Under the pieces are notes generated by a model. It was not told the DNA's origin. It saw nothing but the letters and a program-made list of their open reading frames with translations, and ran no database searches. Position numbers and translations under genes: made by a program. A stretch of 64,000 bases of DNA from Cellulophaga sp. Hel_I_12 (GTDB lineage: Bacteria > Bacteroidota > Bacteroidia > Flavobacteriales > Flavobacteriaceae). Shown in pieces: positions 1-64,000 of the stretch. Within the stretch, counting starts at the first letter, position 1; every line of letters begins with the position of its first letter. Where the stretch lies: assembly GCF_000799565.1 (NCBI RefSeq), contig NZ_JUHB01000001.1, forward strand, positions 3,967,127 through 4,031,126. The letters run 5' to 3'.

Positions 1-3000
1 CATTTCCAGATCCATTCACCAAAGAAAACCCATTTTGGGTTGCGGTATCTGATTGATTAACTGTGCTTTGTGAAACAAAAAATGTTTTATTTACTAATGA
101 AAATCCGTTTAAAGTTGGTTCTCCATTAACTAAGGAGATTCCGTTGACCAATGATATTCCATTGACTAACGAAAAACCATTAACCAAAGATATGGCGTTG
201 GTATGATTTTCGGCGAATGTACTCGTTACAATAGGATCCAGATTTAAATCATCTTCACCTTCATGACCAAATGTGTAATCAAAGTTCACAAGGGGTAAAG
301 GAGCACCATACACAATGGGATCCATAGTTCGTGGTTTTATAGTCACAGGCATGGGACTTATATTTAAAACTCCTGGTTCTATTATAAAATTATAAAGCTC
401 TGTTAAGCCGATATTTATATTTTCTGTTTGAATATCAATGGCATATATACCAACAATAGACGTTGAAATTGCCGCTGTAGTTATGGTAATTGAAGGCAAT
501 AAAAGAGCTAATTCTTCCTCAGAAAGAGGCAATTCTGTTTCTCCTACTTGGGTTGTATAACTAAACGTTGGGTTTTCTTCTCCATAGCGTCTAGTTTCAT
601 TATTTGCACGAATAACGACATCAGTTATAACAGGGTCTGAAAAGGTAATTACCGCTGAACTACCTCCATCTGATCCATTGGTCAGTGGACCAGGTTCTGT
701 AAAAGCATAAATAGGTGGGTTTCCAACAAATTCTGGAATGGTTGCTATTAGTTTTGTGGCACTCACAAAAGTGGTGGGTAATTCTTCGCCTCTAAAATAT
801 ATAGTTGTAGACTCATTAAATGAATTTCCTTCTGCGATAAGATCAAAAGCAATAGCACCTGGCTGGTAAAGTTCGGTGTTTAAATTTTCTAGATTTAAGC
901 GAATTAAATTAGGTGATGGATTAGAAAAGGAACCCACGGCAACATCAGCAGAAATGAATCCCGCACCTGTCTTAAAATCAAAACCAGGAGATAGCATATC
1001 TATGGCCGTATTGGTTAGAATATTTCTTACGCTAAAATTAGGATCTATGTTTGTGGGGTCTACTTCAAATTTGGTTTTGGCATTAATAATAAGAGCAGCC
1101 ACTCCTGCAGCATGTGGTGCAGCAGCAGAGGTCCCGAAAAAATTTGGTAATGAATTGCCTTCAAAATCCGGAGCTCCTAAATTTACCGAGGTATCTCCGC
1201 CCGTAGGAGCCAAAAAATTAGGTTTATTTCTTAGGGTATTATTGGTTATAGTGCCACCAAGAGAAGATGATTCTTGTGCAACGAGAACACCACCGAATGC
1301 TGAAGTGTTATCATAACGTACTGCACCTACGGCTAGGGCACTTTCGGCATTGGCATGACCTACAATTGTGGATCCATTTGCTGGGGGTATCGCTTGAAAA
1401 TTACCATCATTACCAGAACGAAAAACAACATATTTAAATTTTAATGGCGCACCATTGCCCATGGCTCTTTCAATAATTATATTTGTCGTAGTTGGGTTTA
1501 TCACCGTAAAAGGAATTATTTCGATAGGGTCAGCTCCTAAATTATTTCTATTGAAACCATATAAGATGGCGCCATCATCATTGGCTAGATAAATATCTAG
1601 GTCATTAACAGCGCCCGTGGAAGAACCTAAAGAATAAAAATCGTCATCCCATTGCAAGGCAATAACGTATTGTCCAAGGCCTAAGGTTACCTGCTGTAAA
1701 GATGAACTACCATTAAAACTGTGTCGAATTGGGTTGGTGGGTGACGGACTAAAAGTTGCTTCATAGGATCTTGAACCAAAATTACCTGCAGAACTAAAAT
1801 AACTTATACCATTGGCAGTGGCATCATTTATGGCATTTGCAATGATACCATCTTTAAAAAATGGGGCCTTCATATACGTAAGGTCATCGACAATTATATC
1901 ACAATCATGATTAACCAATTCAGCTATTCCTGCTGCCATATTACCCTCAGAAATATAGCCGGATCTAAAAAATAATTGTGCGTCTGGTGCAACATCATGT
2001 ACAATTTGAATCATAGCTCGTCCTTCATCACTAGCCACGCCAAAAGGGTAATCTTGAACTACAGTAACTGCATTTGCCCCAGTGGGTAGGTCTCCATTGG
2101 CAATGTCGGTTTGTACAGAAGCGCTTGGGGTTGGTTGTACACCAAATTTACGGTCATAACTATCTGAAATGACACCAACTTTTACGCCCTCTCCGGAAAT
2201 ATTCCAACCAAGTCGAGCTATATTTGAATTTTGCGCAGCGTCTCCTTGGCTATTTATTAATCCTTGGTTAGGAATAGGAGGTGATACCTCATAGACTTGA
2301 TTAATGATGTCTGTTCTTGAATTCAATGCTTGTAAATTTGCAATAGGGAAGAAAACGGTAATTACCCGTTCATCATCATCAGGATTATAAACATCAGAAA
2401 TATAATCATTCACAGCTACTCCAAAAGTGCTTAAGAATGCACTCACACTATTAAATTGGCCATTGAATATTACAATTTCAATCAATACTTCATTGTTCGG
2501 ATTTATGGTATAAATAATATCGTTATATGCTTCATTTGGATTGTAATTTATGGCGAGAGAGGTCAATGCCGATCCTATGATTTCATTCACTTTAAAGTCA
2601 GATGGGTACCCTGGCAGAATATCACAATTATTCAATACGCACTCACACACTTTTGTTACTTCTTCTAATGTGCTAAGTGATCCCGGAAGGCCACTGCTAT
2701 TTTGACTATAAAAATAGATAACATCAATGCTCCAAGTACCACCGTTATTGATGTTCCCATTTAAGGTTTTTACACTCCCGACTCCAGACAATATATTTTT
2801 GTTGAGGAAATTTCCATTAGTAAGCTCAATACACGCGCTTGATAGGATTATGGAACCATCATTTATAATATTTCCATTTTTAAAAAAAAAGGCATTGGTT
2901 AATGTAATAGTTCCTGAATTATTTAAAACTCCCGGACCAATTTCAATCTGCCCTTGATTAACTGTTAAAGAACTTCCTGAAGAAATATTTAAATTGCTGA

Positions 3001-3328
3001 TAGTGGTTAATTTGGCATTGTTACCAATGATTAATTTAGCTTTATTATTTAAACTTATGGGGTCATTGTAATTGTAGAAAATAGTATGATTAATTGTAAT
3101 TGTACTATTGGATACGCTTCTATTTGGGAAAGGTTTATTGTTACAGCCACCACCTGAACAAATCCAAGCGTTCGCATCATTCCAATCGGTTGATAGTCCG
3201 GTTGTGGTGTAATTCTGAGCTGATAAAATTACGCTAGAGAATAAAAAAAAGATGGTGATTGGTACTAAAAGTCTGTTACTGACAAATTTCCCAAGAATTT
3301 TGGTTGTTGATTCCTCGATGAATTGCAT
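1..3328 (-). CDS. large secreted S8/S53-like serine protease with MBG-like domains, 3' end outside window
   Basis: The minus-strand frame is open from ATG at 3328 to the window edge, so about 1,109 residues are visible and the C-terminus is missing. A hydrophobic segment ends in LSAQN, consistent with a signal peptide. A glycine/asparagine-rich, beta-helix-like N-terminal region follows. The protease region has VGVISDSYD (catalytic Asp region), DEGRAMIQIVHDVAP (position of the His or Glu) and FGTSAAAPHAAG (catalytic Ser). The DEGRAM form resembles the S53-like (Glu/Asp/Ser) branch more than classic HGT subtilases. Downstream are stretches such as NNETRRYGEENPTFSY that look like MBG domains, then a short SLVNG tandem repeat near the edge. 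Secretion, perhaps by T9SS, is inference because the C-terminal sorting domain is not visible. Confidence 0.8.
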   Translation of the reverse strand, partial: MQFIEESTTKILGKFVSNRLLVPITIFFLFSSVILSAQNYTTTGLSTDWNDANAWICSGGGCNNKPFPNRSVSNSTITINHTIFYNYNDPISLNNKAKLIIGNNAKLTTISNLNISSGSSLTVNQGQIEIGPGVLNNSGTITLTNAFFFKNGNIINDGSIILSSACIELTNGNFLNKNILSGVGSVKTLNGNINNGGTWSIDVIYFYSQNSSGLPGSLSTLEEVTKVCECVLNNCDILPGYPSDFKVNEIIGSALTSLAINYNPNEAYNDIIYTINPNNEVLIEIVIFNGQFNSVSAFLSTFGVAVNDYISDVYNPDDDERVITVFFPIANLQALNSRTDIINQVYEVSPPIPNQGLINSQGDAAQNSNIARLGWNISGEGVKVGVISDSYDRKFGVQPTPSASVQTDIANGDLPTGANAVTVVQDYPFGVASDEGRAMIQIVHDVAPDAQLFFRSGYISEGNMAAGIAELVNHDCDIIVDDLTYMKAPFFKDGIIANAINDATANGISYFSSAGNFGSRSYEATFSPSPTNPIRHSFNGSSSLQQVTLGLGQYVIALQWDDDFYSLGSSTGAVNDLDIYLANDDGAILYGFNRNNLGADPIEIIPFTVINPTTTNIIIERAMGNGAPLKFKYVVFRSGNDGNFQAIPPANGSTIVGHANAESALAVGAVRYDNTSAFGGVLVAQESSSLGGTITNNTLRNKPNFLAPTGGDTSVNLGAPDFEGNSLPNFFGTSAAAPHAAGVAALIINAKTKFEVDPTNIDPNFSVRNILTNTAIDMLSPGFDFKTGAGFISADVAVGSFSNPSPNLIRLNLENLNTELYQPGAIAFDLIAEGNSFNESTTIYFRGEELPTTFVSATKLIATIPEFVGNPPIYAFTEPGPLTNGSDGGSSAVITFSDPVITDVVIRANNETRRYGEENPTFSYTTQVGETELPLSEEELALLLPSITITTAAISTSIVGIYAIDIQTENINIGLTELYNFIIEPGVLNISPMPVTIKPRTMDPIVYGAPLPLVNFDYTFGHEGEDDLNLDPIVTSTFAENHTNAISLVNGFSLVNGISLVNGISLVNGEPTLNGFSLVNKTFFVSQSTVNQSDTATQNGFSLVNGSGN

Positions 3329-3723
3329 AGTTAATGAATTACTTAGTTAACCAAATAGCAAACACAAATTTTAGTGAGAGGTTAAGTAAAACAACAATAT
3401 GACTTAGGGGCTATACGGGAGGATTAGTACTAATATAGTAAGTATTAAGTTTACATTAACAAAAAATGCAATTTTCTATGAGCATATTAACATATATTTA
3501 ACATATTTTATTAATTTTTGATAAAATCAACAATTGATCCTTGCTTCTTTGAGTAGCACTAGATGGTATTTGTTGATTTATAGTATGTTAGATTATTTAT
3601 TTGGCAGAAAATAGTTTGAAGACAAGCTTTTCTGTTTTTTCTACCATTGGATACTAAAATCAACTTGAAAGCTATATGCTGAACTTATTTTTAGTACTTT
3701 TAATTCAATTATTTTTAAAAATC
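3329..3723. other. divergent intergenic region
   Basis: This 395-base AT-rich stretch separates the minus-strand protease gene from the plus-strand DUF5706 gene and must hold both promoters. I see no RNA gene, long repeat or convincing terminator in it. Confidence 0.5.
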
Positions 3724-4251
3724 ATGAAGCAACTATCTCCTGAAGACAAAATAAATGTGTATTGGCAAGGAATCTCGTACATTAATGGCCTGAATAGATC
3801 ATCTGAAATTAAGGCAGGACTTATCATATCGTTTTATGGGCTTTTATTAGGGGTGGTTTTCAAGATTGCAACAGGGATGGATACTAATTTGCATTTGAAT
3901 GTAGCGCTTTCGGTAACTTTTATGATTTTTATTTTTTTCGTATCTCGTTCTATTTATTTTAGTTTTAAGTGCTTTATGCCACAAATTGAAACAAAGTTTG
4001 ATGCAAACATGTTTTTTTTTCATGACGTAGTGACTAAATATGGAACTGTTAATGATTACTCCAAGAAATTAATGGATTTAATGAATGATGAACATCAACT
4101 TTATGATCAATTAGGAGAGCAGATTTATGTGAATTCGTTAATAGCCTCAAAAAAATTCACAGACGTAAATAAATCGGTAAAGAATTTAGTGTATAGCTTT
4201 GTGCCTTTATTAGTCAGTGTAATTATACTTTTAATCCAAGTATTTTTATAA
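3724..4251 (+). CDS. DUF5706 (Pycsar effector, PycTM-like) membrane protein
   Basis: A 175-residue membrane protein with a first TM (AGLIISFYGLLLGVVF), a second TM around VTFMIFIFFVSRSIYF and a C-terminal TM (FVPLLVSVIILLIQVF). The segment with INGLNRSSEIKAG before TM1 and VNSLIASKKFTDVNKSVKN before the last TM is the pattern I know from DUF5706, the family of Pycsar transmembrane effectors, which in Bacteroidota is often fused to an HD domain. I chose ATG 3724 rather than the upstream ATG at 3676. The extra 16 residues would add an unneeded hydrophobic run from promoter-like sequence. The gene converges on, and overlaps by 6 bp, an HD-domain gene beyond which lies a nucleotidyl cyclase. A role in cyclic-nucleotide-triggered membrane damage is inference from the family. 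Confidence 0.65.
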   Translation: MKQLSPEDKINVYWQGISYINGLNRSSEIKAGLIISFYGLLLGVVFKIATGMDTNLHLNVALSVTFMIFIFFVSRSIYFSFKCFMPQIETKFDANMFFFHDVVTKYGTVNDYSKKLMDLMNDEHQLYDQLGEQIYVNSLIASKKFTDVNKSVKNLVYSFVPLLVSVIILLIQVFL

Positions 4252-4863
4252 TTTAAATTTGGTGTTTTTATCGATTAAATTAGCCTTAAGCTCATTTAGT
4301 TTTTTGGCTTTTAATTTTTCACGGTGCTCACGGGCATACTCCGTATGGTATTGGTGTTTTTCTAAAAAATTAACTTGAAGGAGCAGCCATTCCTTATCGT
4401 CAGATACAAAATCATGGTATTTAAATTCTTGGTATAACTTAGCACTAAGCACATCATAATCTTCTCTACCCAAATAATCTAAATCAGCATCAGCAATAAT
4501 TTCTTCATAAATGGTTTTTGGCTGTTGCGGTACTTTTGTTGCTCTAATTAATCCATTAATAATTGTGATTTCACCTGTGGTAAGCTGGCCCTTTAAATAA
4601 GGTTTAATTGCAATAATGCTTCGTTCTTCATGGTTAATAGGAGATACGATATAGCCATAGTCGTGACTAACAGCTGCTATTCTGATTAGCCTTGCCATTT
4701 CTTTGTCTATTTTAAAATGTTCTATATAGTTATTGCATACATTGGCTACATCAATTGTGTGACACAAGGAATGATAGGTAAGATGCTGTGGTAAATTATC
4801 TTCTAGATCTTTTAAGATCTTGAGACAAATTTCGGGGTATGCTTTTTTGTTAAAAAGAACCAT
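4246..4863 (-). CDS. HD-domain phosphohydrolase
   Basis: A 205-residue cytoplasmic HD-superfamily protein. Visible metal-binding signatures are YHSLCHTIDV (first His), AAVSHDYGYI (HD pair) and ADADLDYLGRED (distal Asp region). The arrangement matches the HD domain that in many Bacteroidota is fused N-terminally to a DUF5706 effector. Here the two are separate convergent genes whose stops overlap by 6 bp. The substrate is unknown, but family members hydrolyse cyclic nucleotides or other phosphoesters. The gene lies 107 bp downstream of a class III nucleotidyl cyclase on the same strand, so synthesis and turnover of one nucleotide signal by this pair is plausible. That link is inference. Confidence 0.75.
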   Translation of the reverse strand: MVLFNKKAYPEICLKILKDLEDNLPQHLTYHSLCHTIDVANVCNNYIEHFKIDKEMARLIRIAAVSHDYGYIVSPINHEERSIIAIKPYLKGQLTTGEITIINGLIRATKVPQQPKTIYEEIIADADLDYLGREDYDVLSAKLYQEFKYHDFVSDDKEWLLLQVNFLEKHQYHTEYAREHREKLKAKKLNELKANLIDKNTKFKL

Positions 4864-4970
4864 ATTTTTAGAACATAAGGCTAGGCATTAGTACAAATAA
4901 AACATTTTTTTGCCGAATTTATTGTTATTGTTAGCATTTATTAAACAATAATTATCTGGGCACTTTTGTA

Positions 4971-6935
4971 TTATGCCTGTTCTACCAGTATTTTGCTTTG
5001 GACATTTAGAAAATACATTTTGAGACTTTGAGAATTTTTCACGTCTATAATGCCTCGATAGGTAAAATCATATTTGTCTTTTAAATGTTGATAGGTATTT
5101 TCTGAAATATTAATTTTCCCTTCTTCAGAATTGCTTTCCATTCTTGCTGCAATATTTACTGTGCTTCCCCAAATATCATATTGAAATTTTTTGGTTCCAA
5201 CGACTCCTGCTACAACGGGTCCTGTATTGATTCCTATTCGTATTTCGAAGGGATAAACACCGTCTGGAGGTTGATTTTTTGTTTTGTTGACAAAATCTAA
5301 TATCTCCATAGCAGCCTTCAGTGCGTCATCAGGATGCGTCTTATTTTCTGTAGGAAGTCCACCAGCGCACATATAAGCATCTCCAATTGTTTTTATTTTC
5401 TCTAATTTATATTTTTCTATAATGGCATCAAACTTTCTAAAATAGTAATCCACACTAAAGACTAATTTCTCCGCAGAAATATTTTCAGCAATTACAGAAA
5501 AAGCCTTAAAATCGGTAAACAAAACCGTAACAAAATTAAACTCTTTTGCTTTGATATGGCCATTGGCTTTTAGTTCTTCAGCGGTTTCTTTTGGAAGTAT
5601 ATTGAGTAATATCTCTTCAGTTTTAACCCTTTCTTTTGCTAATCTTCGGTGTGATTTTTTTACATAACGGTATTGAAAGAAGAAACCGGCAATAATAACA
5701 AAAAACAAGCCACTTAATGCTAATAGGTATTTTTTAGAAATAGCCGATCGTTCCAATTCAATCTGCTTTAGTTCATTGTTTTTATTTAATAGTGTTATTT
5801 CTTTTTCTTTATTATCTAAATCAAATTGAAATCTGAGATCACCTATAGATTTTTCATAAGAATCGTTTTTCAAGGTGTCGACCATTGCGGAATATAATTT
5901 TTGATATTGATACGCCTTCATGTAATCTCCAATTTCAGAATACACATTTGACAATCCTTCATAAGCTTCTTTCTTAGCTCTATACACTCCAGTAATTTCC
6001 GTGAGTTTTAAACCAGATTCAAAATTAAGGATAGCCTCATCGAATTTTTTTTGTTGTATTTGGATCACCCCTAAATCAATATATGCTTTTGTTTTTTCCA
6101 TTTTGGCATCAATTTCACTTGCTGCGAGAATGGCATTTATTTGATAGCTTTCCGCTTTGTTTAAGTCACCTAATTTTTCATAGGTCAATCCCATCAAATT
6201 ATAACTAGTAGAAAGGTTTACCCCGGCTCTTGCATATGCACCAATTGCTTCATTTAATTCTGGTAATGCCTTTTTTGGCTCATTGGTCTTTAGGTATAAT
6301 TCTGCCATATTAATACAAGCGGTTCCAACACCTTCCTCATAACCAATACTTTTAAAAATAGCTTTGGATTTAAGATATGCTTCAAAAGCTTCCTTATACG
6401 TATTTTTTTGGTTTGAATATACGGTTCCAATATTTAAATAAGCTGTGCCAATTCGAGAAGAATCTTGAATCTGTTCTGCAATTTTTACAGATTTTATAAA
6501 ATAATCAAGTGCTTTTGGATCATCACCTTTCGTTTGATAAACAGCCCCTAAATTGCTTTGTAAATTACTAATTCCAGCTTTATTATCAATTTCTTCAAAA
6601 ATCGCAAGAGATTTTTTCCAAAATAAAAGTACCTCTGAATATTCTCCCTTATAGTAATGTGCCAGACCGGCATTTTTATAAGCATAAGCCATTCCGCTCT
6701 TGAAATTAATTTTTTCGGCTAAAATTATGGCTTTTTTTGAATAGCTTAAGGAAGAATCAGGATCTGTTCGAAATAGAAGCGCAGAGATATCTAATAAATG
6801 ATTTACAGCTGTAGTGTCATTTTTTTTTAGCTTAATTAAAGCGTTAAGACTATCTATTTGATTGTTGTTTTGCGACCAACCTACTATTGAAAAGCAAAAA
6901 AATACAACAATTAAAATGGCTTTGTAATTTTTCAA
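4971..6935 (-). CDS. TPR sensor / class III adenylate cyclase
   Basis: A 654-residue protein: signal peptide, about 300-370 residues of TPR repeats (for example KAGISNLQSNLGAVYQTKG, SRIGTAYLNIGTVYSNQ), a coiled-coil, one TM (LLALSGLFFVIIAGFFF, about residue 405) and a cytoplasmic cyclase domain from about residue 465. Both metal Asp residues are present (VLFTDFKAFS, IGDAYM). The purine-selecting pair is the adenine type: Lys in KIKTIGD and Asp in YDIWG. The transition-state Asn and Arg are in VNIAARME. Extracytoplasmic TPRs sensing a ligand or protein partner and making cAMP inside fits this architecture. The HD gene follows 107 bp downstream. It is not an obvious cytidylate or uridylate cyclase of the Pycsar type. 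Confidence 0.85.
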   Translation of the reverse strand: MKNYKAILIVVFFCFSIVGWSQNNNQIDSLNALIKLKKNDTTAVNHLLDISALLFRTDPDSSLSYSKKAIILAEKINFKSGMAYAYKNAGLAHYYKGEYSEVLLFWKKSLAIFEEIDNKAGISNLQSNLGAVYQTKGDDPKALDYFIKSVKIAEQIQDSSRIGTAYLNIGTVYSNQKNTYKEAFEAYLKSKAIFKSIGYEEGVGTACINMAELYLKTNEPKKALPELNEAIGAYARAGVNLSTSYNLMGLTYEKLGDLNKAESYQINAILAASEIDAKMEKTKAYIDLGVIQIQQKKFDEAILNFESGLKLTEITGVYRAKKEAYEGLSNVYSEIGDYMKAYQYQKLYSAMVDTLKNDSYEKSIGDLRFQFDLDNKEKEITLLNKNNELKQIELERSAISKKYLLALSGLFFVIIAGFFFQYRYVKKSHRRLAKERVKTEEILLNILPKETAEELKANGHIKAKEFNFVTVLFTDFKAFSVIAENISAEKLVFSVDYYFRKFDAIIEKYKLEKIKTIGDAYMCAGGLPTENKTHPDDALKAAMEILDFVNKTKNQPPDGVYPFEIRIGINTGPVVAGVVGTKKFQYDIWGSTVNIAARMESNSEEGKINISENTYQHLKDKYDFTYRGIIDVKNSQSLKMYFLNVQSKILVEQA

Positions 6936-7395
6936 ATCTATTACCTTTAAAAAGTTATAGGGGGGAATTAACCTAAATATAGTGATTTATTCTTTTATGG
7001 AACTAAATCCTAAAATTATTTAAGGGCTCTAAATCTTCATTAACTCCTTAATACTACTCAAATTGGCTTCGTTCGCCATATGAATTTTCATTTGATGCTT
7101 TTTCAATCAAAAGTTTTAATACCTATGATTTGAATTTTTTGGATAATGTTACTTTCTACCTAACAATTTCATTTTTAAATGAGAATCGTCACGAATAATT
7201 CGTTTATTTCTTCGAGCTAAAATGTAAATGCTACTTGCTTAAAATCATTTTATTAGCAGATTTTGCCCATTGGTATTACTCTAAATTTATCAATAAACGT
7301 ATAGAACAAAAAGACATATGCGTACTTTTTGCCTTTTCATGAAATTAGCTCTAAAATTCAGCATTCTGATGGCTTCAAATTTTGTAAAGCGCTCA
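6936..7395. other. gene-free region
   Basis: A 460-base AT-rich gap between the cyclase start and the acs stop. I see no ORF, RNA gene or strong hairpin. It should contain the cyclase promoter and the acs terminator, but neither can be placed with confidence. Confidence 0.4.
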
Positions 7396-9303
7396 TTAAA
7401 CCACCTGATCAATAATCTCTTGGACTACTTCAGGGTTCAATAGCGTACTCGTGTCGCCTAAATTCGACACATCATTACTGGCTATTTTACGTAAAATTCT
7501 CCGCATAATTTTACCACTACGGGTTTTAGGAAGGCCGCTGACAAACTGAATTTTATCAAGCTTTGCAATAGGACCAATGAGTTCGGTGATTTGTTGGTTA
7601 ATTTCTTTACGCAAATTTTCTCTGTCTCTACTTTCGCCAATTTCCTTGAGCATAACAAAGCCGTATAAGGCGTTACCTTTTACATCATGTGGGAAACCTA
7701 CAATGGCAGATTCTGCTACTGCTGGGTGTTCGTTGATGGCATCTTCAATAGGGGCAGTCCCTAAATTATGACCAGAAACGATAATGACGTCATCTACACG
7801 TCCTGTAATCCGGTAATAGCCTACAGCATCACGTAAAGCACCATCACCTGTAAAGTACTGATCTTTATACGCAGTAAAATAAGTGTCCCTATACCGATCA
7901 TGATCACCCCAAATAGTACGGGCAATGGAGGGCCAAGGAAATTTAATACACAAACGACCTTCCACTTGATTGCCTTTGAGTTCGTTGCCATGCTCGTCCA
8001 TTAATGCGGGTTGAATCCCAATAAAAGGCAAGGTGGCAAACGTAGGTGTGGTAGGCGTTACATACGGAATTGGAGTAATCATAATACCTCCAGTTTCTGT
8101 TTGCCACCAGGTATCTACAATGGGGCTCTGGTTCTTGCCCACATTGTTATTGTACCAATGCCAAGCCTCTTCATTTATAGGCTCACCAACAGAACCTAGT
8201 ACCTTTAAACTCGATAAATCGTGCTTTTCAACAAAGTCTAGGTTTTCTTTTGCTAAGGCTCTTATCGCGGTTGGAGCCGTATAAAACTGATTTACTTTGT
8301 GCTTTTCAATCACTTCCCAAAATCGACCATGATCTGGATAGGAGGGAACGCCTTCAAAAAGTACGGTGGTAGCCCCATTGGCTAAGGGACCGTAAATGAT
8401 ATACGAGTGACCCGTAATCCACCCAATATCGGCAGTACACCAAAACACATCATTTTCACGGTATTGAAATACGTTTTTAAAAGTATAGGCGGTATACACC
8501 ATATAGCCAGCAGTGGAGTGCACCATTCCTTTGGGTCTTCCTGTTGAACCTGAAGTGTATAAAATAAACAAGGGATCTTCGGCATCGACTATCTCAGCTA
8601 CAAAATCGCCATAAGCATTGTCTAACAAATGACTTAGCCATTTGTCTCGGCCTGGTTTCATTGCTATTTCGGCACCGGTACGCTTTACCACTAAAACACT
8701 CTGTACATTCGGGCATTCTTCTAATGCCTTGTCGACAATTCCTTTTAAATCGATGCTTTTTGCACCTCTATACGACCCGTCTGATGTGATGACTATTTTA
8801 CAATCTGCATCATTGATTCGAGTAGACAATGCATTGGAAGAAAAGCCTGCAAAAACAATAGAATGTATGGCACCGATGCGTGCACAAGCGAGCATGGCAA
8901 AGGCTAATTCGGGAATCATGGGCAGGTAAATACAAACGCGATCTCCTTTTTTTACGCCATGATCTTTTAAGACATTGGCCATTTTGCAAACTTGTTCGTG
9001 TAATTGATGATAGCTAATATGTTGCGCTTCTTCTTTGGGATTATTAGGTTCAAATATAATCGCCGTTTTATTGCCACGCGTTGGTAAATGCCTATCGATA
9101 CAGTTTTCAGTAATGTTTAATTGAGCTCCTTCGAACCATTTTATTTCAGGTTTTGAGAAATCCCACTCCAAAACCTTGTCCCATTTTTTGCGCCATACAA
9201 AATGCTCTTCGGCAATTTCTTCCCAAAACGCTTCTGGATTACGCACTGATTTACGATATACTTGAAAATATTCTTCTAAATGTTTAATGTGGTAATTACT
9301 CAT
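7396..9303 (-). CDS. acs: acetyl-CoA synthetase
   Basis: A full-length 635-residue AMP-forming acetate:CoA ligase (ANL superfamily). It has the P-loop-like YTSGSTGRPKG, the acetate-pocket and adenylate motif DTWWQTETGG, the hinge-region GRVDDVIIVSGH, and the C-terminal catalytic Lys motif PKTRSGKIMRR. That lysine is the residue regulated by acetylation in well-studied homologues. It activates acetate to acetyl-CoA via acetyl-AMP in the cytoplasm. An SSS-family symporter and its DUF4212 partner lie directly upstream on the same strand, making an acetate uptake and activation module. Length and motifs are normal. Confidence 0.97.
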   Translation of the reverse strand: MSNYHIKHLEEYFQVYRKSVRNPEAFWEEIAEEHFVWRKKWDKVLEWDFSKPEIKWFEGAQLNITENCIDRHLPTRGNKTAIIFEPNNPKEEAQHISYHQLHEQVCKMANVLKDHGVKKGDRVCIYLPMIPELAFAMLACARIGAIHSIVFAGFSSNALSTRINDADCKIVITSDGSYRGAKSIDLKGIVDKALEECPNVQSVLVVKRTGAEIAMKPGRDKWLSHLLDNAYGDFVAEIVDAEDPLFILYTSGSTGRPKGMVHSTAGYMVYTAYTFKNVFQYRENDVFWCTADIGWITGHSYIIYGPLANGATTVLFEGVPSYPDHGRFWEVIEKHKVNQFYTAPTAIRALAKENLDFVEKHDLSSLKVLGSVGEPINEEAWHWYNNNVGKNQSPIVDTWWQTETGGIMITPIPYVTPTTPTFATLPFIGIQPALMDEHGNELKGNQVEGRLCIKFPWPSIARTIWGDHDRYRDTYFTAYKDQYFTGDGALRDAVGYYRITGRVDDVIIVSGHNLGTAPIEDAINEHPAVAESAIVGFPHDVKGNALYGFVMLKEIGESRDRENLRKEINQQITELIGPIAKLDKIQFVSGLPKTRSGKIMRRILRKIASNDVSNLGDTSTLLNPEVVQEIIDQVV

Positions 9304-9413
9304 GTTTCTTGTATCTAAAAGATGAATGTCTAATGTCTAAAAAAGCTTTTTAGGTTCTGTATTTGGGAGTTTACGGGTCCAAGTACCTTATGAAACTAAT
9401 ATTTAACTTATTT

Positions 9414-9436
9414 TAAAGCCTAAAGCCTAAAGCCTG
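9414..9436. repeat. short tandem repeat (AAAGCCT)x3
   Basis: Three consecutive AAAGCCT units end just before the symporter stop region, in the 144-base gap between symporter and acs. It is a microsatellite-like run with no evident function and could vary in copy number. Confidence 0.6.
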
Positions 9437-9447
9437 CAGCTTATATT

Positions 9448-11157
9448 TTAATGATCCCTGGCTTCTCCAGCGCCACTCGGAATTCTAATATCCTCCACAA
9501 TATCTTGCACCTCTTGCGGTGGATCGGGGGTAAAGCGCATCACGACCAAAGCCACTATAAAGTTAGCAATCATTGCAATACTACCAAAGCCTTCTGGTGA
9601 AATTCCGCCGTTGCCAAAATCAAACCAATATTCGTCGGGTGTACCACCGCCAAACCAGTTAAATTTGAATTTGGTCATATAGAAAAGCATTAATAAAATA
9701 CCGACAACCATTCCAGCAATTGCGCCCTCCTTATTCATTTTTTTATAAAAGATACCAAGAACTATAGCCGGAAAAAAAGAGGCAGCCGCCAAACCAAAGG
9801 CCAAGGCAACAACAGCGGCCACAAAGCCCGGTGGATGAATACCAAAATACCCCGCTATAATCACCGCAATTGTGGCAGCAATACGTGCCGCCCATAATTC
9901 ACCTTGATCGGAGATAGTAGGTTTAAAAATTTTCTTGATTAAATCGTGTGATACCGAGGATGAAATAACTAAAAGCAGACCAGCAGCTGTAGAAAGCGCA
10001 GCGGCCAAACCTCCCGCAGCAACCAGAGCAATAACCCAAGCCGGTAAATCTGCAATTTCAGGATTTGCCAAAACCATTATGTCATTATCAATGGTTAATT
10101 CATTTTTTTCTTTATCAGCCACGTAATTAATAATACCATCCTTATTTTTATCATCGAACTGTAATAAACCAGTTTCTTCCCAGTTTTTAAACCATTCTGG
10201 CATTGTTCCGTAGGCTTGATGACTAACAGTGTTGATAAGGTTTGTTTTTGCAAAAACGGCAACCGCAGGAGCTGTAGTATAGAGTATGGCGATAAGTAGC
10301 AGTGCCAATCCCGCAGATTTTCTGGCATCTTTTACACGTTTCACCGTAAAAAAACGCACAATTACGTGGGGTAAGCCTGCAGTGCCGACCATTAAAGCTA
10401 AGGTTATGGCAAAAATATCAATAACAGATTTAGAACCATCGGTATACGGAGCGAACCCAAGTTCAGTCGAAAGCCCGTTTAATTTTTCTAACAGATACAT
10501 TCCAGAACCGCCATTTACTGTTGTACCCATTCCTAATTGAGGAATAGGATTTCCTGTCATTTGTATCGATATAAAAATGGCAGGCACCATAAATGCAAAA
10601 ATAAGCACACAGTATTGTGCCACTTGGGTATAGGTAATTCCTTTCATTCCTCCTAAAACGGCATAAAACAGCACAATCACCATCCCGATTATGACCCCAG
10701 TTTCAATATCAACTTGAAGAAATCTAGAAAAAACAACACCAACTCCACGCATCTGACCGGCCACATAGGTAAAAGAAACAATCAAAGCGCAAATAACGGC
10801 AACAATTCTAGCCGTTTTAGAATAATAGCGATCTCCAATAAAATCAGGAACCGTAAACTTTCCAAATTTCCGTAAATAGGGGGCTAAAAGTAATGCCAAA
10901 AGTACGTATCCACCTGTCCATCCCATTAAATATACGGAACCGTCATAACCCGAAAAAGCTATAATTCCTGCCATTGAAATGAATGATGCGGCAGACATCC
11001 AATCGGCTGCAGTCGCCATACCATTTGCTAATGGTGAAACGCCACCTCCAGCAACATAAAATTCTTTGGTAGAGCCTGCTCTAGACCAAATGGCAATCCC
11101 AATATATAAAGCAAATGTGATGCCTACTAAAAGATACGTCCATGTTTGAACACTCAT
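9448..11157 (-). CDS. sodium:solute (acetate-type) symporter
   Basis: A 569-residue SSS-family (SLC5-like) carrier with about 13 hydrophobic segments. It begins with the characteristic EFYVAGGGVSPLANGMATAADWMSA region and carries GTAGLPHVIVRFFTVK and ALSTAAGLLLVISSSVSHD. These signatures are shared with ActP-like and VC_2705-type symporters. A hydrophilic insert (DDKNKDGIINYVADKEKNE, about residues 335-350) is characteristic of this subgroup. The DUF4212 gene 29 bp upstream encodes the small partner these carriers usually have, and acs lies downstream, so acetate or a similar short monocarboxylate is the likely substrate. The substrate itself is inferred. Confidence 0.9.
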   Translation of the reverse strand: MSVQTWTYLLVGITFALYIGIAIWSRAGSTKEFYVAGGGVSPLANGMATAADWMSAASFISMAGIIAFSGYDGSVYLMGWTGGYVLLALLLAPYLRKFGKFTVPDFIGDRYYSKTARIVAVICALIVSFTYVAGQMRGVGVVFSRFLQVDIETGVIIGMVIVLFYAVLGGMKGITYTQVAQYCVLIFAFMVPAIFISIQMTGNPIPQLGMGTTVNGGSGMYLLEKLNGLSTELGFAPYTDGSKSVIDIFAITLALMVGTAGLPHVIVRFFTVKRVKDARKSAGLALLLIAILYTTAPAVAVFAKTNLINTVSHQAYGTMPEWFKNWEETGLLQFDDKNKDGIINYVADKEKNELTIDNDIMVLANPEIADLPAWVIALVAAGGLAAALSTAAGLLLVISSSVSHDLIKKIFKPTISDQGELWAARIAATIAVIIAGYFGIHPPGFVAAVVALAFGLAAASFFPAIVLGIFYKKMNKEGAIAGMVVGILLMLFYMTKFKFNWFGGGTPDEYWFDFGNGGISPEGFGSIAMIANFIVALVVMRFTPDPPQEVQDIVEDIRIPSGAGEARDH

Positions 11158-11186
11158 AATTTTTAAGGTTTAGCTTGGGAGTTAAT

Positions 11187-11447
11187 TTATTCGATGTAGC
11201 CATATTTCTTATCTAGCTTATTCATCAAGCGTACATAAACAAATATGAGGATCACAAAAACATAGATTGACCCTTGTTGCGCAAACCAGAAGCCTAATTT
11301 AAAACCACCAATTTGAAAGGCATCAAGGGCTTCTTTAAAAAGAATTCCAGCACCGAAAGAGACAGCAAACCAAATAGAAAGAAGGATAAACAAATAGCGC
11401 ACATTCTCTTTCCAATAAGCGCTTGCTTTTTTTTGGGTTTCAGACAT
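11187..11447 (-). CDS. DUF4212 small symporter subunit
   Basis: An 86-residue protein with two TM helices (YLFILLSIWFAVSFGAGILF and GSIYVFVILIFVYVRLM) and the family's ENVRYLFILLSIW and FWFAQQGSIYVFV stretches. DUF4212 proteins are almost always encoded immediately before an SSS symporter, as here (29 bp gap), and are thought to be an accessory subunit. It is the first gene of the acetate module, so the promoter should lie in the 287 bases upstream, where I see no other feature. Confidence 0.9.
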   Translation of the reverse strand: MSETQKKASAYWKENVRYLFILLSIWFAVSFGAGILFKEALDAFQIGGFKLGFWFAQQGSIYVFVILIFVYVRLMNKLDKKYGYIE

Positions 11448-11734
11448 GGTTAAAGTTTTAGATTGAAACTCGAATATAGTGATTTGTTGTTAAACTTTAT
11501 CAGATACATAGTCCATCATTTCTTTAGATCTTTAAGCTTATGTTGGAAAGTGATTAGCGCTATACCGACTAGTTCTTTTTACTTTCGTCCTTTAAAAATA
11601 TCTTGCCAATCCGAAGAATAACTAGCCCTTGGCAGTTTTAGCTAGGGTGTATTCTAAGGAAATTATTTACTGTTCTGCTGGTATACACGAAATGCCAACT
11701 TTTGGTGGGCTTTATTATTTAAAAGCTATTGGAA

Positions 11735-12811
11735 CTACGAAGGCAAATACAAAACGCCACTTGAAGAATCTCTTTTGGAGCCTGTAACGGCGCATAAGAC
11801 ATTTATTTGCTCGTTAAGTCTTAAAACACCCATTAAGGCAAAAACTAAGGCTTCTTTAAATTCTATAAGTTGTTTTGGTACGGTTTTAATGCTGACCGTT
11901 TCACCTAGTTTATCTTGTAAGGTCTCCAATAGAAAATCATTTAGAGCGCCACCGCCCGTTACGATCAGTGTGTGCTGTGATTTCGTCGTATTTTTCAAAA
12001 TATCTTTTGCCACTTTTTCAGCCACGTGAACCACATGGGTATGTAGAATGTTTTCTAATGTATCTTCGGTAGCATCAATTATTGGCACTACTTTTTCTAC
12101 AAACCATTCATACCCTATAGATTTTGGAAACGGCAAATCATAATAGGCTAAGCGATTTAAATTACTTAACATACTTTGGTTGATTTTTCCCTTTCGTGCT
12201 AATTGTCCTCTATCGTCATACTGAAGTCCCACTTTTCGAGTGGAATAATTTAAGCCCATATTTGCTAAACCAATGTCATAAGCCGTTCTTTTTCCATTTA
12301 AATCAAAGGAAATGTTGCTAATACCACCAAGATTTAAACAAAAATCGTAGTCACCAAAAAACAATTTATCCCCTATAGGTACTAAAGGAGCACCTTGACC
12401 ACCTAGGGCCACATCGTTCGTTCTAAAATCGCAAATGACAGGTATTTCGGCCTCATTGGCTAAATGCTGACCAGATCCAATTTGAAACGTGAGTCCCTTT
12501 TGGGGTTGATGATGTGTGGTATGCCCATGGCTTGCAATGTAATCGACCTCTAGGTCTTGTTCATGGATAAAGGTTTTTGCCTGTTGACCAAGCCAAGTGC
12601 CGTAGCTATTATGAAATTGTAATAATTCATCGGCTGAAAGAAAAATAGAATCTTTAAGTTTTAATTCCATTTCCGAGGTGTACGAAACGCTTTTGCTTGC
12701 TTTTATACGAAACTTCCAAGTACTATTTTCTTCCCAAATATGGCAGTAGGCGAGGTCCAGTCCGTCTAAAGAAGTACCAGACATTAGGCCTATTATTTTA
12801 TATATTTTCAT
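11735..12811 (-). CDS. anmK: anhydro-N-acetylmuramic acid kinase
   Basis: A 358-residue ASKHA-fold kinase. IGLMSGTSLDGLDLAY is the diagnostic N-terminal motif, with GHTTHHQP, CDFRTNDVALGGQGAPLVP, LNLGGISNIS and VTGGGALNDFL following in the expected order. It opens the 1,6-anhydro ring while phosphorylating anhMurNAc to MurNAc-6-P, which MurQ (encoded at 23965-24777) converts to GlcNAc-6-P. Its start overlaps the methyltransferase stop by 4 bp (ATGA-type coupling), so the two are co-translated. Length is normal for the family. Confidence 0.95.
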   Translation of the reverse strand: MKIYKIIGLMSGTSLDGLDLAYCHIWEENSTWKFRIKASKSVSYTSEMELKLKDSIFLSADELLQFHNSYGTWLGQQAKTFIHEQDLEVDYIASHGHTTHHQPQKGLTFQIGSGQHLANEAEIPVICDFRTNDVALGGQGAPLVPIGDKLFFGDYDFCLNLGGISNISFDLNGKRTAYDIGLANMGLNYSTRKVGLQYDDRGQLARKGKINQSMLSNLNRLAYYDLPFPKSIGYEWFVEKVVPIIDATEDTLENILHTHVVHVAEKVAKDILKNTTKSQHTLIVTGGGALNDFLLETLQDKLGETVSIKTVPKQLIEFKEALVFALMGVLRLNEQINVLCAVTGSKRDSSSGVLYLPS

Positions 12812-13476
12812 CTATATTGTGTTTTAAAAATTACAGAAATAGGAATTTGCTGATCGTTATTCACTTCAATGATTTCATTTAAAACTAAACCTGCTTTCTG
12901 AAAATCGCTACTCCAATCTTCAAAAGTTCTCGCATACCACTGGTGTCCGTCTGTGAAGTTGCCCGCTAAACCTTTCCAAGCATCGTCAATCCACTGACTT
13001 TGATAGGGGAGCTGGTTCTGAATTAAAAAGTAGGGGTGTAAGGTCTGAATGATTATTTCACCTTGTTCAACCACACTTTGTTTTAATTCTAGTAAAAGTG
13101 AGACTAAGGTTTTATTTTGATAGATGCAGAAATTAAAAACAGCCGCATCAAAAGGTGCATTAGGTATTTTCTTAGCTTCAATAATATCTTCAAAGCTCAT
13201 ATGATGGTAGACTTCTTTTCCTTTTTTTCTGGCATTTGCTAAAAGAGATGCTGTTGCATCAATCCCGACGGCACTTTTCCCCATACTGGTGATTGCCCTG
13301 CTTAACCAGCCTTCGCCACAACCCATGTCTAAAATTTTTATGGCTTTAGAATTTTTTAAAACAGCAACAATAGCTTCATTGGTGAATTTACGAGACGTGA
13401 TTTGTTCGCTGTCTAGCGCTTTAATCCATTCTTGAGCATTAGTGTCCCATGAGGTTTTGATGGCATTTTTTTTCAT
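12808..13476 (-). CDS. class I SAM-dependent methyltransferase
   Basis: A 222-residue Rossmann-fold methyltransferase. Motif I is ILDMGCGEGWLSRA, the acidic post-I residue is in AVGIDATASLLANA, and NAPFDAAVFNFCIYQ is the motif IV region. The substrate cannot be read from the sequence. It is translationally coupled to anmK downstream, and the DUF559 gene lies upstream. A direct role in peptidoglycan recycling is not established; conserved association would have to be tested in related genomes. Confidence 0.8.
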   Translation of the reverse strand: MKKNAIKTSWDTNAQEWIKALDSEQITSRKFTNEAIVAVLKNSKAIKILDMGCGEGWLSRAITSMGKSAVGIDATASLLANARKKGKEVYHHMSFEDIIEAKKIPNAPFDAAVFNFCIYQNKTLVSLLLELKQSVVEQGEIIIQTLHPYFLIQNQLPYQSQWIDDAWKGLAGNFTDGHQWYARTFEDWSSDFQKAGLVLNEIIEVNNDQQIPISVIFKTQYR

Positions 13477-13597
13477 TTTAGATTATTGTACAGTTATATT
13501 TTTGGATACTACTTTTCTCACAAGCAAAATTTTCACGAATTAAAATAGTGTCACATTAAATGCTTCACTACATTTTTACATTGAATTTATTTTTTTT

Positions 13598-13655
13598 GCT
13601 CCCCTCTTTTTTCAAAGAGGGGAATGAATCCGACTTTAGTCGGAGAAAGGGGAGT
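13598..13655. repeat. REP-like palindromic element, copy 1
   Basis: Nested inverted repeats: outer CTCCCC/GGGGAG, then CCCCTCTTT/AAAGAGGGG with a short loop, then CCGACT/AGTCGG, followed by a T run. It resembles the element at 13702-13760 in composition (CTCCC, CGACT and complementary parts). The two bracket the gap downstream of the DUF559 gene. It may also act as a terminator. Confidence 0.65.
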
Positions 13656-13697
13656 TTTTTTGACTCAACTATTTTTTTGTTTTAAAGTTTACGCTTT

Positions 13698-14141
13698 TTA
13701 ACCCTCCGACTCATCGGCTCTGGCCGATGCGCCACCTCCCTTTAAAAAAAGGGAGGAGCTTTTTTTTATTATACTTTTTTCTAAAAAATTATTACTTATT
13801 TCCATTAGAACAGAACTTAAATTATCAAAAACCATTTTATTTTCAAATCGAATTACTTTGTAACCGAAACTTTCAAGAAATTTGGTTCTTTTTTCATCAT
13901 TTTCTAAGGCATTAGCGTTATTGTGAATTTCTCCATCTAACTCGATGATTAGTTTTTCAGAAGGACAGTAAAAATCAATAATATAATTGCCGATACTATG
14001 CTGTTTGGTGAAACGTCTTCCTTCAAATTTCCTACTTTTTAAATAATTCCAGAGAAAAGCCTCGGCTGGTGTTAAATTGGAACGGAGGTCTTTACGTAAA
14101 GCCGCCAACACTTTTTTTGAATGTAAACTTTCTTTTTTCAT
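13698..14141 (-). CDS. DUF559 / Vsr-like endonuclease domain protein
   Basis: A 147-residue protein with the DUF559 core: LRSNLTPAEAFLWNYLKSR, then GNYIIDFYCPSEKLIIELDG (PD-(D/E)xK-type Asp and ExD) and a terminal GYKVIRFEN. The family is related to very-short-patch and restriction-like nucleases, but its function is unproven. It starts 1 bp after the nagZ stop on the same strand. Its last ~20 codons (KGGGASARADESEG) are translated from a REP-like palindrome, a common oddity of these genes in Flavobacteriaceae. It interrupts an otherwise recycling-dedicated gene string, which suggests later insertion. Confidence 0.85.
   Translation of the reverse strand: MKKESLHSKKVLAALRKDLRSNLTPAEAFLWNYLKSRKFEGRRFTKQHSIGNYIIDFYCPSEKLIIELDGEIHNNANALENDEKRTKFLESFGYKVIRFENKMVFDNLSSVLMEISNNFLEKSIIKKSSSLFLKGGGASARADESEG
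13702..13760. repeat. REP-like palindromic element, copy 2, inside the DUF559 3' end
   Basis: Inverted repeats CCTCC/GGAGG (outer), CATCGGC/GCCGATG around a short loop, and CCTCCCTTT/AAAGGGAGG. The palindrome supplies the last codons and stop of the DUF559 gene. Together with copy 1 it forms a pair of palindromes beside a nuclease gene, reminiscent of REP/RAYT partnerships. Confidence 0.65.
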
Positions 14142-14142
14142 A

Positions 14143-15735
14143 CTAGCTTATTTTAACAGGTATAATACCTTTTGCTGGTAATTTTTCTAGAAAATGTTCT
14201 GCGGCCACTTCTTGGAAAACTTCAAAATTTTGATAGGCAATAACGATAGCTTTTGCATGCCTTGTTTCGATGTGATTTAGCACAAAAGGATTTCCAAAAA
14301 GGTAAAGTATTACTTGTTTTGAGGCTAGTAAATTGTTGATAAAATCAATTTCTTGTTTCGGAATATCAAAATAGTTCGAGGGTTTTGCGTTTGGGGGATA
14401 GATGGCTAAAAGGATATGATCTTCCTCTGTAAGTTTATCCTGAATTTCAAGAAGCGTTGACGTCGCTGTTTTAAAATATGGAAACGCTATATTTTTTTGG
14501 ATGCATTCAAAAAAAGTGGACGTTGTGTCCTCAGATGAAATTTGTATTCCGACAATTTTTTTGTTTTTAAAGTGGTCTAAATCTCCTTTGTACAGCGTTA
14601 AACTTTCCGCTGCAATTTTTTTGTTTACACGGTCCGGATCACTAAGTTGCGTGTTTAAATTTGGATTATCAATTCTAAAAGCCTTTTCTTTTAAGTGCCA
14701 AAGACGCTCAAAACTAGCTTCAATTTGTTGGTTTGAGGCATTTTTATGTATGGCTTCAATTCCTTCTTCGATATGTTCTGCAAAGCATAAAACGTCATTA
14801 CCGGCGTTAAAAGCTTCCCATTCTAATTGCCCTTTTACCGGGTAATTTTTAGAAACCGCATGCATATTTAGGGCATCAGAAATAACGACCCCTTTAAAGT
14901 TCATTTGATTGCGTAACAAATCTTTCAACATTTTTTTAGAAAGGCTAGACGGAATTTCGTCGCCATCGGCCAAAGCAGGAATGGCTAAATGACCCGCCAT
15001 AATGCTATCAACATCTTTATTGATTAATTGTTGAAAAGGGAAAAGTTCATTTTCAAGTAAGGCTGCTTTTGATTTTGTAATTAGCGGCAATCCTAAATGC
15101 GAATCAACTTCAGTGTCACCATGACCAGGAAAATGCTTGATACAGGTTAAAATACCTGCGCTCTCGCTACCCTGTATAAAAGCTAATGCTTTTTGTGTGA
15201 CCTGGTATTTATCTTCTCCAAAAGAGCGATACCCGATAACTGGATTATTAGGATTGTTATTGATGTCGACCACAGGTGCTAAATTCCAATGAATCCCTGC
15301 AACTCTGCAGTCCATAGCTATTTGCTTTCCAAGCTCATAAATTAGGTCGTACTGATTTTGTAGTGCTCCTAGCGTTATAGCATAGGGATACTGAGGCGTA
15401 TTTTCAATACGCATGGCTAAACCCCATTCAGCATCAATACTGATTAATAAGGGATATTTTGCCGCCTTTTGATACCGCTGAATTAGTTTTTTTAAAGTCT
15501 CAAAACTGTCTTTTTTGTACTCAATTTTTTTTTGTCCTTCAAAATTAGTCGCAGCACTTGCCCGACTATGAAAAAAGCATAAACTTCCAATATGTCGTTC
15601 TCGAATTCGTTGTTCTAACTTTTGTATTTCCTCTTCAGAATCGTTGATGAAAGCAGCAGGCATAAAAAGCTGACCAATTTTTTCATGCCTTGTCAATTCT
15701 TTTTTGGTTTTAGTATAGGGTGCTATCTTCATCAT
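14143..15735 (-). CDS. nagZ: GH3 beta-N-acetylglucosaminidase (NagZ-like)
   Basis: A 530-residue GH3 enzyme. The signature KHFPGHGDTEVDSHLGLP is the NagZ-type motif, whose His/Asp act as the acid/base dyad in place of a Glu. GVVISDALNMHAV holds the catalytic nucleophile Asp. A C-terminal extension of about 170 residues goes beyond the minimal NagZ barrel. No signal peptide is seen, so it probably acts in the cytoplasm on muropeptides or GlcNAc-anhMurNAc imported by AmpG. Its start lies 26 bp inside the end of the ampG-like gene; a slightly later Met (residue 2) is equally possible. anmK and murQ products act on what it releases. Confidence 0.88.
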   Translation of the reverse strand: MMKIAPYTKTKKELTRHEKIGQLFMPAAFINDSEEEIQKLEQRIRERHIGSLCFFHSRASAATNFEGQKKIEYKKDSFETLKKLIQRYQKAAKYPLLISIDAEWGLAMRIENTPQYPYAITLGALQNQYDLIYELGKQIAMDCRVAGIHWNLAPVVDINNNPNNPVIGYRSFGEDKYQVTQKALAFIQGSESAGILTCIKHFPGHGDTEVDSHLGLPLITKSKAALLENELFPFQQLINKDVDSIMAGHLAIPALADGDEIPSSLSKKMLKDLLRNQMNFKGVVISDALNMHAVSKNYPVKGQLEWEAFNAGNDVLCFAEHIEEGIEAIHKNASNQQIEASFERLWHLKEKAFRIDNPNLNTQLSDPDRVNKKIAAESLTLYKGDLDHFKNKKIVGIQISSEDTTSTFFECIQKNIAFPYFKTATSTLLEIQDKLTEEDHILLAIYPPNAKPSNYFDIPKQEIDFINNLLASKQVILYLFGNPFVLNHIETRHAKAIVIAYQNFEVFQEVAAEHFLEKLPAKGIIPVKIS

Positions 15736-16999
15736 TCACAATTTCTTTTTTACCAAAATCGGCAGGATATTTTAAATATTTTAATAGTACTAATGCTGGA
15801 AGGGCAGCTATTACCACCCAAACAAAAAATCCGCCATAGCCCAACCATTGTTGCATGTAGCCACTAATCATTCCAGGCAGCATCATTCCAAGTGCCATAA
15901 AACCCGTAGCAATAGCATAGTGCGACGTTTTTGACTTCCCATCGGCGATATAAATTAAATACATTAAAAAAGCAGCGAAACCAAAGCCATAACCAAATTT
16001 TTCAAGCACTACAGTGACAGAAACCGCAACGATATTTGTGGTTTTGCTAAGCGCAATGATGGCATAAAATATATTTGGAATGTTTAGGGATAATACCATG
16101 GGCAACATCCACTTTTTGAGTCCGTCTCTTGAGATTAGAATACCTCCTAAAATTCCCCCTACCGTAAGTGCAATAACACCAATAGTTCCGAATAAAATGC
16201 CAATTTCTTTCGTCGTGTAGCCTAAACCACCTTGTTCCGGGCTGTCTAATAAAAACGGAGAGGCCATTTTTACCAGCTGTGATTCACCCAATCGATAGGT
16301 TAAAATAAAAGCTAAAGCAATTCCGATTTGTGGTTTTTTAAAGAAGGTGATAAACACCTCCATAAAACTTTTAGGCTTTTGAATCGCTATCGTTCCAGAA
16401 GCTTCGTATTTTGGTGTAGCCAAGAAATTTCCAAGGGTTAACAGTAACATTAAAAATGCCGCAGCAGTCATGGTGACACTCCATGCTTTTGTGGGATCTC
16501 CATATTTTTCTTCTAAAAATCCGGCACCAAAAACTAATAAGCCTTCTCCGGTGACCATAGCCAATCTGTAAAAAGTGCTTCGCATCCCTACGAAAAATGA
16601 TTGTTTTTTTTCTGTTAAGCCTAGCATATAATAGCCGTCAGAGGCTATATCGTTGGTGGCAGAAGCAAATGCCGCCATCCAGAAACAGGCTAGCGTAGTG
16701 GTGAAAAACATGCTTGTAGCGGTGGTTAAACCAACACCTAATAAGGCCAAAGCAATGATAAATTGCATGCTTAAAAACCAATTTCGTTTGGTGCTTTTTA
16801 AATCAACAAAAGGACTCCATAAGGGTTTTATAACCCAAGGCAGGTACAATAGACTGGTATATAGACCAATATCTTCATTGCTCACACCAAGTTGCTTGTA
16901 CATAATGACCGATACGGTAACGACTAATACATAGGGCAAACCCTGTGTAAAATACAATATAGGTACCCAAGCCCAAGCACCTTTGTCTTTTTGAATCAT
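15710..16999 (-). CDS. ampG: AmpG-like muropeptide permease (MFS)
   Basis: A 429-residue MFS transporter with about 12-14 TM segments. The opening WVPILYFTQGLPYVLV and LGLYTSLLYLPWVIKPLWSPFVD are characteristic of the AmpG/SLC33 group, and FWMAAFASATNDIASDGYYM is the conserved mid-N-domain stretch. AmpG homologues import GlcNAc-anhMurNAc (peptides) by proton symport. It sits between the GHL10 gene (5 bp gap) and nagZ (26 bp overlap), so operon transcription with them is near certain. Substrate is assigned from family and context. Confidence 0.88.
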   Translation of the reverse strand: MIQKDKGAWAWVPILYFTQGLPYVLVVTVSVIMYKQLGVSNEDIGLYTSLLYLPWVIKPLWSPFVDLKSTKRNWFLSMQFIIALALLGVGLTTATSMFFTTTLACFWMAAFASATNDIASDGYYMLGLTEKKQSFFVGMRSTFYRLAMVTGEGLLVFGAGFLEEKYGDPTKAWSVTMTAAAFLMLLLTLGNFLATPKYEASGTIAIQKPKSFMEVFITFFKKPQIGIALAFILTYRLGESQLVKMASPFLLDSPEQGGLGYTTKEIGILFGTIGVIALTVGGILGGILISRDGLKKWMLPMVLSLNIPNIFYAIIALSKTTNIVAVSVTVVLEKFGYGFGFAAFLMYLIYIADGKSKTSHYAIATGFMALGMMLPGMISGYMQQWLGYGGFFVWVVIAALPALVLLKYLKYPADFGKKEIVNDEDSTLY

Positions 17000-17004
17000 A
17001 TCAG

Positions 17005-18510
17005 CTAGTTTTGCTTTAAAAGTATAAAAATAGGTTCAGTTTTTTGTCCAAATTTATCAGTAAATGCTATGGCGATTTTTTTATGCTTTTTTACCATTTT
17101 CGTTGAAATAGGTAGGGTATTCCCGTTTACCGCTGTAAGGGGTACCAATAGATCCTTTAGGGAAAAACTAGTTTGGTTCGCCTTTGCTTTATACACTAAA
17201 GCATATCTGTAGGGGTCTAAGTTATCAAAACTTAATTGAAGTTTGTCGGGGGTAGTCTTTTTAGAAATCAATATGGGTGTTGCTGGAGTTGTATTTGGTG
17301 CTAAATGAGAAATTGGCGGTAGTGCCATTTGTGCATAATAGTTTCTTTTTAAAATTGTAACCACATCATCATTTGCATTTGGTAAGCTTTTGGCACTAAA
17401 AAAAGCATTGCCTTGTACCTTGTCAATATTTCTAGCTAATTTAATTTGATTGGGTAATTCTCTTTTCTTGTCCCAAGCCTTGTCGTCATTATTCCTAATT
17501 TTGTAAGGACCGTTACCCATATATAAATTAGTATTTGGACTATTTTCTGCCCACCATTCGCTAATCACTTTGTGGGAGGCTACAGGTAGATTAAGACTCC
17601 AATAGGCCTGTGGAATAATATAATCGATCCAACCTTGTTCCATCCAGAGGATAGGGTTGGCATATAAATCATCGTAATTCGTCTGTCCGGCTTGCGTATC
17701 CGAACCCTTAGGATCTGTACTTTTGTTTTTCCAAACGCCAAAGGGGCTCACGCCAAACTGTACCCAAGGTTTTTCTTGTTTGATGTTTTTATGAATTTTT
17801 TGTACTAAAGAATCTACATTGCTTCGGCGCCAATCATCTAAAGATTGATTGGGTAAACCGTAGGTTTTGTAGCTTGAGGCATCATCAAAAACTTCATCTT
17901 TAATTTTATAGGGATAAAAATAATCATCAAAATGAATGGCATCAATATCATATTGCGCAACCACTTCCTCAATTATAGTCACTAAATGTTTTTGTACATC
18001 AGGAAGTCCTGGATTGTAATAGTATTTTTTACCATATTTCAGCATCCAATCTGGATATAGGTTATAATCGTGTTTTTCGCTTAAGGATTCTGTATCTAAA
18101 TTAAACGTGGCTCTATAGGGGTTTAACCAGGCATGAAATTCCATACCTCTTTTATGAGTTTCTGAAATCATCCAGTGTAGTATATTTTCCTCGGTTTTCG
18201 GAGCAACACCTTCTTCCCCTGTTAAATAGCGAGACCAGGGGGCATAGTCCGACTCATAAAAAGCGTCGCCAGCAGTTCGCACTTGCACTATAGCGGCATT
18301 GAAGTTCATTTTTTGATAAAAATCGAGTAGCGCTAGATAGTCTTTTTTCTGTTTTTCGACCGCATCATGCCCGTTTTTTGGCCAATCGATATTCACGACC
18401 GTAGCCACCCAAAAACCTCTAAACTCCCTTTCAGGTTGCGGAATGTTCGATTTAAATAGGCTACAAGAACTCACTAGTAAAGCCAGCAAAAAGAGAGGTA
18501 TTTTATTCAT
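17005..18510 (-). CDS. GHL10 (DUF187) glycoside hydrolase lipoprotein, DigH/YngK-like
   Basis: A 501-residue lipoprotein. I chose ATG 18510 because it gives a compact signal ending in LLVSSC (lipobox), whereas the upstream ATG at 18537 adds nine residues before it. The TIM-barrel domain has REFRGFWVATVVNIDWP, NFNAAIVQVRTAGDAFY, GMEFHAWLNPYRA, IDAIHFDDYFYPY and FGVSPFGVWKNK, all hallmark segments of the GHL10/DUF187 family. E. coli DigH of this family cleaves denuded peptidoglycan glycans. Placement between SusD and AmpG suggests it trims glycan strands at the cell surface or in the periplasm before import. The last ~90 residues form a beta-sandwich-like tail. Confidence 0.88.
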   Translation of the reverse strand: MNKIPLFLLALLVSSCSLFKSNIPQPEREFRGFWVATVVNIDWPKNGHDAVEKQKKDYLALLDFYQKMNFNAAIVQVRTAGDAFYESDYAPWSRYLTGEEGVAPKTEENILHWMISETHKRGMEFHAWLNPYRATFNLDTESLSEKHDYNLYPDWMLKYGKKYYYNPGLPDVQKHLVTIIEEVVAQYDIDAIHFDDYFYPYKIKDEVFDDASSYKTYGLPNQSLDDWRRSNVDSLVQKIHKNIKQEKPWVQFGVSPFGVWKNKSTDPKGSDTQAGQTNYDDLYANPILWMEQGWIDYIIPQAYWSLNLPVASHKVISEWWAENSPNTNLYMGNGPYKIRNNDDKAWDKKRELPNQIKLARNIDKVQGNAFFSAKSLPNANDDVVTILKRNYYAQMALPPISHLAPNTTPATPILISKKTTPDKLQLSFDNLDPYRYALVYKAKANQTSFSLKDLLVPLTAVNGNTLPISTKMVKKHKKIAIAFTDKFGQKTEPIFILLKQN

Positions 18511-18583
18511 ATTATATTTAATAAAAAGGCCTAACATTTTTGTTATAAATGTAGGCCTTTTAAAAACTCAAATTAACTTAATA

Positions 18584-19927
18584 TTATAGGGATGGATCAG
18601 CAGGGGTATTTGGGTTGCTATTTCGCTCTAAATCTGGATAAGGATAAAAATTTCTATTACGCTCTTCGGTAAAAACAGATCCATTACCACTAGGTTGAGG
18701 TCTATTAAAACGTCTGCTATCTTCTAAGCTTAATCCACTTAAAAATAATTCAGCTCTACGGTTTTTATAAATTTCCAATAAAAGGGCTTCAGCAGTTGCT
18801 GGTCCGGAGTATGCAGGAACATCAGCGTTTATTCCAAAAACATCATCAGTGTCTGTCAAAACATTATTTAAGGCGGTAGTCGCGGCAGAAATATCTGGTG
18901 AGGCCTTTCTTAAATTTGCTTCTGCAATAATTAATTGCATTTCATCAGGAATATATAATGGAATTGATTCGGTGCTCATATCAAAAAAGCCTAACAAATT
19001 TTCAATAGGCAATCCGTTTTGATTTGTGTCGGGGGAAGGAGAAATGTAAAAGGCACGTCTTCCATCTGTTGGATCAAAAACAAAATCGGAGCTTGGTAAA
19101 CCAAAGTTATCTCTTGGTCTAAAGTTAGCAATTCCGTTTAAAAATACGCGATTGTAAATAGGGTTTAAATTGATGTTGTCATACGCAAAAACAGAGGTTG
19201 AAGTTGTGCTCACGCTATTTGCATTTGTGATTGCAGCTTCAAAGTTACCAGCAAATAAATTATATCTTGCCAGGTAAGCATTTATACTATTTAAGACATC
19301 AATATTCCCTAAGGTTACCGCGTTCGTAAATTCTTGAGAAACTGGGTTCGCAGCTAAGGCAGCTTTTCCTTCATTTAACAAGGCGATTGCGGCTAGAAAT
19401 CCGTCATTTCTTGAAACAAATGCAGCATCATTGTCATTGCTAGTTTGAATAACTACTTGTTCATAATTCTGGGCTAAACTGCCAATAGCCATCGCTTTAA
19501 AAAGCTTGGAATAGGCTAGTAATCCGCTTCTCGTTCCTGGAGCTAAGGTTACATTATCTACATTTGCTTCTATATCTTCTGCTATTTTCATGACTCTTAG
19601 CATAGTAGCCCAAAGCCCTTGTACATTTGAATTAAAATTAGGTAAGCCTGTGCCTCCTTCTTCTAGTTCAATCATATTCTGAAAAGTTGTGGTAATTGCA
19701 CCTTCTCTTGTGGTTATTGCAGGGGTTTCAACGATCCATCGCATTCCAGAGGTGGAGTATAATTGCTGCATTCCTACGGTGACAGCTAAAATGCCATCTC
19801 TAGAAGAAAAGGCTTGATCTGCTGTGGCAGCATTAGGATTATTAAAGTCTGTTTCGCATGAAGTTGCCATAAGGCCAACAATCATGCTCAACACTAGTGT
19901 ACTGTATATTTTATATTTATTTTTCAT
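18584..19927 (-). CDS. SusD/RagB-like outer membrane glycan-binding lipoprotein
   Basis: A 447-residue lipoprotein with lipobox VGLMATSC. ATG 19927 is preferred over 19957, since it starts right at the signal peptide and avoids overlap with the SusC stop. SusD-type helices and the C-terminal NRRAELFLSGLSLEDSRRFNRP motif are present. It caps the SusC channel encoded just upstream (10 bp gap). In this locus the ligand is probably a peptidoglycan-derived saccharide, inferred from the downstream AmpG/NagZ/AnmK genes. Confidence 0.9.
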   Translation of the reverse strand: MKNKYKIYSTLVLSMIVGLMATSCETDFNNPNAATADQAFSSRDGILAVTVGMQQLYSTSGMRWIVETPAITTREGAITTTFQNMIELEEGGTGLPNFNSNVQGLWATMLRVMKIAEDIEANVDNVTLAPGTRSGLLAYSKLFKAMAIGSLAQNYEQVVIQTSNDNDAAFVSRNDGFLAAIALLNEGKAALAANPVSQEFTNAVTLGNIDVLNSINAYLARYNLFAGNFEAAITNANSVSTTSTSVFAYDNINLNPIYNRVFLNGIANFRPRDNFGLPSSDFVFDPTDGRRAFYISPSPDTNQNGLPIENLLGFFDMSTESIPLYIPDEMQLIIAEANLRKASPDISAATTALNNVLTDTDDVFGINADVPAYSGPATAEALLLEIYKNRRAELFLSGLSLEDSRRFNRPQPSGNGSVFTEERNRNFYPYPDLERNSNPNTPADPSL

Positions 19928-19937
19928 CTTTATTTTT

Positions 19938-22900
19938 TTAGAAACTAACGTTAACACCTACTTGATATGTTCTCGGAATTGGAACACCTGCAAAGTCGAA
20001 CCCTCGTACACCATTACTTTGGCCTGCTGAGTTTATTTCTGGATCCCATCCTGAGTAACTGTCCCAAGAAACTAAATTTCTACCCACTAAACTAAATTGA
20101 ATATTGTTCACATTTTTAAAAGGGGACCTAAGATTATAGGTAACAGCTAATTCTCGAAGTTTAACGAACGAAGCATCTTCTACGAATTCTTCAAAAATAT
20201 TTGCTTGTGCTTGCCCAAGGTTTTTTAATCGATTACCGGCTAATTCTTGACCGTAATTAGCTCCTCCACCAAAAAGTCTATTATCCATTAAGCGCCTGTT
20301 CCAGTTAAAAATATCATAGCCTTGAACGGCGTCAAATTGAACTCTAAAACCAAAATCTTTATATGTAAATTCATTAATTAAAGAGCCAAACCATTCTGGA
20401 TTTGGGTCTCCAATTACTTTACTTAACGCAGAGCCTGTTGGCTGTCCAGCAGCGTTTCTTCCAATTTCACCCGTAGTAGTATTACCTCTTTCAGTTTGCG
20501 GATATCCGCTGGCATCTAATAATAAGCTTCCATCTGGATTTCTGGCATAATATTGACGGTAGAATACACCAAGAGGCTCTCCTTCAATAACAAAATTGGT
20601 AGAAAAACTACCTCCTAAAGCAAATTGTCCTCCACCCGCTACTTTAGTTACTTCATTATCATTACTGGAATAAGTTGCCGTGACATCCCAAGAAAAATCT
20701 TTAGTTTTAAAAGGAGTTCCTCTTAACAAGAGTTCAATACCTTTATTTTCTAAATTTCCTATATTTTGAATTCTAGAACCAAAACCAGTAGATGGCGATA
20801 ATTCTATGGGTAACAATAAATCGGTAACATTTTGTTTGTAATAGGTAAATTCAACCCCTAATCTATTATTTAAGAAACCAGCATCAAAACCAAGTTCTAT
20901 TTCATCTTGACGCTCAGGAGCTATATTTAAATCTCCTTGCTGTGTGCTGGGAATAAGGCTAGTAGTTCCGTTTATGGCATCTGGACTTAGCACTGTAAAT
21001 CTTTGAAATGCAGATAAAGCGGTTAAATTTCCTGCTTGACCCCAAGAACTTCTTAGTTTAAACACATTAAAAGTATCGCCAAAAGTTTCTTCCCAAAAAT
21101 CTTCATCAGACATGATATAAGAAATACTTGCTTTTGCGAACAATTGATTTCTTTCATCTAAACCAAAGGTAGATGCGCCATCCATACGAATGGCACCATT
21201 GACATACAATTTATCTTTAAAACTAAAGGACTGTTGAATAAATCCGCCCCAGTAAGAGATTTGTGATCTGCTTTCACCTTGGGCCAAAATACTACCTGTT
21301 TCTGCAGTCTGTACGATCGGAGGTAATCCATCAGCACTAATCCCAATTCGATCAAATTCTTCATATTGCCATGAGCCACCAACGGTAGTTGTAGCGCTAA
21401 TAGCATCAGAAATTGGCGTTTTATAACTTAAGTTTAAATCACTATTGTATTGAAAGTTGTTGATATCAGAACGTCTTGCAAATCCGTTTGGATTTGGAGA
21501 GGTATTATTAATAGGAATAAAAGCAGTTGCTGACTGATTAAAATAATCAATCCCTAAAGTATAACTTGCAGAAAGTTTTTCGGTAATATCAGCATTTAAT
21601 GCAATACTGGTGATAAATCTATTTGTTTTTTGTCCGAAATCAAATCTGTTTACAGCCTCCAATGGATTAGTTCTTGGAACTAATAAGGAAGTCACAGGGT
21701 AAACACCCGATTCATCTGGATTAGGGTTTACTGAGTTTTCACTGAACAAAAATCCAGTAATAGCGCCATAGGCACTATTGATACCACCGTTTGGGATATC
21801 GTTACTAGTACTTCTGACATAGTTAAAGCCACCAGTAATAGTTAACCAATCAAATGCTTTTTGCGTGATATTTGCTTTAAATCCGACTCTTTTAAAGTCA
21901 GAATTAACGATAATACCTTCATTATCTAGTTGAGATGCAGATAAGTAATAAGATGTTTTATCGGTTCCACCGCTTACAGATAAATTATTTTCTAAACCAA
22001 AACCAGTTCCAAAGAAACTATCTTGTAAATCATAGCGTTGCACAGGGACGGTTTGTAAATTATTGCGATCTGCTGCGTCAACCCAAGCTAACTCCGTTGT
22101 ATTATAGGCTATTTTTTGTCGTAATTCATTAACCCTCACATTTGAAGAGAATGAAAATTTTGGATCTCCACTCTTTCCTCTTTTGGTAAAAATTTGCACC
22201 ACACCATTACTCGCTCGAGAGCCATAAATAGCAGCAGCAGCAGCGCCCTTAATAATCTCAATACGTTCAACATCGTTTGGATTAATATCCGCTAATCTGT
22301 TTTGGGCATTACCACCCAAATCAATTAATTCACTGCTCGAGTTACTAATAATGATACCATCTACAATATATAGAGGATCAGAATTTCCTAATACGGTACT
22401 TGGACCTCTCAAGCGTATACTAATACCACCAGCAGGATCTCCAGAATTCTGTTGAACCAAAGCACCAGAAATTTTTCCTGAAATAGCCTGATCAACTGCG
22501 GTAGCGCCATTATTTACTAAGTCTTCCGCTTTCACTGTTGATATAGCATTACCGAGGGTTCGTTTATTAACGCCTATGGTGTTCCCTGTGACTACAACTT
22601 CATCTAAACTTAATAAATCTTCATTTAAGCTTATGTTATTTTCGATAGTAGTACTTGATGTGGAAAATTTAATTTTTTTGGTAGAAAAGCCCAAATAACT
22701 TACGACTAAGGTATAGTCGCCAGAAGTTAAATTTGCACTAAAATCATATTTTCCATCAAAATCACTCACCCCACCAAAACTAGTGTTCTCAATAAATACG
22801 GAAGCACCAGGTATGGGCTGGCCGTTCGCATTATCTGTAACGATTCCATTAAAGGAATACTTGTTAGTTTGCCCAAAGGCAACGGTACTAAGTACAAACA

Positions 22901-22958
22901 AAGCCAATGTTAATAGCTTTACATGTAATCTTCCCTTCATTAAAATCATTTTTTTCAT
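19938..22958 (-). CDS. SusC/RagA-like TonB-dependent transporter
   Basis: A 1006-residue outer membrane receptor with a signal peptide (…STVAFGQ) and an N-terminal carboxypeptidase-like domain (FNGIVTDNANGQPIPGASV, DFDGKYDFSA). The TonB-box-like DEVVVTG, plug domain (RLRGPSTVLGNSDPLYIVDG, KGAAAAAIYGSRASNG) and a large beta barrel ending in YQVGVNVSF follow. It is the first gene of the minus-strand operon and is divergent from a DeoR-type regulator. It should import the saccharide bound by SusD for hydrolysis and recycling. Confidence 0.95.
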   Translation of the reverse strand: MKKMILMKGRLHVKLLTLALFVLSTVAFGQTNKYSFNGIVTDNANGQPIPGASVFIENTSFGGVSDFDGKYDFSANLTSGDYTLVVSYLGFSTKKIKFSTSSTTIENNISLNEDLLSLDEVVVTGNTIGVNKRTLGNAISTVKAEDLVNNGATAVDQAISGKISGALVQQNSGDPAGGISIRLRGPSTVLGNSDPLYIVDGIIISNSSSELIDLGGNAQNRLADINPNDVERIEIIKGAAAAAIYGSRASNGVVQIFTKRGKSGDPKFSFSSNVRVNELRQKIAYNTTELAWVDAADRNNLQTVPVQRYDLQDSFFGTGFGLENNLSVSGGTDKTSYYLSASQLDNEGIIVNSDFKRVGFKANITQKAFDWLTITGGFNYVRSTSNDIPNGGINSAYGAITGFLFSENSVNPNPDESGVYPVTSLLVPRTNPLEAVNRFDFGQKTNRFITSIALNADITEKLSASYTLGIDYFNQSATAFIPINNTSPNPNGFARRSDINNFQYNSDLNLSYKTPISDAISATTTVGGSWQYEEFDRIGISADGLPPIVQTAETGSILAQGESRSQISYWGGFIQQSFSFKDKLYVNGAIRMDGASTFGLDERNQLFAKASISYIMSDEDFWEETFGDTFNVFKLRSSWGQAGNLTALSAFQRFTVLSPDAINGTTSLIPSTQQGDLNIAPERQDEIELGFDAGFLNNRLGVEFTYYKQNVTDLLLPIELSPSTGFGSRIQNIGNLENKGIELLLRGTPFKTKDFSWDVTATYSSNDNEVTKVAGGGQFALGGSFSTNFVIEGEPLGVFYRQYYARNPDGSLLLDASGYPQTERGNTTTGEIGRNAAGQPTGSALSKVIGDPNPEWFGSLINEFTYKDFGFRVQFDAVQGYDIFNWNRRLMDNRLFGGGANYGQELAGNRLKNLGQAQANIFEEFVEDASFVKLRELAVTYNLRSPFKNVNNIQFSLVGRNLVSWDSYSGWDPEINSAGQSNGVRGFDFAGVPIPRTYQVGVNVSF

Positions 22959-23097
22959 AAAAAAAGAGTTAGTTTAAAATAAAAGTTAATACTATAAAAT
23001 TTTCCTTAAAAATTAGCTATCCTATTGATTCGTATTTTTTTAAGTAAAAAAAGAAAATACTTCTAACCTTTCAAAAATATAAAAAAAAATACATATT

Positions 23098-23151
23098 TGC
23101 TGTTTTATGCGTTTTTTAATTCTGTATTAATTAACACAGCATAAAACGGCA
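23098..23151. promoter_or_regulatory. inverted repeat between susC and the DeoR-type gene, putative operator
   Basis: Arms TGCTGTTTTATGC (23098-23110) and GCATAAAACGGCA (23139-23151) match at 12 of 13 positions with a 28-base spacer. The repeat lies in the divergent promoter region. A TAATTTTG at 23169-23176 fits the Bacteroidota -7 box TAnnTTTG for the rightward gene. An obvious candidate ligand is the adjacent DeoR-family protein; this is inference. Confidence 0.6.
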
Positions 23152-23210
23152 TTTGGTGAAATTTTTTATAATTTTGTTTTACATTAGGGGCAAACTAATG
23201 ACTGTTTTAA

Positions 23211-23960
23211 ATGTTAAAAGAAGAACGACATAAAATGATTGTTAGTGAAGTTGAACTACACAATCGTGTCTTATTAACTGATTTGGCGGAAAAGCTCAAT
23301 GTTTCCATTGATACCATCCGCAGAGATGTCAAAGAGCTTGATACTGCTAAGCAACTAAAAAAAGTGCATGGTGGTGCCATTGCCTTGGGCTATACTAATT
23401 TAGCCAAGTACAATGAAAATATTTACGCACAAGCTGATAAGATAAAAATTGCAACAAAAGCCTTGTCTTTGATTAAGCCTGGACATATAATTTTAATACA
23501 CGGTGGAACAACCTGTTTTGAATTAGCAAAGTTAATACCCAATAAGCTCGAAATTACTTGTTTTACCACCAGCCCTGTGGTCGCTCTAGAATTGTTAAGA
23601 AAAAAAGGAGTTGATGTTATTTTTATTGGAGGAAGACTGTCAAAAGAATCTCAAATTTCAATTGGTGCCAGTGTTATTCTGCAACTTTTAGAGATTAATG
23701 TAGATTTTAGTTTTATTGGTACGGGGTATGTTGATGTGGATTTTGGATTGACCGAATTTGATTTTGAAAGTGTACAGGTTAAAAAAGCAATAGTTAAATC
23801 TTCAAAGAAAACAGTACTTTTGTCGATATCCGAAAAATTAAACTCAAAACAGCGTTATAAAACTTGTGGGATTAATGCTATACATACCATGATTACAGAA
23901 CTAAACCCTGAGGATGGTGTCTTGGAAAATTTTAGAACGCAAAACCTCCGATTGTTGTAA
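23211..23960 (+). CDS. DeoR/GlpR-family transcriptional regulator
   Basis: A 249-residue regulator with an N-terminal winged HTH (LTDLAEKLNVSIDTIRRDVKEL, KKVHGGAIAL) and a C-terminal DeoRC sugar-phosphate sensor (ILIHGGTTCFELAKLIP, DVIFIGGRL, DFSFIGTGYVD). It is 4 bp upstream of murQ, whose substrate and product are sugar phosphates (MurNAc-6-P, GlcNAc-6-P). One of these is the likely effector. It probably controls itself, murQ and the divergent susC operon through the inverted repeat at 23098-23151. Confidence 0.9.
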   Translation: MLKEERHKMIVSEVELHNRVLLTDLAEKLNVSIDTIRRDVKELDTAKQLKKVHGGAIALGYTNLAKYNENIYAQADKIKIATKALSLIKPGHIILIHGGTTCFELAKLIPNKLEITCFTTSPVVALELLRKKGVDVIFIGGRLSKESQISIGASVILQLLEINVDFSFIGTGYVDVDFGLTEFDFESVQVKKAIVKSSKKTVLLSISEKLNSKQRYKTCGINAIHTMITELNPEDGVLENFRTQNLRLL

Positions 23961-23964
23961 ACCT

Positions 23965-24777
23965 ATGAATTATAATAAAATAACCGAAACTCCTTCAAAT
24001 TACACAGATTTGGAGAAAATGGATACGACTACCTTACTTGCTAGTATAAATAATGAAGATAAAAAAATAGCAGATGCCGTAGCCTTAGTGATACCTCAAA
24101 TAGCGCTATTGGTGGATGCGCTAGCGGAAAGATTTAACCAAGGTGGACGACTATTTTACATAGGAGCAGGTACTAGCGGAAGACTGGGGATTTTAGATGC
24201 TTCTGAAATTCCACCAACTTTTGGATTACCCCATGAGCGGGTTGTGGGTATTATTGCCGGTGGCGATACCGCCATTAGAAAAGCTGTTGAAAATGCAGAA
24301 GACGATACCAAACAAGCCTGGTTAGATTTAGAAGTTCATAACATAAATGCATTAGATGTGGTTGTAGGTATTGCAGCTTCAGGCACAACCCCTTACGTAA
24401 TTGCAGGAGTACAGGCCTGTAAAGAAAAAGGAATTCTTACCGCTTGTATTACCAACAATCCAGAATCTCCCTTAGCAAAAGCCGTAGATATTCCCTTAGA
24501 AGTAAATGTAGGACCAGAATTTGTTACCGGAAGTACACGAATGAAAAGTGGTACTTCTCAGAAATTAGTATTGAATATGATTTCTACCGCACTCATGATA
24601 AAAATAGGTAGAGTTAAAGGGAATAAAATGGTGAACATGCAATTAAGTAACGACAAGTTAGTTGATCGCGGAACGAGATATATTGTTGAAGGCTTAGGAA
24701 TTAGTTATGAAGAGGCTGCCAAGTTATTAAAAATACATGGTTCTGTTAAAAAAGCCATAGATGCCTTCAGTAAGTAG
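23965..24777 (+). CDS. murQ: N-acetylmuramic acid 6-phosphate etherase
   Basis: A 270-residue SIS-domain lyase. The frame is open from 23914, but ATG 23965 is the natural start, 4 bp after the regulator's stop. YIGAGTSGRLGILDASEIPP, GIAASGTTPYV, NNPESPLAKAVDIPLEV, GSTRMKSGTSQKLVLNM and MVNMQLSNDKLVDRG are the MurQ signatures. It cleaves the lactyl ether of MurNAc-6-P to GlcNAc-6-P and D-lactate, downstream of AnmK. Slightly shorter than E. coli MurQ, as is usual in Bacteroidota. Confidence 0.95.
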   Translation: MNYNKITETPSNYTDLEKMDTTTLLASINNEDKKIADAVALVIPQIALLVDALAERFNQGGRLFYIGAGTSGRLGILDASEIPPTFGLPHERVVGIIAGGDTAIRKAVENAEDDTKQAWLDLEVHNINALDVVVGIAASGTTPYVIAGVQACKEKGILTACITNNPESPLAKAVDIPLEVNVGPEFVTGSTRMKSGTSQKLVLNMISTALMIKIGRVKGNKMVNMQLSNDKLVDRGTRYIVEGLGISYEEAAKLLKIHGSVKKAIDAFSK

Positions 24778-24783
24778 GGTAAA

Positions 24784-25188
24784 TTATTCTTTAGCCATTA
24801 AGGCAACTTCTTTTGGAGTTACTATCTTTTTGGAAACATTACCCCAAGAATTTGAAATATAATTCATGACATCCGCGACCTCCTCGTCACTTAAGCCCAT
24901 AGCCGGCATGGCCCCGTTATAAGTAATGTTATTTACTTTAATTTCTCCACTTTGCCCGTATTTGATACCTCTAATACTGTTCTCTCTTTGCTGCATTAAG
25001 TAATCAGATTTGGCTAAGGGCGGAAAAGTATGAGCTACGCCTTCTCCTTGTGTTAAGTGGCAATTCACACAAAAATCATTATAAATATCCCTACCTCTTT
25101 CCATACTTTTTTCAAGCTCCTTATCCTGAAATAAAATGGCAGAAAGTAGAGCGGTACAAACAACATAGGCTATTAAAAATAATTTCAT
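24784..25188 (-). CDS. small c-type cytochrome
   Basis: A 134-residue exported monohaem cytochrome c with a signal peptide (LIAYVVCTALLSAILF). The haem-binding CxxCH is CVNCH near residue 40. The distal Met ligand is probably in GAMPAMGLSDEEVADVMNYI, the usual class I C-terminal motif. It lies 125 bp downstream of a sugar dehydrogenase gene and may accept its electrons. A strong hairpin between the two suggests separate or attenuated transcription. Confidence 0.88.
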   Translation of the reverse strand: MKLFLIAYVVCTALLSAILFQDKELEKSMERGRDIYNDFCVNCHLTQGEGVAHTFPPLAKSDYLMQQRENSIRGIKYGQSGEIKVNNITYNGAMPAMGLSDEEVADVMNYISNSWGNVSKKIVTPKEVALMAKE

Positions 25189-25248
25189 ATTTTTTTTCGT
25201 TAAGATTTGTTATGGAGTAAAAAGCACTAAAACGGATTAAAAAAAGAA

Positions 25249-25296
25249 AGTAGAATTTTGACTTAAGTTATTTAAAATACACACCAAAATTCTACT
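25249..25296 (-). terminator. intrinsic terminator after the sugar dehydrogenase gene
   Basis: A perfect 12-bp stem, AGTAGAATTTTG (25249-25260) with CAAAATTCTACT (25285-25296), is followed on the minus strand by a T-rich run (TTTCTTTTTTT). It sits 17 bp past the dehydrogenase stop. Confidence 0.8.
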
Positions 25297-25312
25297 ATTG
25301 TTTTGCCGTTAT

Positions 25313-26437
25313 TTAATTGTTCGGAACTAATTTATAAATTCCTTTTCCTTCAACGGCAATATATATAAGACCGTCTTTTCCTTCTTTAATATCGCGAACT
25401 CTTCCTATTTCAGGAAGTAATTTTTCTCTTTTGACCACTTTGTCATCCTTCATAACGAGGTGTTCCAAATATTGAAATTTTAAAGAACCAACTAATAAAT
25501 TCCCTTTCATTCCTTTGTAATTATCCGTTGAAATAAATGCCATACCACTAGGCGCAATAGATGGTACCCAATAATGCAATGGTTGTTCCATACCCTCCAT
25601 GGCTGTTTTGTCTGTAATAGGCGTTCCACTGTAATTAATGCCATAGGTAATTAAGGGCCAACCAAAATTTGCTCCTTTTTTTATGATGTTAATCTCGTCC
25701 CCACCTTGAGGTCCGTGTTCGTGATTCCAAATTTTTCCAGTTTCAGGGTTTTTTACTAATCCTTGTGGATTTCTATGGCCATAGCTATAAATAGCTTTTT
25801 TTGCCCCATCCGTGTTTACAAACGGATTGTCACTAGGAATGCTACCATCATCATTTAAGCGATATATCTTCCCTCCGTCACGGGTAATGTCTTGTGGATT
25901 TACATCTCTATCACCCCTATCTCCAACTGAAAAATACAAATATCCCTCGTTGTCAAAAACTATTCTTGAACCAAAATGTTGCCCTTTTGTGGTATTTGGA
26001 GTGGCTTTATATAAAAGCTGCTTTTCTATGAAGGCATTATCCTTTAGTTTAGCTCGCATTAAAGTTGTATTCCCACCTTTTTCTTCACCTTCACCTTCAG
26101 AGGCATAAGTAATATAGATCCAACCATTTTCTTCGTAATTTGGGTGCAAAGCGATATCCATTAAACCCCCTTGACCCCTTCTGTAAATTTCAGGAATATT
26201 TGAAATTTCAGTTTTTATTTTGTCTTTAAAATGAATGACTTTTCCATCAATTTCAGTAATTAATAAACTATTATCTGGCATCATGGTTAAGCCCCATGGT
26301 AGCTGTAGGCCATCGACATATAACTCCGCTGAGAATGGTGGATTTTCGGTCTCAGAGACTTTGTTTTCAGTTTCCTGAGCACAAGAGCTATTAAGCGTTA
26401 CAACGATTAAATAGAGGGCTATAGCAATTTTTTTCAT
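25313..26437 (-). CDS. PQQ-dependent soluble aldose dehydrogenase-like lipoprotein
   Basis: A 374-residue six-bladed propeller of the GSDH/YliI (Asd) family. It has a signal with lipobox LNSSC, LPWGLTMMPDNSLLITE, GQGGLMDIALHPNYEENGW, FGSRIVFDNEGYLYFSVGDR (catalytic His region: GQHFGSR), YSYGHRNPQGLV and EHGPQGGDEINII. These enzymes oxidise aldose sugars in the periplasm using PQQ. No PQQ biosynthesis genes are in the window. The downstream cytochrome c is a plausible electron acceptor. Substrate unknown. Confidence 0.9.
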   Translation of the reverse strand: MKKIAIALYLIVVTLNSSCAQETENKVSETENPPFSAELYVDGLQLPWGLTMMPDNSLLITEIDGKVIHFKDKIKTEISNIPEIYRRGQGGLMDIALHPNYEENGWIYITYASEGEGEEKGGNTTLMRAKLKDNAFIEKQLLYKATPNTTKGQHFGSRIVFDNEGYLYFSVGDRGDRDVNPQDITRDGGKIYRLNDDGSIPSDNPFVNTDGAKKAIYSYGHRNPQGLVKNPETGKIWNHEHGPQGGDEINIIKKGANFGWPLITYGINYSGTPITDKTAMEGMEQPLHYWVPSIAPSGMAFISTDNYKGMKGNLLVGSLKFQYLEHLVMKDDKVVKREKLLPEIGRVRDIKEGKDGLIYIAVEGKGIYKLVPNN

Positions 26438-26568
26438 AACTTGTCGTTAGATTTAATATGGAATAAAATTTTTTTAAAGATAACTAGAATTTATAAGTTT
26501 AAATAATTACGCGAAAAAATATTTTTTGATCCCAAGTCTTACAGTATTTTTTTTAACCTACTATACCT

Positions 26569-29500
26569 ATGCAACCCAAAAAATCAAGGCAACCTTGGTA
26601 CATCTATGTATCCATTGTTTTTTGTTTGATACTTAGCTCATTAGTAGCAAGTAATACCACTTTTGATTTTATAAGTGAGGTTTCTACTGACCTAGTCACA
26701 TCGCTACGTACCCCTTCAAAAAATATAAAAACCGCAGAACCTTCTCTTGGAACTTTTCAAAATAAAGAGAATACTGCAGCTCCAGCTCCTTTTTTTGCAA
26801 CCATTGTGGCGAATGCCGATATCACAACGACCTGCTCTAATGATGGAGCGACCTTGGCTCGTTTTAATTTATGTGGAAATTTTGATAATAGAGTAATAGC
26901 CCTGAATCAAGCTTATGGCAGTTATGAATGGCAACGTTTAACCACAGCTTCATGCCCAAGTTTTAATATAGATGAAGAATGTCCTACCTATACATGCACA
27001 GGTTCGTGGGTGGCTGCTGGTAGTGGCGCTACATTAACATTAAATCCAAATACCATTTCAGCCGCAACAGGGGCTGAATATAGAGTTAGGGTAGATGGGG
27101 GATCATACTTCTATATTAAGGTGAAAAAAAGTATCATTACCCAAACCTTTGTGAAAAGAGATTTTATATGCGGCGTTGATGGAAGAATCCAAATAACCAA
27201 TCTATCGAGTGCCTATGAATACGCGATAGATAACGGAACTGGTTTTGGAGCATGGCAAGGTGCCATTTTTGATGGTTTACAACCTGGTACTTATATTGTT
27301 AAAGCTAGGCTAAGAAATACACCAAATACCTGTGAATACCCTTACGATCCAATCGTTATAGAGTCAAGAGAAATTGATATTGATGTGAATTTTGTGGACG
27401 CCAATTGTTTTGGCGATAATGGAAGCATCTCAGTTTTAGTGAATGACGTTCCAGGACCTTACAAGTATACCTTATTAGATAGTAATGGTTTTCCACAAGA
27501 ATTTACCTCTTTTATAGCTAGTAATACCTATACATTTGCGGCGGTTGGTTTTGGTAGCTACAGCATTCAGGTAGAAACACAACAATGTAGAGGTGATATT
27601 GCGAATGGTATTGCTGCGCCAAGACAAGATGTAGATGTGAATGGAGCCCCTATCGTTATTGGTGATGGCTTGTTTCCTTTAGCAGCATCCACGGAAGTAA
27701 ATACTAGTTTTGGATGTTCTACTATCACTAGTGTTCCAATTATTGTTAGAACTTCTGGAGGTGCAGGGCCTTATACATATACGGTGAACGGTGGGCCTTC
27801 GAGTGCCCCATTTACAGGACAAACTACGCATTCTGTTTCAGCTTCAGGAGATTATAATTTTTTAATAACCGATGCCAACGGGTGCACCATAACCGCATCT
27901 GCCAATGTGCAAGAATTAAGTCCACCAGTGGTAACAGCAACTGGAATAAATGGAACCTGTACCAATGGGGGTGCAAAAATTAATTTTAATGTCATAAACG
28001 CTAGGGGTTATAATTTATCGTATAGAACAAACAGCAGTGATCCTTGGGTGGCAAGTACTAGAATATCTGTGGCCGACGGAACCTATAACACTCTAGAAGT
28101 TAGGTATGAACAAGGTAGTTTTTCATGTACTATGATTTTGCCTAGCGTTACTGTCACTAGTGAAGCAACAGTAACCGGAAATGCTAGTAAATTATCAAAT
28201 CAGACCTGTAATGCTTCAGGAGGTACCGATGGAGGAAGCATTCTTTTTGCCGGTGCTGGTGGAGGTTCAGGTACTGGGTTTCAGTATAGTGTAGATGGAA
28301 TTAATTTTTTTACAAGCGCATCGTTTACAAACCTGCCTCCTGGAACCTATACGCCTATTATAAGAGATGATAGTGGTTGTAGACTAGAGCTTACGAATAT
28401 TGTAATTGATACCGTAGATCCTCCCACCAATTTAGATTTTGTTCAAAGTAATATTAATTGTGCCTTGGGAACAACCGATGTGCAATTAGTAGCAACTGGC
28501 AGTGCAAGTATTGCAAACTATAGGATTATTAGCCCTACAGCCGTTGATAATGGTGCTATTGACACCTTTTCGGGCCTAAGTACATCAACCACCTATACTT
28601 TTGAAATACAAGATGTGAACGGTTGTGTGTATACTGAAAGTTTTACACCCGTTGTGGTAAGTTCTATTAGGGCTCGAGCTAAATCTGATGGAGATAAAAG
28701 AGTATGTGCAGGTGCTACAGATGGTAGCGGTACTTTTGTCATAGATGGTTTTGGTACCAACTATACCTATCAAATCAACGCAGAACCGGTTAGTGCAGCT
28801 CAAAATACAGCCGAAGTAGACCTAGTAGCAAGAGGCGCTGGCACCTATACCATTACGGTTACCGATGTGGATACAGGTTGTACAGATACAGCGACAATTG
28901 TTATAGAAGCAGCAGCAGCCTTTGTTTTAAACCCAGTGATTACGCCAATGACTTGTGCAAACGGTAATATTGGTAGGGTAGTAGCGAATACTACTGGGGG
29001 TTGGGGCGGTAATAGGTATACCTTACAATACCCTAATGGAACTACGGTTGGTCCAACAAGTAATAGAACTTTTGGGAATTTAACAATAGCTTCTACCATC
29101 GCCAATCCTTATATATTAACCGTCATAGACTCAGAAGGCTGTACAGATACCTTTGAATTTCAACTTACTCCTTTAGATTCACCCACCATAAGTATCGTTT
29201 CTTCGAATTTATGTTACGAGCCGGTTTCCGGTGCTTCTGTAACTGTTGCCGCAACAGGGGGTACTCCGGCCTATACCTATCGAATAGATGGTGGTTCGTA
29301 TCAAGCTAGTCCTTCGTTTACAAACTTGTTACCTGGCACCCATATCATGCAAGTTAGAGATGCAAATAACTGTACGGATACAATATCCATTACAATTAAT
29401 AGACAATTGCGCGTGAGTATTGCTACGGAAGTAGAAATACCATGCGGAGGATCTCCTGGTCAAATCAGGGTTAACGTATCAAACGGGTATCTAACAAATA

Positions 29501-32500
29501 TAACACCAAAGCAATATCAGGTAAGTACTGATAATGGAGTAACTTTTGGACCCCTACAAGCCTTTACAGCAAACTCATTTTTATATCCGGTAACCGTGGG
29601 TGGAAACTATGTGTTTAGAGTCACGGACAACGAAAATTGTGTGGCACTTTCAGAACCACTAGATGTCATGGATCCTGTGAACATTCTTGCTTCGGCAGAC
29701 CCAATACCTGCCAGTTGTAGCGATCCTAACAGTGGCGGTATGCGTATAATTCCAGATGCAACTAGTGGATTACCACCCTTTGAAATTGATTTTGAAAATA
29801 CTGGGAACTTTAGTTCACAGACCGTATATACTGGCTTAACAGCAGGACAAACTTATAATTATACCGTACGCGACGCTAGAGGCTGTTTAACTTCTGGCTT
29901 GTCATTAACAATTCCAACAAGCCCTAATGCTGCCCCGAATGCAGTAATTACGGCGATAGATGCTAATTGTAGTGCTTCCGGCTCTAGTGCAGGAAGTATT
30001 GTCATCAATAGCGTAAGTGATGGAACCCCAAACTTTACGTATATAGTTTCAGATATTTTCGGAAACGAAATAGTGCGTGTTGGCCCTACGGCAAGCACCT
30101 CTGAAACCATCACTGATGCAGCCCTAATACCTGGCGATTATATCGTTAGAACCGTTGACGCCTTAGGGTGTAGCGATTCAGATGCTGTTACTATTGCTCA
30201 AACCGATTTAAGTGTGGTTCCAGATGTAATACCACCGGGTTGTAATGTAGCTGGTTTTTCAAATACTGTAGAAATTATTGGTGGGGTAGGGCCTAATTTT
30301 TTAATCCGCTTGGTAGGCGATCCGAGCGCACCTGTCACGCCAAATAGCCCTCCAAGACGTCATACGTTTAATGGATTACAATATGGGGTTACCTACACGG
30401 TTGAGGTTACTGATGTAAGCACAGGTTGTATTTATTTTGAAGTAATACCTCCAGTGGAGGGTTCTACAGCTTTAGACGTTACAGCGACATCTCCCCCTGT
30501 ATTTTGTGATGATTTTGGAAACGGAAGAGTTGATTTTACAGTGACTGATTTCTTAGGACCAAACTTAGTAATTGAATTGATAAACCCTTTAACAAATACA
30601 GTTTTACTTACTGATTCGCCAACGGGTTTAATTGGGGGTGTAGGTTCTACGTACTCTGGGACTTTTGATATTACTCCTGGTAATTATATCATTTTAGTCA
30701 CTGATTCAGATTCGTGTACCGATGCTACTTCAATAAATGTTATTCTAAATATCCCTCAAATAGATATAATTTCAAACCTTCCCGCAAATTGTAATGCTTT
30801 AGGGCAGCTTACGGTTCGTGGTAGTGGAGGCGATGGTGGTCCGTATACCTATGCTTTTGTACCGGCAGGTAGTCCAGTAGATAGTGATGGAACATTAACA
30901 CCATTAGATACTTCCGATGATTTTACGGCCAGTAATACAGCAGTTTTACCTGGAAGTTTATTGGGGATTGCTTATGATATTTGGGTAAAAGATGGGCGAA
31001 ACTGTACTTTTAACGTATCTGAAGATATAATTTTATTACAACCACCTTTGCCAGCACCAATTGTTAATGTTGATAATCAATGTGCGGCATCCGCATCATC
31101 ATTTAATATTACCGTGTCTATGCCAGCTTGGGTAACAACACCCAGTTTTACCCTTAATGGAGAAAGTAAGTTTGGCGTATTTAATGCCCTTGCAAATCTT
31201 TGGGAAGCCCAGTATACCGTAAGTACGCCAGGAACTTATGTAGTAGATGTTGTCGATGCGAATGGGTGCGTAGGAGCAGGGATTGCCGAGGTGTATGAAT
31301 TTTTATCTGGAACAGGAGAGTTTACAGCCTTACCTACTTGTAATAATGCTGATGGAACCATTACGGTAACAACCAATGGTGGTAGTGGTGATTTTGTATT
31401 TGAATTACAGGATAGTTTAGGAAATGCAATAGGTGGTGTGCCCACGAACAATACAGGCGTATTTATAAATCAAAGTCCTGGAAATTACTTAGTTTTAGTG
31501 ACTGATAACTTGGTAAATGACGGAGCAGGTTTCTGTGCGTTCACGGTTCCAGTGAATCTAGATGTAGCGATACCACCAATCATTAATACCGAAACAGTTG
31601 AAAATATAAGCTGTCATAGTGCTAACGACGGAAGTATTTCTATAACGCTTCAGGCAGGTACTGATGTTGATGGCCCTATAAACTTTATCTTAACAAATAT
31701 CACTACGGCGACCGTAGTAGCCAATAATGCGACTGGTGTTTTTAACAATTTAGGAGAAGGCGATTATCAAGTTGAGGTAATAACCAACAAGGGCTGTACT
31801 ACGGTATCTAGTATCTTGAATATTACAAATCCTCCCGTTTTTGAAATATCGGCAACAAGTACACCATTTACCTGTGAAATAGGAGCAAACCGATTCAGTT
31901 CTTCTATCATTACCGTAAATATTGACCAAATAGGAACCCTCGGATCTGGATACCAATACAGTATTACGGGTTATGCAAATTATCAAACCTCTAATACCTT
32001 TGAAATAATTGATGATGGCTCTACACAAACTATAACGGTTTATGCTATTGATGGTAATGGGTGTAGGGATGAATTTACACTTCCGGCAATAGCGCCACCT
32101 TCAGAGGTGCAAAGTACCTTGTTGGTGAGCACAGCTTTAAATTGTGAAGATCCAGAAGTAGTACGAATTACCGTGACAGGAACCATTGATTTCACCATTT
32201 TAACAACATCGGCGACCCCTGTTGCAGATGTTTCTAATAGTGCTGGAATTTCATTTGTAGATATTAATTTACCAAATAGTGGTGAATATTTATTTGTGGT
32301 GAGAGATAATGTTACCGGCTGTTTATATCCTATGCCAAGACATACTGTTATTGAACCTATACTTCCTTCAGTAAGTATAAGAGAGGCAAATCCTATTCAG
32401 TGCTTTGGTGATACCAATGGTGCATTATTTATCAATGTATCCAATTATTCAGGAGTTTACGCGTATGATGTGTATAGAAGTGATGATCTAACCCAAACCA

Positions 32501-35154
32501 CATCCCTAGCATCTGGTACTTTTGATACCGGTAATTACCCAGATGTAAATGGTGATGATGCACAAATTACAGGGTTACCAGGAGGTAATTTTTATGTACG
32601 CGTAAGAGCTATTGGTCTTCCAAAATGTTCAAATATTAGTAATGTAGCAAACATAAGAACACCAAATGGCGCATTAACCGTTACGGCTATAGAAATTGAT
32701 AATGTGAGTTGTAATGATAACGCTGGAAACATTGTAGCGACAGGTATAGGTGGTTGGGATGCCTTCCCCTATGAATTCCGATTGTTAAAAGAAGATACCT
32801 CAGGTACTATTTCTATAGCAGGTATTTTATATTCTGAAGAAATAGCTTTTGGTTCGGCTAATCAATTCTTAGGCTTGACTAGTGGAAATTATAAAATTGA
32901 GATAAGAGACATTGAACAATGTTCAAGCGCTGTCGATATTACCTTAAGTCCTGTAGACACTATAGTGGTTGGTATTCGCGAACCTCAAGGATTAATATGT
33001 CCGGATGGAAATAATGCTGTTTTAGAAGCCTTTGATACGACAACCGGTACTAGTGCAACTGCAACGGCTGGCGCTAGTGGAGGTGTTCCTGGATTTGGGT
33101 ATAAATATCAATTATTATACTTAAACAGTAACGATAACACCGATATAAATTCAAGAAGTGGACTACAAGATACCCCTACTTTTGATGGGGTTTCAAGTGG
33201 ATTTATAAGTGCGGGGTGGTATGCCATAGAAGTATCCTCAAGTTTTGAATGTGTTGGTGTAAGTGTCCCTTATTATGTAGTTCCGCCACCACCCATAGAT
33301 CCTAAATTAGTTCAAGTGAGAGCTCCAGGTTGTGGTGGGCAAGGACAGATGCGTTTAAGTATTGAAAATCCCGAGCTAGGCTTTACTTACGAATACCGAT
33401 CAATTTCGGCAGCTAGTACTGACCCTTTTATTCCAATCGTAGGTAATTCAGTACTCATAGACGGAGATCAAGGTTTTTATCAATATGATGTCCGTAAAGT
33501 AGGTGGGGCTGGTGCGTGTACAAGTTTACGATCAGAAGGTATTACTCTTGTTGATGCGCAAGCGATTGATTTAGTGGCTAACTTACCAGACGATATTTCT
33601 TGCGCTACAGAAAGTGATGGTCGAATAGAATCTTTTTCGTCGGGAGGTATTGGTAACGAGCTGTATACTTTATATTTAGGCAATCCAGCACCTGCACTTT
33701 CTATGTATACCGCATTTAATCCTGATCCCTCAGCAACTATTGTACGGGGACCTCAAGACGATGGTACATTTGAAAATTTATCAGAAGGGGTGTATTACAT
33801 TGCGGTGACCAGTGGTATATCCTGTGGTGATGTTGAAGGGCCTTTGGTTGTGGCTCGTCCTGATCCTATTGTTTATAATATTACAACGTCTAATATTTCT
33901 TGTAATGGAGAAACAGATGGTAGTATTAGGGTTGAAATAATCAGTGGTGGTGAAGGTCTAGTGCAGTTTGCCATTAATCCTAATTTTAATGAATTCTTTA
34001 GTGATCCGAGCAATCCTAATGTGTTCACGTTCGAAAATCTTCCAGCAGGCGCAAACTACGAGATTTTGATTAAGGATGATAAGGGTTGTGGTGAGTTAGT
34101 GCCAGTAGCACCGATTACAGAACCTGATACTTTAGCTATTTCAAATGTGGTTACACAACCTGAAATATGCTTAAACGCTTATGATGGCGAAGCTCAAATA
34201 ACGATTATTGGAGGAACTCCTTTTATTGATTCGACCACTTTTGTGCGGTATTACGAAACAAGAGTAGAAGGCCCAGGTTTTGCTTTACCAGATCCTAGTG
34301 ACCCAAATCAGGGCTATTTAAGAAATGATAACTTATTGTTTGAAAATCTTCAGGGTGGTGCATCGTACCGCATTTATGTACGGGATTTTAATGGCTGTAC
34401 CGCAGAAAGAGTTGTTACTATTGGATTAGGTGTGGATTTAGCAGCACAGGCTATTCCGCAGTATGGCTGTGAGGGTATTTTTCCAAATAGCACTGTCAGT
34501 ATTGCCATGACCGACGAATCTTTAGTTCCAGAATTATTGTTTAGTTTGGATGTTGACGATATGGCCAATGCCACGACGACAAGAACATTTGGAGATTTAC
34601 CAGCAGGTGATCATACTGTTTATATTTACCATAGTAATGGCTGTATGGATCAAGTAAGCTTTACTATAGATGCCTATTTACCTTTGTCTTTGTCTGTGTC
34701 TAAAACAGGTCCTGATGAAATAACAGCGGTGGCAAGCGGTGGGTATGGTAATTATGTATATACGTTCCAAGATCAACCGGCAACGACAGATGCTGTGTTT
34801 ACTATTACCATGGATGCCAATGTGGTGGTTCGGGTGGAGGATGAAAGAGGTTGTGTCGCTATGGTTACCTTACCGTTTGATTTTGATACCATGGTAGAAA
34901 TTCCAAATTTCTTTACTCCTGACGGAGATAATATAAATGACATGTGGTCACCGAAAAATCGACAGTATTTTCCTTTTATAGAAGTCAAAATTTATGATAG
35001 ATACGGTCGTGTAGTGGCGGTTTTAGATCAAATTAGAGCTTGGGATGGTACCTATGAAGGAAACGAGGTTCCAACAGGAGATTACTGGTATGTGGTGAAT
35101 GCCAATGACAAGGATAAGCAACGATATGTTGGGCATTTTACACTATACAGATAG
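26569..35154 (+). CDS. giant SprB-repeat adhesin with T9SS type B sorting domain
   Basis: A 2861-residue surface protein. An N-terminal membrane-spanning signal (YVSIVFCLILSSLVAS) is followed by ~2,700 residues of degenerate beta-sandwich repeats of about 75-100 residues. Their pattern is C…DG…I…GG…YTY…F..L..G.Y…V.D..GC, typical of SprB and gliding-associated repeats. Paired cysteines recur in each unit. The last ~85 residues (IPNFFTPDGDNINDMW, VKIYDRYGRVV, WDGTYEGNEVPTGDYWYVV) are the gliding motility-associated C-terminal (CHU_C) domain that directs type IX secretion, type B. It is probably an adhesin on the cell surface. A terminator and tRNA-Pro follow. Confidence 0.93.
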   Translation: MQPKKSRQPWYIYVSIVFCLILSSLVASNTTFDFISEVSTDLVTSLRTPSKNIKTAEPSLGTFQNKENTAAPAPFFATIVANADITTTCSNDGATLARFNLCGNFDNRVIALNQAYGSYEWQRLTTASCPSFNIDEECPTYTCTGSWVAAGSGATLTLNPNTISAATGAEYRVRVDGGSYFYIKVKKSIITQTFVKRDFICGVDGRIQITNLSSAYEYAIDNGTGFGAWQGAIFDGLQPGTYIVKARLRNTPNTCEYPYDPIVIESREIDIDVNFVDANCFGDNGSISVLVNDVPGPYKYTLLDSNGFPQEFTSFIASNTYTFAAVGFGSYSIQVETQQCRGDIANGIAAPRQDVDVNGAPIVIGDGLFPLAASTEVNTSFGCSTITSVPIIVRTSGGAGPYTYTVNGGPSSAPFTGQTTHSVSASGDYNFLITDANGCTITASANVQELSPPVVTATGINGTCTNGGAKINFNVINARGYNLSYRTNSSDPWVASTRISVADGTYNTLEVRYEQGSFSCTMILPSVTVTSEATVTGNASKLSNQTCNASGGTDGGSILFAGAGGGSGTGFQYSVDGINFFTSASFTNLPPGTYTPIIRDDSGCRLELTNIVIDTVDPPTNLDFVQSNINCALGTTDVQLVATGSASIANYRIISPTAVDNGAIDTFSGLSTSTTYTFEIQDVNGCVYTESFTPVVVSSIRARAKSDGDKRVCAGATDGSGTFVIDGFGTNYTYQINAEPVSAAQNTAEVDLVARGAGTYTITVTDVDTGCTDTATIVIEAAAAFVLNPVITPMTCANGNIGRVVANTTGGWGGNRYTLQYPNGTTVGPTSNRTFGNLTIASTIANPYILTVIDSEGCTDTFEFQLTPLDSPTISIVSSNLCYEPVSGASVTVAATGGTPAYTYRIDGGSYQASPSFTNLLPGTHIMQVRDANNCTDTISITINRQLRVSIATEVEIPCGGSPGQIRVNVSNGYLTNITPKQYQVSTDNGVTFGPLQAFTANSFLYPVTVGGNYVFRVTDNENCVALSEPLDVMDPVNILASADPIPASCSDPNSGGMRIIPDATSGLPPFEIDFENTGNFSSQTVYTGLTAGQTYNYTVRDARGCLTSGLSLTIPTSPNAAPNAVITAIDANCSASGSSAGSIVINSVSDGTPNFTYIVSDIFGNEIVRVGPTASTSETITDAALIPGDYIVRTVDALGCSDSDAVTIAQTDLSVVPDVIPPGCNVAGFSNTVEIIGGVGPNFLIRLVGDPSAPVTPNSPPRRHTFNGLQYGVTYTVEVTDVSTGCIYFEVIPPVEGSTALDVTATSPPVFCDDFGNGRVDFTVTDFLGPNLVIELINPLTNTVLLTDSPTGLIGGVGSTYSGTFDITPGNYIILVTDSDSCTDATSINVILNIPQIDIISNLPANCNALGQLTVRGSGGDGGPYTYAFVPAGSPVDSDGTLTPLDTSDDFTASNTAVLPGSLLGIAYDIWVKDGRNCTFNVSEDIILLQPPLPAPIVNVDNQCAASASSFNITVSMPAWVTTPSFTLNGESKFGVFNALANLWEAQYTVSTPGTYVVDVVDANGCVGAGIAEVYEFLSGTGEFTALPTCNNADGTITVTTNGGSGDFVFELQDSLGNAIGGVPTNNTGVFINQSPGNYLVLVTDNLVNDGAGFCAFTVPVNLDVAIPPIINTETVENISCHSANDGSISITLQAGTDVDGPINFILTNITTATVVANNATGVFNNLGEGDYQVEVITNKGCTTVSSILNITNPPVFEISATSTPFTCEIGANRFSSSIITVNIDQIGTLGSGYQYSITGYANYQTSNTFEIIDDGSTQTITVYAIDGNGCRDEFTLPAIAPPSEVQSTLLVSTALNCEDPEVVRITVTGTIDFTILTTSATPVADVSNSAGISFVDINLPNSGEYLFVVRDNVTGCLYPMPRHTVIEPILPSVSIREANPIQCFGDTNGALFINVSNYSGVYAYDVYRSDDLTQTTSLASGTFDTGNYPDVNGDDAQITGLPGGNFYVRVRAIGLPKCSNISNVANIRTPNGALTVTAIEIDNVSCNDNAGNIVATGIGGWDAFPYEFRLLKEDTSGTISIAGILYSEEIAFGSANQFLGLTSGNYKIEIRDIEQCSSAVDITLSPVDTIVVGIREPQGLICPDGNNAVLEAFDTTTGTSATATAGASGGVPGFGYKYQLLYLNSNDNTDINSRSGLQDTPTFDGVSSGFISAGWYAIEVSSSFECVGVSVPYYVVPPPPIDPKLVQVRAPGCGGQGQMRLSIENPELGFTYEYRSISAASTDPFIPIVGNSVLIDGDQGFYQYDVRKVGGAGACTSLRSEGITLVDAQAIDLVANLPDDISCATESDGRIESFSSGGIGNELYTLYLGNPAPALSMYTAFNPDPSATIVRGPQDDGTFENLSEGVYYIAVTSGISCGDVEGPLVVARPDPIVYNITTSNISCNGETDGSIRVEIISGGEGLVQFAINPNFNEFFSDPSNPNVFTFENLPAGANYEILIKDDKGCGELVPVAPITEPDTLAISNVVTQPEICLNAYDGEAQITIIGGTPFIDSTTFVRYYETRVEGPGFALPDPSDPNQGYLRNDNLLFENLQGGASYRIYVRDFNGCTAERVVTIGLGVDLAAQAIPQYGCEGIFPNSTVSIAMTDESLVPELLFSLDVDDMANATTTRTFGDLPAGDHTVYIYHSNGCMDQVSFTIDAYLPLSLSVSKTGPDEITAVASGGYGNYVYTFQDQPATTDAVFTITMDANVVVRVEDERGCVAMVTLPFDFDTMVEIPNFFTPDGDNINDMWSPKNRQYFPFIEVKIYDRYGRVVAVLDQIRAWDGTYEGNEVPTGDYWYVVNANDKDKQRYVGHFTLYR

Positions 35155-35180
35155 GCATTAAAAGATCACATTCAGATGAT

Positions 35181-35211
35181 AAAAAGGAACTTATTTTATA
35201 AGTTCCTTTTT
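35181..35211 (+). terminator. intrinsic terminator of the adhesin gene
   Basis: Stem AAAAAGGAACTTA (35181-35193) / TAAGTTCCTTTTT (35199-35211) with a 5-base loop and a continuing T run, 26 bp after the adhesin stop. Confidence 0.88.
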
Positions 35212-35224
35212 TTATTTTTAAATC

Positions 35225-35254
35225 TTTGTAGTGTTAAGTATTGTTGTATCTTTG
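35225..35254 (+). promoter_or_regulatory. tRNA-Pro promoter, Bacteroidota type
   Basis: TTTG at 35225-35228 and TATCTTTG at 35247-35254 (consensus TAnnTTTG) are separated by 18 bases. The second box ends 20 bases before the mature tRNA 5' end. Confidence 0.75.
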
Positions 35255-35274
35255 CAGCCTGAAAAATATTTTTT

Positions 35275-35349
35275 CGGGGTGTAGCGTAGCCCGGTTATCG
35301 CGCCGCGTTTGGGACGCGGAGGTCGCAGGTTCGAATCCTGCCACCCCGA
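35275..35349 (+). tRNA. tRNA-Pro (anticodon TGG)
   Basis: A 75-nt cloverleaf. The acceptor stem is CGGGGTG/CACCCCG with discriminator A. The anticodon stem CCGCG/CGCGG holds the loop TTTGGGA (anticodon TGG), and the T arm contains GGTTCGAATCC. CCA is not encoded. Its last bases are duplicated at 41390-41402, showing that the island to its right integrated into the tRNA 3' end while keeping the tRNA intact. Confidence 0.96.
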
Positions 35350-35350
35350 C
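35338..35350 (+). other. att site, tRNA-proximal (attL)
   Basis: CTGCCACCCCGAC forms the 3' end of tRNA-Pro plus one base and is repeated exactly at 41390-41402. Flanking bases differ, so 13 bp is the visible core. Confidence 0.88.
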
Positions 35351-35373
35351 TTTTTAGTAATTCAAATAGGAAT

Positions 35374-35407
35374 AAAAGCTTGGTAATCGTATGATTATCA
35401 AGCTTTT
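35374..35407 (+). terminator. hairpin terminator behind tRNA-Pro, island copy
   Basis: Stem AAAAGCTTGGTAATC / GATTATCAAGCTTTT around a GTAT loop, 24 bp after attL. A related hairpin with the same inner part (TAATCGTATGATTA) but different outer stem lies at the same distance after attR. Confidence 0.8.
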
Positions 35408-35460
35408 GTGATTTTAGGACAATCATTTAATTTGGTTTGATTTGATTAAAAATGTGACCT

Positions 35461-35504
35461 ATTCGGTTACCTAGTTTTAAAATGTATAAAAAAGGTAACC
35501 GAAT
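35461..35504. promoter_or_regulatory. inverted pair of ATTCGGTTACC sites upstream of the integrase
   Basis: ATTCGGTTACC at 35461-35471 and its exact reverse complement GGTAACCGAAT at 35494-35504. A third copy, in the first orientation, is at 41318-41328 near attR. This distribution suits arm-type integrase or excisionase binding sites, or an autoregulatory operator. Confidence 0.7.
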
Positions 35505-35553
35505 GTTTTGATTTGACTTTTGTTTTAATGTTCAATTTTTAAAACAAAAACGT

Positions 35554-36765
35554 ATGAAAACTTTAAACACCTTCAGTATTCTGTTTTGGCTAAAACTTGC
35601 CAGTGCCAAAAATGGAGAAGCACCCCTTTATGTCCGAATTACAGTAAATGGAAAAAGAGCAGAGCTTTCTCTAAAACAAAAACTCTTAATTTCAGATTGG
35701 GACGCAAAGAAGAATCGATTAAAAGGATTAAGTGATGATACTAAGAAAGTCAACACCTATCTTAAACAAGTAAATTCTCAACTCTTTGAAATCTATCAAA
35801 ATCTAAAGAAAGAAAAAAAGTTTGTTACTTCAGATCTTCTTAAAGCACACTTTCTAGGAACAGATGAAAATAGGTATGCACTCACAGATATTATCAAGTA
35901 CCATAACGAGCATATGAAATCAACGCTACGGTGGGGAACACAGAAGAACTATTTTACCACCCATAAGTATATTTTTCTTTTTCTAAAGCAAAAACATAGC
36001 ACTACGGATATGTTCTTAAGTGAGTTGAATTATAAGTTCATAATTGATTTTGAACGGTATTTAAGAGGTCAAAAGTCTATGGGTAACAATACGGTCATGA
36101 AACACATTGAACGTCTTAGAAAAATGGTTAGCCTTGCTTATAAAATGGAATGGCTAAGTAAAGATCCTTTTATAAAGTTTGAAGCCAAATACGAAAAGAA
36201 AGAAAGAACTTATTTAACATTAGAAGAATTACAAGCCATAGAAAGCAAGCGATTTACGATTGCCAGATTAGAACTGATTAAAGATTTGTTTGTTTTTAGT
36301 TGCTACACAGGATTATCTTATGGTGATGTGATGCACTTATCTACTAAAAATTTATGCACTGGTGTTGATGGTAAGCAATGGATTTATGCGCAAAGGGAAA
36401 AGACTAGTGTCCCCATGAAAATTCCAATTCTCTCAAAAGCGCTTTGCATCATTAAAAAGTATGAAACACATCCAGAATCTGTATTAAGGTCTAAACTTTT
36501 TCCAACAATATCAAATCAAAAATTAAATTCCTTTTTAAAAGAAATAGCAGACTTATGTGGAATAACTAAAAATTTAACCTTCCATATCGCCAGGCATACT
36601 TTTGCTACAACGGTTACCTTAAGTAATGGTGTTCCTATAGAAACAGTGTCTAAACTATTGGGGCATTCAAAAATCACCACCACACAGATTTATGCTAAAG
36701 TAATCGAGAGAAAGGTTAGTGAAGATATGCAGAAGTTAGAGGAAAGCTTTTTACTTTCGGAATAG
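35554..36765 (+). CDS. tyrosine recombinase (integrase), IntDOT-like
   Basis: A 403-residue integrase: an N-terminal arm-binding domain (SILFWLKLASAKNGEAPLYV, ITVNGKRAELSL), a SAM-like core-binding domain (about residues 110-210) and a C-terminal catalytic domain. Catalytic residues visible are HIARHTFATT (His and Arg), LLGHSKITTTQIYAKV (His and nucleophile Tyr). The box I position reads YTGLSYGDV, with no Arg where most tyrosine recombinases have one. The same substitution is known in IntDOT and its relatives in Bacteroidota. It is adjacent to the tRNA-Pro att site, so it presumably integrates and excises this island. Confidence 0.92.
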   Translation: MKTLNTFSILFWLKLASAKNGEAPLYVRITVNGKRAELSLKQKLLISDWDAKKNRLKGLSDDTKKVNTYLKQVNSQLFEIYQNLKKEKKFVTSDLLKAHFLGTDENRYALTDIIKYHNEHMKSTLRWGTQKNYFTTHKYIFLFLKQKHSTTDMFLSELNYKFIIDFERYLRGQKSMGNNTVMKHIERLRKMVSLAYKMEWLSKDPFIKFEAKYEKKERTYLTLEELQAIESKRFTIARLELIKDLFVFSCYTGLSYGDVMHLSTKNLCTGVDGKQWIYAQREKTSVPMKIPILSKALCIIKKYETHPESVLRSKLFPTISNQKLNSFLKEIADLCGITKNLTFHIARHTFATTVTLSNGVPIETVSKLLGHSKITTTQIYAKVIERKVSEDMQKLEESFLLSE

Positions 36766-36783
36766 ATATAATTGTCACAAGTT

Positions 36784-37998
36784 TTAGATGTCAACAAAAA
36801 GACTTTCAAGTTTAGCTTCTAAACTAATTAGATTAAGATTATTGTCTGAACTGCTATTAAATCTACCAATTATTACCCCATTTGTATCAATTAAAATATA
36901 GGTAGGAATTATTTGGACATTATATTTCATACCAATTGAAGTACTTTCTTTTCCAAGACGGAGATGATGCCATAAGGTTGTTTTGTCCTTTGCTATAGCC
37001 TTTTTCCAAGTGCTGATTTGTGAATCACTAGTTATACCAACAAACTCTACCCCTTTTGGATGAAATTTTTTATACAAATTGTTTAATTTAGGACTAGCTT
37101 TTCTACACGGGACACATGAACTGGCCCAAAAATCAATTAATATGTATTTACCTTTAAAATCTTCGAGCTTTACAGTTTCATTGTGAACATTTTTTAAAGA
37201 AAAACTAGGAGCTTTATCTCCAATTTTAGATGTAATACTTTTTTCGAGTAATCCTTGTTCAAGCATTTTACCAAAAAGGCTTTTCTTTACATTTTCACCA
37301 AAACGCTTATTATAATACATTAACGAATCAATGGGCAGTTTTCTTAAATACATAAGACCAACATAGAATCCACTTAATAGCGAATTTGGGTTTTCAGTAC
37401 TAAAATTAAGTCGAATAGACTTGATGCTATCAAGTTTATTTTGCACTTCATGGGAAATTTCTTTTTTTCTTTTTAATAGGACTTTAGAATTTTTATCATC
37501 GTACTGCTTATTCAATATTGAGTCCCGGTATAAAATTAATCCATCAATTCTATTATATATCGGCCTTTCTAATTTGTTTAAAATTTCATATTCTATTTGG
37601 GTATTTCCACTGCTGACATTTGCATTTTCAAAAGCGCCTGATTCCAATTCTATTTGAGTCTCACCAGGTTCTATGAAAAAGGATATTCGACTATGTCTGT
37701 TTGGAATATCTTCAAGAGTAAGTATTTTGGCAAAAGTGATATCTTGAATGAAACCTTTTGCTGTAAAACCTCCATTAACCAAAGGAATAGTATCTATAAC
37801 CAAATTTTGATCAATATCTGTGTAAACTAGTCTTAATTTAGTATCATCGTTCCCTTTGTACTTCCCATTAATAAAGAATTGGTTTGTAATCGTTTTGTTC
37901 TCGCAACTTAATGCTAACATAACTAATATGGTTAATAGCAAAAATTGGTAGTTGAAATTATTAATGAGTGTAATCCATTTATTTAATATTATTAACAT
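36784..37998 (-). CDS. DUF4369-TlpA thioredoxin-like lipoprotein, paired with peptide 1
   Basis: A 404-residue exported protein with lipobox LVMLALSC, a DUF4369-like N-terminal domain (about residues 40-130) and a helical middle. Its C-terminal TlpA/AhpC-TSA thioredoxin fold begins KIGDKAPSFSLKN, with active site WASSCVPCRKASP and cis-Pro region IIPTYILID. The CxxC is CVPC rather than the CGPC of its island paralogue. It is downstream of peptide 1 on the same strand, separated by a long stem-loop. A role in forming or isomerising the peptide's disulfides is inference from this pairing. Confidence 0.88.
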   Translation of the reverse strand: MLIILNKWITLINNFNYQFLLLTILVMLALSCENKTITNQFFINGKYKGNDDTKLRLVYTDIDQNLVIDTIPLVNGGFTAKGFIQDITFAKILTLEDIPNRHSRISFFIEPGETQIELESGAFENANVSSGNTQIEYEILNKLERPIYNRIDGLILYRDSILNKQYDDKNSKVLLKRKKEISHEVQNKLDSIKSIRLNFSTENPNSLLSGFYVGLMYLRKLPIDSLMYYNKRFGENVKKSLFGKMLEQGLLEKSITSKIGDKAPSFSLKNVHNETVKLEDFKGKYILIDFWASSCVPCRKASPKLNNLYKKFHPKGVEFVGITSDSQISTWKKAIAKDKTTLWHHLRLGKESTSIGMKYNVQIIPTYILIDTNGVIIGRFNSSSDNNLNLISLEAKLESLFVDI

Positions 37999-38055
37999 CG
38001 CTATTATTTTTTAAACCTTTATTTAACATTTATATCACTTAAATACAGTAATTAA

Positions 38056-38097
38056 TTGAAAAGTACTGAGAATATCTTCTACCCCAGTACCTTTCAA
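38056..38097 (-). terminator. stem-loop between peptide 1 and its TlpA gene
   Basis: TTGAAAAGTACTG (38056-38068) pairs with CAGTACCTTTCAA (38085-38097), 12 of 13 bases. There is no strong T run on the minus strand. It may be a partial terminator or processing site giving more peptide than TlpA transcript, as is common after bacteriocin precursors. Confidence 0.55.
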
Positions 38098-38125
38098 ATT
38101 TAATTAATTATTAGCATTTTATGTT

Positions 38126-38341
38126 TTAATTGGACCCGCATATACTCGTAGTGCCACAAAAACATGCAGTAGCTCCTCCGCCGTCGTTGCAATCAGAGTC
38201 TTCAGTACACAATACTCCTGATTTACATCCACTGTTACCGCCATCTACACTCACAATAGCACTTCCTCCCAAAACACTTTTCATTTGGTTTCTTTGAAGT
38301 ACTTCATTACCTCCAAAATTTAAACTTTTTAAAATTGACAT
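38126..38341 (-). CDS. double-glycine-leader precursor, six-Cys core (peptide 1)
   Basis: A 71-residue precursor. The leader MSILKSLNFGGNEVLQRNQM continues to KSVLGG, a classic GG cleavage site after residue 26. The core (residues 27-71) has exactly six cysteines spaced C-X5-C-X5-C-X8-C-X1-C-X5-C, suggesting three disulfides. The leader is identical to that of peptide 2, while the cores share almost nothing. Predicted fate is cleavage and export by a C39-type ABC transporter encoded elsewhere, then disulfide formation. Activity (bacteriocin, signal or toxin) is unknown. Confidence 0.82.
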   Translation of the reverse strand: MSILKSLNFGGNEVLQRNQMKSVLGGSAIVSVDGGNSGCKSGVLCTEDSDCNDGGGATACFCGTTSICGSN

Positions 38342-38365
38342 AATTTATAAAATTAAAAATTAAAT

Positions 38366-38419
38366 TTGTCTTGGACAATTAGGGACACCCAAGTATGTGT
38401 CCATTCTTCGCGAAAGAAT
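38366..38419 (-). promoter_or_regulatory. three-palindrome block upstream of peptide 1
   Basis: In order away from the start codon: TTGTCTTGGACAA (38366-38378, palindromic TTGTC/GACAA), GGACAC/GTGTCC (38383-38402, 8-base loop) and TTCTTCGCGAAAGAA-type dyad (38403-38419). The same block recurs almost unchanged upstream of peptide 2; only the first palindrome recurs upstream of peptide 3. Likely promoter and operator region. Confidence 0.7.
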
Positions 38420-38430
38420 TATTGTTCATA

Positions 38431-38452
38431 GCCCAAAGATTTTACTTTGGGC
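38431..38452. terminator. 8-bp hairpin downstream of the C39 remnant
   Basis: GCCCAAAG (38431-38438) / CTTTGGGC (38445-38452), 6-base loop. Flanks are only moderately T-rich, better on the plus strand (TTATTTTA). Probably ends the transcript of the C39 fragment. Confidence 0.55.
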
Positions 38453-38460
38453 TTATTTTA

Positions 38461-38855
38461 TCACAAAAGCTTTATTAGATCAACAGTTTTATATTCATTT
38501 GTGAGCTTATTGGTAATTAAACTATACGCAAGATCAGAAACAAAGACTTCATTTTTTTTATTTTGTAAAACACTGCAAAGTGCTTTTTGTTCCAATGCTC
38601 AATAAAAGGCAATGGGGCTTCCTTTAGTTTATTAAACTCCAACTTAACTCCGATAGTCTTAAAACCAATAGCTTCTGCGGCATCACTTAGCTCTAACAAG
38701 TTACCGCCTTCTCTGGTGGTTTCAGAAACCTCTAGTATTTTTTGAAGTGAAATTAGCTTTCCATAGTGTTTGGGTATTTTTTGAAAACAAGTTGGCTCAC
38801 AGATTTTAGAAATAAGTTGTTTATAAAGCGTAAAAGCTTTATTCGTGTGAATCAT
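38461..38855 (-). pseudogene. C39 leader-peptidase domain, frameshifted and truncated
   Basis: The intact part (38517-38855, 112 residues) matches the N-terminal peptidase of peptidase-containing ABC transporters: CEPTCFQKIPKHYGKLISLQ (catalytic Cys region, Glu where Gly is usual), TREGGNLLELSDAAEAIGFK and HWNKKHFAVFYKI (catalytic His). At a run of eight A residues the frame shifts. The expected continuation KNEVFVSDLAYSLITN lies in the next frame and itself stops at 38461. The TM and ATPase domains are absent. It may be a decaying remnant of the transporter that once served the island, or a slippage-controlled stand-alone peptidase. The first is more likely. Confidence 0.78.
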
Positions 38856-38904
38856 TTATTTTAAGTAATAACTAATTATTAATTTTTAATATTAAAAAAA
38901 TAAA

Positions 38905-38928
38905 AGGGAGAAGTTACCCCCTCTCCCT
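38905..38928 (-). terminator. intrinsic terminator after peptide 2
   Basis: AGGGAGA (38905-38911) / TCTCCCT (38922-38928) followed on the minus strand by TTTTATTTTTTT, 12 bp after the peptide 2 stop. This separates peptide 2 from the C39 remnant. Confidence 0.82.
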
Positions 38929-38939
38929 AAAAAAAATAG

Positions 38940-39161
38940 TTACTGACAACGTCCATTTATACAAAGACCATAACCAGAAAAACCTCTATCACATATTTCA
39001 TTGGAGGTACAAGGACAGCCTGGAGGCCAAACACCCTCAACAAATACACAATCAGTTGCATATTTAATTTTTGGCATATTGTTGCCACCTAAAACACTTT
39101 TCATTTGGTTTCTTTGAAGTACTTCATTACCTCCAAAATTTAAACTTTTTAAAATTGACAT
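38940..39161 (-). CDS. double-glycine-leader precursor, six-Cys core (peptide 2)
   Basis: A 73-residue precursor whose first 26 residues, ending KSVLGG, are identical to peptide 1. The core is C-X10-C-X1-C-X5-C-X9-C-X4-C and ends GLCINGRCQ, reminiscent of small knotted toxins, but I recognise no family. It has its own promoter-like block and its own terminator and no TlpA gene directly downstream. The sharp switch from identical leader to unrelated core suggests rapid core diversification or recombination. Confidence 0.8.
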   Translation of the reverse strand: MSILKSLNFGGNEVLQRNQMKSVLGGNNMPKIKYATDCVFVEGVWPPGCPCTSNEICDRGFSGYGLCINGRCQ

Positions 39162-39178
39162 AATTTATAAAATTAAAT

Positions 39179-39231
39179 TTGTCTTGGACAATTAGGGACA
39201 CCCAAGTATGTGTCCATTCTTCGCGAAAGAA
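39179..39231 (-). promoter_or_regulatory. three-palindrome block upstream of peptide 2
   Basis: TTGTCTTGGACAA at 39179-39191, GGACAC/GTGTCC at 39196-39215 and the TTCGCGAA dyad just beyond. Nearly identical to the block upstream of peptide 1, so a unit of promoter plus leader was duplicated. Confidence 0.7.
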
Positions 39232-39375
39232 TATTGTTGTTAATTAAAATTTATAATTTTATAGCCACCATTCAATAATCCTAGCCTGTCTTATTATTTC
39301 TTTAAAAATCATTTTCTATAAACCCCTTTTACAATTTTCTAAGAAATAAAATAAAAATCTTTCTGGTTAGTTTTT

Positions 39376-40569
39376 TTAGGATGAAAAATTTCTATGACCT
39401 GCGCCTAATAAAGAATTTAATTTTTCTTCCAATTTGTTAATTATATCACCGTCTTCACCCAAAAATCGATCTATAATTAATCCATTTTTATCAATTAATA
39501 TATAAGCAGGTATAGCCTTAAAATTATATTCCTCCCCCAGGGTATTGTCCTTTCCAGCAATGACATGATCCCAAATACTAACCTTATCCACTTCAATAGC
39601 CTTTTGCCATTTCATTTTATCATCCTCTAAAGCAATACCTATGACTTCAAAACCCTTATTGTTAAATTTTTGAAAAACTTCTTTTAGCATTGGACTATTT
39701 TTTCTGCAAGGACCACACCAACTTGCCCAAAAGTCTATCAAAACATATTTTCCTTCATAATTTCTTAGTGATATAATATTTCCATTCTTATCTGGTAGTT
39801 CAAAATTAGCAGCTTTATCACCAATTTTACTTTTAACAGAGCTTGCTTTGATTTTTTCATGTAATACTATTCCATAATATCCATTTTTTATATTTTCATC
39901 AAAACTATTGTACAATTTATTTACAGAATCTAATGATATACTTTGAAAATACCATTTTAAATAAAATGGACTTAGAAACGAACTTGGATTTTTAGTTATA
40001 AAGTTCAATCTTATTTTCCTGATTTTTTCTAGCTTTTGTTCCTGTTCTATCACTAGTTGTTTAAAACGATTAGAATGCATATCGCCTTTACTAACTAATT
40101 CGTCTCGTTCAGCTAGTATTGGTTCTATTTCAGCATATAAGGCGGCTGTTTTTTTTCGTAATTCTTCTTCCTCTTTCTGTGTTTTAGATCCAGTAATCTT
40201 CGCTTGCTTAAAATTATTTTCTTCTACAATTAAGGTTGTTTGAATGTTTGGTTCTAAAAAAAAGGTAGTATAATTAGGGTCATCGGTATAGGTGGATAGA
40301 GTATTTCCAGACAAACTAACTTGAATTGCTCCATTAATTTTCCCTTTTGCAGTAAATTTATTATCAACTATTTGAAGTGTATCTCTGATTTTAATTCCCC
40401 TAGTATCTATATAGGATAAAACGATCTTTTTTGTTGTGTGGGGAGGAGTCAACTTTCCTTTTAAAAGAAATTGTCCATTCTTATAATCTTGTTTACATCC
40501 TAATATTAAAAAACAAAATATTAAGTAAAAATTAAATTTACTTAGAAAATTTGAATTATTCATAAACAA
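39376..40569 (-). CDS. DUF4369-TlpA thioredoxin-like lipoprotein, paired with peptide 3
   Basis: A 397-residue paralogue of the protein at 36784-37998: lipobox FLILGC, DUF4369-like domain (KGKLTPPHTTKKIVLSYIDT), helical middle with a charged coiled segment, then a TlpA fold (SKIGDKAANFELPDKNG) with active site WASWCGPCRKNSP and cis-Pro region AIPAYILIDKNG. Start ATG 40569 gives MFMNNSN; the Met at residue 3 is also possible. It follows peptide 3 by 69 bp across a stem-loop. Periplasm-facing disulfide chemistry on the cysteine-rich peptides is the simplest reading, but unproven. Confidence 0.88.
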   Translation of the reverse strand: MFMNNSNFLSKFNFYLIFCFLILGCKQDYKNGQFLLKGKLTPPHTTKKIVLSYIDTRGIKIRDTLQIVDNKFTAKGKINGAIQVSLSGNTLSTYTDDPNYTTFFLEPNIQTTLIVEENNFKQAKITGSKTQKEEEELRKKTAALYAEIEPILAERDELVSKGDMHSNRFKQLVIEQEQKLEKIRKIRLNFITKNPSSFLSPFYLKWYFQSISLDSVNKLYNSFDENIKNGYYGIVLHEKIKASSVKSKIGDKAANFELPDKNGNIISLRNYEGKYVLIDFWASWCGPCRKNSPMLKEVFQKFNNKGFEVIGIALEDDKMKWQKAIEVDKVSIWDHVIAGKDNTLGEEYNFKAIPAYILIDKNGLIIDRFLGEDGDIINKLEEKLNSLLGAGHRNFSS

Positions 40570-40580
40570 TTTTTTTTAAA

Positions 40581-40621
40581 AGAGCGAAGTTAAATGCTAT
40601 TTTAAAACATTACTTCGCTCT
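40581..40621 (-). terminator. attenuator-like stem-loop between peptide 3 and its TlpA gene
   Basis: AGAGCGAAGT (40581-40590) pairs perfectly with ACTTCGCTCT (40612-40621). On the minus strand it is followed by TTTTAAAAAAAA, so termination is probably partial. It mirrors the arrangement at the peptide 1/TlpA pair. Confidence 0.7.
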
Positions 40622-40638
40622 TGTTAATCAATAAACTA

Positions 40639-40842
40639 TTAAGTTATACAAGTGCCTGAACTACATCTTGAACAATAAGCATTACAATCATAATTAGATT
40701 CACATTCAATGCCTTTATGGCATGCATCGTTACCTGGACCGCCATCATCCTCAGAAATAATAGTTCCTCCAAAAATACTTTTCATTTGACTTCTTTGAAG
40801 CACCTCATTGCCTCCAAAATTTAAATTTTTTAAACTTTTCAT
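40639..40842 (-). CDS. double-glycine-leader precursor, six-Cys core (peptide 3)
   Basis: A 67-residue precursor with leader MKSLKNLNFGGNEVLQRSQM followed by KSIFGG. It is closely related to, but not identical with, the leaders of peptides 1 and 2. The core has six cysteines as C-X5-C-X5-C-X3-C-X2-C-X4-C. The first two spacings equal those of peptide 1, so these two cores may share a fold. It is first in a two-gene unit with the TlpA-like gene downstream. The TTGTCTTGGACAA palindrome lies 26-38 bases before its ATG. Confidence 0.82.
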   Translation of the reverse strand: MKSLKNLNFGGNEVLQRSQMKSIFGGTIISEDDGGPGNDACHKGIECESNYDCNAYCSRCSSGTCIT

Positions 40843-40867
40843 TTTTGTTAAAATTAATAAATTAAAT

Positions 40868-40880
40868 TTGTCTTGGACAA
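40868..40880 (-). promoter_or_regulatory. TTGTCTTGGACAA palindrome upstream of peptide 3
   Basis: An identical 13-base palindrome to those in front of peptides 1 and 2, although the rest of the upstream region differs. Conservation of only this piece points to a protein-binding site or the promoter core. Confidence 0.7.
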
Positions 40881-40888
40881 TTTATTAT

Positions 40889-41310
40889 GGATAAGAGAGA
40901 CTTATGTTAGTGCTCAAAAAAAGGACTTGGTCAGAAGGCGCAAGATGTGTTTTTGTTGCCACAAAAACAAACTTGCTTTACTCCCGAAGGTCGCAAAGAA
41001 AAAAGAAATTCAAAACAAAAAGTAGTTACGCCCAGTTGGATTTCCTCTTAACGTTTATCAACCCGAACACTAAAGAAATCCAACCGGATCCAAGCGTAAG
41101 TAAGTTATGGTAAGATCTGGGGGCATTTTATTTTAATAAAACTTTTTGCTTTAATAGTACTAAAGATTATAAAATGAATGATTATTTTTTTTCTTTCATT
41201 AGCAAAGTCTTTTAGGGTAACGATTAATTTATTTTGATCATATTTAAAAATCATAATGCTTAAAATCACTACCTTAGCATTAAAACAAAACAAAAGACCT
41301 TATTAAAAAG
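40889..41310. other. structured non-coding right end of the island
   Basis: No convincing gene. Contains two hairpins: GCAAG…CTTGC enclosing GTTTTTGT/ACAAAAAC (40940-40976), and a perfect 10-bp dyad GTTGGATTTC (41035-41044) / GAAATCCAAC (41075-41084). A 69-codon frame covers both hairpins and is probably spurious. It could hold a small RNA or the remains of an older insertion. Confidence 0.4.
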
Positions 41311-41317
41311 GTTACTT

Positions 41318-41328
41318 ATTCGGTTACC
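41318..41328 (+). promoter_or_regulatory. third ATTCGGTTACC site, near attR
   Basis: An exact 11-base copy of the site at 35461-35471, in a similar context (GGTTACTTATTCGGTTACC here; GTGACCTATTCGGTTACC there), and both followed by CTAGTTTTAA. Suggests arm-site-like DNA at both island ends. Confidence 0.65.
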
Positions 41329-41389
41329 AAAACTAGTTTTAATTTTCAACTTATTGATTTATAAAAGTATAGGGTGGTTTAAGAACATT

Positions 41390-41402
41390 CTGCCACCCCG
41401 AC
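41390..41402 (+). other. att site, distal (attR)
   Basis: CTGCCACCCCGAC, an exact duplicate of the tRNA-Pro end at 35338-35350, here without a tRNA. It marks the right end of the island. Confidence 0.88.
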
Positions 41403-41424
41403 CAACCTAGAAATAGGTCATAAC

Positions 41425-41458
41425 AAAACACTGTTAATCGTATGATTATCAGTGTTTT
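41425..41458 (+). terminator. original chromosomal tRNA-Pro terminator, displaced
   Basis: AAAACACTGTTAATC / GATTATCAGTGTTTT with a GTAT loop and T run, 22 bp after attR. Before integration this would have followed the tRNA directly. Confidence 0.8.
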
Positions 41459-41753
41459 TTGTTTTTAAAGCTACTGTTTAGAATTATGTAGTCTTTATTC
41501 AGGAGGGGTCAACATGATGCACAAGGTTCTTGTGTATGAAAAATAGGGTAAAAAAAGACGCTAATTTTTCGGATAAACAGAGCTACGAATTTTTATGTTT
41601 TTTTGTGGTCTTTATTTTAAAAGCCAAATTTAAAAATTTGGCAACCTCCCAAAAGTGACTTTGTTATTGGGTTAAGCATTCATAGCCCAATTAAATTATG
41701 CTTCGTTGTGCGTCGTATTTTATATCCGAACATATTACATTTATTTCAAATTT

Positions 41754-42467
41754 TTATACTCTATCTACCATAGAAATGGTGTTCAGGACGGCATGAGCAA
41801 TTATTAAAGGCCACAAATTTCTTCCAAATTTCACGTAAGCAATTCCCATTACTAACCCAATAAGTCCAACGCTAATTGACCTGTCTGACAAATCATATGA
41901 ATGCCTAAACCCAAAAATCAGGGCTTGTAAAATTACTGCAAGTATTGTGGCTATTGTCGTTTTAGAAAATAAATTCTCAAACCAATAGATTAGAAAACCC
42001 CTGTCTAGTAATTCTTCTAACATCGATTCAAGCAAAACTGCTGGCATAATAGTAAAAAAGAGCGACCAATTTCCTTTTAGATGGCCAAATTTAGACGCTG
42101 AATTTTCTGAATAATTTTTTTGTTCTACTGAAAATGGTAAATAATCTTTTATCATTTCAAAAGCCATTATTGAAACAACAATAGCTACAAAAATTCCGAT
42201 AGTCACCACTACTGTTTTTTTGAAACTTTCTGGTTTTCGAAGTCCTAAGTCTTTCCACGTTACTTTGCGAACTTTCATCCTCCAAGTAGCCATTACTAAA
42301 GTCGTCAATGACCAAAATAGTCCGTTTATGATAAAACCTACACTTGGAAAATATAGCTCCCTAATCAAGAACATTACAGCAATGTAAATAATTAGGTCGA
42401 ATAAGAAAGCTTTGTGATTAACTGGTTTTGTTATATCATTAGCAATTTGCTTTTGGTCAGTTGGCAT
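41754..42467 (-). CDS. CPBP-family intramembrane protease
   Basis: A 237-residue multi-TM protein with the Abi/CAAX-protease motifs: MLEELLDRGFL (EExxxR-like, here EELLDR), FGFRHSYD, and the distal AHAVLN. Members are glutamate-dependent intramembrane proteases, some tied to bacteriocin immunity or protein maturation; the substrate is unknown. It is the first gene to the right of the island. A structured repeat resembling the array elements precedes its stop (hairpin GCCAAATTT/AAATTTGGC at about 41621-41641, and GTTGTGCGTCG at 41705-41715), so it may be an older cassette. Confidence 0.83.
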   Translation of the reverse strand: MPTDQKQIANDITKPVNHKAFLFDLIIYIAVMFLIRELYFPSVGFIINGLFWSLTTLVMATWRMKVRKVTWKDLGLRKPESFKKTVVVTIGIFVAIVVSIMAFEMIKDYLPFSVEQKNYSENSASKFGHLKGNWSLFFTIMPAVLLESMLEELLDRGFLIYWFENLFSKTTIATILAVILQALIFGFRHSYDLSDRSISVGLIGLVMGIAYVKFGRNLWPLIIAHAVLNTISMVDRV

Positions 42468-42663
42468 CTTTTTAATCCTTTTATGATGAGTATTTGTATG
42501 GCCTTACCTTCGAAAAAAAGTTACAAGGGTTTTATGTAGTAGTTAAATCATTAAGGACACTTAAGCCTAATAAAGATCAAGGTTTTGATAGTCAATATAA
42601 GTAAGATAAGATTTTTAATTCGTTTACTTTATGTTAGGCGCTCAATAGTGTTCCTATGCCTAC

Positions 42664-43914
42664 TTATCTATTGTAAGGACGTTCATTAATCCAATTAAAA
42701 CCACGGGAGTACAAATTAAATTTTTCGTGGTCTTTTCTCGAAAATATGATCTGTAGGGTATCAGATTCCATAATTCCATCGAGTTCAAGGAATTCTGAAT
42801 TTGGTTTTTTATAGTTGAAATTATAATCTTCAGATTCGGATCTTTGCTGATGCAACTTTATCTTTTGTGAAGTTGAATCTGTTATAAAATAATATTGATG
42901 TTTAGCATCATCCATTGTTTTAACAGTTGCTTCATCTTTTAAATCAACAATGAGGTAACGCCATCTAAAATTATCAGTAATTAAAGGTTGAAGGGTGTCT
43001 CCATTTTTGATAAAATGAATAGCCTCCCAAATACCATAAAGTTCTGGTTTTTTTCTGTTTTCATTGCGATGACTTTCTGTTGTATAAAAATTGAAAGAGA
43101 TGAAACTAATAAGAAGCAGTAAGCCAATAGATTTAACCCAAAAAATAACTTTATGGTATTTGGTATTTTTAATAGGATGATAATACTTGTATTTTTCTAC
43201 CGCTTTATTTTTGATGAATACATTTAAAAATCGGTTGTCAGTGATAAAAATTACTGAAGCCATGAGTACTAAATGAACTGAAAATAATTTGACAGGAATA
43301 TCGTAACAGAAATTCATAACTGCTACTTGGGTCATGACACCAATAACGATAAGTGAGCCAAGAGTTTGTGTTCGCCTCGGAATTAAGAGTACACCACCGA
43401 GCACTTCTAATAAACCTACAAATACGTTAAATCCTTTTGAAAACCCCATATAGGTCCAAGCTAAACCCATGGGCGAAAAATCAGCTAAAGGGTCTAGCAG
43501 ATGTGTCAAGGAAGCTGATGGAAATTGAAGTTTAAAAACTTTTACAAACCCGTAAAGAAGCATGGCAGAAGCAATAACAATACGAAGAAATACTAAAAAC
43601 CAGTAGCGTAGTTGATTGTAGCTTTTGCGTTTTTTGTCTAGAATGTGCCAGAAAACAAATAGTACAAAGGTTAAAACCACATTCACAAATAAAGTTAGGT
43701 ACGCAAAAGTATGATCGCCGCTGCCATTACCGCTTACTTCGTATGCATAATTTATTTTAAAAATAACTTGGCCTATCCATCGGTAAGGGGTTTCAAATAA
43801 GGGACTAAAAATTGCTAATAGTACATAAAGCACAAAGTAAAGAAACAGTACTCTAAATACTACTTTACTTGAGGTATTCCAGTGTTCTTTATACTCTTGT
43901 GTTAGTAGTTCCAT
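42664..43914 (-). CDS. DoxX-like membrane protein with C-terminal domain
   Basis: A 416-residue protein. The first ~280 residues hold 7-8 TM helices, including the DoxX-like LRIVIASAMLLYGFVKVFKLQFP and MGFSKGFNVFVGLLEVLGGVLL. A further TM (IGLLLLISFISFNFY) leads to a ~130-residue extracytoplasmic region (LYGIWEAIHFIKNGDTLQP) resembling lipocalin-like DUFs. Function unknown; DoxX proteins are linked to redox and thiol stress in some bacteria. The gene is monocistronic. Confidence 0.75.
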   Translation of the reverse strand: MELLTQEYKEHWNTSSKVVFRVLFLYFVLYVLLAIFSPLFETPYRWIGQVIFKINYAYEVSGNGSGDHTFAYLTLFVNVVLTFVLFVFWHILDKKRKSYNQLRYWFLVFLRIVIASAMLLYGFVKVFKLQFPSASLTHLLDPLADFSPMGLAWTYMGFSKGFNVFVGLLEVLGGVLLIPRRTQTLGSLIVIGVMTQVAVMNFCYDIPVKLFSVHLVLMASVIFITDNRFLNVFIKNKAVEKYKYYHPIKNTKYHKVIFWVKSIGLLLLISFISFNFYTTESHRNENRKKPELYGIWEAIHFIKNGDTLQPLITDNFRWRYLIVDLKDEATVKTMDDAKHQYYFITDSTSQKIKLHQQRSESEDYNFNYKKPNSEFLELDGIMESDTLQIIFSRKDHEKFNLYSRGFNWINERPYNR

Positions 43915-44140
43915 ATAATACTAGTGCTTAAACATAAAGATTAGTTACACATTTACATTAAAATTTCTTCAATTTAGCTATTGTAAAGTTTCAAAATTTC
44001 TCAATTTTTGTGGAAAAGGTCAACGGTGTTGCATCATGTTCTCGTGTGGTTTCGTTGCGCGTGTCGGCAATTAATTACATAGGTTCTTTTGTACTGGCAT
44101 TTCTCAATGCTTTTTAATAATGTTTATAAACAGGTAGAAT

Positions 44141-46318
44141 CTATACTAGAACATTCTCCATATTTGAATCTACACAGAAAATTCCAGATATTCTCGATTC
44201 GTTGACCAAATAAATCATATCAGCCGTTGACATATCAGCATCAACACTAAATATATTAATGTCTGCATTTCGATATTTTTTAACATTATTCAAAAGATCT
44301 CCTTGTTTCACTGAAATGCTGGTTTTATTGGGAAATCGAACCATAGTTTTTATGTCTTCAATATCAGTTTCTGAAAATTTTGAATCTGGATTTTTGTTAA
44401 CAATGAGTGCGTTAATTTCACCTTTCCAATTCTTACAAATTAGTAGAGATAAAAGTGTTGATAAATCATTATTTCCAAGATTGAAAGTTTCTTTCCAATT
44501 AAAGGGGACATCTGTTAACCAAAGATTTATGGTTTTTTCTATGGCCAAACTTGCCGTAGAAAATGGAATATAAATTATCATTCCAAAATTGTTTTTTTTA
44601 ACATCAGCGATTAATTTATCATAAAATTCTAAATTAACATTTCCAGTGTCAACACTAACAAATATAGTATTTGGTTTAAAAAAGGCTGCGTTCAAAGATT
44701 GCATACTAATATTGATAGTTGTATTCAGTTCTCTGTTTTCTACAAATGCATAAGAAACTGAGATGCCATTTTCTTTATATTTTTGTGAAGCATTTATCAA
44801 AAACAACTCAATATTTTTCTGTTCTTCTGGGTTATCATTAAATAAGGATAAAATTTTAATGGAACCATTCGGACTGATAATTGAATGAATTAGCTTGTAA
44901 GAGCTTCTAATTTCCTTCGGCATGGTCATTGGTATTAGAAGATCAGGACGCCATGATCTAATTTCTTTTTGAGGGCTCAGATTACTAGATTTTTTGGTAG
45001 CCCATTCAGCAAGAGCAGTAAAAAGACCACTACGCGAATCACCAACTTCTGATTTTAATTTTAAATTAACCAGATAGAAGTAAAATAAAAATATTAAAAT
45101 TAGAGATGTTAAGGCGACAATGACATTAATAACAAACATGATGGCGATAGAACCAAAGGCACCCAAAGCTGGTATAATTAATGGGACTTTTAAAGTAGGT
45201 CTATAACTTGGTAAACTCAATGATTGCTCAACAAGGACTACAATATTAACCATGGCATAGGTGATCATGAAAAACATAGTAAGAATTGGGGCAATGGTGT
45301 TTAAATCACGTAATGAAATTCCTATAAATACAATAACAGCAGTTATTAACATAGAATTGACTGGCTCTCCTTTTTTTGATGTTTTTGCAAGCTCCTTGCT
45401 TTTAGGTAATATTCCCTTTTCAGCTAGGGCAAGCATAATTCGTGGAGCACCTATAAATGATCCTAATGCAGAAGATAATGTTGCTCCCAATAAACCGGCC
45501 AGTACAATAGGACTATAAACCGCTTTATCTATAAACAAATTATAGTTTGATGCCATTTCATTTGGAGTTGCTAAAAGGGAAGCCACAAATATTAAACTTA
45601 TATAAATAATAGTTGTTAAAATTACTGCTGAAATAGTTCCTTTAGGAATGCTTTTTCGTGGACTCGTGAGGTCACCAGACATATTAGCACCTGCCATTAC
45701 ACCAGTCACAGCTGGAAAAAACACAGCAAATACAACCCAAAATGATGTACCACTAAAATTATTTTCTATTGATCCAGGATATTTACCGAATAATTCGAAG
45801 TCATAGTTTAAATCATTGATAAAGAGTGCTCCATAAATAGAGATTAACGAGAGTACAATAATACCAAGGATGACATATTGAATTTTAAAAGCAAAACTTG
45901 TGCTTATAAAAGCAATAGCCATTACAACTGAAAAAATAATAATATCAAGTAGTATTGGATTAAAGTAAGGTACTATGGAGACCAATCCTTCTCGGAACCC
46001 AAAAACGTACATGGCTACTGCTAAAGCTTGTGCTATGTAAAAAGGAATACCAATAGCACCACCAATTTCCAAACCCAAAGATTTTGAGATAATACTAAAA
46101 GCACCACCAGTACCTATACGTACATTAGTAGTTATTGAAGATAAACTTAAAGCTGTTGTAAACGTAATGGCTACCGAAATTAGTAAAATTCCTAATGCTC
46201 CTACAATACCAGCATTTCCAACAACCCATGGTTGACGAATGTACATGATTACCCCAAGTATTGTTAAAGTAGTTGGGGTAAAAACTCCAGCAAACGTTCC
46301 AAAGGTCTTTTTTATCAT
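44141..46318 (-). CDS. cation-chloride cotransporter-like APC-superfamily permease
   Basis: A 725-residue transporter. About 12 TM helices over residues 1-420 start with FGTFAGVFTPTTLTILGVIMYIRQPWVVG and contain GTGGAFSIISKSLGLEIGGAIG and FFPAVTGVMAGANMSGDLT. These motifs are shared with SLC12-type Na-K-Cl cotransporters. A ~300-residue soluble C-terminal domain follows, as in that family. Ion coupling cannot be read directly. Upstream there is an unusually long gene-free stretch with an array-like repeat. Confidence 0.85.
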   Translation of the reverse strand: MIKKTFGTFAGVFTPTTLTILGVIMYIRQPWVVGNAGIVGALGILLISVAITFTTALSLSSITTNVRIGTGGAFSIISKSLGLEIGGAIGIPFYIAQALAVAMYVFGFREGLVSIVPYFNPILLDIIIFSVVMAIAFISTSFAFKIQYVILGIIVLSLISIYGALFINDLNYDFELFGKYPGSIENNFSGTSFWVVFAVFFPAVTGVMAGANMSGDLTSPRKSIPKGTISAVILTTIIYISLIFVASLLATPNEMASNYNLFIDKAVYSPIVLAGLLGATLSSALGSFIGAPRIMLALAEKGILPKSKELAKTSKKGEPVNSMLITAVIVFIGISLRDLNTIAPILTMFFMITYAMVNIVVLVEQSLSLPSYRPTLKVPLIIPALGAFGSIAIMFVINVIVALTSLILIFLFYFYLVNLKLKSEVGDSRSGLFTALAEWATKKSSNLSPQKEIRSWRPDLLIPMTMPKEIRSSYKLIHSIISPNGSIKILSLFNDNPEEQKNIELFLINASQKYKENGISVSYAFVENRELNTTINISMQSLNAAFFKPNTIFVSVDTGNVNLEFYDKLIADVKKNNFGMIIYIPFSTASLAIEKTINLWLTDVPFNWKETFNLGNNDLSTLLSLLICKNWKGEINALIVNKNPDSKFSETDIEDIKTMVRFPNKTSISVKQGDLLNNVKKYRNADINIFSVDADMSTADMIYLVNESRISGIFCVDSNMENVLV

Positions 46319-46377
46319 GTTTCAAACTTTTTTATTAATATTGAATTTTCATGCGTAGTTTTTGCTGTTCGTTAAGG

Positions 46378-46554
46378 CAGATATTTTATACAAGTTAAAG
46401 ATTAATGTCTACACTAAATTAGTTTTTTACCTTATTGTTTGTTGTTTTTTAAATTTTTTTTAATCAGAATAAAATCTTTAAGACTTTGCGGACTTTGCAA
46501 ATATGCCAAAGCTTTCACATTTAGCACTTTTTGCCCTATTTGTTATTGCCATTG
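46378..46554. repeat. array-type structured element (older subtype)
   Basis: Starts after TGTTCGTTAAG and ends at ATTG|TTGTGCCTAG. It shares long blocks with the element at 49934-50109 (GATTAATGTCTACACTAAATTAG-like, TTTAGCACTTTTTGCCCTATTTG-like). An imperfect AAAATC/GACTTT hairpin is in the place of the conserved internal hairpin. The bases after its end have G at position 11 (GTTGTGCCTAG), as in the intact array. Confidence 0.65.
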
Positions 46555-46564
46555 TTGTGCCTAG

Positions 46565-47001
46565 GTTTTTTGAGTTCTGATTGTCAATGCTTGTCTATTT
46601 AGCGATATACTCACAATTCTGAACCCAACATTCAAAAGTCCGATTTCTAAATCAGTTAAGTTTAAGTATTAATCAGAAAATACAAAAGAGGAGTATATGG
46701 ATAGCATATATCGTGAAGCTTTTGACGTCACAACATTGACCCATTCTCTCCCCTTTTTTATAACTAGTATCGCGTTCAGTGCTGTGAGGTTATAGTCCTT
46801 CTTTTCAAGTTGTTGCGAACAAAAGAAACTAGTTGAAAAAAATTGTTCTCGTTACCAAAGTGTCATGGCTTTATTATGTAATAGTAAAAATCTATAAACA
46901 GTAGTGTTGCTATGTAAGATATTAGATGAACCCAAGCTGTCTTAGTTTTTATTTACTTCTGTATTGTTTTTAAGCTTATGGGCAACGAATTGTGATGTAA
47001 G
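46565..47001. other. gene-free stretch after an array-type element
   Basis: No ORF of note, RNA gene or strong hairpin in 437 bases before the DedA gene stop. It could be an emptied or decayed cassette, since an element boundary (GTTGTGCCTAG) opens it. Confidence 0.4.
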
Positions 47002-47697
47002 CTATGTTTTATAGAACTTTTTGATATCTGTTTTTTTAGGTTTGTTCCTATAAATTTCTAGTAAGATTGGAACTAAAGACAAGACGATAATTCCAAAGAT
47101 GACAGTTTCAAAATTTTGTTTTACGAAGGGTAGGTTTCCGAAAAAGTAACCAAGAAACACCAAACTAAAAACCCATACAAATGCCCCAATCACATTAAAA
47201 CGTACAAATTTCGAATAAGTCATTGTTCCAATTCCTGCTACAAAGGGGGCAAAAGTTCTAATGACAGGTAAGAACCGAGCGATAATAATGGTTTTTGAAC
47301 CATGGCGTGCATAGAATTCGTTGGTCTTTATAGTATATGTAGGATTAATCAAGGGCTTATCTTTTATTTTACAGTTTAGTAGTTTAAGTCCAAGATTTTT
47401 ACCAATATAATAATTGAGATTGTCTCCAAGAATTGCTGCTAGCGTTAATAGAAAAAGAACAATAAGCAGATTTAATTCGGCTGTTTGCCCCACATCATTT
47501 TGAACGCCGGCACAAAAAGTACCTGCTGTAAACAACAAAATATCTCCTGGTAAAAAGGCCATAAGCACCAATCCTGTTTCCATAAATACTATTAAAAACA
47601 GAATAATATAAATCCAAATGCCATAATCTAAAACCAATGCAAAGAGGTGTTGGTCAAGATTTAGGATAAAATCTAAGAAAATATTCATAATTTCCAA
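47002..47697 (-). CDS. DedA-family membrane protein
   Basis: A 231-residue protein with 5-6 TM segments and DedA/SNARE-assoc motifs: FMETGLVLMAFLPGDILLF, LNYYIGKNLG, ARHGSKTIIIARFLPVIRTF (the conserved F/Y.R..P…R…P segment) and GAFVWVFSLVFLGYFFGN. DedA proteins are lipid (undecaprenyl-phosphate or phosphatidylethanolamine) transporters or scramblases in several bacteria. Length is typical. Start at 47697; the Met at residue 4 is also possible. Confidence 0.9.
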   Translation of the reverse strand: MEIMNIFLDFILNLDQHLFALVLDYGIWIYIILFLIVFMETGLVLMAFLPGDILLFTAGTFCAGVQNDVGQTAELNLLIVLFLLTLAAILGDNLNYYIGKNLGLKLLNCKIKDKPLINPTYTIKTNEFYARHGSKTIIIARFLPVIRTFAPFVAGIGTMTYSKFVRFNVIGAFVWVFSLVFLGYFFGNLPFVKQNFETVIFGIIVLSLVPILLEIYRNKPKKTDIKKFYKT

Positions 47698-47775
47698 AGT
47701 TAGGCTGTGTTTAAAATAGTAGTTTTACTTAAGGCTTGTTCTTACGACCTTAAATATATAATGGGTTCGAATGCA

Positions 47776-48282
47776 TTAAGCAGCAGGTTTAATTAATCGT
47801 ACGTTCAGTTTGCTTTGTTGAATTAAAGCCTGCCATTTTTCAATACGTTTCATTTCAAACTCTTCAGAAAAGTCGTCTTTGATATCATAAAAATTAAGCC
47901 TAACAATTTCTTCTTTTGTTAAAAATGCAAATTCTAAATCTAAGGATTGTAATTCAGTTTCCATTTTGTTTTCCTTTTTAAAATCTTTTGTTTGCCTATT
48001 AATTTGACAGCTTTTGATCTGGTTAAGGTCGATTTTCAAAATAGAGGCTTCATTGTTACTTAGTTTTATAAACATTAATATGTTTTTGGATGCGTCAATG
48101 GCAATGAAATTATTATTCCATTGTTCTTTGATATTAATCAACAAGTGGTTGTCTTTTATGGCATCCTTAAATTGTTTTTCTTTTTTTCTGGTGTTCATTT
48201 TTCCAAGTAGTATGAACCAAGCAAAGGGTATTATGCAGAATAGGGTAGTGAATATGATCATCACAGACATTGAAATTTTCAT
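47776..48282 (-). CDS. membrane-anchored protein of unknown function
   Basis: A 168-residue protein from ATG 48282 (MKISMSVMIIF), preferred over 48339, which would place a polar 19-residue leader before the TM. One N-terminal TM (VMIIFTTLFCIIPFAWFILL) is followed by a Lys-rich linker and a ~110-residue soluble domain. I do not recognise the domain. The gene is 78 bp from the DedA gene start and on the same strand. Confidence 0.65.
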   Translation of the reverse strand: MKISMSVMIIFTTLFCIIPFAWFILLGKMNTRKKEKQFKDAIKDNHLLINIKEQWNNNFIAIDASKNILMFIKLSNNEASILKIDLNQIKSCQINRQTKDFKKENKMETELQSLDLEFAFLTKEEIVRLNFYDIKDDFSEEFEMKRIEKWQALIQQSKLNVRLIKPAA

Positions 48283-48376
48283 TGTATTATGTTTTATGTT
48301 AGATTTAAAATAATAATAGTGTATCTGTGGGCTCAACAATAGAGCACAGATTTAAAATAAAAAAAGAGGAAGTTTT

Positions 48377-48745
48377 TTAAGTAAATAAATGAAATGGAAA
48401 GATGAGCGTCCTTGACGTGAGTTTGACGGAAATGGTTTTTACAATCTTTATATATAAAAGTTTGTAATCGTATGTGTCCGCTATGGGTAGTTGCTTCTGA
48501 TACTTTAAAAAAGGGTAAGGTATTTTTATGGTTTTAAAAGACCAATTTGGACGATGAGTATCTAAAAGATTATCTATTAGTAAGGCCTGATCATTGATGT
48601 TGTTATTTAGCGTAATAAGTTCTGATCGGCTCTCAAAATTTAGAGCAACTTCATCAACATGTGGTGGAGATAAGAAAAAAAGCCCTAAAAAAAGGCTACA
48701 AATAAAACACTTTAAACCAAGCATTTTCTCTAAATTAAGTTGCAA
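48377..48745 (-). CDS. small exported protein of unknown function
   Basis: A 122-residue protein with a hydrophobic leader (KCFICSLFLGLFFLSPP); the Met at residue 8 may be the true start. No recognised domain. It lies upstream of the membrane-anchored unknown (47776-48282), same strand, and is divergent from the PiT-like gene. Confidence 0.5.
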   Translation of the reverse strand: MQLNLEKMLGLKCFICSLFLGLFFLSPPHVDEVALNFESRSELITLNNNINDQALLIDNLLDTHRPNWSFKTIKIPYPFLKYQKQLPIADTYDYKLLYIKIVKTISVKLTSRTLIFPFHLFT

Positions 48746-48860
48746 ATTTACGTCAATTACATGTTAAAATATTCATAAAATAAATTAACAATATCTTAAT
48801 ATGGGTTTATTTTTTTAGATCGAAATACCGTTACATTTGTCCTCGCATATTATCTTCTTT

Positions 48861-49811
48861 ATGGAACTGGTCATTGGTTATATTGGCTTTATTATTGCGG
48901 CTTACTCCGTAATAGCTAACGATGTTATTCAAACACTTGGCACTTTTATTTCTTCAAATTTTAAAGTAAAATGGTGGTGGCTTTGGCTATTTGCTATTAG
49001 TATTTTATCGATTACACTTGTTTATGGATGGTATGTTAATGATGGCGATGTGTCTTATGGGAGATTGAGTGCTATCCCATTTCCCGAGAAATTAGAATGG
49101 TGGTATCTTTTAGCGCCAATCGCCCTATTGGCCATTACACGATTCGGAATTCCTGTAAGTACTACGTTTATGATTTTAAGTGTTTTTTCGTCGGGTATGG
49201 TAATAGAAAAAATGGTATTAAAATCGGTCTATGGCTATGCGATTTCTTTTGTTTTTGCAGTAGTGGTCTATGTTGCAATTTCGAGAAAATTTGAATCTAG
49301 TTTATCTTTGGACAAGCATGATAAAGATAAAAATAAGCATTATTGGTTAGTAGCGCAATGGTTTTCTACTGGATTTTTATGGTCTCAATGGCTGATTCAA
49401 GATTTTGCGAATATTTTTGTTTTTCTTCCACGAAAGCTCTCCATAGAACAGCTCATAATCTCTTTGTCCTGTATTGTTTTGATTATGGCCTACATATTCA
49501 GAAAACGCGGCGGAAGGATTCAGGAAATAGTTAATAAAAAATCGAATACGAAGAATATTCGTTCTGCCACCTTTATTGACTTAATCTATGGTACCTTCCT
49601 TTATGTTTTTGGTAACCTCAATTCGATTCCTATGAGCACTACTTGGGTCTTTATTGGAATTTTAGCGGGAAGAGAATTAGCGATCACTTACCTATTGAAT
49701 AAAAATAAAATAAAATACACCTACATCATCATTGCCAAAGATTTAGGTAAAGTAAATATTGGTCTTGTCGTGAGTTTAGTGATTGCATTTTTGATTCAGT
49801 ATTTAAAATAA
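48861..49811 (+). CDS. PiT-like inorganic phosphate transporter homologue
   Basis: A 316-residue membrane protein from ATG 48861 (MELVIGYIGF), chosen over 48837 because the first helix begins there. The PHO4-type duplicated signature is visible: VIANDVIQTLGTF and FGIPVSTTFMIL in the first half, FGNLNSIPMSTTWVFIGILAG in the second. PiT carriers move phosphate with H+ or Na+; the divergence here means another anion is possible. It is the only plus-strand gene between the island and the IS. Confidence 0.75.
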   Translation: MELVIGYIGFIIAAYSVIANDVIQTLGTFISSNFKVKWWWLWLFAISILSITLVYGWYVNDGDVSYGRLSAIPFPEKLEWWYLLAPIALLAITRFGIPVSTTFMILSVFSSGMVIEKMVLKSVYGYAISFVFAVVVYVAISRKFESSLSLDKHDKDKNKHYWLVAQWFSTGFLWSQWLIQDFANIFVFLPRKLSIEQLIISLSCIVLIMAYIFRKRGGRIQEIVNKKSNTKNIRSATFIDLIYGTFLYVFGNLNSIPMSTTWVFIGILAGRELAITYLLNKNKIKYTYIIIAKDLGKVNIGLVVSLVIAFLIQYLK

Positions 49812-49933
49812 TCGTTCCCTACAAAACTATTTAAATTAAAGTGAATTTTTTTCGGAGACTCACCGATGCTGTTCTTTGTAAATACTGGTTTTTTACGATC
49901 GGATTTTTTGAATTCTGTTAGCTGTTCGTTAAC

Positions 49934-50109
49934 GCAGATCGTTTGCACAAGATAAAGATTAGTGTCTACACTAAATTAGTTTCTAAGCTTGTTGCTAGTT
50001 ATTTTTTCTATTTTTTTATCAGGGCAAAATCTTTAAGATTTTGCTCACTTTGCAAATTTGCCCAGGCCTTTACATTTAGCACTTTTTACCCTATTTGCCA
50101 TAAACATTG
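49934..50109. repeat. array-type structured element (older subtype)
   Basis: Opens after TGTTCGTTAAC and closes at ATTG|TTAGCTGTAG. It contains a perfect internal hairpin GGGCAAAATCTTTAAGATTTTGCTC-like (GCAAAATC/GATTTTGC, about 50025-50043). Left and right ends carry the position-11 T and G seen in the other elements. It is paralogous to the element at 46378-46554. Confidence 0.72.
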
Positions 50110-50134
50110 TTAGCTGTAGCTCTTTTTTCATTCT

Positions 50135-51226
50135 TCATTTTACAAATTTTTCAAATGTTATACCATTGAATTTATATGCTCCATTTTTGTGGGTCCCAAG
50201 CCAAAGGTCGCCATTGTTGTCTTTGTAAATGCTGAACAAAGTAATGTCTTTTGAATTATCTTGAACAGCATAATGAGTAATTTTCGTTCCATCATATTTC
50301 CATACGCCATTACGGTAGGTTACAAACCACAAGTTATTATTTTCGTCTCTTACTGTTGATAGATACTCGTTCAAATCGCTCTCATTTTTCCCATCTAAAC
50401 CACCTATGCTTTCATGTCTTGTGTAAAATTTATTGCTTTTTAATGTTGCGCTGTCATAAACACTATAACGATATTCGGTATTGAACCAAAAGTCGCCATT
50501 TTCATCTTCAACAATTGACCGCACTCCATTAGAAACTTCTGTAGGTTCGTTAAAAATTTCCACAACGTCTTTTTCTAAAATCCAGTCAAATGATTTTCCA
50601 TTGTATCGGAACGCTCCTAATGCTCCTGTGCCAAACCAGACATTTCCTTTACTGTCTTTGTAAATGCTATATACTGTATATGGGTTTGGATAGTTTGGGT
50701 TGTTTAAAATATGGTCTTCTCCAAGTTTTGTCTTTGGTAGCTTTAGTTTGTATAAATAACTTCCATCGTATCTATAAACATATCCTGAATCCCAACCATC
50801 TTTAAACCACAAATCATTTGGTTCCAATTTCCAATTGCTTTTCAAATCATCTACTTTTAATAAATGGAAATTTTCACCGTCAGATTTAATAATGCCACTA
50901 CTTGTATTAAAGTAAATATTTCCTAAATGGTCTTCTTTAATTTCACCAATTCCGTTATTGGGCAAGCCGTTTTTAGTTGTGATATGAAGAATTTTTTTAC
51001 CGTCATACTTGTATATTCCATCTTCCGAACTTCCAAACCAATGATTGTTTTTTTTATCTTGATATACAAGCATTATATTTTCTCCAAGTTCCTTAACAGT
51101 TTCAACTTTTGTAATATCAATGATGCTCGTATTCTCTTTTTTGCTATTGACTTTCGAATTATTCTGTCCGTTGCACGAGGATAAAAAAGTTAATATGATT
51201 AAGTATAAAAGCAGTTTTAATTTCAT
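50135..51226 (-). CDS. two-component-regulator-like propeller lipoprotein
   Basis: A 363-residue lipoprotein (lipobox LTFLSSC) made of repeated propeller blades of the Reg_prop type: DHLGNIYFNTSSGIIK, DSKGNVWFGTGALGAF, DENGDFWFNTEYRYSV, DNNGDLWLGTHKNGAY. Such propellers normally form the sensor half of hybrid histidine kinases. Here there is no TM or kinase, so it may be a stand-alone surface or periplasmic binding protein. It lies between two structured array elements, as a single-gene cassette would. Confidence 0.83.
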   Translation of the reverse strand: MKLKLLLYLIILTFLSSCNGQNNSKVNSKKENTSIIDITKVETVKELGENIMLVYQDKKNNHWFGSSEDGIYKYDGKKILHITTKNGLPNNGIGEIKEDHLGNIYFNTSSGIIKSDGENFHLLKVDDLKSNWKLEPNDLWFKDGWDSGYVYRYDGSYLYKLKLPKTKLGEDHILNNPNYPNPYTVYSIYKDSKGNVWFGTGALGAFRYNGKSFDWILEKDVVEIFNEPTEVSNGVRSIVEDENGDFWFNTEYRYSVYDSATLKSNKFYTRHESIGGLDGKNESDLNEYLSTVRDENNNLWFVTYRNGVWKYDGTKITHYAVQDNSKDITLFSIYKDNNGDLWLGTHKNGAYKFNGITFEKFVK

Positions 51227-51274
51227 TGTCGGTCTGTTTTATGTTTACTGGGTTTTGCCAGGGTTGCTGCTAAT

Positions 51275-51394
51275 GGTTCGGCTATGAGTAGTTGCGCGGT
51301 TTAGCGATTAATTTTGCAAGTAAAAACCAAACTGAAAATCCGCAGAGATTTTCGAAAGTAGGTTTGGACCAGCAATTTATTTTATACGCTATTG
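51275..51394. repeat. array-type structured element (short subtype)
   Basis: Opens after TTGCTGCTAAT and continues GGTTCGGCTATGAGTAG; contains GAAAATCC…GGATTTTC-like hairpin (GAAAATC/GATTTTC near 51334-51355); closes TTTTATACGCTATTG. It mixes the left end of the long type with the right end of the short type. Confidence 0.65.
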
Positions 51395-51408
51395 TGCTTT
51401 CGTTATTT

Positions 51409-52110
51409 TTATTTTTGCAATTCGGAAAACGTATTTTTTAGTTTCTTTAAAGATTCGATTGAATTTTCATAAGCATTTCTATTTTGACTTAAAGTTGTCA
51501 TTCGAGCTATAACTGTATTTTCAAAATATGCATCTTTTCCAAAATTATCTAAAGATTGGGTCATATTTATAAATCGTGCATTTGACATTAAATAATCTTG
51601 AGAGTATATATTTATTAGCTTTTCGTCAATATCTTCGGAAATTTTTATATCCTTAAATGAAGCATATGTTTCAGAGATAGAATTACGTAAGTTTAAATCT
51701 TCAAAAAGTTTTAAGTCACCAGAAAATATTAAGTTTTCATAGGTAACCGTTAATGGATTAAATTTCGTGTTTGAAATAATGAATATTGATTTTGAAAGTA
51801 ACTTTGGGTTATCGTATTCTTTATTTACTAATATTTTAATTAGCGTATCCAATTCTGTAAGTATTTGTGTTGTCTCATCTTTGTTGTCATTTAATTTTTT
51901 TAGATTACTATCTACTTCGGCATTTAGCTGAATAATGTATGAGTCTAGTAATTTATTATTGTCTCTTTTTTTCGATTGGTCGTTAATTGCCAAAGCAATA
52001 AGAATTCCAATAATTACAAGAATTATTTCTCCAATTGCATATACTAAATATTTACCAAACTTATTTTCAGTTAGTAGTTGTTGGCGAATTTTTCTAAAGA
52101 ATTTAATCAT
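51409..52110 (-). CDS. DUF6090 family protein
   Basis: A 233-residue protein. The start MIKFFRKIRQQLLTENKF and the TM KYLVYAIGEIILVIIGILIA followed by ALAIND are the family hallmark. A long helical extracytoplasmic part rich in Asn/Lys follows. DUF6090 genes are abundant and often singletons in Flavobacteriaceae; their function is unknown. Upstream, a second copy of the start region (MIKFFRG… at 52208) is separated from the real start by a hairpin-bearing insertion. Confidence 0.88.
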   Translation of the reverse strand: MIKFFRKIRQQLLTENKFGKYLVYAIGEIILVIIGILIALAINDQSKKRDNNKLLDSYIIQLNAEVDSNLKKLNDNKDETTQILTELDTLIKILVNKEYDNPKLLSKSIFIISNTKFNPLTVTYENLIFSGDLKLFEDLNLRNSISETYASFKDIKISEDIDEKLINIYSQDYLMSNARFINMTQSLDNFGKDAYFENTVIARMTTLSQNRNAYENSIESLKKLKNTFSELQK

Positions 52111-52208
52111 AATATCGTTTTTTTACGCCCTCGCTACAGCTGGCTCTTCACTATCAAAGGTCTACTAGACCTTTGATTCCCGTTCAGCCCTCTAAAAAAT
52201 TTAATCAT
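52111..52208 (-). repeat. hairpin-bearing insertion with duplicated DUF6090 start
   Basis: A perfect 12-bp inverted repeat around a single base, ATCAAAGGTCTA…TAGACCTTTGAT (52153-52177). On the minus strand, ATGATTAAATTTTTTAGA at 52208 duplicates the true gene start (ATGATTAAATTCTTTAGA at 52110), then reads 24 codons to a stop. It looks like a small palindromic element inserted just inside an original start and then bypassed by a duplicated one. Confidence 0.65.
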
Positions 52209-52239
52209 TGGTTAGTGGTTTTTTATAGTGAAGCAGAAC

Positions 52240-52316
52240 GGTCTTGTATATGGTTTGTTGCCTATTTTAAGTTCCTAATTAAGCAAGCTTGAACTGGCAA
52301 TTAATTTTATACGATG
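52240..52316. repeat. array-type structured element (short subtype)
   Basis: Opens after AGCAGAAC with GGTCTTGTATATGG and closes TTTTATACGATG|TTGGCACTTG. The ends pair roughly (GTATA/TATAC). The bases after its end have G at position 11. The stop codon of the following CPBP gene (52307) lies inside it. Confidence 0.6.
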
Positions 52317-53128
52317 TTGGCACTTGTTTTTAATTTATTCTTTACTATTAGGAACCCAGTAAATATTAGCATTCCAATACTTGACAATAAATGTACTTTT
52401 TTGAAATCCAAATTCAATTCAGGGTAAAACAGCAATGCGATTCCTGCATTAATTGACAAGTGAAATAAAATTGCAATAAGAACACTTCCTTTTGAATTAA
52501 TTACTAACCAAGTAATTATTATGGATAGGCAGATTAGCATAGTAAAATATGTAATAACAGGAATTAAAGATATTGGTTCTCCACTAACCAAGGTCCCGAA
52601 TGGTGCCCACCATAGTGGGATATGCCAAATAAACCATATAAATCCAATAATGATTGCACTTTTTAAGTTTGAATATTTTTTTTGAAACTCAGACAATAAA
52701 AAACCTCTCCATCCAAGCTCTTCTCCCAAAGGTCCAGCATACAATCCCGCTAATAATATTGTTGGTATCGATAGATATGCCATTTTATCAAAACCTCCAA
52801 TCTCCCCAATAAACTGGCTGTAAAGTGCAATGCCAATAATGACAAATATTAGAGGTAAAAGAATTAGGTATACATAATATTTTAAAGGAACTTTCCATAT
52901 AAAGAGTTTCTTGATTAATTCAAATACTCCTATAAGTCCATCAAAAAATAGAGTTGTAATTATTGCGGAAATTGTTGGTCCATATACCCCAACAAAAAAG
53001 AAAACTAAAAATTTACCGATTGACTCTTGATTAATTCCATCTGAAAGGTAGTTTAATCCGATAATCCAAAGTATCCAAGACCACAAAAAGGTCAGTATTA
53101 AAAACACAAATAATTTTTTCCTATTCAT
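52307..53128 (-). CDS. CPBP-family intramembrane metalloprotease-like protein
   Basis: A 273-residue protein with about 8 TM helices and the Abi motifs: GPLGEELGWRGFLL (EExxxR form), IWFIWHIPLWWAP and FHLSINAGIALL. The substrate is unknown. It begins after a short structured element and uses the element's sequence for its stop. Its 5' flank runs into the left end of the IS21 copy. The complementary end expected for a cassette (about CAAGTGCCAAC) is missing there, so the IS probably removed it. Confidence 0.87.
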   Translation of the reverse strand: MNRKKLFVFLILTFLWSWILWIIGLNYLSDGINQESIGKFLVFFFVGVYGPTISAIITTLFFDGLIGVFELIKKLFIWKVPLKYYVYLILLPLIFVIIGIALYSQFIGEIGGFDKMAYLSIPTILLAGLYAGPLGEELGWRGFLLSEFQKKYSNLKSAIIIGFIWFIWHIPLWWAPFGTLVSGEPISLIPVITYFTMLICLSIIITWLVINSKGSVLIAILFHLSINAGIALLFYPELNLDFKKVHLLSSIGMLIFTGFLIVKNKLKTSANIV

Positions 53129-53369
53129 TTTTTTTGAAATGTCTTGTCCTGAAATATGGCTACAGGTTAAAATTGATTTTACGCTGTTTTTAAATATACC
53201 ATATTCGGTGTTTTATAGTGCAAAAAACGGGCATAGTATACCACCTACAGCGGATTAAAGTGATCATAGTGGAGCGGGTGAAAGTGAACCACTTGCGGCG
53301 GACGAAAGTGAACCACTAAAAATCGATTCTATTTGTAAAGCTTTAAATATCTTTTTATAAAAAGATATT

Positions 53370-54914
53370 ATGGCCAACAAACAAATAGAAATGCGAAAAA
53401 TAAAACAGATTTTCAAACTTTACAGTGAAGGAGTCAGTAAGCGTCAAATAAGCCTAATCACAGGGCTATCACGTAATACCATCACTAAATATATTGACTT
53501 TTTTAAGCGCTATGGGCTTACTAATTACGAAGTGTCTTCCATGACACTCGAGGAGCTGAACAGACTTTTTAAAACCGACCAAAAAGGTAAGAGCCAACAA
53601 CTATTGACTCTAGAAACATACTTTCCTTATTTCGACAAAGAACTGCGCAAAACGGGTGTAACCAAAGAGCTACTCTGGCAAGAGTATGCTTCCAAACATC
53701 CAGATGGTTACAAACTTTCCCAGTTTAGATATTGGTACCGGGAGTGGGCTAAAGAAGTGTCTCCAGTGATGCATTTTACACACAAAGCTGGCGATAAACT
53801 TTTTATTGATTTTACAGGTAAGAAGCTTTCCATCGTAGACCGTTACACAGGTGAGATACAAGATTTAGAAGTCTTTGTTTGTGTATTGGGAAGTAGCCAA
53901 TATACGTATGTTGAGGCTTGTGAGAGCCAAAAGAAAGAAGACTTTATAGCTTGTGTAGAAAATGCACTTTGGTTTTATGGCGGTGTACCACAAGCTTTAG
54001 TGCCCGATAACTTGAGGGCAGCAGTTACTAAAAGTAGTCGTTACGAACCGAAAGTAAATGAGACTTTTATAGATTTTGCTGAGCATTATGAAACGGCAGT
54101 ACTTCCAACTAGAGCCTACAGACCTAGAGATAAAGCCATCGTCGAAAATGCTGTACGTATCATATATACACGTGTCTTTGCGCCATTGCGTAACCAAACG
54201 ATCCATACTAAAGCTGCACTGAATAAGGCTATATTAGAACTTCTTAAAACCCATAACAGCACCTCTTTTAGGGGGCGTGAATATTCTCGCTATTCGTTAT
54301 TTGAAGAGATTGAAAAGCATCAGCTCAGACCATTGCCAGCAAAACGCTATGAGATTAAACGCTACGCTAATGCAACGGTTCATAAAAACAGCCATATTTA
54401 TTTTAGTAAGGACAAACACTATTATAGTCTGCCCTATCAGCATATAGGCAAGCGTATCAAAATGGTTTACTCAGATAGCGCAGTAGAGATTTACTACCAG
54501 CAGGAACTGCTTACGGTACATCCAAGAAACAAGCAAAAATATGGGTATAGCACGATAAAGGAACACATGCCTTCCCATCACCGCTTTATCAGCGAGTGGA
54601 GCAGTGAAAAATTCATTACCTGGGCAGAGCAAGTTGGTAATAATTGTAAGGTGTTAATCATTAACATATTAGAAAAGAAACAACACCCTGAGCAATCCTA
54701 CAAATCGTGTTTAGGCATATTGCACCTTACTAAAAAGGTAGGCAATACACGGCTAGATAATGCCTGTAAGCGAGCATTAGACTATGGAGCGCATAACTAC
54801 AATATTGTAGAGCGTATCCTTAAAAACGGCTGGGACACTTTAGATGAAGATATCGAAGATCAACCAGATATCCCAAACCATAGCAATATTAGAGGGAGCC
54901 ATTATTACAAATAA
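53370..54914 (+). CDS. istA: IS21-family transposase IstA
   Basis: A 514-residue transposase. An N-terminal HTH (GVSKRQISLITGLSRNTITKYI) is followed by a DDE integrase core: Asp in DKLFIDFTGK, Asp in ALVPDNLRAAV, Glu in KAIVENAVRI. A C-terminal beta-rich domain contains the IstA-typical KRYEIKRYANATVHKNSHIY. It performs strand transfer with its ATPase partner IstB. Compare the frameshifted copy at 63308, which lacks one C in the ALVPDN codons. Confidence 0.96.
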   Translation: MANKQIEMRKIKQIFKLYSEGVSKRQISLITGLSRNTITKYIDFFKRYGLTNYEVSSMTLEELNRLFKTDQKGKSQQLLTLETYFPYFDKELRKTGVTKELLWQEYASKHPDGYKLSQFRYWYREWAKEVSPVMHFTHKAGDKLFIDFTGKKLSIVDRYTGEIQDLEVFVCVLGSSQYTYVEACESQKKEDFIACVENALWFYGGVPQALVPDNLRAAVTKSSRYEPKVNETFIDFAEHYETAVLPTRAYRPRDKAIVENAVRIIYTRVFAPLRNQTIHTKAALNKAILELLKTHNSTSFRGREYSRYSLFEEIEKHQLRPLPAKRYEIKRYANATVHKNSHIYFSKDKHYYSLPYQHIGKRIKMVYSDSAVEIYYQQELLTVHPRNKQKYGYSTIKEHMPSHHRFISEWSSEKFITWAEQVGNNCKVLIINILEKKQHPEQSYKSCLGILHLTKKVGNTRLDNACKRALDYGAHNYNIVERILKNGWDTLDEDIEDQPDIPNHSNIRGSHYYK

Positions 54915-54930
54915 ATTTAAACCAAAAACA

Positions 54931-55662
54931 ATGAATAAACAGACATTAGAACACATGAAACAACTAAGGCTATACGGCATGTACAGAGCCTTTGACAGCA
55001 GTTTATCACCACAAAGTATAAACTACACAAATGATGAACTCATCGCATATCTGCTCCAAAGCGAATGGGATGACCGCCAAAACAGAAAGATAGAACGGTT
55101 AACAAAAGCGGCACGTTTTAGATATAGTGCTGTTATGGAAGCTATCGATTTTGATGCTTCAAGACAGCTAGATAAAAATCAAATACAACGCTTTGCTAGC
55201 TGTGAGTTTATAAAGCAAAAACAGAATATCCTTATCACAGGAAGTACAGGTGCTGGAAAAAGCTATATAGCATCAGCTATTGGTCATCAGGCGTGTTCAT
55301 TGGGATATAAAGTCATGTATTATAACACGAATAAACTTTTTACCATGCTTAAAACATCAAAAGCAGATGGCTCTTATTTAAAACAAATCAATAAACTAGA
55401 AAAACAAGACCTACTGATTATAGATGACTTTGGACTCAAAGCTTTAGATGCTATAAATAGGCACTCTTTTATGGAAATTATTGAAGATAGACACGGAGAA
55501 CACAGTATTATTATAGCTTCACAATTACCAGTAGAAGCATGGCATGAAATTATAGGAGAACAAACCATCGCAGATGCCATTTTAGACCGCCTTGTACATA
55601 ATGCACACAGAATACATATTAAAGGAGAATCGATGCGTAAAAAAATGAAAAATAAAGACTAA
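54931..55662 (+). CDS. istB: IS21-family AAA+ ATPase IstB
   Basis: A 243-residue DnaC-like ATPase. ATG 54931 (MNKQTLEHMKQLRLYGM) is the family start, 16 bp after istA; the frame is open from 54844 but that start lies inside istA. Walker A is GSTGAGKSYIAS, Walker B LLIIDDFGL, and the C-terminal AILDRLVHNAHRI is the sensor region. IstB assembles on target DNA and activates IstA. Confidence 0.96.
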   Translation: MNKQTLEHMKQLRLYGMYRAFDSSLSPQSINYTNDELIAYLLQSEWDDRQNRKIERLTKAARFRYSAVMEAIDFDASRQLDKNQIQRFASCEFIKQKQNILITGSTGAGKSYIASAIGHQACSLGYKVMYYNTNKLFTMLKTSKADGSYLKQINKLEKQDLLIIDDFGLKALDAINRHSFMEIIEDRHGEHSIIIASQLPVEAWHEIIGEQTIADAILDRLVHNAHRIHIKGESMRKKMKNKD

Positions 55663-55745
55663 ATTTAACCACAAATGAATCGATTTTGAGCACTTACTTT
55701 GCTATGCTCACTTTCATCCGCCGCAAGTGGTTCAATTTGACCGCC

Positions 55746-56255
55746 CTATCCAGTCAATTCTAATTTCTTTTTTAAATGGTCATAAAGTCTTTTATCCATT
55801 CTATCCAATAATAAATGACCGATTGTATCTAAAAGTTCTGTGTAACGAAGATTAAATTGATTATAAAAAAGTTCGTTGAAGTCGGGATATTCTTTCAGCC
55901 AATTTGGTAATAACTGAACAGGTATTAAGAGTACTTTTGAGTCTTCTTCTGTTATAGCGAATACCTTACTTGGAGTGTTTTTTAATGCAGCGTAGAATGT
56001 CATAACACAGCTTTGAGCTGATTCGATATAATAAAGTAACAATTCTTTCTCTTCAAATCTAGAATATACTTTTATCAGACCATTAATAACAATGGGTAAA
56101 ACTTTGACATACTGCTGTTCCCTTAAAATTTCAGTTCCTTTTGAAAATTCCTTAATGGTAGATTCTTGCAGGATTTTTTCAACCAAATCAGGTTTTAAAA
56201 AAGATAATATTCTTCTGTCAAGTTCCATTTTACGTCTTTTTCTTAGGTTGCACAC
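55746..56255 (-). pseudogene. Crp/Fnr-family regulator truncated by IS21
   Basis: A 169-residue frame with a complete cyclic-nucleotide-binding-like domain (SKGTEILREQQYVKVLPIVINGLIKVY, ELLLYYIESAQSCVMTFYAAL) and the dimerisation helix (RYTELLDTIGHLLLDRMDKRLYDHL). It ends at LELTG where the C-terminal winged HTH should begin. The stop is supplied at the IS21 right end, so the DNA-binding domain was lost by the insertion. It was probably the gene of an array cassette: the flank before the first full element reads TTGCACACAAC with the position-11 T. Confidence 0.85.
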
Positions 56256-56258
56256 AAC

Positions 56259-56442
56259 GCTTCAGCTATGAGTAGTGCGGAGGCAAGGAAACCTTTTTGT
56301 TTCCGTCTACGCACGTAGCAAAAGCTTTTTGTTTTGTTTTATTTTTTTTCATCAGAGCAAAATCCTAAAGATTTTGCGGATACTTTAAATATACACAAAC
56401 CATTGAATTAATCACCAAACTCCGCATTACTTATAGCTATTG
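56259..56442. repeat. array element E1 (long type)
   Basis: 184 bp. Arms AGCTATGAGTAGTGCGGAG (56264-56282) and CTCCGCATTACTTATAGCT (56420-56438) pair at 17 of 19, the rest being G/T. Inside are two further hairpins, GGAAAC/GTTTCC and GCAAAATC/GATTTTGC. Practically identical to E3. Bounded by AAC on the left and ATTG|TT on the right. Confidence 0.85.
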
Positions 56443-56455
56443 TTGTAAAACGTTT

Positions 56456-57085
56456 TTATTTTATTCCGAATGGTTTAGCTTTTAATTCCGTTAACCATTC
56501 CGTTCCATATTTCTTATTTAAATAATCGAAAATCATTTGATTGTTTTCTGTTACTTTTTTAAATGATAAAGGGTCAATCACGCAATTCTCTTTTATAAGT
56601 CCAATTCCATATTTTTCCTTAAATGCCAAATATTCTTCTGGAATTGAACCGTCGATGCCATGTATTATAAAATTTAGCGTTCCGTCCGAAATCCGTATTT
56701 TTATTTGTTCTTCGGTCAAATTTGTGTCCAAATTCATAGGGAAAGAGTAAATTCCACTACTATAACTTAATTCAGTTTTTTCCATTAGCCGAATAGTAAT
56801 TGTATTTTTTCTATTACTTATACGTGCAGGATAGAAAGTGTAAGCAGTAAAGTCATCTGAAACGAAGCTGAATAGATATTTACCTTTTTCCGGTAAAGTG
56901 ATTTTAAAACTCTCAGCGTTATTGACTTCGATTTTGTGATTTGAATTAATGATTGTAAATTCTCCTGAAGTAAATTTCTTATTCGTTAAGTTCTCAAAAG
57001 TTACTTCGGCTATTATTTCTTTTTCGGTTGCTTTCGAAATAGTACAAATCAAAGCTAAAATCAGAGTTATAAATATTTTTTTCAT
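56456..57085 (-). CDS. secreted protein of unknown function, cassette copy A
   Basis: A 209-residue protein with a clear signal peptide (KKIFITLILALICTISKA). The mature part has a beta-rich N-terminal domain. A C-terminal stretch, IPEEYLAFKEKYGIGLIKEN followed by DYLNKKYGTEWL, I have no named family for. It is duplicated at 58149-58778 with one amino-acid change (Lys37 to Glu). Its unit is flanked by GTTGTAAAACGTT on the left and AATGTTTTACAAC on the right, complementary except the position-11 G/T. Single-gene cassette. Confidence 0.8.
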   Translation of the reverse strand: MKKIFITLILALICTISKATEKEIIAEVTFENLTNKKFTSGEFTIINSNHKIEVNNAESFKITLPEKGKYLFSFVSDDFTAYTFYPARISNRKNTITIRLMEKTELSYSSGIYSFPMNLDTNLTEEQIKIRISDGTLNFIIHGIDGSIPEEYLAFKEKYGIGLIKENCVIDPLSFKKVTENNQMIFDYLNKKYGTEWLTELKAKPFGIK

Positions 57086-57202
57086 AGTTATTAATTTAAA
57101 TCAAATATTAAATTACTATTTCTATAAAACAATTCATAATTAGTGAATAACCTTTTTCGTTTAGTAAAACTGCTTTTTGATTGAGCCAAATGTTTTACAA
57201 CG

Positions 57203-57384
57203 CTTCAGCTATGAGTAGTGCGGAGGCAAGGAAACCTTTTTGTTTCCGTCTTCGCACGTAGCAAAAGCTTTTTGTTTTGATTTATATTTTTTCGCCAGAG
57301 CAAAATCCAAAAGATTTTGCGGACATAGTAAATATACGCTTACTTTAAATTAAACACCAAACTCCGCATTACTTATAGGTATTG
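57203..57384. repeat. array element E2 (long type)
   Basis: 182 bp with the same arms and internal hairpins as E1, but slightly different sequence (GCCAGAGCAAAATCCAAAAG region). Close to E4 and E8. It separates the copy A cassette from the DMP19 cassette. Confidence 0.85.
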
Positions 57385-57394
57385 TTGTAACACG

Positions 57395-57865
57395 TTATTT
57401 TTCGAAATCAGCTTTGTTTTTTAGCACATATGAAATAAGTAAATCGGTCAAATCATCTTGATATTCGTAAAATTCCGTATCGCATTTCTCCCAATTTTCT
57501 TCCGCTTTTTCTTCTATTAATTCCAGTTTATTCTGTCTCTCAGTTCTATCTTTTGGCACATTTCCATTATCAAATTCAGAATTTGCGTTCTCAACAATTT
57601 TTGCTGTTTTTTCTGCTCCGATTTCCAAAAGTGCATTTAGAGTTTCTTGGCTAAAATCTCCACTGGAATTAAAATAGAATTGGTTAAATCCTCCATTATT
57701 TATTTCACGTTCTAAATTCTCTACAAAAAGAAAAGTTCGTTGTGAAGAATTCAGTTTCTCAATCTTTTCTCCGTATTCAGATTTTTCATTCAGATATGTG
57801 TCAATTTCCATAACAATCATATCTCGTCTTTCTATTTTTAGTGTTTTGTCAAGATTAAATTCCAT
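57395..57865 (-). CDS. DMP19 (DUF4375) family protein
   Basis: A 156-residue acidic cytoplasmic protein with the DMP19 core: VENLEREINNGGFNQFYFNS, GDFSQETLNALLEIGAEKTA and NVPKDRTERQNKLE. DMP19-type proteins are small acidic proteins; some are DNA mimics that block repressor binding, but in most bacteria the role is unknown. It is the sole gene of its cassette, whose ends GTTGTAACACGTTA (57384) and TAATGTGTTACAAC (57939) match at 13 of 14 with the position-11 mismatch. Confidence 0.85.
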   Translation of the reverse strand: MEFNLDKTLKIERRDMIVMEIDTYLNEKSEYGEKIEKLNSSQRTFLFVENLEREINNGGFNQFYFNSSGDFSQETLNALLEIGAEKTAKIVENANSEFDNGNVPKDRTERQNKLELIEEKAEENWEKCDTEFYEYQDDLTDLLISYVLKNKADFEK

Positions 57866-57952
57866 TTGCGAATTACAATTTGTAAAAAATATTACTGTTA
57901 AGAATAGTAAAATTTTATTCCTAGCAGAATTTTTCTTTAATGTGTTACAACG

Positions 57953-58135
57953 CTTCAGCTATGAGTAGTGCGGAGGCAAGGAAACCTTTTTGTTTCCGTC
58001 TACGCACGTAGCAAAAGCTTTTTGTTTTGTTTTATTTTTTTTCATCAGAGCAAAATCCTAAAGATTTTGCGGATACTTTAAATATACACAAACCATTGAA
58101 TTAATCACCAAACTCCGCATTACTTATAGCTATTG
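57953..58135. repeat. array element E3 (long type)
   Basis: 183 bp, essentially identical to E1, in front of the second copy of the secreted-protein cassette. The E1-cassette and E3-cassette pairs are offset by 1,693-1,694 bp, so element and cassette were duplicated together. Confidence 0.85.
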
Positions 58136-58148
58136 TTGTAAAACGTTT

Positions 58149-58778
58149 TTATTTTATTCCGAATGGTTTAGCTTTTAATTCCGTTAACCATTCCGTTCCA
58201 TATTTCTTATTTAAATAATCGAAAATCATTTGATTGTTTTCTGTTACTTTTTTAAATGATAAAGGGTCAATCACGCAATTCTCTTTTATAAGTCCAATTC
58301 CATATTTTTCCTTAAATGCCAAATATTCTTCTGGAATTGAACCGTCGATGCCATGTATTATAAAATTTAGCGTTCCGTCCGAAATCCGTATTTTTATTTG
58401 TTCTTCGGTCAAATTTGTGTCCAAATTCATAGGGAAAGAGTAAATTCCACTACTATAACTTAATTCAGTTTTTTCCATTAGCCGAATAGTAATTGTATTT
58501 TTTCTATTACTTATACGTGCAGGATAGAAAGTGTAAGCAGTAAAGTCATCTGAAACGAAGCTGAATAGATATTTACCTTTTTCCGGTAAAGTGATTTTAA
58601 AACTCTCAGCGTTATTGACTTCGATTTTGTGATTTGAATTAATGATTGTAAATTCTCCTGAAGTAAATTCCTTATTCGTTAAGTTCTCAAAAGTTACTTC
58701 GGCTATTATTTCTTTTTCGGTTGCTTTCGAAATAGTACAAATCAAAGCTAAAATCAGAGTTATAAATATTTTTTTCAT
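58149..58778 (-). CDS. secreted protein of unknown function, cassette copy B
   Basis: A 209-residue near-duplicate of the protein at 56456-57085 (Glu instead of Lys at residue 37) with the same signal peptide. The cassette ends (GTTGTAAAAC, 58135; AATGTTTTACAAC, 58882-58894) are also the same. A few base changes outside the gene (for example around 58800-58830) show the duplication is recent but not immediate. Both copies look intact, so dosage or ongoing divergence is possible. Confidence 0.8.
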   Translation of the reverse strand: MKKIFITLILALICTISKATEKEIIAEVTFENLTNKEFTSGEFTIINSNHKIEVNNAESFKITLPEKGKYLFSFVSDDFTAYTFYPARISNRKNTITIRLMEKTELSYSSGIYSFPMNLDTNLTEEQIKIRISDGTLNFIIHGIDGSIPEEYLAFKEKYGIGLIKENCVIDPLSFKKVTENNQMIFDYLNKKYGTEWLTELKAKPFGIK

Positions 58779-58894
58779 AGTTATTAATTTAAATCAAATA
58801 TTAAATTACTATTTCTAGAAAACAATTCACATTTAGTGAATAACCTTTTTTGTTTAGTAAAACTGCTTTTTGATTGAGCTAAATGTTTTACAAC

Positions 58895-59077
58895 GTTTAA
58901 GCTATGAGTAGTGCGGAGGCAAGGAAACCTTTTTGTTTCCGTCTTCGCACGTAGCAAAAGCTTTTTGTTTTGATTTATATTTTTTCGCCAGAGCAAAATC
59001 CAAAAGATTTTGCGGACATAGTAAATATACGCTTACTTTAAATTAAACACCAAACTCCGCATTACTTATAGGTATTG
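58895..59077. repeat. array element E4 (long type)
   Basis: 183 bp, close to E2 (TTTAAGCTATGAG instead of CTTCAGCTATGAG at the left arm). Its left flank is GTTTTACAAC and its right flank TTACCTACAG: the two are not complementary to each other but each matches the far end of its own neighbouring gene unit. Confidence 0.85.
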
Positions 59078-59081
59078 TTAC

Positions 59082-59570
59082 CTACAGTTTTTTATGCGTA
59101 ATCTTATCGGTCAGTATTAATTTTTGCACCTTTTTAATCAGTGATGATATTTTAAATCGCGCGATTAATTCGATTATTAATGAGTAAATCAGTCCGAAAG
59201 TCGGCATAATTAAAAACTCGACTTTGCTAAATCCGTTCATAGCTAATTGATATACAGCAATTGTTAAAGTCAGTCCGACAAAAAATATTCCAAACCAAAA
59301 TTGCATCTTATAAGTAATTCCGTTAATCCTTTTTAGAGTTAGTTTGCATTCGGTTCCATTTTCATTTGTATTTACCGCATTTGCAATAAGTTTCACTAAC
59401 GGCCCTAAATTTGGAGTAAAAGCGAAAAATGATAAATTTCCATAGAGTTCTATTCCTCCGTCGTCAGAAAATCCTCCTGCAATATTGTTCCGTCCTATTT
59501 CTGAATTAATTATTTCAATAATGCTGTTAGCCGAATTGTTAAGGTTATATACTTTTGTTTGGTCGTTCAC
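59082..59570 (-). CDS. membrane protein of unknown function (cassette)
   Basis: About 162 residues from a GTG start at 59570 (VNDQTKVYNLNN). An ATG at 59630 is in frame, but it lies inside element E5, beyond the cassette boundary at 59595, so I think it is not native. A soluble N-terminal half precedes two TM helices (FWFGIFFVGLTLTIAVY, FLIMPTFGLIYSLIIELIA). The stop TAG falls inside the left cassette end GTTACCTACAG. Ends pair at 10 of 11 (59077-59087 with 59585-59595). No family recognised. Confidence 0.65.
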   Translation of the reverse strand: MNDQTKVYNLNNSANSIIEIINSEIGRNNIAGGFSDDGGIELYGNLSFFAFTPNLGPLVKLIANAVNTNENGTECKLTLKRINGITYKMQFWFGIFFVGLTLTIAVYQLAMNGFSKVEFLIMPTFGLIYSLIIELIARFKISSLIKKVQKLILTDKITHKKL

Positions 59571-59595
59571 AGTGTTATTTGAAATTGTAGGTAAC

Positions 59596-59777
59596 GGTTT
59601 GTATATGAAACGTAGCGTGCAAAAAGACACAGAAGTTTCGGATTATACACAAGCCAGATTTTTAAATTTTCTTTTTATCTTAATTTCTCAAAAAGCCAAA
59701 TTTAAAAATTTGGCGATCTTCGAAAATACACAAAAACCTCTCGAAAAGCCTATAATAGCTATGTTTTATATACGTTG
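59596..59777. repeat. array element E5 (divergent long type)
   Basis: 182 bp with different primary sequence: left GGTTTGTATATGAAACG, internal hairpin GCCAAATTT/AAATTTGGC (near 59695), right TTTTATATACGTTG. The same length and layout as E1-E4 with changed, still paired bases argues for selection on structure. Confidence 0.78.
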
Positions 59778-59792
59778 TTGTAAACAGTTTTT

Positions 59793-60344
59793 TTATATTT
59801 CTTCATCATATCCGAACCAATGGTTAAAACATTTAACTTTTTCAGATTCTATTTCAATGAATTTGTTTTTCGTTAAATCTATTTTCCACACTTTTAAGAT
59901 ATGGTTTTTGTCAAAATATTCTTTGTCTTGATTTTTTGCTATTCCGAATATGAATTTTTCGTTAGATTTGTCGGCCATCTTACAATCAGTCGGTTCAGAG
60001 AACAGTTTTGATTTGTCTGCAATCAATTGAACTTCGTCTAATATTTTAAAATTCACTTTCGAAGGATTATCTCTAATAATCTGTTCCAAAACCAGTACTT
60101 GTATGCTATCTTTCTGGAGGTATGAAAGTGCTTTGTCAGTACCGTCCAAAACCATTCCAACAATTTCAGTAAATCCTTTGTATTTATCCAACTCCGTTAT
60201 TTTTCGATAAACAGTTTGGTCTTCATTTTCTATTAATAGAATTTCACTTTTTTTGTTAGTTTCAGAAACGGGTTGTTTCTTACTCTCTTTACAACTTAAA
60301 GTCAGAATAATTATTGAAATTGCTATTAAGTTTCTCGTTTTCAT
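59793..60344 (-). CDS. lipoprotein of unknown function (cassette)
   Basis: A 183-residue lipoprotein (lipobox ILTLSC) with a Lys/Ser-rich linker and a ~140-residue domain (LDKYKGFTEIVGMVLDGTDK … CFNHWFGYDEE). No family recognised. The cassette ends are GTTGTAAACAG (59777-59787) and TTGTTTACAAC (60348-60358), complementary except the position-11 G/T. It is the only gene in its unit. Confidence 0.72.
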   Translation of the reverse strand: MKTRNLIAISIIILTLSCKESKKQPVSETNKKSEILLIENEDQTVYRKITELDKYKGFTEIVGMVLDGTDKALSYLQKDSIQVLVLEQIIRDNPSKVNFKILDEVQLIADKSKLFSEPTDCKMADKSNEKFIFGIAKNQDKEYFDKNHILKVWKIDLTKNKFIEIESEKVKCFNHWFGYDEEI

Positions 60345-60358
60345 AAATTGTTTACAAC

Positions 60359-60541
60359 GGTTCGGCTAAGCGTAGTGCGGTGGTAAGGAAACTTTTCGTT
60401 TCCGTCTGCGCACGAAGCTAAAGCTTATTGTTTAGTTTTATTTTTTCTTTTCCAAAGCTAAATCCATAAGATTTAGCGACTTCATAAATATACACAGACC
60501 TTTCTATTTAGCCCTAAAGTCCGAATTACGTTTAGGTGTTG
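60359..60541. repeat. array element E6 (long type variant)
   Basis: 183 bp: left GGTTCGGCTAAGCGTAGTGCG, hairpins GGAAACTTTTCGTTTCC and GCTAAATC/GATTTAGC (about 60461-60481), right CCGAATTACGTTTAGGTGTTG. The second hairpin differs from E1 by compensatory changes (A to T paired with T to A). Confidence 0.8.
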
Positions 60542-60551
60542 TTGTAAAACG

Positions 60552-61109
60552 TTATTCTTTGGGCTCCCAATTGAGGTCAATTTCCTTTTCTGGATTTATT
60601 ACAATATTATCGTAATCATAGGTTACAACAGAATCTGTATCATTATGGTATTTATTATCGTACGCAAGAGTAAATGCTATTACAATTAAAGGGTCAATTT
60701 CATATTTTTCTAACTTTATAAGATACTTGTCCTCTCCGAGTATTTTTTTGTGATTTTTTGAAATTATGCCAATGTGTTTTTCATTTAAGAATATTGCTAT
60801 TGCATTACTTTTTTGTTCATGAAAATATATAGTCCCTTTTGAAATTCGGATGTTATAGGAAATTGCTGATTCACTTCGAATTTCTATTGAGTTACTTAAG
60901 CCATAATTGATTGAGTAGTTTAAGAAATCTGTTAAATTCGGTTCTCTTTTTACAGATAATAGTTCGTAGTTGTCCAAGTCCTCTAACCCAATTTGTGAAT
61001 AAAATGAGAACGGCTTGGACTTAGCATAATACATTAAATTATTATCAACCAATATTTCATATCGGTCAAAGAATATATTCCATCTTTTTTGAAAAATCCT
61101 TATTTCCAT
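60552..61109 (-). CDS. protein of unknown function (cassette)
   Basis: About 185 residues from ATG 61109 (MEIRIFQKRWNIFFDRYEIL). The frame is open to an ATG at 61175, but that part is element E7 sequence, outside the cassette boundary at 61139. No signal peptide or TM. The beta-rich first half (YEILVDNNLMYYAKSKPFSF) faintly resembles LURP-one/scramblase-type folds; I would not assign it. Ends GTTGTAAAACGTTA (60541) and TAATGTTTTACAAC (61126-61139) pair at 13 of 14. Confidence 0.68.
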   Translation of the reverse strand: MEIRIFQKRWNIFFDRYEILVDNNLMYYAKSKPFSFYSQIGLEDLDNYELLSVKREPNLTDFLNYSINYGLSNSIEIRSESAISYNIRISKGTIYFHEQKSNAIAIFLNEKHIGIISKNHKKILGEDKYLIKLEKYEIDPLIVIAFTLAYDNKYHNDTDSVVTYDYDNIVINPEKEIDLNWEPKE

Positions 61110-61139
61110 GAATTGGTTCTTTTTATAATGTTTTACAAC

Positions 61140-61327
61140 GTTGCGGCTATGGCACGTAGGGCAGGTGATAAGCACTTATCTTTCCGCCAAGCGCGTAGCC
61201 AAAGCTTTTGCATTTTGTTTTTTATTTTATCTACTCTAAAAGCCCAAATCAAAAGATTTGGGGGACATCGTAAACAAGACCAAGCCAATAGATTCAGCAC
61301 TTAGCGCTCTATTTGCTATAGCCATTG
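61140..61327. repeat. array element E7 (long type variant)
   Basis: 188 bp: left GTTGCGGCTATGGCACGTAGGGC, hairpins GATAAG/CTTATC and CCCAAATC/GATTTGGG (about 61240-61261), right GCGCTCTATTTGCTATAGCCATTG. Both hairpins are re-paired versions of those in E1. Confidence 0.8.
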
Positions 61328-61343
61328 TTATCTTTAGTGCTTT

Positions 61344-61655
61344 TTACGCAACCTTGAATTCCGAGTCATTCATTTGTACACTGAACTTTATATTTGCCTT
61401 TAGTGCGTTAAACACTTTTAAAATAGTTTCAATCGTTACGTTTTTTGCGCTTCGCTCCAGTTTAGAAATCTTGTGACTTTGAACTCCAATCAATTCACCA
61501 AGTTGTTCTTGGGTCAATTTCCGTTCTTTTCGCACAGACTTAATCATTTCGCCAAAACCTCCATTCGCAAATCGAATTCATACTTGCCCTATCCGCCGTT
61601 CGATTTTTCCAATGTCCTTGTCCTTCATTTGTTCAAGGGTCATCATTTTCATCTT
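61344..61655 (-). pseudogene. higA: HigA-like antitoxin with broken N-terminal reading frame
   Basis: The C-terminal 67 residues (61344-61547) are a clear XRE HTH antitoxin: TQEQLGELIGVQSHKISKLE, then NVTIETILKVFNALKA. Upstream, MKMMTLEQMKDKDIGKI (from 61655) starts the normal family N-terminus but meets a TGA. The expected KYEFDLRMEVL segment is in another frame. Restoring one base at three places (near 61608, 61591 and 61558) would give one continuous frame. The net loss of three bases means both ends are in the same frame. Either decayed, or a sequence-quality problem, or translated from the internal ATG 61547. The toxin gene overlaps its 5' end. Confidence 0.72.
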
Positions 61656-62017
61656 TTATTCTTTGTTGCCATAACTTTATTTTTATTGCTCGAAATATTC
61701 CGTCCCGAATCTGCTTTGCTTTTTTCGATTTCAGCTTTAGGAACCTTGTCCGTTTTTTTGACCATTCCATGCGTAGAAATCACAAGCGTTTCGGTTTTTC
61801 CAGTCCTGTCCCAAAATGCGAAAAGTCGGTATTGAAGTCCTCCATATTTTGTTCTAAACTCCCAAATGTCGTCCGTTAGTTTTTTGAACAATTTCGGGTC
61901 AAGTCCAAATGTGGCCTTGTCTAGATTATAGTAAATCTTCGCTTTTGCTTTCTTGTCGACCTTTGACATAAAATCAATAGCCTGTTCAAGAAAAACGACT
62001 TCAAATCTTTTCTCCAT
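61649..62017 (-). CDS. higB: HigB-like (RelE/ParE superfamily) toxin
   Basis: A 122-residue Gp49-like toxin: RFEVVFLEQAIDFMSKVDKK, KLTDDIWEFRTKYGGLQYRL (the DIWEFR…YR motif) and HGMVKKTDKVPKAEI. RelE-superfamily toxins are ribosome-dependent mRNA nucleases. Toxin-first order and a 7-bp overlap with the antitoxin are typical for higBA. TA pairs are classic stabilising cargo in integron arrays. The cassette ends GTTATCTTTAGTGCT (61327) and AGCATTAAAGATAAC (62094-62108) pair at 14 of 15. Confidence 0.88.
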   Translation of the reverse strand: MEKRFEVVFLEQAIDFMSKVDKKAKAKIYYNLDKATFGLDPKLFKKLTDDIWEFRTKYGGLQYRLFAFWDRTGKTETLVISTHGMVKKTDKVPKAEIEKSKADSGRNISSNKNKVMATKNKR

Positions 62018-62108
62018 TCTGTTTATGTGCCCATTTATAAGACAAATATAAATAAAAAAGTTGAATTATATGGAAACTTTTATATTTTTGGTCAGCATTA
62101 AAGATAAC

Positions 62109-62291
62109 GCTTCAGCTATGAGTAGTGCGGAGGCAAGGAAACCTTTTTGTTTCCGTCTTCGCACGTAGCAAAAGCTTTTTGTTTTGATTTATATTTTTTC
62201 GCCAGAGCAAAATCGAAAAGATTTTGCGGACATAGTAAATATACGCTTACTTTAAATTAAACACCAAACTCCGCATTACTTATAGGTATTG
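62109..62291. repeat. array element E8 (long type)
   Basis: 183 bp, nearly the same as E2 (internal hairpin GCAAAATCGAAAAGATTTTGC-like). Left flank AAAGATAAC belongs to the higBA unit; right flank TTGTAAAACGTTTT belongs to the following lipoprotein unit. Confidence 0.85.
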
Positions 62292-62391
62292 TTGTAAAAC
62301 GTTTTTTTCGTAACAATTCCACTTCTATATTACACAAACCATTTAAAAGTCCTTTTGCGTAATTTTCGTCAATTCAGCCGGCATAACGTTT

Positions 62392-62883
62392 TTATTCAAA
62401 TAACTTTTCACTAACTCTTTTTACCATTTCTTTGTCCATTTTTTCAGGTAAACAAACTAAGTTAGGACCCATAACATTACCGAGAGCTAAAATTCCATAT
62501 TCTTTATTAAATAAAATCGGACCAGTTCCATCGGTAATTGGTTCAATCAATTCGTACTTTTTAAATGGTAATTCTGATAATTCTAAAATTTCAAATTCTG
62601 AATTATTAATTGGTTCAAAATTCATAAAACTGAAGGATAAATTCTCAGATTTTAATTCGTAAGTTAAATCAATGTTTCTTTCAGAATCTTCAATATCATC
62701 ATAATGATATTTCCATAATTCAGTCTCTCTTTCAAGAGTCATTATACATTTTCTAAGTTTTTGAGAATTTCCAGGATTAATAAATAAATCACGATTTGCA
62801 AAAGTCGTTTTCGAAACATTTTCGCAACTCTCTGAAATCAATATCATCAGAACTAAAATTAATATGTTGATGGTTTTTTTCAA
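62392..62883 (-). CDS. lipoprotein of unknown function (cassette)
   Basis: A 163-residue lipoprotein (lipobox LISESC) with an extracytoplasmic domain (LTYELKSENLSFSFMNFEPI … GNVMGPNLVCLPEKMDKE). No family recognised. Its unit is bounded by GTTGTAAAACGTTTT (62291) and AAAATGTTTTACAAC (62882-62896), 14 of 15 complementary. About 100 bases to the left of the stop are non-coding inside the cassette. Confidence 0.72.
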   Translation of the reverse strand: MKKTINILILVLMILISESCENVSKTTFANRDLFINPGNSQKLRKCIMTLERETELWKYHYDDIEDSERNIDLTYELKSENLSFSFMNFEPINNSEFEILELSELPFKKYELIEPITDGTGPILFNKEYGILALGNVMGPNLVCLPEKMDKEMVKRVSEKLFE

Positions 62884-62896
62884 AATGTTTTACAAC

Positions 62897-63014
62897 GTTT
62901 ATGTATAAGATTAGTGGCGTTTTTAATCACCTAATCTAGCAAATAATTACTAGATAGAAAATCCGCAAGGATTTTCGTAAGTATGCGAGGACTAGCCATT
63001 AATTTTATACGGTG
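62897..63014. repeat. array element E9 (short type)
   Basis: 118 bp: left GTTTATGTATAAGATTAGTGGC, hairpin GAAAATCC/GGATTTTC (about 62957-62977), right GCCATTAATTTTATACGGTGTTG. Same family as the elements at 51275 and 52240, so the short and long types coexist in one array. Confidence 0.78.
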
Positions 63015-63038
63015 TTGTGTGTAGTGTTTTATGCGTTT

Positions 63039-63156
63039 TTATTTTATCAGTTTAAATTGGTCAATTCCGATTTCAAACACAATTTTGTCATCTATCTCAA
63101 TCTGTTTTCCATTCAGGTCGTAAAATTCAACGAAAACATTGTTTTCATCAATTACT
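63039..63156 (-). pseudogene. 3' fragment of a cassette gene cut by the second IS21 copy
   Basis: The minus-strand frame runs from the IS boundary through NVFVEFYDLNGKQIEI to a stop at 63039 (…FKLIK). Only about 39 C-terminal residues remain; the family is not recognisable. The cassette's left end GTTGTGTGTAG (63014-63024) has the expected G at position 11. The right end is beyond the IS. Confidence 0.7.
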
Positions 63157-64000
63157 TGCAAAAAACGGGCATAGTATACCACCTACAGCGGATTAAAGTG
63201 ATCATAGTGGAGCGGGTGAAAGTGAACCACTTGCGGCGGACGAAAGTGAACCACTAAAAATCGATTCTATTTGTAAAGCTTTAAATATCTTTTTATAAAA
63301 AGATATTATGGCCAACAAACAAATAGAAATGCGAAAAATAAAACAGATTTTCAAACTTTACAGTGAAGGAGTCAGTAAGCGTCAAATAAGCCTAATCACA
63401 GGGCTATCACGTAATACCATCACTAAATATATTGACTTTTTTAAGCGCTATGGGCTTACTAATTACGAAGTGTCTTCCATGACACTCGAGGAGCTGAACA
63501 GACTTTTTAAAACCGACCAAAAAGGTAAGAGCCAACAACTATTGACTCTAGAAACATACTTTCCTTATTTCGACAAAGAACTGCGCAAAACGGGTGTAAC
63601 CAAAGAGCTACTCTGGCAAGAGTATGCTTCCAAACATCCAGATGGTTACAAACTTTCCCAGTTTAGATATTGGTACCGGGAGTGGGCTAAAGAAGTGTCT
63701 CCAGTGATGCATTTTACACACAAAGCTGGCGATAAACTTTTTATTGATTTTACAGGTAAGAAGCTTTCCATCGTAGACCGTTACACAGGTGAGATACAAG
63801 ATTTAGAAGTCTTTGTTTGTGTATTGGGAAGTAGCCAATATACGTATGTTGAGGCTTGTGAGAGCCAAAAGAAAGAAGACTTTATAGCTTGTGTAGAAAA
63901 TGCACTTTGGTTTTATGGCGGTGTACCACAAGCTTTAGTGCCGATAACTTGAGGGCAGCAGTTACTAAAAGTAGTCGTTACGAACCGAAAGTAAATGAGA
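63157..64000 (+). mobile_element. second IS21-family copy, same orientation, runs off the window
   Basis: Identical to the first copy from TGCAAAAAACGGG onward at a constant offset of 9,938 bp until one C is lost near 63942. Two direct copies bracket 55.75-63.16 kb, giving a composite-transposon-like layout. Confidence 0.9.
63308..64000 (+). pseudogene. istA: istA copy with single-base deletion (partial)
   Basis: Matches the first IstA for 211 residues up to GGVPQALVP. There TGCCCGATAA has become TGCCGATAA, giving a stop after IT (63952). The lost part includes the second catalytic Asp and the Glu, so this IstA cannot be active unless the deletion is a sequencing error. The gene continues past the window end. 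Confidence 0.9.

What the first reader, a model, noticed from the sequence alone, without database searches (positions are those of the whole stretch)
56259..63024. Integron-like gene-cassette array in a Bacteroidota genome without a visible integron integrase
Eight complete gene units alternate with nine structured elements (eight of 182-188 bp, one of 118 bp), all genes on one strand. The decisive sign is that the two ends of each unit are complementary to each other: GTTGTAAAAC…GTTTTACAAC, GTTGTAACAC…GTGTTACAAC, GTTACCTACA…TGTAGGTAAC, GTTGTAAACA…TGTTTACAAC, GTTATCTTTA…TAAAGATAAC. The two flanks of one element often do not match each other (for example E4, E5, E7). That is what integron recombination leaves behind, since a cassette's own R' half sits at one end and its R'' half at the other. 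Target duplications of mobile repeats would instead be direct and flank the element. Content (unknown secreted proteins, DMP19, a TA pair) is also integron-like. Yet the elements are longer than usual attC sites and the ends do not fit GTTRRRY. This suggests an undescribed or poorly described cassette system.
Basis: partly seen in the sequence, partly recalled or inferred. Interest (0 to 1): 0.95.

Follow-up and report, generated by a model that had tools for sequence, protein, structure and literature searches.

The report
Flavobacterial integron-like system without IntI
This bacterium carries a 76-kilobase row of about 80 small gene units separated by folding DNA sites, likely assembled unit by unit by a site-specific recombinase that is not the known integron enzyme, and the same sites occur in most related genera sampled, so a common gene-capture system has probably been overlooked.

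Summary
The window ends a circular chromosome and the array continues across the contig join: 80 elements (63 of about 206 bp, 17 of about 141 bp), one orientation, 76.5 kb. In 77 of 79 units the cassette-specific six bases after GTT at one end are complementary to those before AAC at the other; the two flanks of one element match in 1 of 81.

The missing recombinase exists: 375 aa, at the array head (C1:71034-72161). A palindrome and the GTT that opens cassette 1 follow its stop. That cassette recurs 57 kb away, 99.7% identical, joined instead to an element; the base before GTT already differs. The enzyme lacks the IntI-specific insertion and falls outside the IntI clade.

The elements show strong covariation, and the non-coding strand folds better in 74 of 77, as for attC. 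They occur in 168 of 199 Flavobacteriaceae genomes, one per genus. It works like an integron but fails two tests for a classical one (IntI domain, GTTRRRY core). Recombination itself is untested.

The parts
56247..56453 (-). attC-like element (long form), last regular element of the array
   Evidence: CM R1 185.6 bits
56456..57085 (-). cassette gene, 209 aa, no Pfam match; whole cassette 99.4% identical to the one at 58149-58778
57190..57395 (-). attC-like element (long form)
   Evidence: CM R1 183.3 bits
57395..57865 (-). cassette gene, DMP19-like protein
   Evidence: PF14300 E 4.1e-29
57940..58146 (-). attC-like element (long form)
   Evidence: CM R1 187.8 bits
58149..58778 (-). cassette gene, second copy of the 209-aa protein
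58883..59088 (-). attC-like element (long form)
   Evidence: CM R1 184.3 bits
59082..59570 (-). cassette gene, 162 aa, no Pfam match; its stop lies inside the element
59584..59788 (-). attC-like element (long form)
   Evidence: CM R1 145.2 bits
59793..60344 (-). cassette gene, 183 aa, no Pfam match
60347..60552 (-). attC-like element (long form)
   Evidence: CM R1 200.2 bits
60552..61109 (-). cassette gene, 185 aa, no Pfam match
61128..61338 (-). attC-like element (long form)
   Evidence: CM R1 152.7 bits
61344..61547 (-). HTH_3 protein, antitoxin-like (role inferred from its neighbour)
   Evidence: PF01381 35.6 bits
61649..62017 (-). Gp49/DUF891 protein, toxin-like, in the same cassette
   Evidence: PF05973 E 1.6e-14
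62097..62302 (-). attC-like element (long form)
   Evidence: CM R1 182.7 bits
62392..62883 (-). cassette gene, 163 aa, no Pfam match
62885..63025 (-). attC-like element, short form (the 118-bp element of the finding)
   Evidence: CM R1 48.6 bits, E 5.4e-9; tags match on both sides
63026..64000 (-). cassette that runs across the contig join to the element at C1:1931-2140 and is split by an IS21 copy; the rest of the array, the attI-like site and the recombinase (C1:71034-72161) follow there, outside window coordinates

Best explanation
The stretch is the tail of an 80-site gene-cassette array, which a tyrosine recombinase without the IntI domain, encoded at the head of the array, likely builds by inserting circular one-gene cassettes at a palindromic attI-like site. 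Shown by sequence: each cassette starts at GTT, mostly carries its gene on one strand and ends with its own element; the six bases after GTT are complementary to the six before AAC of its own element; whole cassettes recur elsewhere as units; and one cassette is found joined once to the attI-like site and once to an attC-like element, the base before GTT already differing. Inferred: as in integrons, the non-coding (bottom) strand of the element folds into a hairpin that the recombinase recognises. In the circle the cassette's own two ends would pair and lengthen the stem; after insertion each end faces a neighbour's end and the six base pairs are mostly lost. The circle would therefore be a better substrate than the inserted copy, which would favour insertion over excision and could explain the very long array.
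For: 77 of 79 units with 6/6 matching end tags, 1 of 81 for the two flanks of one element, shuffle maximum 10. Same rule in relatives, scanned without the short elements: 54 of 79 units (40 of 45 under 900 bp) in seven genomes of the genus; 14 of 34 (10 of 12 under 1,000 bp) in 20 recombinase regions of the family; 16 of 27 (13 of 14 under 1,000 bp) in 80 named loci; the last two sets overlap (six contigs of equal length). 26 pairs of whole-cassette copies, 92-100% identical, 19 of them aligned end to end; downstream flank unrelated (at most 30 of 60 bases) in 25 of 26. Cassette 1 at attI (C1:70994) and its copy at C1:13564: 99.7% over 2,471 aligned bp, no identical base directly before GTT. 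Recombinase stop 39 bp before cassette 1, same strand. Palindrome followed 1-7 bp later by GTT-R-N5-(A/C)-A after 56 of 75 recombinases, against 1 of 75 in shuffles and 1 of 75 upstream. In named loci 99 elements lie downstream on the recombinase's strand, 2 on the other strand, 3 upstream. Structure: 94.7% of cells paired, 23 of 39 pairs with changes on both sides, 0 of 500 shuffles as high. Circle form folds better than inserted form in 77 of 77, mean -5.9 kcal/mol; bottom better than top in 74 of 77. R235, K260, H324, R327, H350 and Y359 are invariant in 33 aligned proteins (that these are the catalytic residues is family knowledge).
Against: No recombination, circle or cleavage has been observed; all is sequence inference. 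Three of 80 tested units fail and three further neighbouring pairs had no anchor. Of 48 named loci with at least 2 kb downstream, 13 show no element, and the first element's tag is found at the attI-like site in 12 of 33 (10 of 15 when that element is within 1.5 kb). Of the 168 Flavobacteriaceae genomes with elements, 49 have no recombinase of this family at E <= 1e-60 (my count), so other enzymes may act there or the arrays are stranded; five genomes have the recombinase family and no element. 19 of 75 loci miss the palindrome-GTT pattern, and palindromes alone are also common upstream of the gene (19 of 75 with score 9 or more, against 46 of 75 downstream). In 8 of 77 cassettes the longest ORF is on the other strand, and 7 have no ORF of 50 aa on the cassette strand. 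The empty-site test at one isolated cassette was inconclusive. The structure was derived from the same alignment on which it was counted.
Confidence: 0.88

Rival explanations
1. It is an ordinary chromosomal integron whose IntI and attC are merely divergent members of the known family.
For: Gene order, cassette anatomy, GTT boundary, bottom-strand folding and an attI-like site are all integron-like. NCBIfam names the enzyme family 'site-specific tyrosine recombinase/integron integrase' (NF040815, 235.4 bits over a cut-off of 220).
Against: TIGR02249 integron integrase scores 193.5 against a cut-off of 265 and in two stretches; the IntI-specific insertion is absent; IntI forms its own clade, 100/100; GTTRRRY holds in 4 of 77 cassettes; TIGR02249 passes its cut-off in 84 of 296 genomes of the phylum but in none of the 30 of this family.
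Confidence: 0.08
2. The elements are dispersed palindromic repeats (REP or MITE type) that inserted between genes independently of them.
For: Elements are repetitive, structured and also occur away from the array.
Against: Unit ends, not element flanks, are complementary (77 of 79 against 1 of 81); genes travel together with their downstream element; the best match of all 80 elements is on one strand; arrays follow a recombinase in several genera.
Confidence: 0.02
3. The array was built by another enzyme (for example XerC/D or a second recombinase subfamily), and the adjacent recombinase is only a passenger at the array head.
For: 49 of 168 element-bearing genomes lack this family at the threshold used (my count); other tyrosine recombinase subfamilies are common in the genus.
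Against: The recombinase is followed by the palindrome-GTT pattern in 56 of 75 loci, and elements lie downstream of it on its strand (99 of 104); all 34 of 199 genomes with a member scoring 460 bits or more have elements (my count; Fisher p 0.003).
Confidence: 0.07

Closest known systems
Chromosomal integrons (superintegrons) with IntI, such as that of Vibrio cholerae (their features here are recalled)
   Same: Long single-orientation array of small cassettes, mostly of unknown function with toxin-antitoxin pairs; recombinase and attI at one end; exchange at GTT; folding non-coding strand of attC.
   Different: Recombinase lacks the IntI-specific domain, has an extra N-terminal part of about 100 aa and is transcribed towards the array; attC-like sites of 206 and 141 bp; cassette-specific 6-base core instead of GTTRRRY; attI is a palindrome downstream of the recombinase gene.
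CALIN elements (attC clusters lacking an integrase; PMC8618304, passages seen)
   Same: The window seen alone looks like one.
   Different: A recombinase and attI-like site head the array, and the sites do not have the classical core.
XerA and archaeal Xer recombinases (PDB 5hxy, 4a8e)
   Same: Closest solved structures by sequence and by predicted fold.
   Different: Recalled: Xer enzymes resolve chromosome dimers at dif and have no cassette arrays. The matches cover residues 103-375 only, not the N-terminal part.
Integron-like subgroup of simple tyrosine recombinases (Smyshlyaev et al. 2021, PMC8138268, passages seen)
   Same: That paper groups integron integrases with relatives in which the insertion is not fully conserved.
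   Different: The passages seen name no cassette arrays for insertion-less members.

Membership tests
Classical integron (IntI) | Tyrosine recombinase with the IntI-specific additional domain | tested here: not met
   IntI4 chain has about 43 extra residues between query 278 and 306; six IntI proteins show the insertion, the recombinases of this group do not (other parts of that output were cut); TIGR02249 below cut-off
Classical integron (IntI) | Recombinase falls in the IntI clade | tested here: not met
   IntI 6 rows 100/100, this group 20 rows 87/90, Xer 7 rows 100/99; long-branch warnings apply
Classical integron (IntI) | attC core GTTRRRY / RYYYAAC | tested here: not met
   4 of 77 cassettes
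Classical integron (IntI) | attC sites conserved in structure, bottom strand folds best | tested here: met
   (folding only; use by the enzyme is not shown)
Classical integron (IntI) | Cassettes bounded at GTT, own ends complementary, moved as units | tested here: met
Classical integron (IntI) | attI next to the integrase, first cassette inserted there | tested here: met
   but palindromic and on the 3' side of the gene
Classical integron (IntI) | Promoter driving the first cassettes | not tested
   no promoter search was made
Classical integron (IntI) | Recombination activity, circular cassettes | not testable with these tools
   needs experiments
REP/MITE repeats | Insertion independent of neighbouring genes, flanks of one copy alike | tested here: not met
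   flanks of one element match in 1 of 81; genes move with elements

The most novel reading that the evidence does not exclude
Flavobacteriaceae own an integron system of their own, present in most genera, with a separate tyrosine recombinase lineage lacking the IntI domain, palindromic attI and 141/206-bp attC sites. Each cassette carries a six-base barcode that pairs with itself only in the circle, so that insertion disarms the site and ratchets cassettes into long arrays.
Probability: 0.75. Interest if true: 0.95.

Novelty: new variant of a known kind. Interest (0 to 1): 0.92.

Why it matters
Integron surveys define integrons by the IntI domain and an attC model. In the passages seen, integrons are reported from Bacteroidota (PMC8618304, PMC9668308, PMC2426708), but the complete ones named are in Salinibacter ruber, Chlorobi and Ignavibacteriae (PMC9024848), none in Flavobacteriaceae. 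A second enzyme lineage doing the same job would show that the extra IntI domain is not needed for cassette capture. It would also open a large pool of unread cassette genes in a major bacterial family, and make the question of how structure-specific DNA capture evolved directly testable.

Tried and rejected
Single-sequence fold of the recombinase: pLDDT 36.7, not used. Empty-site test at an isolated cassette (L037:9063-9928): in 17 relatives the match ends with the upstream gene, so the site cannot be compared; inconclusive. Rfam: no match over a gathering score in 54000-64000. Long-element-only scan: 50 of 63 units, replaced by the covariance-model scan that includes short forms. Of the 94 model matches, ten were left out: nine weaker opposite-strand matches lying on kept elements, and one weak match (E 0.0058) at an element truncated next to an IS21 copy. 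The scans were not repeated with the short forms. Matches of R1 outside the family (88 of 296 genomes of the phylum, relatives included, many about 140 bp) were not followed up; some may be ordinary attC sites of true integrons. A first ORF count that cut units at the element was replaced by one that lets genes end inside the element. The N-terminal part of the recombinase was not searched alone; the fold comparison covered residues 103-375.
Full report
1. The observation. The nine elements and eight units are in the window as described. A DNA search of the same genome returned 40 listed matches (40 of 112 candidates were scored), mostly at C1:1938-68747, and showed that the window is the end of a 4,031,126-bp single contig. 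An IS21 copy runs across the contig join, 99.96% identical to two other copies, so the chromosome is circular and the array continues. A covariance model built here (R1, 44 elements of seven genomes) gave 94 matches at E <= 0.01 over the window and C1:1-100000; 84 were kept as elements, all on the + strand, and ten were left out (nine weaker opposite-strand matches lying on kept elements, one weak match at a truncated element). Of the 84, 80 lie between C1:68742 and window 56247, a span of 76.5 kb: 63 long (median 206 bp) and 17 short (about 141 bp).

2. The end rule. Written along the genes, each cassette starts GTT-N6-(A/C)-A-(T/G) and ends A-C-(T/G)-N6'-AAC plus the body of its element (typical forms; variants occur). 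Of 83 neighbouring pairs, 3 had no anchor and 80 were tested: 77 have 6 of 6 complementary bases (77 of 79 within the array). The two flanks of one element match in 1 of 81. Ten thousand shuffles gave a mean of 2.9 and a maximum of 10. There are 42 distinct tags among the 77; the first base is always a purine. GTTRRRY is met in 4 of 77. The rule also holds in relatives: 54 of 79 units (40 of 45 under 900 bp), own flanks 2 of 88.

3. Cassettes as mobile units. Among 96 cassettes with perfect ends from the window's genome and relatives of the genus, 26 pairs are copies that align over more than 85% of their length at 92-100% identity, 19 of them end to end; just beyond the final GTT at most 30 of 60 bases agree in 25 of 26 (the exception is two consecutive cassettes copied together). 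Upstream flanks can look alike, because each cassette follows an element and some elements are of one type. Seven pairs are between genomes of different species; the best, G001 and G012, is 98.8% identical over 926 bp. 69 of 77 cassettes have their longest ORF on the cassette strand, 16 stops lie inside the element, the median start is 23 bases after GTT, and 7 have no ORF of 50 aa on that strand. Sixty of 61 distinct cassette proteins were scanned: 31 Pfam families are matched, each of the 25 shown by one protein, among them DMP19, a GNAT acetyltransferase, SUKH, Gp49 and several DUFs; ten PADLOC models are matched by one member each.

4. The recombinase and its site. At C1:71034-72161 lies a 375-aa tyrosine recombinase on the cassette strand. 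Its stop is followed by GGATATACGCAATAGTGCATATCC, AATT and then GTTGTACCACAT, 39 bp after the gene, whose tag matches the first element downstream. The first cassette, which holds an IS3-like transposase gene pair, recurs at C1:13564: 99.7% identity over 2,471 aligned bp. The bases directly before GTT differ (AATT at the palindrome, AAAC at the element); the alignment program runs 21 bases further up because the two site ends resemble each other (CATATCCAATT, CATAGCCCAAAC). So one cassette has been joined both to the palindrome and to an element, with the joint at GTT. In the genus, the tag of the first detected element lies 42-56 bp after the end of the recombinase match in G008, G009, G010 and G012, but at 929 and 1,948 bp in G001 and G016, where a nearer palindrome and GTT exist.

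5. Generality. Of 359 stretches encoding relatives in named genomes the best 80 were kept; 75 had 90 bases or more after the stop: 56 show a palindrome followed by the GTT start, against 1 of 75 shuffled and 1 of 75 upstream. Palindromes alone (score 9 or more) are found in 46 of 75 downstream, 19 of 75 upstream and 0 of 75 shuffled. Elements lie downstream on the same strand 99 times, on the opposite strand 2 times, upstream 3 times; 35 of 48 loci with 2 kb or more have one. In 20 recombinase regions fetched from 19 genomes (four of them with under 4 kb), 71 elements lie on the recombinase's strand and 4 on the other, and 14 of 34 units match (10 of 12 under 1,000 bp); this set overlaps with the named one. 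In 199 Flavobacteriaceae genomes, one per genus, 168 have elements and 124 have a recombinase of the family at E <= 1e-60; 119 have both, 49 elements only, 5 recombinase only, 26 neither (my count from the two listings, 11 unlisted negatives taken by elimination; Fisher p 1.3e-8).

6. Structure of the element. On the bottom strand 39 pairs are 94.7% formed; 23 pairs show changes on both sides; the covariation score is 0.401 against 0.135 shuffled and at most 0.084 when slid. The structure came from the same alignment, so some lean is built in. Conserved G-T pairs (43 of 44 at two places of the arms; 72 of 77 at the core) pair on the bottom strand only and would be A-C mismatches on the top strand. 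In 44 non-redundant elements the two arms alone fold better on the bottom strand in 43. Over 77 cassettes the bottom strand of the circle form folds better than the inserted form in all 77 (mean -5.9 kcal/mol) and better than the top strand of the circle form in 74.

8. Mechanism. I read the system as an integron by function: circular cassettes, bottom-strand hairpins, exchange at GTT, insertion at attI. The sequence facts above are shown; circles, strand choice and enzyme activity are inferred. The cassette barcode, lost after insertion because neighbours differ (1 adjacent pair shares a tag), is my addition and untested.

9. Literature. Ten searches of the held library were made, and passages of seven papers were seen. 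No listing or passage seen reports such arrays in Flavobacteriaceae. Integrons in Bacteroidota are mentioned in PMC8618304, PMC9668308 and PMC2426708; the IntegronFinder 2.0 paper (PMC9024848) names complete ones in Salinibacter ruber, Chlorobi and Ignavibacteriae; a Tenacibaculum genome run through that program had none (PMC10013915). Most subscription papers and all preprints are missing from the library, so prior description elsewhere is possible.

Noticed in passing
window 53301-55745, 63239-64000 (continuing to C1:1682), C1:43728-46172: Three nearly identical IS21 copies: one beyond the array's 3' end, one across the contig join inside a cassette, one inside the array beside a truncated element; the copy at the window end differs by one gap and its transposase frame is broken there.
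   Followed up: partly
window 41514-51402: Four scattered, weaker elements beyond the 3' end of the array; of four neighbouring pairs three had no anchor and one failed the tag rule: probably decayed cassettes.
   Followed up: partly
G000:C1:1744379-1744584 and 1748485-1749561: A 34%-identical paralogue of the recombinase lies about 4 kb from an isolated element, in the orientation that an array head would have.
   Followed up: no
L036, L037, L038, L039: Small satellite groups of 1-5 elements elsewhere in the genome; in 7 of 9 the matching cassette start lies upstream, suggesting off-site insertion.
   Followed up: partly
L107 (G008:C1:3902750-3903873): In one relative, at the head of a region with 43 elements on one strand, the recombinase is split into two reading frames.
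   Followed up: no
named loci L187-L266: 32 of 80 loci have under 2 kb of contig after the recombinase, as expected if the arrays break short-read assemblies.
   Followed up: no
recombinase residues 1-100: N-terminal part predicted with strands and helices of its own; most listed homologues carry PF22823 in precomputed annotations, but the Pfam copy used here gave no match.
   Followed up: no
other families of the phylum: R1 finds many sites of about 140 bp outside Flavobacteriaceae; whether they belong to this system or to true integrons is open.
   Followed up: no
window 55746-56255: A gene with a weak cNMP-binding match (27 bits, just under the cut-off of 27.5) sits right after the last regular element, between it and the IS21.
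   Followed up: no
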